Source: Heliocidaris tuberculata
Taxonomy: Eukaryota > Echinodermata > Echinoidea > Camarodonta > Echinometridae
DNA: 64,000 bases
NCBI GenBank assembly: GCA_025618425.1
Contig: CM046839.1
Span: forward strand, 1,325,784-1,389,783
Direction: 5' to 3'
Shown here: positions 1-64,000 of the stretch, in pieces
Layout: each line of letters begins with the position of its first letter
How positions within the stretch are numbered: the first letter of the stretch is position 1
Translations under genes and position numbers: made by a program
The notes under the pieces: generated by a model
Databases searched by the model: none
What the model was told of the DNA's origin: nothing
The model's input: the letters and a program-made list of their open reading frames with translations, nothing else

Positions 1-1983
1 ACACTACATGTTTTTTTTTTTTTAGTCCTTTCGTTTTGCTTTAGTCACATTTCATATATGTTTGTGAATTAAAGGTGGATTTAAACTTCATATATATCTT
101 TTTGTTGAGATGCAACTAATGGAAAAATGGAGAACTGTACCCATTGCCAATTCTGTTATGGTATCATATATGCGATGATTCTCAATTATTTGTGTGATAT
201 CTCTTCCCTATAGTCTTCATAAGGAAAAATCGAAGGAATGTTACTCTCTGTAAGTTTTATCTACTGGAGAAGAAAAATCTATATAACTTGTACAATGCTT
301 TTATAGTATTTTCCGTACAGCAGTAGTAGGTGGCGTATGCAGTAAATAATTGGGGGAAAGGGGGAGGGGGTGGTACTCTACCCACACGTGTTTTAGAAAT
401 ACCCATTGTAAGTTTTATTTTTTTTTTCCTGCGCCTTCAAACGAGGGAGTGAGGGGTTAGGGAAGTGGAGCATAGATACAGGGGGCAGGTGAGATAATGG
501 TGAAAGAAGAAAAAGAGAGAAAGAGAAAACCGTCTCACATCCCCACATGATGGCCTTGATTTTTTTCGCATTTCATTTACCGAGTATACGACCAGTGCCC
601 CCCCCCCCATGCATAGCATTAGTGCCCACTTAATGACTACACCCATGCTACGCCACTGCGGAGGGGAGGGGGGGGGGGGTGGCAACACTGGCTTTACTAT
701 TATGCTGGATACACTGGTAATAGAGACTTCCAGCTCAACCCTTGTGAAAATGGTAGAGTATTATTACCTGTGATGGATACGAGGGATGCTAACACCGAGT
801 TAATAAGCCATGGGATGTGAAACCGTCGAGCACAAAACAGGTAACTGGGTAGAAAATAAACATAAAGGTTATAAATGCTCAATATCAAAGTGTGTTTGTA
901 AGGTAATTATTGCAAACGATTCCGATTATGACCTGTATCCGATTTCTCAGCAGATGTGATCATAATTTAGATAGTTAAAACTTATGAATTAAGTATTTCA
1001 AATACCAGGATGCCATACATTCTATAATTTTTCTTTCACGTTAAAGTGTTGTCATAATGCAAGATTACAATAACATTTCTAGATTTGATGATGAATTTCA
1101 TTTTTACATTGACTTCTCACTTGTTTCCATGGTAATACTCTTTGGTAATTAGTTTTGACAATTATTAATGTAGATCTTTTTAGTATTAAGTGAATGGAGA
1201 ATTAGTAATCGATCTACCGTGTACAGTGTTGCCATGGTTACCTGAGTGAGATGCCTGTTATACCTCCAGAGATTGAGGACAGGATAGTAGAAACAGCTGA
1301 CCTGAGAGAGAAAGAACAAAGTCATTGTCTGAATAATATAATCATAGCTAAAATTCTAACTTATTTTTCAAGGCTGCCAGTATTAAATCTGAATCCCTTA
1401 TGGGTCAGATTAGTATATTGTTTATCACTTATTTTCCACTATTAAGCATCACGTTTCCCCATGACGGGTAATTTCCGCTTACTACAATGACTATACATAA
1501 AACTGACAGAGTAAAGCTACATTCTTCACTAGCAAGAATGGATGTAAATGCCTAGGCATGCGAGCTCAAACATTCTAATTGTCACAATTCTTAAAATTGC
1601 TCTATTAATTTATTTTTGTAATATTGCTCCTAATAATTACACATTTAGAAGAGCAATGAAAATAGAACCGTAAAAAAACCCCACAGAAATATCCGAGTAA
1701 TGCTTGAAAATACAAGAAGGTTTTAATCAGCAGAGTAGGTGATGGTGAACTGTACATCCTCCTTGTGCCTTCTGAAAAATCAAAGCAGACAACATAGCTC
1801 GTTCTCTTTTAAATGAAACCCAATTTACTCGAATCTTTACCTGATTACATACTGAAATGTTGTAAACAACGCAAACTAAACAAAACTGTAGTGATACAAG
1901 CCTACCTTATTGTCAAGATCCACTTTTGGCCTGCGACGCCATACGTACTACCACAGTTAAAACCAAGCCATCCCCACCTGTAC

Positions 1984-1984
<1 letters not shown>
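1..1984. other. Non-coding flank, no gene recognised
   Basis: AT-rich sequence with homopolymer runs and no open frame resembling a protein family. Around 328-658 there is a weak inverted pair (a GGCGTA-type motif on the left, CTACGCCACTG on the right) with G-runs between. It resembles the CAGTGGCGTAGC class of foldback elements seen more clearly at 51099-51375. Nothing else is supported. Confidence 0.6.
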
Positions 1985-2063
<79 letters not shown>

Positions 2064-2237
2064 CGAAGAGAGAGAGAGAGAGGGGGAAAGAGAGAGAGAC
2101 AGAGAGGATGGAGAAGAGAGAATAAGAAATAGAGAGGGGGAAAAGAGTGAAATGATAGGGAGAGATAAAGAGGTAGGATATGGAAAAGTGGGAAAGAGAG
2201 AGAGAGAGAGGGGGGGGGGGGAAATATAGAGAGAGAG
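1985..2237. repeat. (GA)n microsatellite and purine tract
   Basis: A nearly pure GA dinucleotide run of about 125 bp is followed by a degenerate purine-rich tract ending in a G-run. Open frames across it on both strands (Arg-Glu or Leu-Ser repeats) are artefacts of the repeat. Confidence 0.95.
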
Positions 2238-2589
2238 TTAGAGAAACATCATTTCGATTATCCATGTTTACAAATAACCTCTAAATTCTAACTTAGTATT
2301 TACCCCCTCACATGACGCATGCATATATAGTTTTTAATCGTGGAAAACAGAATGTCAATACAAATTTATATACCCAATTGCATGAATTGCATGTACTGTA
2401 ACCATTTTGTTTTTTAATCGTAAACTTATATACAAACAAAAATCAAATACAATCAGACGACAAATTAATTTGAGAGAGTGAGAGATTAGGAGAGTGATAA
2501 TGAGAACGAATGCTTGTGGAAAGACGCTTGATCTGAGTGAAGAAGTATACTAGTCAGGTCTGTTAAGCCCATACTTTTGAGTTGGGGGA

Positions 2590-3620
2590 ACAGAGTTTAC
2601 AAAAGTACCAAACTTTGCAGGTGTACTTGTTAGGACAATAGCTTCATTTTTTCCCACAGGACCCATCGAATCAACCTACATCTTCATGCAAGATTATGCT
2701 AATTTATGCCAATAATTATTTTACAGTATGTACCTAGACAAGATAAAAATCAAAGTGCTTGAAAATGTACCAAACATTCTATATGTATTTGTTGTGTCTA
2801 CAGATTTATTTTTTCCCACAGGACCCACCAAAATAACTCACATCTTCATGCAAAAATTTCCCAAAATGATGCAAATTCTGGAATTACGTGTACCAAAAGT
2901 GTTATTGCCTTTAATAATGTAGGTATAAAAGACCTTCAGGTCTTCATTAGGTACAATATTTGCATTAAAATCAAGAAATATACTCTGAAAATTGCAGTTT
3001 AACCTTGTCTTTTCATTCACCTGACCTTCTTTATCAGTGAGTATCAGTTTGGAAGTGCTGGTATAGTCGGTTATTGATATATACCACTGAAATTTTGTTT
3101 TATGCATTAATATGCATAAATTATAATAAAATAGTTTTAAAAGTCAAGGAATATACTCAGAATATCACACCTAGCATAGTCATTTCATTAACCTGACCTT
3201 ATCCACCAATATGTTACAAAATTGAGGTGCTAATATAGTCAATTCTTGATATGTCATTGGAAATGTGCATTATGCATAAACATGAATCAACTATTATAAA
3301 CTGCCATTAAAATAAATTAAACATTATAATGTTATTGCAATTATTAATGTTATTTTAACATAACTGATTGATCTAACCTATGTGTTAGAATATGAAGCCC
3401 TTCCACATTTATTTTGTGAGTATATTATGGAATATGTGTTTTATGCATAAATTAGCATAAATTAACACCAAGATAAAGCAAAATGAAATTGATGATTTCA
3501 TCAGATTCACCTGGATATGAAAAATTAAGAAACTGGTTTATATATTTCGGGACAAACAAATGAATTTGTGTTTTTGCATAAATTAGTATTCTTAAATAGG
3601 GTGCCATTCACTGATTTCGT
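2590..3620. repeat. Diverged tandem repeats, period about 165 bp
   Basis: Short landmarks recur at roughly regular spacing. TTTTTTCCCACAGGACCCA occurs near 2647 and again near 2810. A TGCATAAATTA-like motif recurs near 3105, 3270, 3435 and 3575. A motif reading CATT(C/A)ACCTGACCTT recurs near 3015 and 3185. The units are too diverged to delimit by eye. No coding potential is seen. Confidence 0.55.
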
Positions 3621-5366
3621 GGCACACAGACCTAACTATACAGAATGATTCTCAGGATGATAGTGTATGATTGTGATGATGAAGAAGTTAAGGTAACTCA
3701 ACCGAAAAGCCATTTAGATTCTTAGAATTAGTATTCCAGGAGACGTAGATAGTTTCCAAACAGTATATACGGACTTTACTTTGAACAAAACAAACTTGCC
3801 ATAGACGTTTTTATTTTGCGTACCCCCCCCCCTCCCACGATTCTCTCTTCTCATTCTTCTCGTCTCCTTTACCTCTATCTCTCTCCTTCGTTTTTTTTTT
3901 AAACCTATTGTCGTTCATCTCTTTCCTGTCTCATCTCTTGAGATTCTAGCTTTCATTGCATTATCAATTCGAGGAACGAAACCCATTACTCTCAGTTACT
4001 TCCTCATCAGTCATGTCAGCAAGGGAGCTTATAATGAATTATACAATAGAATGTATTATAGAATAGAATGCATTATTTCGTCAAGTTGCCCCACAGTATA
4101 GATACGTGATAAATGAGACGTTTTGGTCAGTCTACAGGAATGTCAAATAATGTTACAGTAAAATTTCAGTTAGAAGGAAACAGCTGCAGAAAATTTGCTC
4201 CATTTTCTTGTTTCTTCATCACTAGCTGTGATAGTGGAATTCCTCATGAATAAATAATAAAGCATTCAAACCCTGGCCATTGTTAAAGTTTTGTACAGAG
4301 GGTTGAAAATAGAGCAAAATCTGAACCCTAACTTCAGAATTAATCTTGAATTTAATGAAACTGATTTATGCTTTCATTTTTAAATTACCTCCAACAAAAT
4401 TGTACACTATTCAGCTATTGCTTATATCAATGTCAGTGTTATCTGATATATAGTTTTTGAACTATTAAGGATCAAAAGTGGGAAATGTTTTTTGTAACAC
4501 CTAGTATTTGGAACGATATTATGCCCTAATTCATGAAGTCCTTTTTTATCATCGGCGAAAATACGGAATACGATACATTTCTAAGCAGTCTCTTTTGATA
4601 CACAATTTTAAAGTATATAAAAATGAATGTTTCATATTCACTATATACCCAATATCAAAGGAATTAATCATATATTCTGTATTCAAAGGTGCTCCTCTCG
4701 GGAATTTCTTGACTGCACTATCAACAGTAACCATAGCAACGACATTCTCGTCTTTATCAAGTGCCATTATATTTTGACATATCCGACCAGTCCATGTCAA
4801 TCATATATATTATCTGTCTATATGATGAGCTCCAATGTTGCTTCCTCTTTCTATTTGTATTCTTTTCGAGATAAGTGATTATTTGTCTTCCTCTTATACC
4901 CATTTCCACTTATTTTCCTCTGTTATTGTCTTCATTCATTTTGTAACTTCATACTTTTTATTAGATACTTTTAGATTTTGGACCGTATATTTTGTCCAAA
5001 AGATATTAAATTCGATGCCTGGGTTTCAATCTCACAAAATACTCTATCAATAAAAGTCATAAATCTGCTTTAAAATTAGTATCGAGATTGTTGCTCAGTA
5101 ACATTGTTATTAAACGTCATGTTGTAAACTAATTCTGATTAATAAACCTACTATCGAATCGTTTCCATAAAAAGTAAAGGTGTTTGAAATGAAAGTAATT
5201 TGTATGTTGGTTTTATGCAAAAAGAACATTGTTTGTGCGTTGATATTTCTTTTGCATTTTGTTTGTTTTGTGATTGTGTTTAGGGAAAGAACTTGGGTGA
5301 AATGCCCAATTGACCTTATAAAACATTATCGAGAGAAGCACTTTACTCACTTTACTCACTTTGTTA
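3621..5366. other. Non-coding, nothing recognised
   Basis: AT-rich sequence. Short open frames near 4508-4878 on both strands match no family I recognise and show no coding character. A C-run and pyrimidine-rich patch lie near 3823-3905. Confidence 0.6.
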
Positions 5367-6291
5367 TACAGGGTGTTCCTGAAAAAACTGAAACCCACGT
5401 TTATGAGTAAATTACTCAATAACTCCAAAATATTTTTGGGTTAATATACACATCACTAGAAAGCTAATCTTCTCTTCTTTCATAGTATGATATCAAAAAC
5501 ATAATCATTCAATAGATCACGCATGGCCGATTTTCTGAAGTGGTAGTGAAACCAAACTGTCAAAAATAAGAGGATGGGTGCTATTATGTTTGGCTCATAA
5601 TGTTTATGAAAAGACAGGAAATGATTTGGACTTATCAATTATTAAAAGTACACATCATTGAAAGCTCGTATCTTCTTCTTTCAAAAAAGACACAATAATC
5701 ATGATGGATGGATCACGCATGACTGAGCAAACTGGTTGGGCACATTGATATTTGTTTTAGGAAATTAAGTGAGGCAGATGAACAGATGTCAATGTGCCTT
5801 ATCAATTACAAAATTAAAAAATGCCTGCTAAGTCATGCCTAATAATTTCCATCATGACTATGGCGTCAAACGCAAGATGAAAATATGAGCTTCCAAATTA
5901 TATGAATTATTAATAATAATCCCAAATGGTTTCATTCCTTTTAAAACCACAGTGAACAAAATTTAGCAGCCATCCACTTAATTTGGACAATTGTTTTTCT
6001 GACATTGCCAATTCAGAAATCATGCGTGATGTGGTGATCATGTATTTGGTGTCATATCCAGTCATGGAAAAAATAATTAGACCGAGAAAGGTAAGTGATA
6101 ATGTTATTTCTGTGGTAAGAATGAAATGAAGCACCATAATAGCAAGGTAGGTCTAATTTTTTTTTTCATAGGCTGTAAAAGAAGAGAAAATTATCTTTCC
6201 ATTGGTGTATACATTAACGAAAAAAATAATTTGGAATGATTGAGTAATTTACCAATAAACTTGGGTTTCCTTTTTTCAGGGACGTCCTGTA
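5367..6291. mobile_element. Non-autonomous TIR foldback element, copy 1 (TACAG..GTYCC..G family)
   Basis: The left end reads TACAGGGTGTTCCTGAAAA, followed by GAAACCCA and TAAATTACTCAAT. The right end, 6235-6291, is the reverse complement of this with a few mismatches. The element is about 925 bp and has further internal inverted segments around the GATCACGCATG motifs. The left flank is TA; the right flank reads AA, so a TA duplication is only partly visible. The same terminal design occurs at 29261-30315 and 58433-59173. No transposase frame is seen, and Tc1/mariner affinity is only inferred from TA targeting. Confidence 0.8.
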
Positions 6292-7466
6292 AATATAAAT
6301 GCCCTACAGGCATGAATAGTATCATATTCATTCATAACCACATTGTTTTTGTTGTTGGTTTTGTTTATTGTTAGCAGAAGGGATCAAATAATTCGTTGGA
6401 TATTTTTTTTCTTGGTTCTTCAACCGCTCGGCAAATAAAAATGATATCTTAGAAACCTTACTTTCGTTTGAACGAAACCAACACCATGCTTGTAATATCA
6501 ACACCATGCTTATTATATCCATTATATCCCCAATAGAAACGCAAATCGAATATTACCAATTGGAAAGCGTTTCAAGCAGACTGAAAACCCCCTGTACATT
6601 CCGTGTTCAGTCTATTCTTCTTGGACTCATAGATATCAGACAAGCTGACTATTCCTTCACCTTATTCGATACCGTCATAACTCACTCTCACTGTTTTATT
6701 ACGTCAGGGTGAAAGCATTGGCGTAGCATGGGTCTAGTCACAAGGGTGGGGGCAAGGGATGAAGTGCGAGGGAGCAAAGCAACCGAGCAGGGGAGGGTGT
6801 GGGAGAGAAGTCATATAATTTTCTTCCCACGTTTCTTTTCCTCTTCTCCTATATTTCTCTGTATCCTTCTCCCCCCATCTTTGCCATTCAATGGTGAAGG
6901 GGGCTGGCACTTTGCTTCATGTCCCCTTAGCCAGAAGTTGAAAGAAGCATTATTATAATTGGTGGAATTTTCCTAGGGACTCACTGAAGACAAGTCAGCA
7001 GCCAAATGATTGCAAATCAAAAACGAGAAATCGTTTTAATTGTTTTATTTGTTTTAATTGTTCAAACATATTTTCATGATCAAATTCAGAATGAATGAGA
7101 CCCTTGTTCGAGACCAAGATTAAATTTTAAATGGACATATTAAGTGATTCTCCATCCATTAGTCTCGATTGTAAAAATTTCACTGTTGAAGAATGACGGT
7201 TCAATTATGAGACCCATTAAAAAATCTAATCAAGCTAAAAGGTTTTAATGTATGTTCCCAGGGAGTTAACATCCAACCTTTATTTCACCATTATTGATAT
7301 ACCATTCAACCATTAGTTTTACTTCATTTGCAAACACAAGGGGTGGAGACATCAAAGAATTCAGGTTTTTATGGACGGCAATATTTGTAAGAGGGTTTCC
7401 AAGAACAGTAAGCATTTTGCATATTATACCTGACTCACATAGCCAAACTGACTCTATAACCCGACC
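6292..7466. other. Non-coding, nothing firm recognised
   Basis: No gene is seen. A GGCGTAGCATGGGTCTAGT motif at about 6720 resembles the end of the CAGTGGCGTAGC foldback class, but I could not find a matching right end. Confidence 0.55.
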
Positions 7467-7676
7467 CAGGGGCCGATCCAGGATTTTGTATAAGGGGGGG
7501 GGGGGGGGGGGCACACAAATGCAGGATTGTCAACCTTGGGAAACTGCCTGAAGGGAGATCCGTATATTTTTGGTCTCGCCAGCCCTCTAAAAGTTTTCAG
7601 TTCGAAAGGGGGGGGGGGCACAATGCATTGTTTTGGGGCACGGGCCGGGACTGCCCCCCCCCTAAATCCGCCACTG
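7467..7676. mobile_element. Foldback element, CAG(G/T)GGC(G)GATCCAGG family, copy 1
   Basis: The left end, CAGGGGCCGATCCAGGATT, is followed by a G-run. The right end is a C-run followed by TAAATCCGCCACTG. The ends are imperfect inverted repeats and the element is about 210 bp with no coding. A second copy of the same design lies at 26874-27063. Confidence 0.65.
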
Positions 7677-7796
7677 AGCAGACCGATTTTTTTTGTCATT
7701 GGGCGGAGCAATGTGAAAGTCTGTTCGGTCTGTTATCGGTCTGTTATCGGTGTGACTGGGGTATTAATATGAAAGCCCTGGATACCCAATGACAAA

Positions 7797-8463
7797 AGTG
7801 TTCCTTTTAGTCAGGTTCACAAAATTGTTGGAGATTAGCAAAACTCAGTATACATTTTCGGAATTGTTAGAGCATGGATAATCCAAAAATTGATGTTGGC
7901 ATTTGCACAAACACCGGCATGGTGGCCGTTTTGGATTTTCAAAATGGCCGCAATAAAATACATAATATGCCTTATCTCGGCTTCTTTTAAAGGTACAAAC
8001 GTAATGAAATGTGCCAATCCTACTATTTCTGGGTGCAGAAAAAAAATAGTGACATTGCTAGACATCTACTTCTAACGCTTCCTCGCATATGGAGGCCATT
8101 TTGAATTTTCAAAATGGTATAGGGTAATAACTTATCTCTGCTTCTGATCAACCTAGGAACTTAGCAAAAATATGCTAATCCTCTATTTTTTCTTGGTCGA
8201 TAAAACCATTGGTGACATAATTAGACTTCTACTCTTAATGCGTCATCGCACACGGCGGCCATATATTTCAACCTTTGCAAAAGTTTCAAAAAGGGAGGAC
8301 ACCTCTGGGGAACTTTGATTTAAGCTACGCAACCATTATTCTCTCATTTTCATTTCTCACAATTAAATAGATATATACATATATATATTTCAATATATAT
8401 CCATGCAATTAATGCAAAAACAAACTTGTATATATTGAAACAACGACTGAAACTAACATGTTT

Positions 8464-8544
<81 letters not shown>

Positions 8545-8545
8545 T

Positions 8546-8579
<34 letters not shown>

Positions 8580-9230
8580 TATAGATATATATATATATAT
8601 ATATATATAGTGGAAGAGATGGACTTTGAGACGGTCGTAGCTTTTATCCTCCTTTATCTGTCGTCAAGGTTATGATCTTCATCAAGACTGTATAAAAACA
8701 CAAAATGATGGCTAACATCTAAATTTAACATGATTCAACCGAACGGTACACACATTCACACCTCTCTCGCTATATATATATATATATATTCCAGTCAACC
8801 AAGCAACTTAACAGAATATGCTAGTACTTTGTTTCCTGGGTCAGGAAAACAATTAGTGACATAAATAAACTTCCAATCTGAACGCTTCATTGGACATGGC
8901 AGCCATTTTGGATTTTTAAATTGGCCGCCATGAAATATATATATTGCCCTATTTCTGCTTCAAGGCAACCTAGAAACTTATCGGAATATTCTAATAGTAT
9001 GTTTCCAGGTCAGGAAAAACATTGGTGACGTCATTAGACTTCCTATCTCAACGCTTCATGTAGCTTTCATCTTGGATTTTCAAAATGACCGACATAAAAT
9101 GCATATTTTGCCCTTTCTCTACATATGGTCAACATAAAAACTACATGAAATGATTATGACCAGCTTAGGTTCCTTTGGTAAGGGAAATCTTTGGTGCTAT
9201 TACAAACTTATAATCTTGAGTCTCCCTTCA
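7797..9230. repeat. Tandem repeat of about 165-170 bp with AAAATGGCCGCC modules
   Basis: Units carry an AACGCTTC(C/A)T(C/T)G..CATGG.GGCCATTTT motif at about 8073, 8237, 8879 and 9050, plus GGTGACAT/GTCATTAGACTTC in each unit. The array is interrupted by a (TA)n block. A half-unit is present in inverted orientation at 11840-12010. No coding is seen. Confidence 0.7.
8466..8610. repeat. (TA)n microsatellite
   Basis: About 145 bp of almost pure TA repeat with small interruptions, inside the ~165-bp repeat array. A second, short TA run lies at 8771-8790. Confidence 0.95.
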
Positions 9231-9959
9231 CTTTAAGCCTTGGGGGCGGCTAGGGGCCCTCAGACAAATTTCATTGCATCTCTAAATTGACTGGCTTTTG
9301 TCCTTGAAATCTTGCACATATTTTGACACCAAGTTTAGAAAAGTTATACAGTCATGTTATAATTTTCTTCTCTTCAGGCAAGAATTTATATTTTTGTACA
9401 AATTGAATGAAAAACAGCAATTTGATTTTATTTCTTTGTAGATCATTTGTAATTTCTTCTTCTTTTATTATCCCTTTTCTATCTGAATGTTGATTTAGAA
9501 AAAATACCCTCTAATAAAAAAACCTAAAAAGCAAGAAATATGGTTGAAAAACATAGAATGCACATGAAATAAATTCATTTTTGATGACTTATGTTTTTTA
9601 GTCTACGAACTTTCCCATCGACTATCATCCCTGATCAACTACCCCCCCCCTCCCCCAAATAACTACCCCTGAATTAAATACAATGCAGTTCTTTAGCTGC
9701 ATTATTGTAACCTACTAATCAATTATACTGATCAAACTATAGATAGACTTCCTTTTTTAATATGTCGACCGGCATGTGCAACCAAATAAGTGTAATTTAC
9801 AATTATACAACAAATTATTACATACTTAACTTGGCCCAAAGACGTTTTAGGGTACTTCAATTAGGCTAATCTATTATTGTATACATGTATAGGATCACGC
9901 CATTACAGCACAGACGGCTCATAACCTTTAAAATGCTCATTTCCTACATTTCATATTGT
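9231..9959. other. Non-coding, nothing recognised
   Basis: AT-rich sequence with a C-run near 9642. No open frame of interest. Confidence 0.6.
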
Positions 9960-9964
9960 TTTTC

Positions 9965-10265
9965 AACTTTATTTACTTTCAGTTGTGCTTTTTAAAGTAA
10001 ATAGTAAAAATAACATAAATAAGGAGAAAAAAGATATACAAAGAAAATAAGAAACATTGCGTTTTAACCACTTTGTACAAAAACAGAGAAAAAATCTCAA
10101 AAGGTCACATTTTATTTGCTTTCAGTTCTGCTATTTGAGGTAAATAGTAAAGCTTAAGCATGTTAAGTAAGACAATTTTTAAAAATAAGATAAACAGTGG
10201 TATCAAGAGATATTGTGTGTTAAACCACTTTTTACTCAAAACTGAAAAGTCTCAAAATGTCACCT
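9965..10265. repeat. Two tandem diverged copies of about 150 bp
   Basis: Both copies contain TTTCAGTT(G/C)TGCT, then GTAAATAGTAAA, then a TTAACCACTTT.TAC motif followed by GAGAAA or GAAAAGTCTC. The first copy is roughly 9970-10110 and the second 10111-10265. No coding. Confidence 0.65.
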
Positions 10266-10997
10266 AAGTTTACATGGTGTTGAAGGATCTTTCGTGGCAA
10301 AAGATTTTTGCGATGCTTAAATGAAGAAAGTCAAAATGTAGAGTGGCGTGAGATGCGCTGATTGAGACCAACCGTTGAACCTTGTCTACAACTGATAGAG
10401 GGGGGGGGGGGGCTGTCGCCTCTTGCCCGAGTGTAAACTTTACTTTCAGCCCCTAGACCCCACCCCTCCCCACCTCGTAAGACTCTGCTCGTTTTTAATC
10501 TTGAAAAAGTGCTTGGAAATGTTACAGGGGACAGAATTTGGGGGGTCAACCAGACTTAAATTGATGTTAAAGACTGTTTGGTATCAATATGTTCAGGGGA
10601 CCTCCCTGTACAACTAAGGGGGGGGGGGGGATGCAGGCGCAAGTTTTGAACCCCAGCACTAAGTATTTACATGTTTTAGCGTGTAAATCTTGTATATCAC
10701 TTGAATAGTCAGGTCCCATGTTATTTCACTGATGGCCTGAATTGCTTCCTTGTACAAAAAATACTTGTAGGTATTGGTTTCAGTTCAACTTTAGAGTGGA
10801 AGGGGGCGGGAAAAGGGTAAGGCATTGGCATATATTTTTCCAGTAACCATGAGATTTTAAATGATTTGTCAAGACTTATTGATTTTTTTTTACCATTATA
10901 CAAAGTACTTTATGAATATTACTTTGCACCAATTTGTCTCGTTTTCAAAGCAGAAAGGGGGAGGGGAAGTCATGGACATAATAGTGGGTGCAAGTTC
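10266..10997. other. Non-coding, nothing recognised
   Basis: G-runs near 10400, 10620 and 10957 and short open frames without family resemblance. No gene supported. Confidence 0.55.
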
Positions 10998-11138
10998 TGG
11001 GGAGCGTTTCATCAAGCGTTTTGTCAGTGATTTTTACCGACAAATTTGCTCTCAGCCAATCAGATGCAAGGATTTCAGTAGCTCATAACAGTTGTCGGTA
11101 AAACTCACTGACAAAACACTTGATGAAACGTTCCCCTG
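10998..11138. mobile_element. Short foldback element, GGGGAGCGTTTCAT family, copy 1
   Basis: The left arm GGGGAGCGTTTCATCAAG is matched at the right by CTTGATGAAACGTTCCCC. Inner arms (GTCAGTGA..TTTACCGACAA) are also inverted. The core motif CAGCCAATCAGATGCAAGG recurs, reverse-complemented, in a second copy at 40392-40534. About 140 bp, non-coding. Confidence 0.85.
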
Positions 11139-12117
11139 TACCATATCATCTAGTATATACGTGTGTTGGAGTGTGAATCATGATTATCACTTGAAACCAG
11201 GTTTCCTCATATATATTATTGGACAGTTAGCCTAATTGGTTTCTGAACACACATCATCGGTTACTAGGCACATTTGTATCATAGCAACGGGAACTAATAA
11301 ACAATTGTATATCACTAAAATATGATCGTACTGAATCATCTGACATCACACTTCCTATAAAAAAATATTATCTGCATGACAATAGCATGTACTACCGTAT
11401 AATAATCCATTTCACGTCTCCCAGTGTTACCAATGTTAGGGAGAAGGCAGCACTTAGTAACCAATTTTGTTATCGATTCTCTACTTTAGCTAATATCAAA
11501 GTGTCAACTTTAGAGCGCTATAACCTCTTTGTTTGATAAGCAATGAACTTGTAATTTTTTTTATGATATTAACCGTAAACATGGGCATTTTTTCAAAAGT
11601 TTGAACTAATTAGTGAAAATAACTTTTAAAATAATGAGAAATACGCAATTTGAAGAAATTCATATTTGTGAAAAAGTTATGTTAACAATCACATTGTTGG
11701 CCAAGAATTGTATCGCAAATCATCACTAAACCAATTAAATGTGGTATCATGTTGTAGAAAATTTAATGCCCTTTAATATGATGATACATACATGGTAAGA
11801 TGAGGTTCAATGAAAAAAAAAATCTTCAAATTTGTTCAATACGAGTTACGCATAGCGGCCATTTTGAAAATCCAAAATGGCCGCTATGCCGGTAATTTTA
11901 GCAAATGCCAACATCATTTTTTAAAATTTCCCATGTTCTAACGATTATAAAAATGTATAGTTTTGCTAATCTCCAAAAATTTTGAACGAAAGCCCACTTT
12001 TCCTACATAGTGAACCAGACTATCTGCCATGCACGGTAACGCGAAAAGCATATTCTTAATTGGGAATGACTTGTTGCATTTTTAAGTTTTAAGCAAAAAA
12101 AGAAAAAAATGAATAAA
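11139..12117. other. Non-coding, with an inverted copy of the 7.8-kb repeat
   Basis: 11840-12010 is the reverse complement, with divergence, of 7797-7950. It contains a 12-bp-arm palindrome, GCGGCCATTTTG..CAAAATGGCCGC, at about 11856-11885. The rest is featureless AT-rich DNA. Confidence 0.6.
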
Positions 12118-12428
12118 TAAAAGAATGATAATAATAATAAACCGTTCTTGTATAGCGCATATCACATTATGTTATAATGTCCCTATGCGCTTCCAAAGGG
12201 TTTGGATATCATTACCCTGGCTTTAGCTCCGGCGGCCGTAAGCAGCGCACAGTGAATTTCAAGGAATAAATCCTGCTAGGTACTCATTTAACACCTGGGT
12301 GGAGAGTAACAAACGTGGATTAATGTCCTGCCAAAAGACGCTAGTGCCGGGCTGATATTCTAACCCTTAACCCTTGGATTGAGAGTCAAGTGAAAGAACC
12401 ACTATACCATGACACTTCCACTAAAGAA
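12118..12428 (-). mobile_element. tRNA-derived SINE
   Basis: Read on the minus strand, the element starts with a tRNA-like head. An A-box-like ATGGTATAGTGGTTC is followed by an anticodon-arm-like TTGACTCTCAATC and a degenerate B-box-like GGGTTAGAAT. Then come a body of about 200 bp and a 3' end reading ACAAGAACGGTTTATTATTATTA. The head most resembles tRNA-Glu (CTC in the loop position), but it is too decayed to fold as a tRNA gene. RNA polymerase III transcription and LINE-dependent mobilisation are known for the class and inferred here. Confidence 0.75.
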
Positions 12429-13166
12429 CTTGCCCCTTAGACATGTTAGATACCATGAATACTGTCTACGTATCATGCAATAAAACTTTTTTTTTATAAG
12501 CACGAAATGAATGCATATATTTTTTTCTTTACCTTTCAGATTTACTTTGCAGCAGTAACATATATGCACATTATAATTTGCAATATTGTCATACTATATC
12601 ATTTATGTTCATATTGGCCATAATAATAGGCAGTTTCGCCTGAATTCCTATTTGTTTATTTATTCATTTTGAGCTAACTTTGCATGCCCTTATATATATG
12701 TATACATTTTTTTCTTTATTAGGATGATACATATATTGCCCAGTTATACTTCTATTGTACTCAAACATTAATTTGTAATATTCTATTCTTGAACTGTCCA
12801 GTTCACCTCATACCACTAACATGCAATATTCCTAATGATTACAGTCTGTTCTGCATAGCCTTTTTTAAATCAACCTTTTGATATTTAATCTTAATTCACT
12901 TGGTTCTTACTGAGAAAATTTGTTTCATTATGTGCAATATTCTATGTATAGAAATTTTATTATGTACTGGGAGCAGCAAGTGTGGGGGCACATGCCTCCG
13001 GGCAACAGTGTTGTACTTCACTTTTGTGCACCCTAACCCACTTGTTGTTCCCAATCCTTTTACATGTCCTCTTATATGATCTTTCGCATTCTTATTATGT
13101 ACTTGTCTCTTGCCTTGATGTATTGTACCTGTGTTTATTTTTATGAATGGTCGAATAAATAATAGC
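12429..13166. other. Non-coding; possible LINE 3' end just before the (AAT)n tract
   Basis: Sequence up to about 12890 is featureless. At 12950-13166 a less AT-rich patch ends in ATGAATGGTCGAATAAATAA and runs straight into (AAT)n. This looks like the 3' terminus of a plus-strand non-LTR retrotransposon, but no reverse-transcriptase residue pattern is visible. Confidence 0.4.
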
Positions 13167-13240
<74 letters not shown>

Positions 13241-13258
13241 TAATAATAATAATAATAA
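13167..13258. repeat. (AAT)n microsatellite
   Basis: About 90 bp of nearly pure AAT repeat. It probably grew from the tail of the retrotransposon-like sequence immediately before it. The Ile- or Tyr-rich open frames here are artefacts. Confidence 0.95.
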
Positions 13259-14619
13259 TTAGAATTAATAAAATCAAGTTTTCTACCTTTTGAAAAATGA
13301 AGTAGAAAAAGCAGAGTAATATCACAGATTTCTTTTTTTGAGATATATTTCACTCGTTGTCTTGCGGTTACTTTGCAATCCATGATATTGGAATCATTTC
13401 GCGTCATAACACTTTTAATGTTCAATTATACTTTTGAGTAAGAGACGAGTGAAATATTTTTTGTTTTTGATTTGAGTTTCAATTCAATGGAATTGATTAG
13501 GTTTACTTGTGGTAAAGAGCTGAATTTGATTTTACACAATAGGATTAGTCAACCATAAAGTAAAGTACACGGCTAAAAAGATGTTAATGTATACACCAAT
13601 AAAAAGATCATTATTTTTCTCTTCTTCTATCGCCCTGGAAAAAGACATGTGAGAGGAAACTGTCGTTTTTGTCTCTTAGGAGTTATTTTCCAGTTGCTCA
13701 TAAATTTGCTCAAAATTCCATGAAAAATAATCACATTAATTTTCGTACTTTTTAGTTTTCACCTTGTCTTTCTCAGAGTGTACAGTAACCATAAGATGAA
13801 GATGATAATACGATTGAATTACATGACTAAATACCTCATTTCATCGTAGTCATTACATCATGTCAAAGGGAAGGAAAATGAATTACTTGGATTTGATGGA
13901 TGACAGTTGCAATAAACTATCCAATAACGGTATTGACCACCAAACTGTTTTCCCCTTTGGAAGGGGAAGGTGGCAATGTGCAAATATTCAAATAGAATTT
14001 AGATGAAACTCAAAGTATGGTTGCGGTATTGATGTGTATTTACCTCGCTTACATATGACAACAGATTAAGGCCAATTTGAATAAACTGATTACTATTAAG
14101 TATTAACCTTAGATAAATATACAATTTTCGGCACTATGATGTATCATATTTACTTTCCATTTGCATTTCTTCATTTCTGCAACTTTCCTTACTATGAAAA
14201 TTAGGTTCATTCAAATTCATATCATCATGTAATCATTTAAAATAATCTGATTTATTTCCTAACATGTTCTTTTATATCCATATTCAATGGAAATATCAAT
14301 TACCTAGAACCAGATCTTTGGTTTATCGTCTACCTAATCAAAATGCAAGATACACTGTAACATTAGCAAGTCGTACAATACCTTGGTGGCATTATATTTG
14401 TAAGACAGTATGCTATTTCAGCTGTACTGTCAACAGGTTTGGGACTGACTATCTTGTTTTGATCTATTGCTTTGCTTCTGATAAGTATGATTGTGGCAAG
14501 AGTTCATAAGTTGGCCCATACAGCTTAAACTGAAATTATTCTTTCCTTTATTTTTTATTTTTAATTTTTTTTTGCTTCTTTTGTTTGGTTGTTTTTGCTT
14601 CTGTTGAGGCAAACATAGC
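13259..14619. other. Non-coding, nothing recognised
   Basis: I looked here, on the minus strand, for the AMT-A exon expected to start with the equivalent of W-G-W-L-G-F-N-C-G-S and did not find it. Only AT-rich sequence is seen. Confidence 0.55.
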
Positions 14620-14895
14620 ATGAAGTTTAATTTGCCCTTGACAATTTTCCCTAGCACTGTAACTGCTTGGAATGGGCTTCCTAAAAACACCCTTGATGCC
14701 ACTGCATTGGAGGCCTTCAAGGGAGCTCTCCCACTCAGCATCTCGACTGAGGAACTGGATTTTTAATTTCACAATATATCTTAATGCACCAACAAGCAGG
14801 TACTGCAAATGAGCACCCAAGTTCAATTCTTTAGCACAACATCCTCACTTATGGATCCTGCTGAGGATCGTCGTAGAAGTAGAAGTAGAAGTAGG
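14620..14895 (+). mobile_element. LINE 3' terminal fragment (5'-truncated)
   Basis: 14620-14766 encodes a 48-residue C-terminal tail containing TAWNGLPKNTLDATALEAFK. This is the typical end of CR1/jockey-like LINE reverse transcriptase ORFs (known: T-W-N-x-L-P ... S-L-x-x-F-K). A short 3' UTR follows, ending in a GTAGAAGTAGAAGTAG repeat at 14872-14895, which resembles known CR1-like termini. Everything upstream of the tail is missing, consistent with 5' truncation during target-primed reverse transcription. The fragment lies 90 bp beyond the splice donor of AMT-A, inside its first intron, in the opposite orientation. Confidence 0.8.
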
Positions 14896-14984
14896 TAACT
14901 ACCTTCACATTATTTTGAACATTATCATTATCATCAACATCAATAACGTCATATACTAAAATTCTACTAGAGTAAAAGACTCAC

Positions 14985-15697
14985 CATAACATGAAAAGAC
15001 CAAGCAACGTGTTGATGGGACTGCTCTGTACCGGTCTTTCCTCTATCTCTCCAAACCGTCCATGTCTAGGACCCAGCATGAGGGTAGCTACCAGACCAGT
15101 TACTCCTCCTAACAGGTGCACTGGTCCTGCTCCTGAGATATCCACCACCCCCATGGCATGGAGCCAACCTTTAGGCGCCCATATCCAGTGGGCTGGCAAA
15201 GCATACACGAAAGTGTTTACAAAAGAAAAGATGATATAGGCCTCGAGCTTTGTTCTCTCCGCCATCGCTCCACTTACAATGGTGGTTGCCGTAGTCGCGA
15301 AGGATGCATGAAAGAAGAAATGAGCAAAGAGATGCCCCATCTCAGCATCCACCCTAGTACTATCAACGAAGAAATCGCCGATGCCGATGAAACCGTTGGA
15401 TCCGTCGTTGATGCCGAAGCTGAGACCATAACCGAACATCCAGAATGAGATACCACCGAACAGAACATCGACGGCGTTTTTTACCATGATGTTGACCTCG
15501 TTTTTGAGAGTGACACTGCCTGATTCGAGGAGACCAAACCCTGATTGCATGGTGAATATGAGGAAGGCACTTGTTAGAATCCATGTTGCATCGTCCCATG
15601 TCGCTGCCCGATACGCGGTAGGACTCTCTGTAGTCATGCTCTCCGTCGTCGCGTTTCCCTCTTCCCACATCGTTGATGATTCCATTGTCGAACTCAT
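14985..15697 (-). CDS. AMT: AMT-A: ammonium transporter, large first coding exon (partial gene)
   Basis: Encodes the N-terminal half of an Amt/MEP-family ammonium carrier of the plasma membrane. The start ATG at 15697-15695 has A at -3. The exon runs 713 nt without interruption to TTATG|GTGAGT, a good donor. Ignoring it, the frame stops one codon later, just after F-M-L-W. Visible residues: D35-D36-A-T-W motif of TM1, F129 (AmtB F107, outer gate), the G-A-M-A-E-R motif at 143-148, W173 (AmtB W148), D186 (AmtB D160) and H194 (AmtB H168). N15-A-T is a glycosylation sequon on the outward N-terminus. The same region of the neighbouring AMT-B gene is split by four introns, whereas AMT-A has none here and has an intron where AMT-B has none. 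Downstream exons are not seen: either the intron exceeds 14.9 kb or the gene is truncated. Confidence 0.93.
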
Positions 15698-17012
15698 GTT
15701 TTCACGTCACTCAACATCCACTCGATCAAAACATAATAAAACACGTTGAATGTGGATGAACAACGATAAACTAAGACGAAGTTATTCTTGTCTGCACTCA
15801 GGTGGAAAACGGAAATCTTAGGGGATGTAGCGACGTCGAATAATTACGTCAGCATGCGATCGAACTTTTATGTATCGCCTAGCAATGAATATTGAAAATG
15901 AAGGAGCAGAGTAACTGTAGCGCTGTAAGGGTTCGGTGCTGATTCTAACTGATGTTTTATTAACGTTGCTTTGCCATTGTGTGTCGATATACCATCGTAA
16001 GCTCTTTGAATTATGATTTAATTTGTTAGAACGAAAATACATAGTGAACTCATTTTGCGTCCAAGTGAGCCTTTCATTTTATTGTTATCGTTTGTTCTTG
16101 CAACTTTACTCAAAGTCCCGAAACCTTCGACATTAAATATTGATTTAAGTGACCAATAGACATACGATATCATGTAACAGAAAGATGTTTTTATTCTTTA
16201 TTCAAGTGTTTTATAACAAAATTTAGCATCAGAAATGAAGTATATTCAAAATAGATTAAACGAAATATATTGAGTGCTGTTCACAGTCAAGGGTTTCGTG
16301 AAAATGTTTTAGTTTTTTAAAATTTTCTTTATGAATGTATTTGGTCTCGAGCACAACCAATTTCCTTAAAATAGCCTTGGAAGCTTCTAGGGAACAATGA
16401 GCTTGGGAACATATGTCCGACCGGACAAAATGTCTCGAAATATAGTGTAATTCTTTGATAATTTCGAAATGAATCACCTCTTTATGCCAATACATGTCTT
16501 AAATAGTTTCATTCGAGAGAAATTCATTAATATGTAAATTAGTCGTAACAAGGGATATTTATCGTTGCTCCATAAAGCCCTAAAATTCAACAATAAATAT
16601 ATATTATGTCACGAACATGCAGGCATTTCAAATAAAATGTTCTGGGTATTTTGGGATTTCAAAAAAATGGAAACTCAAACGATTTTCTTTTACCCCTTGA
16701 CTACCAGATATCTGATTTGCTTGTTCCGAAACAGCTAAAATGATATCATTTGGGATGGGGTGGGGTATCGGCCAGAAGTTATTTGCAAAAAGTGTCGATT
16801 GTTTTACAATGCCCTCAAAATTACTTTATTTAGAATTGCCTTTTAGTAGATTTACCCGCCTGTTGTACTTTGTCTTACTGCCGTGGATTTTTATGTTCTC
16901 ACTTCTTTCCTCCAAATAATGTACCTCAAGCATACGCAGTTGGCCTATTATGAATACTTCACATTATCATATAATATTTGTCAAGATAACAACAAAATTA
17001 AAGTACATGCAA
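15698..17012. other. Upstream region of AMT-A, spacer
   Basis: The 5' flank of AMT-A. The first 350 bp are less AT-rich and contain CGACGTCG and TACGTCAG motifs that could be regulatory, but I cannot assign a promoter. Past 16100 the sequence is plain AT-rich DNA. No further gene. Confidence 0.5.
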
Positions 17013-17083
17013 AGTAGTAGAAGAAGAAGTAGTAGCAGTAGCAGTAGTAGCAGCAGCAACAGCAACAGCAGCAGCAGTAGTAA

Positions 17084-17131
<48 letters not shown>

Positions 17132-17161
17132 CAGCAGCAGCAACAGCAGCAGCAGTAGTAA

Positions 17162-17232
<71 letters not shown>

Positions 17233-17233
17233 A

Positions 17234-17269
<36 letters not shown>

Positions 17270-17280
17270 CAGTAGTAGTG
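17013..17280. repeat. (AGT)n/(AGC)n trinucleotide array with higher-order units
   Basis: A trinucleotide array in which AGT blocks alternate with AGC-rich blocks. The AGC blocks (with occasional AAC) recur near 17050, 17131 and 17201, each followed by AGTAGTAATAGT. This shows duplication of a 70-80-bp composite unit. The poly-Ser, poly-Leu and poly-Thr open frames across it are artefacts. Confidence 0.95.
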
Positions 17281-20200
17281 GTATGGTGGAAAGAGAGGGA
17301 GAGAGAAAAAGAGAGACAGAGAGTGATATGGATACAGAAATCATGTCGGGAAGTAAGGAATAGTGTAATCCCTTGATATATATAAGGACATTTAGGAAAT
17401 CTTAATTTTCCTCTAAGATGGAAATGTTTCATTTGAAATGCCTTAATTGCATTTCCCCTATTGTGTACAAAATGCACAAAAGATACTATTTCATTACACT
17501 GTAATTATGTAGGTTTGTTTTTTTCATAGAAAATGCGGTGCTCTTAGCTTTTATAATAGCTTTTTTTGTCAAAATACGACATATTTTCTAATACAATAAT
17601 AACACACTATGTTAGGTGCTTACTTCCTGAGCTGAAAAGGCTAAAAGGATTTAATGAATTAGAAACAGTCAGAATTCTTTAGATTCTAATTAGATTGTGC
17701 TTTGAGCTCCATTCCACTGTGCTGCCTTTCCTCGACTAATGACGTAACTAAAGAGTTATTGAAGGTATTATTATTTTAAAAAATGCTTTTTACCAATAAA
17801 CTACTGCATGCAAAAGACATGAAATCTATAATTGGGGAAACCTTTGATTGGGCCATAGTCAGGATAGGGCCTGATATTTTACTGAAACTAAACTCTGGTA
17901 CGTGATATAAACAAAGAGCCTTGAAAGAAACAGCCCTGTCCAATAACTAGCAGTTACGCACAAGGCGATATTAACAGAACAAAACAACAACATAAAGAAA
18001 AGAAAAAAACAAGTGTTCAGAGTATCCGAGACAACAGACCTCTAAATTTTAATTAGTTGATTTGTTATTCTCCCTATACAGCACGACAAACAAGTCAACA
18101 CCGTAGGTCAACGCAATCATAGCGTTCTTTTCTCTCTACTTCCTTTTTATCTTTTCTTCTGGAAATAACTTCACTCGAATATCTGAGGGGCGTGATATAA
18201 TGAATCGTAGTGGTTCATGAAGTTGATTAGATTAAGCATCTTGGAGTGATATTTGATTACCGATGTGTTTGAAGTTCTGATCCATTTACATGTTATGAAA
18301 CAATGTAATTACGGAAACTTGAGCGGAGTAGTTGAACTCGATTGTGCACTTTGTATAGCCTGGGTTGAATTACATCTTTTTAACTATCAGGAGGAGAATT
18401 ATCAGTTATCAGTATCTTTCTTTGATTTTTACGCAATGCGCAACGTTCGGTTGTCGGAAGAATCTTAAGTGATGTAGTTTAAGAAAATTCATTTTTAATT
18501 GATGATTCCCTGGATTGAATAATTTACTAATAAATGGCATACAGAGTGGAGAAACTAAATAAAAATTGGAATATCAGTCTAGTATGTAAAAAAAAAACCT
18601 TGATAGGTTCCAGAGTAGAGATTGTGGATGAAAGATTTAGCAATTAGGAAGACAAAACCCTTGAATGGTGGAATATGTTCAGTTAAAGAAGCACAATTAC
18701 TTTTCCTGTTTGTACCAGAAGCCAAGCTTTGTACATGAGCTAAGGGGGGGGGGGGGAAGAGGGTTTATCATTAAATAACATTGGTTGTAAAGTTGAAGAT
18801 TGAACATTCAACTTGATTAGAACCCCCAAAATTACAATAACATACAAACAGACACAAAAAAACCCACATCTTCCTTGATTGACATCCATAACATTTCATG
18901 TTGATTCACTAAACATATTGTCAGCCTTGTTGAATATTGAATATTGACACGGTGTAATTGTTATGTTACAGAGGAGTATACTCCGAAATGAAGGAAAAAT
19001 GAGAAAAAAAATTTGAAACTTGAATCAAGAGTCTCCTTGTTGGACTATTGTGCAAAAACGGGCACTAGCGATATCGTCGGAGTCTCCAATTTCTCGCTTT
19101 TCATATAGACTACATACAATCGTATATCATCACGAATGATGGGCAACCTAGCAACGGTATATAATTACATCTTCCCTTAGTTACCAATAGAAAACGGTAA
19201 AAATTTCGGGCGCCATTTGAATTGAACCAAGGAGATACAGAATGACTGAACCAGTTGTGCTCACAAGATGTGAATTACTTAAGATATTTTAACAAAACGC
19301 TAGTTTTGCAAAATGGTGATGAACCATTAAAGTAACTACAATATTACATGTAATATCAAGAGCAAAACTGCAGTATGTTGATGATGAAAAGTGAATTTGC
19401 CTTACTTGTGCGCTGTAATCAATAAATATAAAATTTTATTAACAGATTATTGGCTTACGTTTTATATTATATGGTTCCTTTGTATTTATTCTCAATGATT
19501 AATAATTCATCTTCTTTCTGACAGAGTAATGACTGCTTACATCTTTTGAACAATAATTATTTGTTTAATTTAGGCATTTAATGTAAAACAAAAACAGAAC
19601 GGGGTATTACCTCAAAGATTCTTTAGATCCCAGATTTCATAGTCATCTGGTTCAAAATCAGAAGCAGTGAAGCTCAGTTCAATTTACTGTCATATACACA
19701 CACACAAAAAAACCCAATCCAAATAAATTGAATAAACTTTTCCAATATTTTCTTCAAATTTGAATACAGTATGGCTTATTTGGTTGTTGACATAGCCTTT
19801 AGTTGAGAAAAAAATATGAAAAATATATATGCAACTTGTATCTATGACTTAAATGAAAGCTTTATAAGCGTCAAGTAAAATTGTAAGATTGATCAGCTTG
19901 AAAACCCCTAAAAACTAAATTAAAAGCCCTCTTGCAGCGTTGACGTTAGAGCTTGACGCCATCTTTTGGCCATTTTGAAAGATCATCAAGGAACAGTTCT
20001 ACGTTCTAGAGTAGAATTATACAGGTAGTTTAAGTCTTACTTTTTTATGGTAACCAATTCATTTTCTCCTGATTAGACAATTATGACAAGTTGGTAGCCC
20101 GTGATGACTTGAAGCAATACTATTTCCATAGCAATTTCAATAAATAAATCCCAGGGAATTAGAGTCTAAAATACATTCATGCTAATTTAATTGGATTAGT

Positions 20201-21819
20201 GATTTACATGTATTCTTTAGAATGTTTTTTTCTCTGTATCACTGGGAATCGGCGGCGGATCGGAACGGGGCAAGGGGGTACAGGACCCCCCCCCCCCGGC
20301 GAAACTTAGTCTGACATACCTAACGTACACCAAAAAAAAAATCTGCCCCAAAAGTGTGTTCAGTTTTTGTCAGAGATTTGGATAGTTTTGTGCCCCCATG
20401 CCTGCAAGAGAATCCTGGTTTCTTCCTTGTGAATGCATCATACTCTTCATTATCTCATTATTGCCATGATCATAAAATATTGTTGTTGTTTTTTACATTA
20501 AATTACAAAAATGTTGTTATGTCTTGTGTATTTGTTTTATAATCATTATGCCTATCAGGAACAATATTTTTCCAGATTGCTATTAATATGATTAGCAAGA
20601 TCTACTGAGAAATCAAATGTAGAGTCAAAGAACGGAGAGAGATTAAACAAAACGTCTGCTGTGACGTCACATGGATAATATACCCACACCCCTCCCACCA
20701 GTAGGGTATATATAATTTTACTCGTATAGAGCCGTGTAATCCAAGCTGTTATGATTCATGGTAATTTGAAAATCAATATATCAGATGAAAACTGGGAGCG
20801 TGAACGCTATCATATTGACGGATATAACTTGATCTATTCCATGTAACATTTGCCATGCCTATGGATGCATGGCACGTTGATATAGCATCTTCCTTTATCG
20901 TAATCTACATTAAATCGTGGCATATTTTGTATTCCAGTTGCGTCATTTCCATTGCGTTAGTACCTAGGCTAATCAAGCTTATAAAGAAAAAATCGTGAAT
21001 GCACCAGTGATATTTAACATAATGTTTGCACTGTTAATTTGCATTGACCATGTTTACTTTTTTGTACGTTGTTTATCTCACATTGCGCGTCATAGACCGC
21101 GTCATTTGCGGACGCTATTCTACGTCAAAATGACGCAAAAAGGAATAAAAATCAGGACATAATAGCGGACTGACATTAACACTTTTGTTATTGAAATATT
21201 GGATATCAAGGTACAAGGAGAACTTCTCACACCATATCATGTGAAATAACAGTTGGCACTCTTCAAATGATTTATACGCGGAAACGGTTTCTATTTGTTA
21301 GGCACTTCAAGCTAATGAAAACATGTAAGGCCAAAATAAAAATGATTGTCTGTACGTAAATATTTTTGTGCCCAGCACTGTATACACTATTCATCATATT
21401 GATATTAGCCTGGTAGATCTTGTATAAATCACTCGAAAAGAGGGCTGATTTTAATCATAATGATCACATTTCCATAGTGATCTTCATTGTTATGAAAATG
21501 AAAAGGTTGATAGACAACGATCGTTCTATTTAATTCGTGTCGTAGAAAACTTTTCTTAGATTTTGGAAGTAAAGAAAAAAAAAAGTTTATATTAGAATAC
21601 CAAGATAATGTTTCTAATGTACTAACTATGACAATGTCTGAAAATGCACTTACAAAGGAACAGACTAATTATGCGAAAAAAAGGTGACCATGCATGGCCA
21701 CTCTCACCATCTTGGCTAGGTTAATGATGTAGACGCAAAAAAGGAAAGAATAATAATCATAACAAAATAATAATTATGTAACGTACCGATAGGTATTAGC
21801 TAAATGAGGCTGTTCTAAT
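17281..21819. other. Intergenic spacer between AMT-A and AMT-B, no gene recognised
   Basis: AT-rich sequence without credible coding. 20960-21170 resembles 47690-47930: both contain GCTAATCAAG, then a motif like G(A/C)(A/G)CCAGT and TTACTTTTT.GTACG, so a diverged dispersed repeat is likely. A G-run lies at 18744 and a C-run at 20286. Confidence 0.55.
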
Positions 21820-23625
21820 AAATGTCTTTTTGGTTTAAGTCGTATCTTAACGACAGGAAACAATACGTTTCAATTCAAAATAAGAAATCAAGCATTATGC
21901 ACTCTTAAAATAACTGGGCAAAATATGCCCAACTTTTAACCAACACCGGGCAACATACTGTCCACACAACTATTGGTTAAAATCTGCCCAACTGATGTTG
22001 GGTTGTTACACAAATTGGTTGATTCATTAGGAGATTTGGGCAAGAGTTACACAATGCTGGGCCATATTTAACCAACCGTCAGCTGCCCAACTAAATTTAC
22101 CCAACCTTTTAAGAGTGTGGATGTCAGTAAAGGAGTGGATCAGGGTTCAATACTTGGGCCCCTCCTGTTTACAGTCATGGTAAACGATCTTTCCAGGTAT
22201 ATAGTATATAAGGGAATGTTTATATGTACGCTGACGGTACCAGCACTTCTGTTTATGGAAACAGTCCAACAGAACTCGAAATCCCGCTCAACAATGTAAT
22301 GCATGAAGTAAATGAATGGGTTGACAGAAATAAGTTGATCCTCAGTGCAGAGAAGACCAAAATCATGTTAATAGGTTCAAAACAAAATTTGCATCGAGTT
22401 TCAAATCTAAAGTTACATGTTACATTGAATGGTAAATATGTTGTATTTGTTGATGAATCTAGGTGTTTAAGTGTAACCATCGACTCTTATCTTGACTTTA
22501 TAATACATACTGAAAAAACTGCTTTGACGGTGAAACAAAAACTAGATGTAATAAGAAGATTAAAAAACGTTTTTTTTTTTTTTTCTACTAAACAATTATT
22601 TGATATTATACTGGGGGTACATTATACACCATGTCCTTTACTGTTGTAATGTGTGGTCACGTAGAAGTATGGGAAATATCAATACCTTAAACAAAATACA
22701 CAAAAGAGCTGCCTGCATAGTATCAAATAAGTCATGGGATACAACTTCCGTAGATGTATTTCAGTTACTATGCTGCATGGCCAACTCTTGATACATTGTT
22801 TGGGAAGACGATCTGCTGTTTAATGTATAAATAAGTGAATAATATAACACCCGAAATTGTACACGACAGATTTATTTTCGTTGATGATATTTCACAACGA
22901 ATGACTCGTAACAGAGATAAGCTGATGTTGCGGTTACCCAAATGTAAAACAGAATTTTACAGGACGGCATTTATTTATTCAGGCATTGAAATCTGGAATG
23001 AGTTTCCGCTTGAAGTTTAACAAGCACAGAGCCTAGCAGTCTAGAGAGCTCGAAAAGAATTCCTCACATGATACGTTGTTGTGCTGTTGATACACAAACA
23101 AAAATAAATATTGACCTACTATGATGTAAGGTCTTTTATCATTGTCTTCTGGTACCATTTAATCCATTTTTGTCCCTTTAGATTTTAATCCGTAACTCCA
23201 AAATCACAGTTATTACATGATTACTATAGTTTCTCTCTCATGGTCTTTAATTTTGATTAAGTTCTTAGTGCCACTTGATTCTTTGAATATAATTTGGATT
23301 TTCGTATCCTGCAATATAATGTTAACATAATTATCATTATTTAAAAGTTGTTCTTTTGTGCGGTGTTGATTATGTTTATATTCAATTAATGTCTTGTCAT
23401 GCGTTTTGTCTAATTTATTCTGATAGTTGATTCGTATTATTATCTAAGCCATGCCTAAACCTCTCGATATTTTGTTAAATGTTCTATTGTGATATTTTGT
23501 ACAGTTTTAATTGTAATTATGTATTTTCATGTTTGGTTTTTATTTTATCAGGGCTCTGTGGAAGACTAGTTTTATTATGTAATGAACAGACTACCCTGAA
23601 TAAAGATGTGAAGAAAAAAAAATTA
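21820..23625 (+). mobile_element. Decayed CR1-like LINE (reverse transcriptase 3' half plus 3' UTR)
   Basis: The frame begins with F-W-F-K-S-Y-L-N-D-R-K-Q-Y-V at 21827, is interrupted by a small element (21900-22117) and resumes with QGSILGPLLF (RT motif B) at 22138. The catalytic YADD box (motif C) reads YADG near 22226, so the second metal-binding Asp is lost. Frameshifts occur near 22224 and 22600, and a stop follows F-I-Y-S-G-I-E-I-W-N-E-F-P near 23020. A 3' UTR continues to GACTACCCTGAATAAAGATG and an A-run at about 23625, a typical LINE terminus. The copy is dead: frameshifted, mutated at the active site and 5'-truncated. Confidence 0.85.
21900..22117. mobile_element. 218-bp foldback element inserted in the LINE
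   Basis: The ends are CACTCTTAAAATAACTGGGC and, inverted, GGGCA/CCCAACCTTTTAAGAGTG. The interior repeats GGGCA/TGCCC-type words. It is flanked by TG at 21898-21899 and 22118-22119. Removing the element and one TG rejoins the LINE reading frame without a shift (…S-I-M | D-V-S-K-G…), which fixes the boundaries. No coding capacity. Confidence 0.85.
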
Positions 23626-24077
23626 GGGCTTTACTCTGATATTAAAGCTCTAAATCGCTTGCTTGTGTAAGCAGCGCACGTTTTCAGCGCGCGCATCTAT
23701 ATGAACGGCAACATCCAGTCTCTATAAGATGAACAGTGTGTGATGATTTGAAATTTGATCTGCCGCGCTACCAACAAGCTAATTCTATGTATCTAATGTG
23801 AAGTTGTGAAGATGAATACCCTGCACATGGCTTATATCTTCTTAAACGAATATGAACTGACCCATTAATCTCGACCTCTCAACTTCAGTGGCAAATTTCA
23901 TCCAGTAAGCCTAACTCTTAAAACGCCGAATACTCCGTTCTCTTATTTCATTATCGCTATTTCTACCAGATGCAGGATATCACTCAAACTCGCCATTTCA
24001 TTACCAAATTAGGTATAAGCGTATAACGTATATATCCTTGCGAAATACATTTTTAATCGCAATTTATCGAGGGGAAG
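23626..24077. other. 5' flank of AMT-B
   Basis: 450 bp between the LINE terminus and the AMT-B start codon; it must contain the 5' UTR or a further upstream intron. A TATA-like GTATATATCC lies at about 24030, 40 bp before the ATG. That is close for a core promoter with a leader, so I do not assign it. Confidence 0.4.
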
Positions 24078-24267
24078 ATGGAGGATATCACTTTATTACC
24101 CGACCAGGGTAATTATACCAATCAATCGTGTGATGGGTACGAGAATGCTACCGGTTGCTACGGGAACTTGACCGGTGATGCGTTGGGGTCGTCGGATCCT
24201 GGGACCAGTTGGGATGATGCTACTTGGATTCTCACCAGTGCTTTTGTTATCTTCACTATGCAGTCAG
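24078..24267 (+). CDS. AMT: AMT-B exon 1
   Basis: Start ATG at 24078 (GGGGAAGATGG context, A at -3). Encodes an acidic, glycosylation-rich N-terminus and the start of TM1 (SWDDATWILTSAFVIFTMQS). The donor is TCAG|GTGAGA, phase 1. It joins to exon 2 to give Q-S-G-F-G-L-L-E-S-G, exactly as in AMT-A. Confidence 0.93.
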
Positions 24268-27200
24268 GTGAGAAGGGAATAAGATTAACCCATTGCATAC
24301 GGGAACCGTGTGGTCCCTGTATTATCTTTATGAGAATTTGAGAATTCAGTAGTCAACGGGTTAAATCTTCTACTTATTTGTTTGTTTATTTGATTGTTAT
24401 ATCTAAACATGGTGCTCTCAGCCACAAGGCAGTTTTGTTTTTCGATAAGTCCTTTTATACAAGTATACACAAACGTTAATAGAAAAAAGCATAATTATAT
24501 TATATACATGCATTGCAAAATAAAAATAACTAAAAACATAATCAGTTGTGTTGCCATACAAAATCACCCCCTGTTTTATTGGTCAGAAATGGTACATGTT
24601 GTTCTGTCGGGCAAGCAAAAAATAAAACAATATGCGTCAAATTGTCAACAACTTTACGCTGGATCCAGCGAGGCCCTTGTTATGATAACAATTGCAACAT
24701 TACTCGAGGGGCAAAGTAATGTTTTATGTACAATTTGAACAAAAATATTGAAAGTGTGTTGTTTGAATGTGAATGGTGTTGCTGAGTCAGTTTCTAGTCA
24801 GATATACCATTTTGCGTCCCGGCAATGAAAAGTACCAAACATAAATGCTTCATCAACTGGTCATTTTAAGAAATAACACTGGGAAGGAACATCTGAAATA
24901 GTAGAGAAACTCTCGTCACTATCTTCATTTCCAAAACTAAATTTCATTTTGACTTGGTTGTCTTGTCACTTAATTTTCCTCACTGTGTCTTAAAAATCCA
25001 ACTGCTAAACATATAATAGATATGACACATAAAAAAATCGTAGTTGACAGCGGTACGTCGCTGATGTCTTTTTAAATAGCAATTCATTAATTTACATTAA
25101 CTACTCTCCACCAATTTGACGTAAAGCAGGTACCTGGTGGCAATGAATTTCTTGAAGGTTGGGCAGTAACTTAGCTGGACCTATAGTGCTATAGGCAGAT
25201 ATAATTTTGATTATGTAAAGAGAAATAATGAGCAATTTACGTAGAAATAAGAAAATAGATCAAGTAAGAGAGACAATCATGAATGAATAAATAAAATGTG
25301 AAGAAAGTAAAAGAAGGAACAAAGAGAGGGGGGGGGGTGAGGGGAGATATAGATATTGAGTGAACAGTGTTAGGGGAATGGATATGAATGCTACTTGTAC
25401 ACAGAGAAAGATTGAGAAATTGTAAATGTAATGATGTACAAATTATAATAAAAGTATGTCCATACGAATATGTTAGTTGGTTGATGCAAGCATTTTACAA
25501 AAATGAATTGAACAATCAAAAGAAGACGACGTGTGTGTGTAAAAATAGAACATATATAAATATTTCTTTATCTCAAATGATCAATCCCATCATCACCCTA
25601 AAACGTCCTTGCCACTGATATCATGGATCCATGCTGATATCGATGACGGAGGGGACCCTACATGGTATAGTTTGAATCCAAATAAGAATCTTAAAGCAAT
25701 ATACCAAAAAGATTTTGGTTCAACTTATCAAAATAACCGTTGGTATAGTGTTAGATGTATATATCTCCTGTTTCTACTACCTATAGATATAAAAATTCCA
25801 TAAATGTATATTGAAATCAATACATACATGTCATAAAACATGTCTGTAATGTTCATATAATATATTGCTCTTCACATTATAACATCCGCAAGTTCTTTAT
25901 GCTTGTATTTTTTGTTGTTGTTGTTAACATTTTACACATGAATATACTCAGCACTCTCTGTGATTTCTTTGATTTTTACAATAGTTGATTCAGAGTGAGT
26001 AAGATAAAGTTTTCAGGGTTCAATCCTATCTATTCTTTCAAAGGAATAAGATCGCTGAAGAGGGCTCTTGAGCTCCGCTAAGAGCTCTCAGCTCAGTAGA
26101 GAGCTATATTTCAGTCGAGAACCAAACTAAGCTCTTAACGGAGCTTAGAGCTCTTAGCGGGGCTCACCAGCCGGTTTTCCTTTCTTTATTTTCTTCTCCC
26201 CCCCTTTTTTTTTGGGGGGGGGGGTGACGCTTATTCCTTTAAAAAGAATACGTGGTGTTATCGTGAAAACTTTATACCTACAAGTCTCTCCACCTCAAAA
26301 ATCTCCGAACCTTCACTCATAAATCACAAATGAATTTCACATTAATTCATCCTGAACACTGTTTGATAATAATCGTTAGTTTGGAATTGTTGTCTACCTT
26401 TATTGATTATAAAAAGGTGATATAAAAGATATATAAACACATTGATATATACTGCTCTATGGCGTCCGTTTAAGTGACACCCATGACATTTGATCTAATC
26501 TGCCACACAGTTAAAAGGCCACTGTTATTTCTGCAACGTGTCGTTGCTAATAAATCAAATTCAGTTCAACAATGAGAGAATATTACTAACTGTAGGTCAT
26601 CAAGTCTTGTTTAATTTCCTTATCTTTTTTAATGAAAGTAGTGTTAGAAATGAGGTTGATAACTAAATTATACAATATGCGTAAATATTCAAATTTGAAT
26701 GGCAAGCGCCTCTAAACCTAAAACAACAGCAACACATGTACTGGTAAAATTTGTACTCCATGAAGAAGAAAACGAAAGGCTAGAACAAAAATTACTACGC
26801 AGAACTTAAAAAGGGGACATATTACAAGGATGCGTTATAGCTAAGGACAAAATTTTCCCCAAAATAGCTTTCTCAGGGGCGGATCGAGGGGGGGGGGGTT
26901 CTTAGGGGTCCGAAATCCCTCTTCTTTTTTTGTTGCTTGACATAGGCTTTTGTAAATGAGACCCCCTTTTTTTTGTTTTGCTTAATAACCCTTTTTTCTT
27001 GCTTGACTGAGATTTTGAGGGAATTGGACCCCCCCCCCCTTATAAAATCCTCCATCCGCCCTTGCATGTTATCTCCTAGTCTTGCTTCGGGCCCATATTC
27101 ATAGAGTGACTGCTTAAAAAACAGGAAAGAAAATAATGAGATTCCGATACATCCTTTACCATCTTTATACTCTTTGTGCAATTTTGATAGATACGAATTA

Positions 27201-30200
27201 ATTTCAAGACAAGATTTTCATAGATCAGTCCCTCCATTGGAACATCAAAACTATCAATATACATGTATATAATCAAATAATTTCATTGTGAAATAAACGG
27301 TCTGGGAGTCATTTTGAATAGTTGATCTGGTATTAAATACGAAAAATTGTGTACTATGAGGTTTTGGAACCATCGAAATTTTAGCAAGTGGATTAAATCT
27401 AGCAGAAAATTACAAACAATAAAACACTCCGGACACAGACATGGGTATATATAGGACTGAACAAACATATGGCAGGGTATTGCATTAGAATTTGGTACAA
27501 ATTTGTAATCCATTTCATTGTCATTTTGTAGTCATAATGTAAATATGAGAACAGTGAGAACAATTATTTCCTTCTCAAATGAGATAAGGCACCAATGAAA
27601 CATTTAATAGCAGATTATGTTACTTCTATGAAATAGAGCTTATTTTGTCGTACAAAGGCTAGCAGATTCGATGCTAAACAAACCAAATAGCACGATGTCA
27701 TATTCTCAACCGTGTGAGACAAGGTGATGTCAGTCGAGTCCTTGATTTTGTCAAGTATCCCATCCCGAAGATGGTACAAGGAGAGTGTCAGAGTAGCCGA
27801 CCTGAGTCTCACACTGGCAATGAATACCCTATCCAGTGAGTCCACTGCGGCGTACAGGTGTTCATAGCTATGATTGGCTGTGATAGATGTGATCACGTAA
27901 CCTTGCTTGTCAAAGACTGTAACGGTACCAGGTTTGCTACCCCTGGTGATTACGACCATAGCCCCATTGTTCATCACACAAATCTGCTCCGGCTTGACAT
28001 CTCCAACGGGGATGACCTCTTCTGTAATCGGATTACTGCCACGGAAGATGTAGATCTCTGGATTGCCATTGACGGCGTAAATGTTGTCATCCTTGTCACT
28101 GCAAATGCGGAGAAAGTAATTGCCATTCTTACATCTGTATTGAAAACCCATGGGTGAGCCATCAGGATGGAAGAACCGTAACGTTTGACTTTGCTGGGAC
28201 ACAGCGGCTCTACCATCAGTGAGTATAGCAATGTCACAGACATCACCAACTGCTGCAGACAGATGTTGTTCTGACTTACCAGACACACAAATGCATTCAG
28301 AACCTTTCTTGTTTGATCCGTACCCTACAAGGACAGTGTCTTCGGACATTGCTGACATACCTTGGACAGATCCAGAGAGAGATACCACCCTGATGACTGT
28401 TAAGGTGTGTGTCCTCCCTGCAGTGGAACTGACCCCAGTTGAATCGGATGATTCCCGCAAAATTTTACTCTCTTGAGAATATCTCGGGCGCGAGGCTCTG
28501 CTCTCTTGTTGTAACCGTACCATACCAAGAGCTGGGACCCCATCGCTAGCCGGAACGAATCGCAGACGCCTCACTGTCTCTTCAAATGCTTCTGTAGTGT
28601 CTTGGAAGCTAGCTTCTTGTGTTAGCAAGTTGTCCAAATCACCTGACAGCATATTGCAAATCGTAATAGTGGACCCATCCACGAGCATTTTAGAAGTGCT
28701 CTTGAGCTCTGAAAAGAGTCTGTCTATATTCTCAATTACCTGCCTGTGGTTGGCAACATCTTGGTCTAGTTTCTTACTCTGAAATTCTTGAAGGGAATTT
28801 GCCTTTTTCAAGAGACTTGTCTTTTTTTCCAGGGGTAATGTAGCTTTCTTGTCAAACGCATCAGTGATTTCCCTCTCCGCTAGTTGAGATGAAAAACGTA
28901 ATTCCGTTCGGTGTTCTTCACAAATTTGGATTTCTTTGGCAATCTTTGCCTTCCTTTCCTCACATCGCTCAAAAAGATCGTCGACTTCTCGCTTAATATC
29001 TTTCTCAATGTCTTCTCTCTTTCTTATTACATGGTCGTGGTGTTTGGCATCACGAAGGCAGAATGAACACATCGTTATATTGCAGTCGTTACAATAGAAT
29101 AGTTCCTTCTCAGTGTGTATTACACATAGTTTAGTAAATTGTTTGATAAGTTCTTCCTGTTTTACCTTGTCTACAAGTCCTTTGATGGACACATTCGGTC
29201 GAAGACCCTGCACCCGTTTCTTACCAAGTCTAGTTGACTCCTTGCAATTTGGACACTCTATACAGTGCGTCCCAGAAAAAACGAAACCCTAAAACAAAGG
29301 GTTATTGTGACCACACTATGTGTTCTATGACAATAATCATCTATTTTCCAAAAACTAGAAGTATTATGCTTTTAAATGATACCTTGATTTCATCCATCTG
29401 TACATGATTTACCGAGAAGCAGCATTTTGAAAATGACATGTAAAAACTCAGTTGTGCCAGATTTGGGTAAGACCATGAAAACGTTAGGATCACATGCGAA
29501 CATGACACAAGGGAAATACCAGCTTTAAGAGATATGATACGTGAAATTCCCTCGTGTGATGACATGCATTCATTAAAAAGTTCATAAAACACGGGTCAAT
29601 ACCAATTTCCAGTGGTGGCAGGGGTGTACGTCCCTAAAATTTCATAAATCAATGAACTTCCCTCAAAAGATGAAAAAGTGCCCCTCCTGTGATAGGGAAA
29701 GTTGCCCTTCCTGAGGTGGGAAATTGCCATAATCTTGATATTTTTTCTGCCTTATGTGCCCTTTCAACCTTGTATTTCCTTTTGATGACAATAAAAAGTG
29801 CCACTAACTTTAATTTTATGAAAAATATCACCTTTCTGTCCGCTTTGTTCTTAAAAGAAATTGCAGTTCTTCAAAATTCAAAAGATTACTTTTCATTTCG
29901 ATTGCATGTACCATTTCAATACAAAACATGCCCTTTCTTTACCCCCAACATCGACAAAACATTGACCATCCTTTATTTAATGATGAGGGCATTATCCTTA
30001 CCCTTGTTATTGAAAGAAACAAATGAAAACAGTCTTCTCGCAGGGTTTTAAAAGTCACGTTACATTTGGGTCATGTTCGCATGTGATCCTAACGTTTTCA
30101 CGGTTTTACCCAAATCTGGCACAACTGAGTTTTTACATGTCATTTCCAAAATGCTGCTGCTCGGTAAAGCATGTACGGATGGATGCCATCAAGGTATCAT

Positions 30201-33200
30201 TTAAAAACATAATACTTTTAGTTTATGGAAAATAAATAATTATTATCATAAAGCACATAGTGTGGTCACAATAACCCTTTGTTTTCGGGTTTCGTTTTTT
30301 CTGGGACGCACTGTATAGTAAGCTTTGCGCGTCTCGTCATATTGTTCCAAACATTTTCGGCAGAAGGTATGTCCACAACTCAAGAGTGTTGCATCATCGA
30401 AGATATCGAGACAAATAGAACAATTAAGGTCCTCATATGTTTCCTCTTCCTGCTTCACAGCCATAGCTGTTCAAATTACTAGTCACATGACTTGTGGTGA
30501 CCCATGGCTTTTCTTGTCATGTCCAAACTGCTTAAGGGCAGAAACTGGACGATGCAAAGTTATTTTGCAGAAATTGGGTAATGATGAGAATGGACAAGCT
30601 GTATGCAACTTTCGGGGGCGGCGGAAGTAGAAAATCTTCTGGTCTGTCCCGACCTACCAGAACCCTGTACCCATGAAGATCTAGCAGGGTTCAACTTCAT
30701 GGATAGATCCAGCGCCCTGTATTGAAGAACGGTGTCGTGTATAGTGTTCCGAGAATCTGAAGAGCCTATGAATTTTTCAAGTCCTATAGCTTTAACACTG
30801 ACGTGTCCCCGAAACATTTACGGTTTGAAGTTACCATAAAAGGTCTATATCGAAATATCCTTGCATAATAATGATCTATGATCATGAGCGATGTCAATAT
30901 ACTGATGAATTCGTTGGTATTACATAACCGTTGACGTTCTGCACATTCCATGTAAACTGATGTACATGATGTAAGAGGCGTGTAAATTACACACAATTTC
31001 TGCTGTGCATGACAGTTGAGCTTCAGTACACAATTACAGAAATAAAATACCATCATTGTCTGTACTTGTGTACTAAAGTACAGACAATAAAATGCCATCA
31101 TGTTATTTAATGATATAACGCACAAAAGAACTTGTCCGACCAGCTACGATCAAAGTTCAGAAAGATGAAAAAAAAAAGCAAATGAATCGGATTATCATCA
31201 TCACATCATTTTGGATTCAGAAAGACATGAGATATTCCCCGTTCATAGCTCTAAATAAACCGTACCTCACCATGCTCAGCGTTATTTAAGGAACAGCAGA
31301 CAATTTTGGAAAGCATTTTTTTTTAGTCACTGAGATTTCTTTGATTGACGCATGGTTGATAAACACTCACAAAAATATTTCATAAGGCTGTTGAACGCTT
31401 CTCCTCCCCCCCCCCCCCCTCTCTCTCTCTCTTTCTCTTTTTATCTCGATCTCGAAAAGTGGAGTTATTGGCAAATTATCACATCGTCAGTCATGATAAT
31501 TAGTACATGTACTTCGTTTTCCTGTGTTTTTTTTTTCACATATCTTTGCCATGTTTACACACTGAAAATCTAGCGTGCTAACAAGATTTTGGGGGTACTT
31601 TTCACAAAAAATATGACGGGAATCACATTTTACTTTAATTTATTATTATGACTTTTCTGGTTATCATTTAGGCCTACATGACCTTTAAACTCATTACAGA
31701 TGTTTGTCCATACAATCAGGTAATAAACCTAGATATGTCACTAAATATTGATAATTCATGTTTGCATTATAAATCTAGCAAGAGAGAAACATAAGAGAAG
31801 GAGAGAACTAGAAAGAAAGAAAGAAGAGGTCTTATAGAGAATAAGAGAGCGGGTAGAAAGACAAAAGTAAAATACAACCGGAGAGAAATGTAGAGAGAAA
31901 GTAAAGGAGAGAGAGAGAGAGAAAGAGCATGAAGAAGAAGAAGAAGAAAAAAAAAACAAAAAGAAGAAAAACAGAGAAATGGCGTGAAAGAGAGAGAAGG
32001 AGAGAGAAAGAGAGAAAAGACGAAATAGAGACAGAGAAAGAGAGAGAGGGAGAGAGAGGGAGAGAGTGAGATGAAGACAAAGAGAATAAGAAAGTGGGGG
32101 TGGGAGAGGGAGAGAGAGAGAGAGAGAGAGAGACGAAGCGGGTGTTGCAAGCTCGTCATTCTCGTAGAGATATATATAACCATGGTGATTTTGATTTGGG
32201 CCAACTATTCTTTTGCGTTCACATCGAACTAAATTTTTGAAGCGCCTCTGATCACAAAAATGACATAAAATCATTTTGAGTCTTCATGATTGATGAAAAT
32301 GATTATAAATTATGAAAAAGTAAACATTATTACATTTACAACACCACAAAGCAACACTTCGTTAAGAGTCTTTTACTTGCGACCTTTGATTTACGATAAT
32401 CGACAGTAACTAGGGCATATGTGCGATAGGATAGTATGTACATACATGTATATGCAAGGTTGTGTTCAGGGCTATACAAGGTTTAGTTCGTGAAGATGTT
32501 TTTAGAGTAAAAGTCTAAAATTTGAACTAAAATGAATCGTAGGTTTGTTCTTGTTATCGTACCCAAGACTGACCCAGGGAAACTGTAACAATGGATTACA
32601 TGTACTGTGTATTAAGCCCCCCCCCCCCCCCCAACCTACCCTACCTACCCAACTCCCAATCTGCCATCGCTGAACATACAATATCTCAAAAGCGACATGT
32701 TCTGGTGACAATTGCTTCGAGGTCATTACACCTAAACCTTGAATTTGATTGGCTGTTCAGCAAAATTACTATGGTAGTTACCATTGATGGCAGAGTTACC
32801 ATTAATGGTAAGTTTTATGCAACGGGGCCCAGAACTAATCTGAAACCGAATCGCAAACCTAACCCTAACCTTACGTACGTCTGATGAAATAAGCCCGGAG
32901 CACATGCCGCTGGAGCATTGATTATGTTTATACTTAAAACATTATAAAATATACATGTATATGTAAACTAAAACTGCAGATCTCTCATTCTGCATTGTAA
33001 CCATAGTAACAGACGCCATAGTTACAAATGTGTGCTACACTGACACATCGTTAGATAAAGAACGAGTAATTTGAAAATATCTTGCAATAAGCATAATTTT
33101 ATATCAAAGCGCTAATTTTTAGCACTGGTCGATTCTTTTGAAACAATTTTCACACCCATTTTTGTCTGCACTCCATGCAGTATTTCCGTCAAGAAGCACG

Positions 33201-35103
33201 CTTGAGTTACTCAATCTAAAAGTAGGCCAGGTGCATGTTATATTCAGGGCATTATATATGGTTTGGTATGAAACATTCCAGTAAATGCTCTCCATAAAAT
33301 GCATTGTACCCATGGTTAGTTAAGAGACATGGCTTCTCTTTAACTCGCCTGCAGAATGTGTCAGTATAAGCCCTACATAATTAATCAAACATCAAATGCT
33401 GACGATATAGATGATTTTATTTCAAATAAAATGTTGTTGCCTTGGAAATCCAAATAAACATGATCTTTCTTTAAATGGGTTGTAGAGCGCAGTTTTTACA
33501 CTTATGCATTTTTATTTGATGATGATAAATAGATCATAATTATAAATGCCGACAAACCCCAAGATAATCTATGTAATCAACAAGCACCAACTACTTTTAA
33601 ATGATGATTAAAAATATACGTATAATCTATACATAAGAAAGTGTTTTGTGTACCTTTAGATATTTCTTTCCATCGTTTGGCGTTGGTAATATAATTCCTG
33701 TACTTATCTAAGCACAGTAAAAAAATAACAACTTTATATTGCATTTCAAAATCAGAAATGAAGTGGGTCATAAAATCGATCATACAAAAATTTAGCTGCG
33801 GAAGATATTTCTGAGCATGCCAGCTGATATGGTTAATCGCTGATTCCGCTTTTACACATTCTTAGCGTAGTTTGTAACAGCATGTAAAAGGTCAAATCAT
33901 AATTTATGTCTTCATATCGATCCAGCGGCTCGACTCAAAATGGAATCATTCTCGAGATAATTATCCTTGCTTTATAAATTAAGCAAGAGAGGAAGATAAA
34001 AATATTAGTTTCTTAGCACTTTTTGAATATCATGCAGCTGTGATGTTTAAAGTTCGATAGTAAAGAAGTATGTTGCTGTGGGGTGCACTTTTCAGGATGT
34101 TTAACTTTAAATCCTAATACTACAAATATAAAAGAATGTTATCTTGATATAAATAATATTAAACGGAATTTGATAGAGAATGTCTATTATAGTTCTCGTC
34201 TTTAATTTATAACAAATGCATACCAGTTAGTTGGTTGAAATAATTGTCAGTGAGTGGATATCAGACTACGATAGAAACTCACTACGAAGGGGTCGTTCTG
34301 TTTAGATAATTCAATTAATAATTCGCAAAATATTTGAAAACTAAAAAATGTCTCCAATCACCGACATTAAAAAATGTCTCCAAAAGCTTTACCCTCCAAA
34401 CACCAGGTTTAAAACAAAATATGGAAACAACCAAGATATGCGAGGGAGAGAGTGAAATAAAAAAGAAAGAGAGAAAGAGAAAGAGAGAGAGATGGAGAGA
34501 AGGGAGAGAATCTCATATATATATAGAGAGAGAGAGAGAGAAAGAGAAAGGGTAATAAAGAAAATGAAGAGAGATTTTGAGTTTGAGTTTGAAAATGAAT
34601 GGAGTAAAGGTCAAGGTAGCATTTTATTAAGATTGGTTAGAAATCTAATTGACCAAGCTATTCATCTTTAGGTGTAGTAGTATGAATACAGTGATACTTA
34701 CCTTGACGAGAACAAGAATACCCAATAGACTGATTAAATTCCAGTCGTGTCCAAATCAAGCTTTTAATTTAATTGACAAGTAGATGTTTACTTGACCCGT
34801 GAAATGCCTCAATTCGTCTTAGCAAACCAAGGGCATAGTTATACAAGAGTAGAGAAATATTGAACCACATGTTATGATGTTTTCTCTGAAGTTGATGTTT
34901 AAAGCTCTTTACAGTAATGACAATTAGATACAGATTAAATCCTTGAAAGACTGCAAGTGCGAATGAAAGAAGCTGTTTTGTTTACACTCGTTTTTATTTT
35001 AAATTTCCGTTGATTAAAAGTCACCCAGAACAGTGGTGTAGCAGCGGTGGAGCAGCGAGAGGCACGGGCGCACGCACTTCCCCAATTGAATGGCGGAAAA
35101 CGA

Positions 35104-35143
<40 letters not shown>

Positions 35144-38100
35144 ATATAGAGAGAGAGAGAGGGGGGGGGGGATGGAGAAAAATTTAGTATAATATGACCC
35201 TTTCCCCATCCCCTGTAATACCCGATGACCTAGTTCTCGAGTATTTCAGTCACTTAGCAAGACCAGTGATCCCCAATGACACCACTGCCTCCTAAAAGGC
35301 TGGACCCACACTACGCCGTCGTGGTAGGGCTTTGCTATGCACTCATTTCCCTCGAACCCTGTCTACGTTTAATTAGAAAGTTGTGTCTCATTTCCTGATA
35401 TTGAATTGTGCTTACTTATATCTTTTGAAAAAGAAAAAAGTGTAAATAATGTGGAAAGTTCTTGCTGTTTTTGTGGTGTCAGAAGAGGAGTTTGCATTTG
35501 TCCCTATCCATTTCTTTTGTTGTTGTTGTTGTTTACACTTCTTGTTCATAGCTCTCTTAATTGAGTATGCGATCTATTATCTTAATATCAGGTTTACTTT
35601 AAGAGGATTTAAACAACTGATTTCAAAACAATAACAGCATTAGGATGGTTTGAAAAGGTATTAAGGGCAATCCAACCTTGGTAACAATCACGCGGGTTTA
35701 ACCCTGAACGGTGCTTTAAGACATGTCATTATATCGAAAGTTGCTTCTTTTAACTTAGGTAGGGAGCTGGTAGAAAGAGATCCTATGAACACTGTGAGAA
35801 CTATAATGGTAACCATGGTAACACAGGGATTCGTAATGAAACACTCCCTCAAATGTGCACCCCAAATGGTATAATATCTCTGCCCTTAAACATGTTAAAA
35901 CAGGGTGCAAAATGAAACCTTAACAGCCGCAAGTTCGCACCCTGGACGAAAGCCTGACCAAGGAGGGAACTTGGATGTTATAAAACAAGCTGATGTTGAA
36001 TGATAGGAAGACCGAAATTTTAGTCATTGGTACTCCACGTCAGGTCTCTAAATTCAAGTCAAATGGTATATCAGTGGGTGACACTGCTATAAAACCATTC
36101 ATTAACGTGAGAAATGTAGGGGTGTTCTTTGATACCCACTTGAACATGGAATCACAAATCATTAGTGTATGTAAATCAGCATATCATATGATTTATAATC
36201 TGAGACGCATTCGTAAATATTTTGATCAAGATAGCATGAAAAATGTCGTCTATGCATGTGTTACAAGTAAATTAGATTACCGTAATAGTCTTTTGTATGG
36301 ATTACCAGATTCACATATAGTAAAGTTGCAGCGGGTTTCAAAAAACACGTGCAAGATTGATTTGTAATCTCCCAAGATTTGCCCATGTTACACCACATTT
36401 AAGGGAATTACACTGGTTGCCCATATGCCAAAGAACTGAATTTAAGATATTGATGATAGTTTATAAAGCACTAAATGGTCAGGCTCCTAGTTACATTATT
36501 GAATTATTGAATTTTAAATCTCAAACTCATGGTCATAACCTCCGTAGTATATTGCAGATCCCCCAGATCAAAACAAAAGTAACCCTAGGCGACCCATCAT
36601 TTTTTGTGCAGCCCCTAGATAGTGGAACAGATTACCACTAGATATAAGGAAATCTCGGACAGTAGAAAGCTTTAAATCAAAAGTGAAAACTTATTTGTTC
36701 TAAACATGGACCTATTTCTTTTTCTTTTATGCCCATGCTTTGAATTAGTTATAGCATTATGCGGCAGGGGCATTTAAGAGCTCTTGGAGCGCATTAGAAT
36801 ATACAGATATAGTTTATGCGCTCAATAAATGATTTATTATTATTATTAACATTGAATCTCAAGAGGTTCGAAAGTAACGTGTACCTTAAATGGTGTAGAA
36901 TGTATACAGCCTTAAAAGGTTCATTTGCACCATCAGCATATCTGCTATTGTATCGGTTTACTGAGTGGGTTGAACCCTTTATTTCTTAGTGTGTAAAATG
37001 ACAGTGTTTTGATATTTGTAAAGGTAAACTGAGAATGTGTGATTTCAGAAACCAAATTTTACGCTCATTTCTTGTGACATTGCATTTATGTGCGTTTAAA
37101 TGCCAAGTGTATTATCTTAGAATAGAACTGAATGGACAAAGCTTGTCAAATCAATGCGAGTACGTTCGACCTAGTAGTAGTAGTAGTAGTATTATCTTGA
37201 GAATAATGCATAGGTTCATTCCGAACGAGTATTGGAGATCATGACGCATAGCATTTACCACGAATTGCTGTTATGAGAATAAATGCATAAAGTTCCTGGT
37301 TTTAATACTCACTCATTTTGATCAGAACCGAAGTAATATTTCTCTTTCAAAAGATATAGATCTTGCTTTCTTTGACTTTCGATGTACCGGATATGCTTTC
37401 CATTAGCTTTTCATTGGTTTCTGTCTGCCATAAGGTGTGATGTAGAGTGAGGTCAGTATAATAAACTTCACTTCAAATTATTTTGAATGAAAGCAGAACA
37501 AATAACCAGAGAAACGGTTAGGTGAACGTTTAATAAAAAATATATGAGATTAACGTAAAGAACATTTTTTTTTGTAAGTCGATATTCATAATTTTATGAA
37601 ATTTAGATTTGCGAATTTGTTCTGAATGTGTAATGAAATCACTCAATATTACCCTTTCTTCATTTTTAATAACAGAACAAATCATTTTTCTATCTTCTGT
37701 ATATATTCACTTCATTCTCTGCAACTCCCATCAATACGATTCTAGTTCTAATATGTCTTGAGCAAAGCTTGAGGGGGTTTCTCTTTCCATCACAATTTTT
37801 TTAACAGAAGTGTCTACAAATCTGTCAAAATGTATTCTCTTCTGTTTTCTATTCTGTTTCTCTGATTTGCTTGCTTTTAATCGAAGTGACCAACTATTAA
37901 GACAGGATTGCTCTTAAAAGGGAAATCCAGCCTTAAAGGGAAGTCCACCCTGATTACACGTTGATTATAAAAGACGCAGAGAATTTAAAGAAACAGATCT
38001 GTGAAGGTTTGAGCAAAATACAATAAGAAATAAGAAAGTTATGAATTTTTAAAGTTGTAATCAATCAAACACAAATTGACAACTCCGTCACGTATCTTGC

Positions 38101-41100
38101 GAGCTTCTCTCCCATTTGCCCTGTACCCCAAAAATCATTAATTTCATTTTTTTTCTTAAAACACGATAAAAACTACTTTCGAAAAATCAACTGAAGGCAA
38201 TTTCAATAGCCCTGTCTATCACCTTTAGAAATGTGCGAACATTACAACGGCGTTTTACGTAATCCGAACCTGATTTCTATGGGCAATACAATAGGCCTTT
38301 GAAATTGCCCTTGAGATTATTTTTCGAAAGTAGTTTTTTATCGTGTTTTAAGAAAATATTCAATTATACATGCACCTTAGATATAATCAGTCCTCATTTG
38401 TTTTTACACAAAACCTGTATGGAACAAATTTATTCCACCATCAAAAACTGAGAAAATGGAAATTTATGAAATTTTCTGTACTGAGCAAATGGCATGCATG
38501 GGAGAGGAGATTGCAAGATACGTCACGGAGTTGCCAATTTGTGTTTGATTGATTACAACTTCAAAAATTCATAACTTTCTTATTTCTCATCAGATTTTGT
38601 TCAAACATTCACAAATCTGTTTCTCTCATTTTTCTTCATTTATTTAAATCAATTTAACCCATTGCATACAGGAACCGGGTAATTCATGTATTAAGCCTAT
38701 TGGAATGAGATAATCCAGTAGTCAACGGGTTGATGTCAGGGTGGACTACCACTCTAACAGGAACTTGCTTAGAAGGAAAGCAAAAGCCCCAAAAAGAAAT
38801 AATAAATAAATAAACATTTAGTTGTAAATTTGAATAAAATCGCATGTTAAATCAAAATTCTCATTCTTTTTTTTCAAATTTGAAATCCCCAAACACATGG
38901 AAACTATAAAGTGGCAAATCGGAAATGCCGCTGCTATGTACTGTCGGACAAACCTCCCGCCCCTACCCATTTGCTCTAACCCACACAATGACTTGAATAT
39001 AATTTTCTAAATGTTAATGTTGAGGAAGACATTTTCATTTTGGAGGACAGAGACAATTCAGTTGTTTTTGTGGTTGGTTGGTTTTATTGGCAATCAGTCA
39101 ATTTCTGACTATTATTGCTAATTGCTGTTACAATTAATTTTTAACACATTTTTTTTTTTTTACTAAGGCTTGAAGCAATTCATTATATACCTCAAGTACA
39201 GTACCAAGGGAAAATCTATGGGAGAGAAATAGGAGAGTTGTCCCCAATTACATCACAATCGAATAACCAATTTGAGACTTCCATAGACAACAAATTTTGT
39301 CTCAGTTCTTCCAACATGTCGTTATCCGGTTTCTTTGATTGTTCAGTTTTTACACAATCCAACTTTTATACAAAGATTGGATTGCTTAAAAGGCCCCTGA
39401 AACCCAAACGCAACCCAAATGCAAGTTTATTGCTGTTGATATGCAGGGATGCATAAACTAATATTCTGTTATTCAAACATCTAGATATGTTTCATAGATT
39501 TTTAAATGTTTTAAAAAATATTTTCCCAACCTCCTAAGCTCCACCCTAAAAAAAGTCCCAGATCTCATTCCTGCAATGACATCATCTGTCAATCGTCATT
39601 CAGCTACATTAACATTCTACAATAGACAGTGGAATGTAACTTCACCCAGCTCAGCACATGCTCACAATAGAATTGCATGCTTTCAAACAATACTTCCTCA
39701 TTACCATTCTTTTCCTGGTGATGCTACAGCATGTCTGACATAGCAACTACTATGTAGACATTGTATGGTCTATTAGAACAGATTGTCATCTCTTGCAAAG
39801 CTACATACCACTGTCTCTCCTTAGCTCACTAATGACTGACAGATGATGTCATTGCAGGAATGAGATCTGGGGCATTTTTTTTAGGGTGGAGCTTAGCATG
39901 TTTGAGAAAATGATTTTTAAAATATTTTAACAAATTACGAAACATATTTAGATGTTTGAATAAACAAAATATAAATTGTTTGCATCCCTGCACATCAACA
40001 GGAATCAACTTGCATTTGGGTTGCAAGGGACCTCTAAGAGCTTACAAGAGAAGAATGTGAAACGCAATGCTTCCGTTTTGCAGTGTCGTGTCGCAATACA
40101 TTCAGTATGGATCATAATTATACATGACCTTATAGAATAACCTTAAACGTGATTAAAATGGGAACAATAGCTTCCGTTTTTCAGTGTCGTGTCGCAATAC
40201 ATTCAATATGGATCATAATTATACACGACCTTATAGAATAACCTTAAACGTGATTAAATGGGAACATGATTGTTTTCCATCCTACTTTGAAACTTTAAGA
40301 CGTTGAAAAATTAAAATGACATTCATGCAGTGTAGCGTTATGAATCATCGATATACCAGATTATACTAGTACATGCCAAGCACCAATAATACAGGGGAGC
40401 GTTTCATGAAAGGAAGTTGTCGGATATTTCATCCGACAACTGTTATAAGCTACTGAAATCCTTGCATCTGATTGGCTGAGAGCAAATTTGTCGGATAAAA
40501 TATCTGACAAGTCCTTTCATGAAACGCCCCCCTGATTTTCACTCATTGTGTCGTCTAGCAATGTTTGAAACGTTTGAACATTTGTTGTTCTATAGTGACA
40601 TCTTTTCCATTTAAAAAAAAAAAAAATTTATCAATTTTCTTTTCATCATGTCCATATAGGGAAAAAGACATAAAGCAATATACCATTCTCATTATTACGA
40701 CTTATTAACATAATTATCTGGACAAGATATTAATGTGTCATTTTGTTTCTTTCTTTCTCCCCCCCCCCCCCTCCGTTCATCCCTCTCTCTCTCCTCATTT
40801 TCGTTATTTCTCAGTTTCCACCATGTCTTTCCTGTTGTTGCCGTATCAGCTTGTCTCAGTTTATTTCACAACAGTTATCTCCGTGTCTCTTAGTTTCCAT
40901 CTCTCTTCTATTCATTGTTTTACATGATTCTCTGTCCGTTTCTCATCTTTACATCTATTTTCACATAAATCTTCGCCAACGGTTATATTCACCTCTCTTC
41001 TATGGTTATCTTCTCTGCTCTTCGCCAATTTACTTAGATTTCCAATTCTGTGGTTAGATAGATGATGCATGTCAAGACATCTCTTTCTCTCTCTCTCTCT

Positions 41101-41227
41101 CTCTCTCTTCTCCTCTCCCCTCTATTTATTTCCCCCTTCTATATCTTTTGACTCTCCCTCTTACTATTTTATATCTCTCCTTAGTATTGTATATCTGGCT
41201 TTCCTCAACCCCCCCCCCCTCTCTCTC

Positions 41228-41268
<41 letters not shown>

Positions 41269-41272
41269 ACAC

Positions 41273-41312
<40 letters not shown>

Positions 41313-44300
41313 CCCCTTTCCCTTTATATTATTACCCCCATCTTTCTAAATGTATTACGGCCTGTATAGACTTATATTTGTCCTAGGTTAATGAATAATT
41401 CAATTTATGATATCATTTTATAAACGATGGTTGGTATCAACATTCATTATGGCGTGTGGGATGCAAAAGACTGCTATGTCGTAGGCGGATTGGCTAATTC
41501 ACGCTGATAATGAAATGTTATTTTGTATTTTGTATTAATACGAGTCAATAAAATATATCTACTATATTATCTTGTTTACTGAATTCAATTCTGATTAATC
41601 AAGTTGGCTTATCGGTTGGCTGCTTGTTGCCTTGGATACGATTCCATTATCATTATACGTGATTATGTATGCAAATTTCATTTTGTCATGTTATTGTTTT
41701 CTGTTATCCTCGTCCTTGTGTTTTATTGTCAAGATAAACCAATTAGTCAGTGAATACGGTGAATGATGCGGCCTTTGACACGAAATGTGAATGTGATATT
41801 GTACAAAAAGGGATTGTAAACTTTGTGTTGAATGACTTGCGTAAAGCCAGGCTTACACGAGCCGTCATTTGCTGACGTAAGGGTCGTGTAAGTGACTTTT
41901 GGTCTTGTGTGCGTCATCAAAGAGTGGTGACCTTTCAAAAATGATTGCAAATAAGGAACAGTGTGAACAATACTTTCAATAACTGGCGTATGGACTAATT
42001 CCCTTCATGGGCTCAATTAGCGCATGTAATGACGAAATCGTAATGACGCTTGGTGTGAGCCAGACTTTAGTGGTAGACTTTGCTTTCACAGGCTCGGTTA
42101 GCTTAGGTTATAAACCTATCGAAAAGACTTCTCTTGTACAGGCTGGAATATAACTCAGTCATCGATGTCAGATTAACACAGTACCTAACAATATCATACT
42201 CCAAGTCTCCAGTTAAAAGAAGCGCTCATTGCACATTAATTTATCACAAGAAACGTTATGTATTAAACGTCGGCATCTCATACATTTTAGTATGTGCTAC
42301 GGAAATAAAGAAAATTAAACGTCATGTAACTTTTCTAAAGTTATATTTTCATAAATTTTATCACTTGTTATAGCAACATTCTAACGTTACGAACAAGCAC
42401 TATTAAAGGCAAACTAATCTATATCATATTATTATCACTTAGTTTAGGATCTTTCTAAACACTTTTAAAGATATATTTACCTACATTTCAAATCCACAAT
42501 TGCTAATTTCATTCCATATAATATGTGCATGCTGAAAGCTATAGGTTGTAACATGGAGATGGATGGATGGAGACAACAGAGAAGAAAAGGAGAGGCCCGA
42601 ATTCACAAAGGAGGTTTAAATCGATAATACATCTGTGGTTTAAACCATGGGTAAGATTTAAACCTCCTTAAGCGTACTAAAATAAGCGTAAATAAGCGCA
42701 CATTGCACATACGCACGCTCAAATAAAATATATGATTGGATTGGATTCCGTGCGCCCGTACGCTTAAAAACCCCAGGAGGGGGTTTAAACCTATGCTTTA
42801 AACCATGTTTTAAACCAAACCTCCTTTGTGAATTTGGGCCAGAGAGTTAGAGAGAGAGAGGAAAAAAAAAAGGAAAAGAAAGAGAGGGAGGGGGGGGGGG
42901 GGGTTGTAGGAGAAAGAGAGAGAGAGAGAGGGGAGCGAGAAAGAGAGGGGGTTATCTGATTAATCAAATTTATTTCAGACCGTTAAAAAGTATTTTTTGA
43001 AACATTCAAACATCTTTTTTAAATTGCTTTCACAGGACTCAATTAATAGAAGTAGGAAGAAGGGGGGATGCCCATAATGTCTGATGCCCCCCCCCCCCCC
43101 ACCCACACCTACGATTTTTTGATGTCAAAGAATTTTAGAGTTTTAACTCCATCATTTGGGGTCTCTTAAAAGAGACCCCAAATGATGTGATGACCCCAAC
43201 ACAATTTGATTTTATTTTGTTCATTTTTATCCAGGTTTTGGACTGTTGGAGTCAGGTATGGTATCACGTAAGAACGAAGTCAACATCATGGTGAAGAATG
43301 CCGTCGATGTTATCTTCGGAGGTTTGACCTACTGGATGTTCGGTTACGGATTCAGCTTCGGCGACGACGAAGGAACGAACGCATTCTGCGGTATGATCAC
43401 AACGATGTTTTTTTCTGCTTTAAAAAAAAAAATCTGTTTGCGAATCATCTTCGTGCGAAATTATTTTTTGATCTAAAGATGCTTATCAATTCGTCGATCA
43501 GTCAACCGTTAAAGCTGGATGGAATGGCGCTGAATCGCACAATCCCTTGCTCCTGCCAATATGACCAAGGAATTATTCCTTGCTCTTGCAAATTCCTTTT
43601 CGTATTATGTAATTGGTAAGCTGCAATTGTCCAAAGGGTATTATTTAGGATACTGAAAACAAAATGTATCTTAGAGTGCACATCATCAGATCATCAAATG
43701 ATTGGCAACGTATAAACTCGAAGCATTTCTGTAAAAATAAATAAGGTTGGGGGATTTTGTTTTCATTTCAGAATACTTTGTCTATGGACAATAGTTACTT
43801 CCTTTAGAAACCTCTTCTCATATCTTTACATCGAGGTCTTAATATTATCTATAGCTTTATTACTTTCTACTGCTGATTGTCAATTTTATATTGCCTTGGT
43901 GATCTCAACCTCTACTGACCCGAATGGGCGTTTAATTAAAAAAACGTGTAAAATTGAAGAAAGAAATCTTATGAAATTTTATGTTTTGATAAGATACACG
44001 AAGGATATACTATTTGTAGCTCCTTTTAATCAAAACATAATGGCTTGACCCTGTTGACGTATAAAATTGAATTGGTATTTGGTGATGGTGTATTAAGGTG
44101 TGAGTATGAATGGTGTTGCGATATATGGCTGTCTTCAATCATGTCAATTATACACCAAAATAGGGGTATAGAATCTTTTCATTTTGAGTCTATTCAGAAA
44201 TATCGATGTCCATCCTCAGTGTCTATTCACAAATTCTTTGATAAATTTCATCTGCTTCTTGTAATAAACGTGCTTTTATCAGAACGTAATTGGCATTTAA

Positions 44301-44893
44301 TATAAGGCTCGTTAGACAGGTCATTGTGATGGACCTTATGAAAAAATAAATAATGTAAAGAGGAACGTTCGATGATTAACCCTTTCTCATATAATTTCTT
44401 CTTCTTCTTTCCCTTTCTTTCTCTCCCTCTCTCTCTCTCTCTTGCCTTCCTTCCGTCTCTCACTTGCTTTAACTCAAGTCGTCTTTTTCTCCTTTCTTTC
44501 TTTTCTCCCTCGTTCTTCATTTCTCTTTCTCTGATTTTCTTTCTCCCTCTTTCTCTCTCACTCTCTCACTCTCTCTCATGTTTTCTCTCTCTTTCTCTCC
44601 CACTCGCTTCCGTAACCCTCATTTTTTCTCTCTTTTGATGTATCTTGTCTGTCTTTAGTTTCTCCAAGTTCTTCATCTCTCTCTCACTCTCTCTCTCTCT
44701 CTCACTCTCTCTCTCTCTCTCACTCTCTCTCTCTTTATCTCGTTTCCATCTTTTTCTCTTGTCTATACATGCACGTCATTGTTTCTCTCGTACATATGAT
44801 TCATCTTTCTTTTTCTTTCTTACCTCTTTATATATTCTCTTTTCTGTCTGTTCCATCTTTCTTTTTCTCGCCGTAATTCTCCTACTCTCTTTA

Positions 44894-44952
<59 letters not shown>

Positions 44953-45733
44953 ATGTTATCATGCACTTCCCTCCTCTCTGTCTCACTGTTTTCATGATTC
45001 ACTTTCATGCCATATGGAACATTTCATTTTGTGTGCGAATTATTTGTTTCCTTTTTCAGGAGTTGGTCATTTCTTTACTGATTCTGGTGATGCAGATGAA
45101 TTGGGATGGATCTTTGCTCAGTTTGTATTTCAAGCTTCCTTTGCTACCACTGCTACTACAATTGTGTCTGGTAAGATATTATTATATATGAAGCTACTTA
45201 CAGCATGCACAGTCTGATGAACATGACATGAACATGAAATGTCAATTTTACTTTTGTGAAACCCTCTCAACTAAAATATGCATGTGCTTAAGGATGCATG
45301 TGATAATTATGTAAGAATGCACTATTGATGCATAATTCCGTATCATTCAGGTAGAATCAGATCAGTAAGCGAAAAACAAAACATGAAGCAACTTAAATAT
45401 TTTACGGGTGACGACTAGAAAACAAGGCTTCCACATGGGTGAAATATTAGTAACTCAAGAATTAAGTTGGAGTAAGCTTCAGTAGGCATCTAGGATTATT
45501 TGATCAGGGGCATATGTCTCAAAATGTGCTAAAAAGCAAAAAATAAAAAAAGTTGGCCTAAAAATATCTAACAAAAGAAATTAACTTTTTTTTTTTTTTT
45601 TTTTTTTTTTTGGGGGGGGCACATGTACAACTTTGTGCACATATGCCAGATTGTGTTTTGCGCCCCCCAGAGCTGCCATTAAGCTTTCAAAACCTTTTCT
45701 TTATTGAGCTTTCGAAACCATCTATTTACTTAC

Positions 45734-45780
<47 letters not shown>

Positions 45781-46520
45781 CTTACTTGTTTATTCATTCA
45801 TTCATTCGTTCATTTATTTGAGTATTAAGTAATCTTTAAACAGAGATAAATAAACCGTATATATTCTGATCAATTTTTACTAGCAGTTGTATAAATTCTA
45901 TTAAGGTTTTGAAGCCCATCTTCATTTAATCATCTATCAATGCTGGCATTTTGGTATCCTTTCTGTACAGATATCATTTAACAATCAGGATAATGTTTCA
46001 AAAGACCCGTTGGAAAAGTCACCGAAATAGTTTGTATGCCGTATTATCTATTTAAGTTGTCATAGATGTTCTTGATGAAATGAAATCTAAATATAAAAAC
46101 CAAATGAAATAATACCAAAAAAAATTAACCAAATAAAATTAATCAAATGAAATGGAAAACATGATTTAATCTCCTGCGCGGTTTCCCTTTTAATTTCTGT
46201 AACATACAAGCCAGAGCTTTACACAGTAGACGTATACAAATAAAAGAGCTTTTATTAGTTGTCGAGATGACAGGGAAAGTAATGAACAAGGTCAAACTGT
46301 ATTTCATTAATCATGCACTGTGACCGTGCACATTTTTAAATGGCGATTAAGCACTTTAGTCATTGAGCACATTTTACAAATAATTTTTATCTTCTTATTT
46401 TGTTTCAACCAAACTATTTGATACCCTCGAGTGCTGCAATTGATGACAATAAATCAATAAATCAATAATTCACTGGTTAACCATGCTCTTCGTACTAACT
46501 GATCCCGTTAGTTAACCACT

Positions 46521-46581
<61 letters not shown>

Positions 46582-46592
46582 CAGTAGTAGTT

Positions 46593-46635
<43 letters not shown>

Positions 46636-46673
46636 AAGTAGTAGCAGAAGAAGAAGTTGTAGTAGTCATGGTA

Positions 46674-46706
<33 letters not shown>

Positions 46707-46731
46707 AGGGTAACAGTAGTAGTAGTTGTAC

Positions 46732-46773
<42 letters not shown>

Positions 46774-46774
46774 A

Positions 46775-46846
<72 letters not shown>

Positions 46847-46862
46847 CAGTAGTAGTAGTAGC

Positions 46863-46944
<82 letters not shown>

Positions 46945-46969
46945 CTACTACTACTACTACTACTGTAGC

Positions 46970-47010
<41 letters not shown>

Positions 47011-47045
47011 GAGGAGGAGGAGGAGGAGGAGGAGGAGTAGTAGTA

Positions 47046-47123
<78 letters not shown>

Positions 47124-48650
47124 TATATAGCAACAAAAGCAGAATGGACATACAAAAGTGAAGGTGACTAAAGGCCAAGTTATCAGTCTGCCATGTATTA
47201 TTGATCATTTATAGCTTCTTATTTGCTTACCACTCCACTAATTTGCCAACACCGTTTTCCAGTCGTTTTGAATTGTTACTACCTTGCTTTCCATCAAGCA
47301 AAATCAAAGGATTCTTAAGTCATCTATCATGATCAAGGTATTGATGGTTTATCAGAAATACTTACAAAATCGTCCTTGTTCACCGGAAAGGCGAATGGAG
47401 GTTATGGTCTCTTTCTTTTTCTGTCTTTTCTCTCATTGTTTAATATCTACCATATAATAAAACAAAAACGATATAATTTATTCAAAATGGTCATCTGATG
47501 CGCAACTCAGGTATCCCATCAATTAAACTTTCACAATGCCTACAATATCCTCTGGGCAGCGAAATATGATGAATTATTAAAAACTTTTGACCATGGGTCG
47601 AGCTTTGTTGAAAGTGATTGATCGAGCGATGAGCGATAAAAATGGAGGATCAAAGAAATTATTAAAATAGATATTATCACCCTCCGCAGAAATTTAAATG
47701 TAATACATCCGTTGCACTCGAAGCGTCATTTCAAATGCATTTCCCCATGCTAATCAAGTCTATTAAGAAATTAGCGTGTGCGCCAGTAATTCAACCCAAT
47801 GTCTGCAATATTCATTTTGCATTTACTTTTTGTACGACTTTCTAACAATGGCGCAGGCAAACACCGCCCTCACCAACGTAGTTCTACGTCAGCAAATGAC
47901 CCCCGCCCTCATGCTATGTGTAAAAGGGCTTACGTGCATTGTCTTACACTGCAAAACTTTGTTAATGATTTCTCATAATATCACAGCCTGCCTTTTATGC
48001 TGTTTGAATTTCTTTCGCCTACACACTAAGAAATACATTTTAAATGTTACGCCTCAAACGCTAAAATAGGGTGCCATTTGAACATCAAACACTTCATATT
48101 AACATTTACAGCTTAAGTGTACCCGGTAAGAGTAATTAAAGATTCAATTAATAATGTGCACCGTCGGGTTTTTGCTGTTGTACCGGTTTGGGGTAAGATT
48201 TTGAACCCTTATTTCTTGTGTGTGATTTTATCATAGGTCAACCATTCCCTGATAACCCTCAAAAAGTTTTCTTATGACATTATTTAAGGCGCTGAGAAGA
48301 TGAAAGAAATTATCCTGTGCGGCTCTGAAATCGGGGAGCGGATATTTAAACTCAAATGACAAGCACCGTTAACACAGTAACGACCTAAGAAGCCAATGAA
48401 AAAGTGCAATAGTGTCGTGTATAAAGAGCAAATAGAAACATCACAATATTACTCTCATACTTGATAAGACACAATCATAATGTTCATGCACAGCAGTGTT
48501 GTATCCGAGGCCGGCTCAGCCGAGACCGAGACCAAGGCCGAGACATGGCTGCCCGAGACCGAGACTGAGACATGGCCATTCCGAGACCGAGACCAAGACC
48601 GAGACATGACTCTCCGAGACCGAGACCGAGACCGAGACATGACTATCCGG

Positions 48651-48696
<46 letters not shown>

Positions 48697-51600
48697 ACTA
48701 AACACGTACATTTTTTTTAAACGTGTTGAATTTACTATGACCTTTTTGTGTCTTTTTTAAAGACCTTTTAATTTATTGTTCAGTTAGTATTTGGGCATGC
48801 TTTTTTATGTATTCTCCCCCTGAATTTTTTAGAAATATATGTGTTGAAAAATGGAATTAAGAATTATCAAGGCAAGCAAATTAGCATTGATACAATCAAG
48901 GGTCAATTAAGACATTTACAGACCTGTCAATGCACCTTTATTTCTCCTCCAACATCCTGATCAATACAATAAAAATAAAAAAACACACACACACAAAACA
49001 ATGCATTGGCTTAATGACTGACAGACTGTATGAGGCAAGAATATAAATGCTAAAGTCAACTTAAATTCGAAGGGTAACATGAAATGTTACATTTCCAAGT
49101 AAAAAACTCTCAATATTTTCATATCAACAGGAAAATCAAGATCATAACTCTCCTACTACACAGTACCTACTAGCTCCAAAAACATGAAAACTTTCTTAAT
49201 ATAATTAAGCCCCTTCATTATACTGTACGTACTGTAAAAGTTACCTAACTTCAGTTAAATGACAATGAACACCAAGGAAACACTGTCATAAAGCAACCCA
49301 TACAGTACAGGTATGGCATGTTGAACAATCAAAGAATGTGATATTATAAATCTGAATGAAAAGCAAAAATATTCACGGTACAGGACAGTATCCCTTTTAC
49401 TGTGTTGGTGTTCTCACAACACCAACACCAGCCTCCAACACCGTACTTGAAATCACCCATTTTGACGATCCAACATCAATCTCATCCTTACACTATGCAA
49501 GTAACTAGTATCTGACAGTAGCATGCAGTGCTGTTCTTTGCGTTGCGACGGCAGAATTGCAATATCAGTTAATATTGAGCGCGCATTTCCACTACTTACG
49601 GGCTGAGTGTTCACTCTCATATTAGCTGATTAAAAAGTCATTTTCAACACTGAAAATGACCGCGTTTGTCGCTGCCTCGATCCGGCCTCGAGCCAAGACA
49701 TCCGAGACATTAGCTTCCGAGGCCGAGGCCGAGGCCGAGAACGCAATATTCGGCCCCGAGACCGGCCTCGAGGACGAGGCCAGCCTCGGGGCATACAATA
49801 CTGATGCACAGTAAAAACGCTGTTTAAAAGATTGTTAAAAAGCTTATAAAGTTAGTTACATTGATTAGCTTAAGTACGATGTGTCCTTGTACTGATAATT
49901 ATTCTAGTAATTATGTTAGCTGGTACATCATAGCACCACAATCCAGACCAATTTGATATTACCACTGTGCAGCACACTATATACATTTGAAACGTGCAGG
50001 CTGTAATAGCTTAATAGTCCTTGGTATAAGAGGGCAAATGATCCCTAAATAATTGATTTTAAATAAAACCTCTGAGACAACCAGCGAAGCATGCATTCTC
50101 ATTAAGCACTTTCATTGTATGACGCGAGTTCATTAGTTTGAACAATTAGTCAATTGAAATAGTTTGACTGATATCCATGGAAGAAAAGGAAATTTATTGT
50201 GATAAGAAAACCATAAGCATATTGTTCCTAAAATTTAAGTGCTGTATGAGAAAAAACAAAACAAAGATAATTTGATGCGTTACAGTCTAAATAATCATAA
50301 TAATCAATCATATTCCAGAAGATAATCAGTGTCATTAAAACCAAGAAACGTTTTGGCAATGTACTGTAATTGTAAAACAATTTTATCAAGAATTAGAGTG
50401 ATCCACGTATCCCGTGGATATACACACATTTCCTTAAGATATTCAAAATTCATTATCTAATTCTCTCGCCACTTAGAGAAAATACCAAAGTAATATTGAT
50501 TTGAGAAGAAAACAAAGAAATAGTGAAGATATATTCCAATCAATTCCAAAGACTCATCAAAGAAATGCTTTGAAAAAAGAAGAAATATATTTAGAAATAT
50601 TAATACAGCATGAAGTAGGCCTATCAGTCTGCTAAATACTGGATGAATATCAAAGTAACCAAGGAACAACAGACATTTATTCATTTTATTCATATGAAAA
50701 ATATTTCATCAGGGTGCCCTTTCAACAAAATGCTGGTATCACAAGGGGGCCTGCACATAAAAAAACAAAGCGAATAAAAACTTGTAATATAATAACATAC
50801 GAGGCAATAATATAAACAATGGATATTATGTAATCGTCATACACTAAAATTTCGGCAACATTCAAAGATGCTTTAATAACAAAATAACATAATACAAAGC
50901 AGCATGGCAGAAAACTGATGTTATTTATAAATGATTCCTAACAAGCATATTTTCCGCTTTATTTCTTGAACTATTAAGGCCATTGCTCATTATGTCATTA
51001 ACTGTTTTATATGAAGCTTTCTTGATGTGCAATGCAATCACAGAACACAGGAATAGCTAAAAATGAGTCAGAACAAGTTAATACAAGTACATTTCATTCA
51101 GTGGCGTAGCGAATGTTCAGCCATTAAGGGGCACTGGTGCCATTTGGAGGCACCGATTTTGCTCAGTGGATGAAATGCGAGTAAACAAGCCCGTCGAGTA
51201 AGGGAATGGGAGTGGGGTGTATCATCTTTTTTAAAACGTAGCCTTCTTTCCTATCCATCTCCTTTTCTCTCCTCCCTCTCCCTCGACCCTCCCCCCCCCC
51301 CCTTGAAACGTTTTCTTTCTGTTTTCTTCATTCGATTAAAGGGGGCTCATGCCCCCCCCCGTATCTACGGCATTGATATCATACACTGGTTAGAGTACTG
51401 AAACCAATAGAAAACAGTAGGGGCAGTTGCCTTGAAGATCGCCTGTCATCTTGTTCTTCCCCATTTACTCCTTCTCTGAAAACACAAGGCTTTCTAAATG
51501 ATTAGTATCTCTTAATATCCTTCTGACCAATCACAGCACACCATGGCACACAGGATTCAATCGGTCCAAAAACAATGCGCCCACATAGGTGAATTAATTG

Positions 51601-52606
51601 ATTGAGAATGGATAGAAGCTGGTGTGACATAGATAATCAAATAAGTTAATCGAAAAGTGTCTCCTGGGTCATCAATAATGAGATATCTTAAAAATAAAAA
51701 AAAAATAAAAAAACCCAACAACAACAACAAAACATATACACTTTTTCGTTTGCACCACCAGCTTATAAAAAATATTCATCAGAAAATAATATCCAAGAAT
51801 CAAGATCAAATTCAATATAAAAGAATCAAGATCAAGGAGAGTAGATTATAATCTACAGTGTTATGTATTTCAAACTTAATCGAGGGCACTAATTGGCCTT
51901 TTGTTAGATACTGTTTGGAAAAGGGACAATTAATAACTGCTTGATGACGGAAAGATGTTTTTTCATGGAACTGGAGATAGGAAATCAATTACCTTTGGAA
52001 GGGTAACGATGATTACTAGTTGACGGAAGTCAATCATGTTCCGTCAAAGAAAATGATCTCGAGTTAATTTACGTATCAAAAGAAACCAATTATCTGTCGA
52101 AATATTCAAATATCAATTATAATGATCATAATTGCCATGAGTGTTCTCGTTTTATGTACACGACTATCACTCAATTACCAAGGACTTCTGTGCTTTATTT
52201 GAAGGGTTCTCATTTAAACCGTCGAATTTTAAATGTCATGTCTCTATGGCTGGCGTGTTACCGTCTTGAAACCAAGAATATTTACTGCTGTCATGTTATG
52301 CTTGACTGAAAGATTTCATGCCTGTTGTTGGTCAGACCTTGAGTACTTGAGATGTTGAGGTACATTTAGAAAAAGGTCTCAAAAAAGGGTTTCTTAAAGG
52401 TAAATATAACGTCAATTATCACAGACTGGTTCGAATCGTCATCCGTGTCATTACACGAATGAATGAACGAATGGGTTTTATTTTAGATATTGTTACAATG
52501 ATTCGTTTACATTCATTTTCATTTATGACACTGAATGATTTTATACATTAAAATGTACTAAGTTACACATAATTCAAGATTGTTACAAGTACTTGATCGT
52601 GACAGT

Positions 52607-52658
<52 letters not shown>

Positions 52659-55600
52659 TCTCTCGACCCCCTTTCTCTCTCTCTCTGTCGAAATTTCTGT
52701 CTTACCCTTTCTCTCTCTCTCTCTCTTTCTCACCGCCCCCCCTCTTTCTCTCTCTCTCCCCCCTCTTCTCTTTTTCTCACACTCTATCTATCTCAATGTA
52801 TCTATCTATCTGTCTGTCCTCGATTTGTTGTTATAGACTATTAAAGCAAATAACTGCTCAAGAAAATTCCTCTATCCACTTCATAACAGTCAATATAATT
52901 TAAAAGGTGCGAAATCACCTTATTCTTTTAAAACTTAACATGGCACTATACGGAAGGGAAATACGTTAGAATGCATATAAAGTGCATGTCAATATTGCAA
53001 TAATTACGTGGTCAAGCACACAAGATCTTAAACAAACTTTGATCCCCATTTATTTTAAGTTCCTTATATCTTGAATACATTTTGATGAAGCTCCTTCAAG
53101 AAATACATATACAATAAATAATTTGCAAAAGAGAAGTAAAAACCGATGGAGTTTCCTAGGTCTATTACGAAACGTCAGCATTGTCAAGATATATTGATAT
53201 AGCTAAATTTTCCTACCCTCATGAGAGTGATTCCCTACTTAGTATATTTATTGATGTGGAGGTAGAAAATTTATGCTTGACTTTGGGTCATGTAGCTCTA
53301 TCACCTTTTCCATCTTTGGGTTAAGCTCTTTGAGAGGGAATCTTCATGTGATGTGGAAGGAATAGTGCATTGGCATAAGAATGTCGTTGACGGCTTACTA
53401 GCTGTAACCTTGGGTGCAATCGTCATAATGCATGTTATCTACACGGAGAATCAATAAACTCCATAAAAACAGTCCCTTGCTCTTGACAAAAATATCTCAC
53501 TATTACAATTTGGTTTGAATATCCAAGGTTTTTGATAAACATGGAATCATAGATTTCATAAAATAATTATAATTATATGATATTCTTTTTACCCAGGGTA
53601 TATCCTAAACAGTATTACTAGTGTTTATGTCTTCTTCTTTTTTTCATGAATTATTTTACCCAGAATCTGCCCGAAATGATTAGGGCAGTGTGCAAGGTTA
53701 CCAAGTGAATTTTTTCCATTGCTAGTTTTATCAAGATTACGGTATAGAAAGATAGATTTATTTATTCAAACAAGAGAAGACTGTTTTAAACGTTAGAAAT
53801 ACCTTGCACATACTTCACTGCCAATAGGATTGGAAGTTAAACATTTTCAATTTTCATATGGAATCATAAGCATACTGAATTAGTAGGAACGTTTCGATCG
53901 CAGCGTATTCATTGAAAGTAGTGATTGTGTAATTTGACAGAGCAAATTATATTTTGTATTGTTAGATGAAATAATTCTTTCAGATTTTATCTGTTAAATG
54001 CATACTCTGTGACACTACGTAGGGTGGTAGATGTCGATCTATACGCCATTCATGGAGATTGATTTTTAAAAAGAAGAAACTTGAGGAAGGAGATAAACTA
54101 GGTATATCAAGGAGTTCTGTGATAACTCCTTGGGTATACCTTCAGTATGGTAGATAGTGGAATTTGAAAATTCCCTGTCTTTCTTGATAAGAGAGTAATC
54201 TTCTTCCTGTTATCATGAATATTCTACATTCCCTAAAGAAAGTTGACACAGTATGAAACCTACTGTTGGTTTCTCCCTATCCCAAAAGAAAACACCGACT
54301 GACCAAATTTTATAGAAAAAGGGTACACTGTAAACATGGTAAAAAAAAAAATCCGTGTTTTCACGGGAAATTTCCTGGCAGTCAGGATGCCGGGAATGCC
54401 CGTTTTTCCAGTTTTTTTTTTTTTTTTTTTTTTTTACTGGAAATCAGCATATATTTACAATCGCCCGACATAAAATTACAGCCTTTTTCCTGTAAAACAA
54501 CAGCAAGTTTGTTGGGCGATCGTAAATATATGCTGATTTCCGGTAAACCAACAAACTTGCTGTTGTTTTACAGGAAAAAGACTGTAAAATTGAAATAACG
54601 GCAATAATTCGTAATTTCAAGGGCCAACAACCTCGTAGTTTTACAGTTATTTTTTTACAGTGTAGTTATTATCATTTTGAATAAAAAAGCACTTGATCCC
54701 ATAGCTCTCAGTCTTGCGTTGTCTTATTTTATTCTTTTTCCTTTTAGCTCCCAATTCAATGTTATTTTACCCGTAATGATCCAAACATATTTATGTTTTT
54801 TTTTTTTTAAAGGTGCGATGGCTGAGCGAACCAAACTAGAAGCCTACTGTGTTTTCTCCCTGGTGAATACCCTCATCTATTGCTTTCCAGCTCACTGGAT
54901 CTGGGCTGAGTCTGGAATATTCAATCAAATGGGTGCTGTCGATATAGCAGGAGCCGGTAAGCATTGTTGAAGTGTCTCTATTTCTTGTCTTGCCCAAAAC
55001 ATGGATGAAATCAATATGGGGTGCAGCATTTGCATTTTGAAAGGGCGATCTTTTGTACCGACCCTCATGTGACTGATGATTCAGGCCTTTACATCCCATC
55101 TTATTCATCATTGAGAAAGATTAATTCCCATATGATATAGAGACTATGTAAAAATTATTGCGAGTTCCATTATGTCACAGAACACAATATAATACAGCGT
55201 CGAAGACAAGCTAGCAGTAATAGAAGCTTCTCAATTGGTCCTGACTCATGATGTTGTATCAAAAATTGAGTTTTTGATGCAAGACAATTTTCCAAATGGA
55301 AACCGCATTTTCAATTACTTTCGAATTACGTTGAGTTCAATCTATTGACATTCTATTATGAAATTAGGACCTACCTAGACGGAGTGGATACAAAGTACGA
55401 TTAAATATGATAGCGATCTCCCGTCGAATGTTATCATTCGACAAATTCGCTCGATTTTGTTTGGTCGAGAGAATCTGTTTTTTGTTGTTGTTGTTGTTGT
55501 TGTTTTTTTTTTTTGGGGGGGGGGTTGTTTTTTTATAGATATAATAACAGTCGTAATAGGGCGTAAAATGTGAACATCGGTGCCATGTACCTATTAGAAG

Positions 55601-58600
55601 TCATAAGCTGAACTGTTTGAATTGCAAACAAAAATAAAGATCAACATAATTATATCAATCAAGAGGGGATTGAATCATTAGGCATAGATGTAATAGTTTG
55701 AACTTTTAAGCTATATAAGTTAGTAATTCTAACTTTTTGTGTTAATACCGAAAATGAAAATGACATAAATGGATATTATGATTTCTATACACGTATTGCC
55801 ATTGTGTTCTTACTCGCAAATGCAACACATACAATTTTACTGACAATAGCAACCACAGCGAAGATAAATTAAACAAAAGTGTGTTTTGTCTGCAAGGGAT
55901 AAGTGAACACTAATTTCAGGTTTCAAAATTATTGTCCGTATTGAATCGACAACATCGTGGACAGCTTTTAGATGTGAATATCATGACAGTATTCTTAAAC
56001 ATGATTGAAAGAGCTGTCACGTCCTCTTATTGGTGAATTAATAGATGTGGTTTTGAAATCTGGTACGTTGTTACTAAAGTCATATCGAATCCAATTCCCA
56101 TTATGTGTTTAGTAATCTCGCACCTGCTCCATTATAAATGAAAAGAGCTAGGTAACTTACGTCACTTTGACGAACGTTTACTATCATCTCTTTAGTCATT
56201 GTTAGTGTTGACATCATTTTGAGTTTTAGCACCATTCAAAATGACAAAACGCTTCCTAATAGAACACCTGTGTATCAAAATCCATTTCTCCTTTACGTTA
56301 TTTAATCGAAAATATGAAATAGGGATTGCTGGATTTGACATGTTTCAGAAAGTAGATCTTGATTTTGGGGGTAAATGAATATCATTCTATGAAGACGGTT
56401 TAGAACGACATTTTGAAGTCCCCCTTAATACCCATATATAAGGACTATACAACAAAAAACATATATACCTATCACAGATTTCATGCTTAATTTATAGCAC
56501 GCATAACACACGAAGTATCTAAGGGCTTTCCTAACAAGAAATCGTAGATGCAGTATTAATATGGGAGTGATAAACTGTGTACCACACTGAAATGGTTAAT
56601 ACTGCAATGCAACTTAAAACAGTGTCTGAAGAATAAATACGAGAGCTTCCGTGCTTGTAATTGGTGGCTGAAAATGCGAGGTTGGGAGATATATATATAT
56701 ATATATATATATATAAGGAAAGAGGACAAGGAAAAGAGAGGGAGACAGAGAGACAGAGAGAGACTGAGACTATAAAGTGAAGGGTAGAGAGAGGTGAAAG
56801 ATTATTAAAGAGAGAGAGAGAGCGATAGACAGAGAAAGAGTTGAGTGAGAGAAAGAGAGAGAAAGAGAGAGAGAGAGAGAGACTGAGACTAAAGAATGGG
56901 GTATAAAGATGTGGGGTAGAGAGAGGTGAGAGATTATTAAAGAGAGAGATAGAGACAGAGAAAGAGTGGAGTGAGAGGAAGAGAGAGAAAGAGAGACAGA
57001 GAGAGAGCGAAGAGAAAAGGGGAGAATGGAGATAGAGAAAAAGAAAGAGAGAGAAATATAGAGAAAGGGAGATGAAAGGAAGTTCTGTTTCCTATGGTAC
57101 TCAATTTCTTTTCATTCCCCGTCGCTCAGGCACGACAACGATCTAATGAATGCCCACCTGCCATGCCTGTAATTAGCAAATTGACCAAGAGCTCTAAAAT
57201 GACCTGCTTTAGTTTAATTAGCAATTGACTGAAGTATGCTTTAGAAATATTTTGCTCCGACATGTTCCATATTGGCGAATTTCCGAATGTATCAATTTTT
57301 CTTTATAACACCACTTTATTTTTTTGTATCGTGTCTTTTAGGGGTCTTTGTCACATGATGTGTCATTTCCCCTTCATGCTATAGCACCATTTGGTCATGA
57401 ATCGTCATTCTAATTCTTTTATTCTAATAAATCAGTAATTGACTACGAACAACAAAAAAAAAACACCCCAAAAAAAACACAAAACACAAAAAAAATCAGT
57501 GAGAGGGAATGGTGGAATGGTGGTATGAGTGATACAACATTAGCTAACACACACAAAAAAAATCTTAACATGTGAAACTGACATGTATTTTACCGTTATC
57601 GTTCTCAAAACGTTGATCATTATGTGACCAGCCCTGGCCTTAAACCAATAGATGCCTAGAAAAACCCATTATCACCATTTCCATAAACAACGTATTACCC
57701 TTAAAATTCTGCCAGGTGCTGTTCATCTGGTAGGAGGCATCACGGGGTTGACTGCGACGATGATGCTGAAACCACGTCGTGGTCGATTCACTGGTCGACA
57801 TGTGACCATGGAAATGAGCAATCCAACCAATGCATTGCTGGGTATGTTCATGCTATGGTGGGGTTGGTTGGGATTCAACTGTGGCTCAACATTTGGTATC
57901 TCTGGTGGAAAGTGGAAACTGGCAACAAGGTATGTTATAATGCTCGCATTTTCTGGTTCATTAAAAGATTGATACTTGTTTTATATTTACTTTTCAAGTC
58001 TCAATTCTCAAGTTATATTTTATCGTATTGTCTTTCCACACCACATTCCTTTGTAAAGGCCCACTCAACATGCACTGTAATAGCTTCTTGAAAAAGAAAG
58101 GAAAAATACTACTATTTCTCAAGGACAATAATTTGTATTACAGTATCAATACCAAGACTGAACATAAAGTATGATATTATGTTTGATATATTTTGGTTTG
58201 TTCTCCCCAGTTATATTGACATCTCGCCAAAAGTGTCTCAATAAATTATCTCAAATGTGTACATGCATCGCTATTCTGATACATAGTGACGACAATACCT
58301 TATCAACTTTTACCTGAACATTGCCGCCATGCATTCTCAATACTGTTTTGTGGACACAACAAGCATCACATCACCTTGACAACGGAGGTCCTCTTCAAAG
58401 TGGATTTAGCTATCCATGTTTTTTTAACGCTATACAGAGTGTCCCAGAAAATAAAACAAACGAAACCATATGAAGCAAAGGTTTAAGTTGACAAAACTTT
58501 GCATTGTGTGACTGTTATTTTGTGTGTGTCATAAAGTAGAAGTGATAAACTTTGATAATTATGATACTTTGGTGGCATTGATTTGCACTTTTCTCACCCC

Positions 58601-61600
58601 ACCCCAGTTATTGAAAAATTGGCGAAAAACTTACTTTTGCAAACCTCGTGTAAAAACCACATTGCGAAAATGACCATGATGACGTAAACGGAGCATAACC
58701 TTTGCACGATATAACCATATAGTGATCTGTGCTACGATTCAAGATAGTAACACTTGGAGAGACAGATCTGTCGTAGACATTGATTGGGTCACTAAATCTG
58801 TCATTTGAAAGATTTCTATTGATAATGATCTGAATCGCTTTCATAAGGTTTTGTTGCTGAAGGGAAACTTGTGGATTTGATGATATCTCGGGATATATGT
58901 TGCTCTCCCTCCTCCTCCCCCAGCTGAAAGGTTTGGGTGCATATTCATGAAAACACCAAGTTTCCTACTTTTCATGTTCGCACAGGTGGGTTTATACATG
59001 ATATTTTAAAACTTAACAGTGGGCTTCAGTGAGCCGTTTGCGGATCAATGCCATCTAAAACTACATTAATTCTGCTTTATAGCATGTTAATGGTTATATT
59101 AAAACAGCACATGAATTAGTCAAATTAACCCTTTGTTTTCGGGTTTCGTTTTTTTTTTCTGGGTCGCACGGTACTACAGGTCGGCCATCGTCACTGTAAT
59201 GTCAGCCGTAGGGGGCGGTATATTGAGTATGGTGTGCAGCTTCATCGAGCGACCGAACGGACGTAAATTTGACCTGGGTTACTTGATGAATGGTATCCTA
59301 GGGGGTCTGGTTGGTATTACAGGTACATAAACCCCACCTTAAATCAGCACTCACTGTCATTGTGTTTGTGATCTGACATGTGTTACGTTTTGTTATTGCT
59401 CTTTGTCAGGTCCGCGGGCAATACCATCATGTCTTCAGTAGGGGGTGGCACTGTCGGTCTGGTGGGGAGCTGGCTAACTAAAAAACGCCAGTTTGATATA
59501 TCCTATCTTATCAACGGCGTTCTTGGAGGCTTAGTCGCCTGTACAGGTGATCTTTCATTCTGTCTCCCTCACTAATTGTCACCTCTTCCTTCCGCTTCCT
59601 CCCCATCTACTTCCTGCTGACCTGTGTTCGCTTGTAGTTACGAAATAGATAAAAGGAGACTCGCTATATCACAGCTTTTAATCTCAATGAGGATTTAAAC
59701 AAAATATATATATTTCAGATGTTGTCTGTTTCTTGTGAACTTGTTTCGTGTGACCTGAATAATCTACCGCTAATGATGTTCTTTCGGAAAACGTCCCTAA
59801 TTAATAACAAATGCATGATTATACACATTGTGTTCAAGACGTGGTCATGAGAGCTTCTGCATGTTTATCTGAGCTTAGCAAATTTGCAATTTCTTTAACT
59901 CTTGTTTCGTACATTAATGTAATCATTGCGTGTTTCAGACTTTCAATTGCTTAGTGACATGGAATCAGCATTTTCTTCGTTTTCACATTTTCCTTCAGGA
60001 TATGAAGATTGCGCTTTAATTGGCCGACTTCTTGGTAATTCCAGTCACATTGAATTCCAATAAATTGCATATTGTTAAAAAAAACAAAAAAACAAAAACG
60101 CTTATTTATCCTTGGCTATTCATGGGTTCATCTTCTTGATTATATTTTAGTATATTATATTATAAATTGATATTTTCAAAGATTTCGATGTAACCGATAA
60201 TTTTACTTTCAACACGATAAAAACTACTTTCGAAAAATCAACTCAAGGCAATTTCAATAGCCCTGTCTGTCACCTTTAGAAATGTGCGAACATTACAATG
60301 GCGTATTACGTAATCCGAACCTGATTTCTATGGGCAGTACAATAGGCCTTTGAAATTGCCCTTGAGTTTATTTTTCGAAAGTAGTTTTTATCGTGTTTTT
60401 CATATTCTAAGTTTAATATGTAAATATTCGCTTTTAAGAATACTTATTTAAAGAAGGTGAAAATAGTGTGGTAAACATCTTTTAGGCAGTATTCTGGTCT
60501 TGTCATCACAAATAGTTCCAAATTAACCCATTACCTACTGGAACCGTGTGGGTCCTGTATTAAGCCTATGCATGGGAATGAGAGAGTTTAGTAGTCGATG
60601 AGTTAATATTGTCTGATTTTGAAAAGCTAGAAAAATTACTGTATAATTTTTATTTTTCTCGTCCAAACCCTAGAAATTCCGTTATTACTATTAAATGCAT
60701 TGTCTTAGATATTATATACAGAATCTTGTAATCTTGTGGAAAGTAAACATGAAAATATATATAGATGAATGCCAAGCATAATCACGTGTAAAATAAGATG
60801 TATAGGAAATCCGGCAAGCACAAATTTGAACATCCCGATGTCAGCTGCATTAGATTCAGATTACAAACACCACTTGTCCAATGATATTCATATCTACGTA
60901 AGATATGAAGTAAGAACTTGTATTTTTACATTCATTCCTACCTACAGCTTTCATCTTTAAGAAATGTAAAGATAGAAGTTGTATTTTGGCAAGAAGATTA
61001 ATAAAAAAAAAATGAAGTGTTAGTTTATGCTATAGTCGCAATGTAATCCATATATCTCTATCATGTCCATAATACATTCATAAATATAAATTCAGATGGA
61101 TATAAGGGGAGGAATTCGTAAGGATTAAAGATATTACCTAGATTTTGAAAGTCTATCTTGAAAATGATTCTAAAATTTGTTAGTGAAAGTAAGGGACTTA
61201 TTTGAAATATCAATCATTTCAGGGTTATTCAGACCTCATTACGATAAGACTTCTAATTATCTTTATGGAAATAAAAATTACCTTTTCCCTTATTAAACTT
61301 TCAGGGAGGTTGTATTTTATAACAGTTCGAATACAAACTAATGAATAATTCAACTGCTCTCACGTTGTTTAGATAGTTTAATTAAACACGATAAAAACTA
61401 CTTTCGAAAAATAAACTCAAGGGCAATTTCAAAGGCCTTTTGTACTGCCCCAAAAAAATCTTGTTCGGATTACGTAACACGCCATTGTAATGTTCGCACA
61501 TTTCTAAAGGTGATAGACAGGGCTATTGAAATTGTCTTGAGTTTATTTTTCGAAAGTAGTTTTTATCGTGTTATTAGAACCTCATGAAAATGTAAACCAA

Positions 61601-61872
61601 TATTAACTGATCTTTATTTTCTTCTTCTTTTTCTTCTTTCTTTGTTTAATATTCCTCAGCTCTATGTGCTTTAGCCCGTCCTTGGGAGGGTCTACTGATC
61701 GGGGCGATCGGAGGAATTATTGCTGTCTATACCCCGTCATTGCTGGAGAAGATTAAGATAGATGATCCTGTAGGAGTGATAGGGGTGCATGCTGTAGCCG
61801 CATCGTGGGGTATTCTATCGGTAGGGATCTTCGCTCAACCAGATGACATTGAGCAACTCAATGTCAGAACAG
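24078..61872 (+). CDS. AMT: AMT-B: ammonium transporter gene, 8 exons seen, 3' end outside window
   Basis: An Amt/MEP-family ammonium carrier. The spliced frame is 24078-24267, 43235-43390, 45060-45170, 54813-54956, 57716-57929, then either 59180-59322 or 59410-59546, then 61660-61872. All introns are GT-AG. Using exon 6, about 390 residues are present, out of roughly 450-500 usual for animal AMTs; the last transmembrane helix and cytoplasmic tail lie beyond the window. Conduction residues are conserved: F139, W183, D196, H204, F254, S258 and H363 correspond to AmtB F107, W148, D160, H168, F215, S219 and H318. Four N-x-S/T sequons (N12, N15, N23, N30) precede TM1, consistent with an external N-terminus. 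Introns 1-4 and 6-7 are phase 1 and intron 5 is phase 2. Confidence 0.93.
24285..24364. mobile_element. About 80-bp TTAACCC foldback element, copy a
   Basis: Begins TTAACCCATTGCATACGGGA and ends AGTAGTCAACGGGTTAA; the terminal 11 bp are inverted repeats. Related copies lie at 38654-38732 and 60523-60606. This copy sits 18 bp after the exon 1 donor. TTAA at both ends suggests TTAA targeting (as in piggyBac-type elements), which is inference only. Confidence 0.8.
26039..26240. mobile_element. About 200-bp foldback element rich in AGAGCTC words
   Basis: Ends AAAGGAATAAG and CTTATTCCTTT are inverted. The inside carries palindromic GAGCTCCGCTAAGAGCTC and AGAGCTCTTAGCGG segments, then a pyrimidine run and a G-run. 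No coding. Confidence 0.7.
26874..27063. mobile_element. Foldback element, CAGGGGCGGATCNAGG family, copy 2
   Basis: The left end CAGGGGCGGATCGAGG is followed by a G-run. The right end is a C-run, then TATAAAATCCTCCATCCGCC. Same design as 7467-7676. Non-coding. Confidence 0.7.
27615..29258 (-). pseudogene. TRIM-like gene, 3' part: B-box, coiled coil, C-terminal repeat domain
   Basis: An uninterrupted minus-strand frame of about 545 codons from the element junction to the stop at 27615. It opens with E-C-P-N-C-K, the last zinc-ligand pair of a RING finger. A B-box follows (C30, H33, C41, C44, C49, C52, H58/H59 and H61, counted from the codon at 29213), then a charged coiled coil to about residue 170. 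The C-terminal ~260 residues form a repeated beta-rich region resembling the propeller-like end of TRIM2/3/56-type proteins. The family comprises E3 ubiquitin ligases, expanded in echinoderms (established knowledge). The first part of the RING lies across the inserted element at 30318-30464. The frame itself is intact, so decay is recent, or the piece is still used from an internal start. It is nested antisense in AMT-B intron 1. Confidence 0.85.
29261..30315. mobile_element. Non-autonomous TIR element, copy 2, inserted in the TRIM-like gene
   Basis: Termini TACAGTGCGTCCCAG and CTGGGACGCACTGTA, flanked by TA on both sides (29259-29260 and 30316-30317). The inverted arms extend inward for over 200 bp (29261-29500 against 30064-30315), including AACCCTTTG(T)TTT and TGTGGTCACAATAA segments. 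Length 1055 bp, with no transposase frame. The central 29640-30020 is unrelated single-copy-like sequence. The TA duplication is the hallmark of Tc1/mariner-type integration, so that affinity is likely. Confidence 0.9.
30318..30464 (-). pseudogene. TRIM-like gene, 5' part: RING finger start
   Basis: ATG at 30464-30462. Encodes a short acidic leader, then C-S-I-C-L-D-I-F-D-D-A and C-G-H-T-F-C-R-K-C: six of the eight zinc ligands of a C3HC4 RING. The frame enters the inserted element after R-K-A-Y and stops inside it at about 30246. The seventh and eighth ligands (C-P-N-C) are found beyond the element at 29258-29240. Deleting the element and one TA copy does not restore the frame: the two halves are offset by one base and a stop appears at the junction, so the locus carries a further small lesion. 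The only in-frame splice I see would need a weak GTCCCA donor with the element's own TATAG acceptor. Confidence 0.85.
31790..32135. repeat. (GA)n-rich purine tract
   Basis: About 345 bp of GA-rich purine sequence with AAG and A-runs, ending in a pure GA run at about 32108-32133. The opposite-strand Leu/Ser-rich frames are artefacts. Confidence 0.9.
34440..35170. repeat. Two GA-rich tracts with AT-rich DNA between
   Basis: GA repeats at 34440-34555 (with a short TA run) and 35108-35170 (GA, TA, then a G-run). The 550 bp between contain nothing recognised. Confidence 0.85.
35985..36848 (+). mobile_element. LINE fragment (L2/CR1-like reverse transcriptase C-terminal part)
   Basis: Frame one (35993-36364) begins LNDRKTEILVIGTPRQ, the segment following the RT catalytic core. 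It continues through I-R-K-Y-F-D to D-Y-R-N-S-L-L-Y-G-L-P. After a frameshift near 36357 the frame reads H-L-R-E-L-H-W-L-P and F-K-I-L-M-I-V-Y-K-A-L-N-G-Q-A-P-S-Y-I, the characteristic C-terminal block of L2/CR1-type elements. It ends in GCTCAATAAATGATTTATTA plus (ATT)n at 36848. The catalytic core is missing, so this is a dead, 5'-truncated copy in the sense orientation of AMT-B intron 1. Confidence 0.85.
38151..38356. mobile_element. About 190-bp hairpin element AACACGATAAAAACTACTTT, copy 1
   Basis: The left arm AACACGATAAAAACTACTTT, then CGAAAAAT, is perfectly inverted at the right end. The arms continue with GGCAATTTCAA. The centre carries a TTACGTAATCCGAACCTG motif. Two more copies lie at 60211-60397 (same orientation) and 61385-61572 (inverted). 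This copy is inserted within the larger foldback element. Confidence 0.9.
38654..38732. mobile_element. About 80-bp TTAACCC foldback element, copy b
   Basis: TTAACCCATTGCATACAGGA at the left, CAGTAGTCAACGGGTTG at the right. It is closely similar to 24285-24364 and lies inside the right arm of the 37938-38751 element. Confidence 0.8.
39387..40037. mobile_element. About 650-bp foldback element
   Basis: The left arm includes AAAAGGCCCCTGAAACCC, CAACCCAAATGCAAGTT and, further in, CTCCACCCTAAAAAAAGTCC and TCATTCCTGCAATGACATCA. All recur inverted between 39838 and 40037. The right arm has small gaps. No coding. Confidence 0.8.
40069..40269. repeat. Tandem duplication of a 101-bp unit
   Basis: Two adjacent copies, each starting GCTTCCGTTTT and running through CAGTGTCGTGTCGCAATACA to AACCTTAAACGTGATTAAA. 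They differ at only a few positions, so the duplication is recent. Confidence 0.9.
40392..40534. mobile_element. Short foldback element, GGGGAGCGTTTCAT family, copy 2
   Basis: Ends AGGGGAGCGTTTCATGAAAG and CTTTCATGAAACGCCCCCCT. The inner arms are TTGTCGGATA. The core contains CTTGCATCTGATTGGCTGAG, the reverse complement of the core of copy 1 at 10998-11138. Confidence 0.85.
41080..41310. repeat. (CT)n microsatellite
   Basis: CT-rich pyrimidine tract with nearly pure CT at 41220-41306, on the sense strand of AMT-B intron 1. The Ser/Leu frames are artefacts. Confidence 0.95.
41311..42593. other. Non-coding part of AMT-B intron 1
   Basis: AT-rich sequence. 41845-42070 contains inverted CGTCATTTGCTGACG-like words (GCCGTCATTTGCTGACGTAA, then TAATGACGCTTGGTGTGAGCC) that may be another old foldback element (left word AGCCAGGCTTACACGAGCC, right word GTGAGCCAGACTTTAG). 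No gene. Confidence 0.45.
42594..42840. mobile_element. 247-bp foldback element with GTTTAAAC words
   Basis: Termini GGCCCGAATTCACAAAGGAG and CTCCTTTGTGAATTTGGGCC are near-perfect inverted repeats. The interior repeats GGTTTAAA/TTTAAACC words and an AAGCG-type palindrome. It is followed at once by a GA tract (42841-42950). Confidence 0.9.
43150..43187 (+). repeat. Perfect 18-bp-arm hairpin upstream of AMT-B exon 2
   Basis: Arm CATCATTTGGGGTCTCTT (43150-43167), spacer AA, then its exact reverse complement (43170-43187). It ends 47 bp before the exon 2 acceptor, within the usual branch-point window, so it could affect splicing if it folds in the pre-mRNA. It may equally be a very small mobile-element remnant. 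Confidence 0.9.
43235..43390 (+). CDS. AMT: AMT-B exon 2
   Basis: Acceptor TTTTTATCCAG|GTTTTG, donor CTGCG|GTATGA, phase 1 at both ends (156 nt). Encodes the end of TM1, K-N-E-V-N-I-M-V-K-N and TM2 (DVIFGGLTYWMFGYGFSFG). Closely matches the same part of AMT-A. Confidence 0.93.
43391..45059 (+). other. AMT-B intron 2 with long CT tract
   Basis: 1669 bp. 44394-44955 is a CT-rich pyrimidine tract on the sense strand, with pure (CT)n at 44898-44952, ending 107 bp before exon 3. The remainder is AT-rich with no gene. Confidence 0.9.
45060..45170 (+). CDS. AMT: AMT-B exon 3
   Basis: Acceptor CTTTTTCAG|GAGTTG, donor GTCTG|GTAAGA, phase 1 at both ends (111 nt). Encodes G-V-G-H-F-F-T-D-S through TM3, with F139 (outer gate, AmtB F107) in FQASFATTATTIVS. 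Confidence 0.93.
45722..45782. repeat. (TTTA)n microsatellite
   Basis: About 60 bp of TTTA tetranucleotide repeat following a poly-T run (45587-45612) and a G-run. Confidence 0.95.
46520..47124. repeat. 605-bp (AGT)n array with an internal strand switch
   Basis: Almost pure AGT trinucleotides with rare AAG, AGC and GTT variants and a GGA block at about 47010-47035. At 46944-46964 the sequence switches to seven ACT units and back, giving a local AGT/ACT inverted repeat. The long poly-Ser, -Val, -Thr and -Leu frames on both strands are artefacts. Confidence 0.95.
48494..49803. mobile_element. hAT-like non-autonomous element with GAGACC-repeat ends
   Basis: The left terminus CAGTGTTGTATCCGAGGCCG and right terminus GCATACAATACTG (inverse CAGTATTGTATGC) are inverted repeats. 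The element is flanked by a perfect 8-bp duplication, ATGCACAG, at 48486-48493 and 49804-49811. CAGTG-type ends with 8-bp target duplications are diagnostic of the hAT superfamily. The left end is expanded into a GAGACC hexanucleotide array (48520-48698); the right end (about 49670-49800) is built of GGCCGA/GCCTCG words. The 1310-bp element has no transposase frame, so it must depend on another copy. Confidence 0.9.
48520..48698. repeat. (GAGACC)n hexanucleotide array
   Basis: About 30 units of GAGACC with variants (GAGACA, GAGACT), inside the left end of the hAT-like element. The Arg-Asp and Ser-Val repeat frames across it are artefacts. Confidence 0.95.
51099..51375. mobile_element. Foldback element, CAGTGGCGTAGC family
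   Basis: The left end CAGTGGCGTAGCGAATG is matched by the right end CGTATCTACGGCATTG (inverse CAATGCCGTAGATACG). The interior has GGGGGCTCATGCCCCCC-type words and a pyrimidine tract. About 277 bp, no coding. Confidence 0.75.
52608..52830. repeat. (CT)n / (TATC)n tract
   Basis: CT-rich pyrimidine tract with short TATC runs, on the sense strand of AMT-B intron 3. The Ser/Leu frames are artefacts. Confidence 0.95.
54325..54665. mobile_element. Foldback element upstream of AMT-B exon 4
   Basis: The ends ACACTGTAAACATGGTAAAA and TTTTTTTACAGTGTAG are inverted. Inside are two long interleaved inverted pairs: GGAAATCAGCATATATTTAC against GTAAATATATGCTGATTTCC, and CCTGTAAAACAACAGCAAG against CTTGCTGTTGTTTTACAGG. 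It ends about 148 bp before the exon 4 acceptor. Confidence 0.85.
54813..54956 (+). CDS. AMT: AMT-B exon 4
   Basis: Acceptor after a poly-T tract (TTTTTTTAAAG|GTGCG), donor GAGCCG|GTAAGC, phase 1 at both ends (144 nt). Encodes G-A-M-A-E-R-T-K-L-E-A-Y, TM4, the H-W-I-W motif with W183 and the start of TM5 with D196. Confidence 0.93.
54957..57715 (+). other. AMT-B intron 4
   Basis: 2759 bp with a TGT/poly-T/G-run patch near 55490-55525, a (TA)n run (56688-56714) followed by a GA-rich tract to 57075, and A-runs near 57450-57500. No gene seen. Confidence 0.85.
56688..57075. repeat. (TA)n followed by GA-rich tract
   Basis: A short TA run, then about 360 bp of GA-rich purine sequence. It contains a near-duplicate block, with GAGACTGAGACTATAAAG-like words at about 56760 and 56880 and GGTGA(A/G)AGATTATTAAAGAG in each. 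This shows a 120-150-bp duplication within the tract. Confidence 0.85.
57716..57929 (+). CDS. AMT: AMT-B exon 5
   Basis: Acceptor TCTGCCAG|GTGCTG, donor ACAAG|GTATGT; enters in phase 1 and leaves in phase 2 (214 nt). Encodes TM5 with H204 (AmtB H168), the cytoplasmic loop, and FMLWWGWLGFNCGSTFGISG with F254 and S258. AMT-A has an intron within the F-M-L-W codons, where this exon runs through. Confidence 0.93.
57930..59179 (+). other. AMT-B intron 5
   Basis: 1250 bp, of which the last ~740 are a TIR element (58433-59173). The first 500 bp are AT-rich with no recognised feature. Confidence 0.9.
58433..59173. mobile_element. Non-autonomous TIR element, copy 3, abutting AMT-B exon 6
   Basis: The left end TACAGAGTGTCCCAGAAAAT and right end TTTTCTGGGTCGCACGGTA are diverged inverted repeats of the family at 5367 and 29261. 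The left flank is TA. At the right, CTACAG follows and completes the exon 6 acceptor. The right terminal repeat supplies GTTTCGTTTTTTTTTTCTGG, the polypyrimidine stretch of that acceptor. About 741 bp, no transposase frame. Confidence 0.85.
59180..59322 (+). CDS. AMT: AMT-B exon 6 (alternative to 6')
   Basis: Acceptor ACTACAG|GTCGG, donor TTACAG|GTACAT (weaker than consensus); enters in phase 2 and leaves in phase 1 (143 nt). Encodes residues 272-319: S-A-I-V-T-V-M-S-A-V-G-G-G, a variable loop, then Y-L-M-N-G-I-L-G-G-L-V-G-I-T. This corresponds to the two helices between AmtB S219 and the H318 helix. Exon 6' just downstream encodes the same segment with about half the residues identical. Joined to exon 7 it gives G-I-T-A-L-C-A-L-A, a normal AMT reading. 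Confidence 0.92.
59410..59546 (+). CDS. AMT: AMT-B exon 6' (alternative to 6)
   Basis: Acceptor TTTGTCAG|GTCCG, donor GTACAG|GTGATC; enters in phase 2 and leaves in phase 1 (137 nt). Encodes S-A-G-N-T-I-M-S-S-V-G-G-G, a loop two residues shorter than in exon 6 (K-K-R-Q in place of R-P-N-G-R-K), then Y-L-I-N-G-V-L-G-G-L-V-A-C-T. It aligns to exon 6 with a single two-residue gap and has no stop. Only 87 bp separate the two exons. Splicing 6 to 6' would shift the frame to a TAG within eleven codons, and skipping both also shifts the frame. Confidence 0.9.
60211..60397. mobile_element. About 190-bp hairpin element, copy 2
   Basis: AACACGATAAAAACTACTTT at the left and its inverse at the right. 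Nearly identical to 38151-38356 in the body, including ATTACGTAATCCGAACCTG. Same orientation as copy 1. Confidence 0.9.
60523..60606. mobile_element. About 80-bp TTAACCC foldback element, copy c
   Basis: TTAACCCATTACCTACTGGA at the left, TAGTCGATGAGTTAA at the right. Somewhat more diverged than copies a and b, sharing GGAACCGTGTGG.TCCTGTATT. Confidence 0.8.
61385..61572. mobile_element. About 190-bp hairpin element, copy 3 (inverted relative to copy 2)
   Basis: Same terminal repeats. The core reads GTTCGGATTACGTAA, the reverse complement of the core in copies 1 and 2. It is 988 bp from copy 2, so the two could base-pair along most of their length in AMT-B pre-mRNA. Confidence 0.9.
61660..61872 (+). 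CDS. AMT: AMT-B exon 7
   Basis: Acceptor TATTCCTCAG|CTCTAT, donor AGAACAG|GTAAAT, phase 1 at both ends (213 nt). Encodes A-L-C-A-L-A-R-P-W-E-G and the helices containing GVIGVHAVAASWG, where H363 (exon 6 numbering) is the second pore histidine (AmtB H318). It ends at Q-L-N-V-R-T, before the last transmembrane helix. The next exon is not within the window. Confidence 0.93.
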
Positions 61873-61885
61873 GTAAATCTCACTC

Positions 61886-61994
61886 TTTCTCTGTCTGTCT
61901 GTCTGTCTCTCTCTCCCTCTCGTTCTCTGTCCTATCTCTCTTTCACCTCTTTCTATCTACTGTATATCTCTTTCCCAGTCACTCTCAACCCCTT

Positions 61995-62040
<46 letters not shown>
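61886..62040 (+). repeat. CT-rich tract just after the exon 7 donor
   Basis: A pyrimidine tract with CTGT and CT runs begins about 14 bp after the GTAAAT donor, with pure (CT)n at about 61999-62036 on the sense strand. Confidence 0.9.
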
Positions 62041-62044
<4 letters not shown>

Positions 62045-62139
62045 TTCTTTCTTTCTTTCTTTATATCTCTCCACTCAATCCCTGTATTGCTCTTTGTATC
62101 ATCCCACTGTTTTCGTTTCTTTTCTTCCCTTTTAATTTG

Positions 62140-62887
62140 TGTTTTTCTAAGGAACATGAAAAGCTCCTTATTGTAGTAGTACTCACAAACCATCTGCATG
62201 CGAGCTCCATACCCGTAAAAAAAATAAGAGAATGTTGCTTAAAAACATTTCCCTGATGTTGTTTGTTTAAAATGCCGTTAAAGCTTTTTCTTGTATTGAT
62301 TTTAATATCTTAAAGAAGTGAGATGTATGGCTTCTTCATTTTTATTGAGATATTAGGAAATTTTAAGAACAAACACCTTAATATTTTTGTTTTTTTGGTT
62401 GTTGTCATGAGAAGAAGTTTGGTTGTACCACATGCTGGTAATGATGTTTTTAAAGAGACAGCCCTAGTAGTTAAAATATGGCTTCCTTTTCTTCTTTTTC
62501 ATTTGTAGAGATGGTATTAATTATGTTTTTAAAGGGAATATCATAAGCAGTTAGAAATATGGCTTCTTCTAATTCTTCACTTATCGAGATGAGAAGACAG
62601 CATGGAGTGGCGCCATATTATTGTAATGCATTGTTACACTCATCAAAATCAGAGCTGTCTACAGAATTTAGCCAACTCGGCTCAGATAGACAATATGACG
62701 CAAGCTGCTTTGTTGGGCAAGCATATAACAAAAGATTAGCACCATATTGTGTCCGGGGACATCGCTAGAACATTTTGAATGGGGCATTTTTGCCGACAAA
62801 AATGCTGTATTGCTGCATCTTGTATTGCTGTCTGTATCACCCCATTTTTAAATTTTCTTTTCTTCCCTTTAAAAAGAACCCCCCCCC

Positions 62888-62919
<32 letters not shown>

Positions 62920-63590
62920 TGCTATAAAACAAGAAACGCCCCTTATAGTGCTCACAAACCATATGCATGCAAGCTCCATACACGTTAAAAATAAGAGTGT
63001 TGCATAAACATTTCCGTGCATAAACATTTCGCTCGGCTTCTGTAGAAGCCCGTCGTCTCCAAAGGGTTAAAATGCCATTAAAGCTTTTTCTTGTATTGAT
63101 TTTAATATCTTAAAGAAGTGAGATATATGGCTTCTTCATTTTTATTGAGATATTAGGAAATTTTGAGAAGTCGTGCAAAAATTGTTATGATGTGGCATGT
63201 ACTTAAAAACAATCTCCTTAATATTTTTTTTTATTAAAAATAATTTGGTTGTACCATAATGCTTGTCATGATGTTTTTAAAGAGACCACACCTAGTAGTT
63301 AAAATATGGCTTCCTTTTCTTTCTTTTTTTCATTTGTAGAGATTGTATTAATGATGTTTTGAAATGGTATATCACGGCTTCTTCTACTTCTTCATTTATC
63401 GAGATGAGAAGACAGTGTGCAGTGGTGCCATACTATTGTTATGCATTGTTATACAACTCATCGAAATCAGAGAGATCAACAGAGTTTGGCCAACTCGGCT
63501 CAAATAGACAATATGAAGCAAGTTGCTTTGTTGGGCAAGCATATAACAAAAGATAAGCGTCATATTGTGTCCAGAGGCGTTGCTACAACA
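62140..63590. repeat. Tandem duplication, unit about 800-815 bp
   Basis: Blocks recur in order. CTCACAAACCAT.TGCATGC occurs at about 62182 and 62950. AAGCTTTTTCTTGTATTGAT occurs at about 62281 and 63081. GAGATGAGAAGACAG occurs at about 62588 and 63402, followed by a GTTGGGCAAGCATATAACAA block in both. The open frames in the last block are conserved between copies but too short and repeat-like to call genes. A poly-A run (62888-62916) lies near the junction. Confidence 0.85.
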
Positions 63591-63599
63591 TTTTGAATG

Positions 63600-64000
63600 G
63601 GGGTCACATAATTATCAGAAACCCTCGCTGCCCAAATATGTGGATATTCTGGCATCTCACTGCCCGAATATGAAGTGACGGTTGCCCGAATGTCGGAACT
63701 GTGAAAATCCTGGGGGGCAGGGGACGCCTTTTGTCCAAATATTAACTCTCAAGCGTTTTGCTAGCGAGCGAAGTGAGTGAGCAAAAAAGATGTCCGTTTT
63801 CGTTTGTTTTGTTTTTTTTAGTTTTCGTAGTGAAAAAGTACGGAAGTTACATGATTACAGAAATTACATAACTATTAGGGAGCCTCTCTGCCCAAATATG
63901 TGGATATCTGGCACCTTGCTGCCCGAATATGAAGTGGTGTTTGCCGGAATATCGAAACTTTGAAAATCCTCTGGAGGGTGCTGCAGCCCACTGCCGAATG
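63600..64000. repeat. Direct repeats with TGCCCAAATATGTGGATAT words
   Basis: 63604-63720 and 63850-63985 share TGCCCAAATATGTGGATAT, CTGCCCGAATATGAAGTG and TTTGAAAATCCT/GTGAAAATCCT in the same order. The array runs off the end of the window. Confidence 0.8.

Follow-up and report, generated by a model that had tools for sequence, protein, structure and literature searches.

Two neighbouring internal exons of a sea urchin Amt gene, 6 and 6', encode alternative versions of the same two-helix segment, and they are best read, with considerable confidence, as mutually exclusive exons. We observed that the exons are homologous, that their phases agree, that the frame logic allows only one of them at a time, that the splice sites are intact, that the exons have been under purifying selection and that the pair occurs in a second urchin. 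We infer that 6 and 6' each enter mature mRNA and that use of one or the other is regulated. According to the mechanism we propose, exon 6 would have been tandemly duplicated long ago within the urchin Amt gene, and each mature mRNA would take one of the two exons and encode a full transporter. TM7, the cytoplasmic loop between TM7 and TM8, and TM8 would thus come in two versions.

The host gene, a member of the Amt family, has nine exons and lies on the plus strand of a 44-Mb contig in a genome of 897 Mb; exon joining gave GT-AG borders at all introns. The window, by which we mean the whole stretch of 64,000 nucleotides analysed (G000:C8:1325784-1389783), ends just before the last two exons. 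The parts of the gene are as follows:

24078-24267, plus strand: Amt exon 1, from splice sites and open frame; predicted start codon, N-terminus and start of TM1
43235-43390, plus strand: Amt exon 2, from exon joining
45060-45170, plus strand: Amt exon 3, from exon joining
54813-54956, plus strand: Amt exon 4, from exon joining
57716-57929, plus strand: Amt exon 5, constant, upstream of the swap; residues aligned to AmtB H168, F215 and S219
59180-59322, plus strand: exon 6, the TM7-loop-TM8 form with a two-residue loop insertion (RPNGRKF)
59323-59409, plus strand: spacer intron between 6 and 6', 87 nt, with a branch-point-like CTGAC 54 nt from the donor
59410-59546, plus strand: exon 6', the alternative TM7-loop-TM8 form without the insertion, kept in a second urchin
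61660-61872, plus strand: Amt exon 7, constant, downstream of the swap; residue aligned to AmtB H318
G000:C8:1390611-1390737 and 1391304-1391634, plus strand: Amt exons 8 and 9, just beyond the window end

The two exons lie side by side and are similar in length, exon 6 having 143 nt (borders acag/GTCG ... TTACAG/gtacat) and exon 6' 137 nt (borders tcag/GTCC ... GTACAG/gtgatc). Each is entered in phase 2 and left in phase 1. Joining exons 5-6-7 or 5-6'-7 keeps the reading frame open, giving proteins of 542 aa with exon 6 and 540 aa with exon 6', both free of internal stops. When both exons are included, the 5-6-6'-7 join reads ...GLVGITGPRAIPSCLQ and then ends at a TAG after ten codons of 6'; when both are skipped, the 5-7 join shifts the frame and reaches a stop. 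The frame rule thus permits only one of the two exons in any one protein, however splicing proceeds, and messages with both exons or neither, having an early stop, should be degraded. A preliminary description of this DNA had proposed the same rule, and its exon coordinates, GT-AG sites, phases and shared residues were exact to the base; its two-residue difference in loop length and 87-nt spacer were likewise recovered.

The gene belongs to the Amt family of ammonium transporters by sequence, and transport activity is predicted. Both isoforms match PF00909 at full length (392.1 and 389.3 bits against a cut-off of 23.2, profile positions 2-395 of 399), and both score alike against the solved Amt structure 8qj3 (170.4 and 174.4 bits). 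Among the best 120 of 7777 protein matches the closest relatives of the gene are sea urchin proteins, including one from S. purpuratus with 88% identity over 88% of the query and one from Lytechinus pictus with 86% identity over 70% of the query. All eight AmtB positions checked, comprising the twin histidines, the phenylalanine gate and the S1-site residues, are identical in both isoforms. The gene shares its full-length match, twin histidines and pore residues with other animal Amt proteins (PF00909; echinoderm AMT2/AMT3-like), but the known ones carry a single TM7-TM8 version each, whereas the window gene holds two.

The homology of the tandem exons, also part of the preliminary description, was borne out. 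Exons 6 and 6' agree at 26 of 47 residues in a codon alignment from which the two unmatched codons of exon 6 were dropped, and share 80 of 141 nucleotides. In tblastn against the window and four flanking loci, each exon picks out its partner with 53% identity (E 6e-8 and 8e-12). When the 6' peptide was searched against the complete genome (E up to 1), the matches were 6' itself and exon 6, the two best candidates being those scored. Synonymous sites between the two are saturated (29.5 differences over 36.7 sites, pS 0.81) while dN is 0.39, and dN was below dS in all 1000 bootstrap samples. When neutral evolution was simulated from either exon at 0.8, 1.0 or 1.5 changes per site, an open frame and the observed identity survived together in none of the 4000 runs at each setting. 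Long purifying selection on the exon pair is evident from the sequence comparison. With 0.4 changes per site some 5% of runs do as well as the real exons, and with 0.2 over half do, so a recent relaxation is compatible with the data. In an alignment of 40 proteins that we selected from the 120 listed, exon 6' keeps 10 of 10 segment columns conserved at 90% or more and exon 6 keeps 9 of 10.

Loop length bears on which form is the older. The 6' length is found in 112 of 121 listed relatives and the two-residue insertion of exon 6 in 5 of 121 (the three urchin orthologues and two sea cucumbers), so exon 6' looks like the ancestral form. One of the remaining listed relatives has three more residues and three have one fewer; the urchin paralogues P0054 and P0071 are without the insertion. 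In a tree of the segment (34 rows, only 48 columns), exon 6 of the window groups with that of S. purpuratus, L. pictus and Diadema in one clade (99/94), with 6' outside it and nearest to sea-cucumber and hemichordate forms. Of four clade tests on these 48 columns, the sisterhood of the two window exons was rejected (p-AU 0.029). Three groupings were not rejected: 6' placed within the camarodonts (p-AU 0.22), 6' joined to every urchin exon 6 form (p-AU 0.39), and the urchin and sea-cucumber forms together to the exclusion of 6' (p-AU 0.42). With P0122 (see below) taken into account, the exon pair predates the split of the window species from an S. purpuratus-like urchin, and it likely, though not provably, predates the Diadema split as well.

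Some 8 kb from this gene lies a second Amt gene in head-to-head orientation. A single long exon makes up much of its 5' part, and its TM7-TM8 segment was found once, in two separated pieces. A derivation of 6' from this neighbour was rejected on account of that single split copy, and the sea-cucumber and hemichordate forms nearest to 6' in the tree also speak against it. Other features of the neighbourhood include repeats within the Amt introns. The paired element in the intron after 6' has 54-nt terminal inverted repeats (85%) and looks like a MITE-type element. The frame inside intron 1 looks TRIM-like: it matches the B-box profile PF00643 below threshold, with 22.5 bits where the cut-off is 24.1 (E 1.3e-4). 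Two further frames, at 22212-22646 and 35984-36638, appear reverse transcriptase-like by eye, and neither has a Pfam match at E 0.001.

14984-15697, 1905-1976, 1259-1303 and 766-831, continuing in the locus L009, minus strand: second Amt gene
27615-29288, minus strand: TRIM-like frame of 557 codons, intronless, inside Amt intron 1
60211-60397 and 61385-61572: inverted element copies in the intron after 6', 94-95% complementary
62267-62784 and 63067-63602: direct repeat in intron 7, spaced by about 800 nt, 87-97% identity in pieces

The best argument for 6' as a working coding exon comes from another urchin. This urchin came up only with a shorter query, the peptide of exons 5, 6' and 7, when the 6' part was scored at E up to 10; one protein was found among 20 candidates, P0122, a 142-aa ORF on a single 1063-nt contig that is genomic or unspliced and bears the source tag 'lgn', which we guess to denote assembled sequencing reads. 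P0122 begins within exon 6, reads through the spacer and then through the whole of 6', the order being that of the window. Its exon 6 is identical to that of S. purpuratus at 42 of 43 residues, and it therefore comes from S. purpuratus or a close species. Compared with the window, its 6' is identical at 43 of 45 residues and its exon 6 at 35 of 43 (Fisher p 0.047, borderline), with nucleotide differences, as lower bounds, of at least 3 in 135 for 6' and at least 11 in 129 for exon 6. The spacer shows at least 13 mismatches and 14 gap nucleotides, and measures 73 nt against 87 nt in the window. At both donors the amino acids of P0122 fit the same donor sequences as in the window. In P0122 the 73-nt spacer is open and in frame, so that intron retention would read both exons, unlike the window spacer. 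The close agreement of 6', set against the lower identity of exon 6 and the altered spacer, indicates that 6' is under strong constraint rather than decaying, judged from one further species. Both exons are thus conserved at the protein level in a related species, the start of exon 6 being missing from P0122, and the neutral decay of one exon that the preliminary description had set as grounds for refutation was not seen in this one further species, where 6' is the better kept of the two.

Annotated proteins give a one-sided picture. Three annotated orthologues, P0001 of S. purpuratus, P0004 of L. pictus and P0002 of Diadema antillarum, are all of the exon 6 type, and no 'isoform' label appears in their names. 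When the 540-aa isoform was the query and its 6' region was scored (E 0.001), one scallop Amt protein was returned among 71 candidates and no urchin protein. No annotated urchin protein containing 6' was found in protein sets clustered at 90% identity, a clustering that may hide members, the clusters of Diadema and L. pictus having 3 each and that of S. purpuratus 1. In humans, newly found mutually exclusive exons are often weakly or narrowly expressed, which is possibly why they had gone unannotated (PMC5740500, in part), and by analogy weak or narrow expression would fit the absence of the 6' isoform from annotation.

These observations also bear on other explanations of the pair. One is that 6' serves as a poison exon, spliced mainly into non-productive joint messages that tune the amount of transporter; the stop ten codons into 6' on joint inclusion and the exon 6-only orthologues of the three urchins would both suit it. 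Such an exon needs no protein frame, yet it is 6' that is the more nearly identical between the two urchins (43/45 against 35/43) and that keeps all ten family-conserved columns, and the conserved frame of 6' is the one used only when exon 6 is skipped. We consider a poison exon most unlikely. It would be very improbable indeed that 6' is a relic which has recently gone out of use in the window species. Its donor has no G at +5, and in the simulation a brief recent neutral period would be invisible. But G at +5 is missing from three of the nine donors of the gene (exons 6, 6' and 7), exon 6 itself included, and the 6' donor pairs with U1 at -8.2 kcal/mol, within the range of -4.4 to -11.1 spanned by the gene's donors; moreover, the frame and splice sites of 6' are intact, with no stop or frameshift, and it is nearly identical to the copy in the second urchin. 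An assembly or haplotype artefact has a negligible chance of being the answer, given that the exons have only 80 of 141 nucleotides in common while lying 87 nt apart in a 44-Mb contig, and that P0122 has the same exon order in another urchin. We regard exons 6 and 6' as a real, old and constrained pair of candidate mutually exclusive exons, very likely functional.

What keeps the two exons apart in splicing is less clear-cut. The preliminary description had held the spacer short enough to hinder 6-to-6' splicing, which proved borderline. Counted from the donor of exon 6, branch-like sites of the form yTnAy lie at 54 nt (CTGAC, the best) and at 31 nt, so that the best one falls just outside, and the other inside, the distance of less than 50 nt from donor to branch point used for human mutually exclusive exons (PMC5740500, in part). 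The spacer of the second urchin is even shorter at 73 nt. Incompatibility of U2 and U12 sites was dropped as a mechanism, the donors being U2-type by eye. A duplex calculation gave the following two arms of a possible hairpin:

58433-58468, plus strand: intron 5 arm, 36 nt, complementary to the exon 6 polypyrimidine tract
59142-59173, plus strand: partner arm, the exon 6 polypyrimidine tract and acceptor region

The duplex has an energy of -31.4 kcal/mol (z -3.9), and none of 200 shuffles was as low. Among the five acceptors tested only that of exon 6 stands out; complementarity was unremarkable at the acceptors of exons 5, 6', 7 and 8, where 33, 76, 47 and 188 of 200 shuffles were as good, the 6' acceptor being compared with intron 5 only. 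A possible RNA hairpin may mask the polypyrimidine tract of exon 6, which we put forward as a lead only.

To see what the swap would change in the protein, we aligned it to E. coli AmtB. The swapped segment corresponds to TM7-TM8 of AmtB, at mature residues 229-273. It contains none of the pore residues F103, F107, W148, D160, H168, F215, S219 and H318 (AmtB numbering); the counterparts of all eight are in constant exons. The suggestion in the preliminary description that the segment packs next to the pore thus gained no support, none of the eight checked pore residues lying within it. Several of the listed residues are named in PMC10433425. In a structure predicted for the S. purpuratus protein (pLDDT 79 on average; blocks of ten residues at 91 to 97 in the segment and 79 at the loop) the segment forms a helix at 210-239, a loop and a helix at 248-261, which, counted back from TM11, are TM7, the TM7-TM8 loop and TM8. 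The N-terminus of AmtB is outside (PMC10433425, in part), which makes the loop cytoplasmic. Because the regulatory contacts described for Mep2 involve other regions, namely ICL1, ICL3 and the C-terminal region (PMC4852598, in part), a regulatory role for the TM7-TM8 loop is only a guess. As the checked pore residues are constant, shared ammonium selectivity would be expected, and our guess is that the isoforms differ in the packing of helices, in the assembly of subunits or in regulation from the cytoplasm.

The arrangement is ordinary in kind. In NKCC2 (SLC12A1) the exon 4 variants are mutually exclusive and differ in affinity. Like exon 4 of that gene, exon 4A/4B of SLC39A14 (ZIP14) and the pair in SLC25A3 are tandem homologous exons used one per message, and in all of them part of a membrane transporter is swapped while the rest stays constant. 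These systems, however, belong to other families and folds, whereas here the swap concerns TM7-loop-TM8 of an echinoid Amt protein and the splicing is predicted from the genome. An affinity change of the NKCC2 type is not predicted for the Amt pair, since the checked pore residues are constant. SLC39A14 and SLC25A3 are named in a study of human mutually exclusive exons (Hatje et al. 2017, PMC5740500, in part), which applied frame, homology and folding criteria like those found to hold here; its data are human, and the word 'ammonium' is absent from its main text. No paper on splicing of animal Amt genes was found in the open-access literature searched, which included part of a Drosophila Amt paper (PMC4238959), in keeping with the statement in the preliminary description that no such switch had been described in the Amt family. 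Within these searches a mutually exclusive exon pair is apparently new for the Amt family.

Beyond the pair itself we can sketch a fuller scenario, quite possible although we would lean slightly against it, in which echinoids keep an ancient regulated Amt switch: the choice of 6 or 6' would exchange TM7-TM8 and their loop, perhaps via the hairpin in intron 5, and give trimers that differ in assembly or gating, for example between tissues or between larva and adult. If true, this would be, to our knowledge, the first case in the Amt/Mep/Rh superfamily of a switch by mutually exclusive splicing. Amt/Mep/Rh proteins are textbook structures, and in our judgement little is known of the regulation of animal Amt proteins. 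The findings suggest that a constrained coding exon is absent from present urchin annotation, in a gene amenable to study in a standard laboratory embryo. A natural swap of TM7-TM8 that leaves the known pore residues untouched would isolate the role of these helices and of their cytoplasmic loop.
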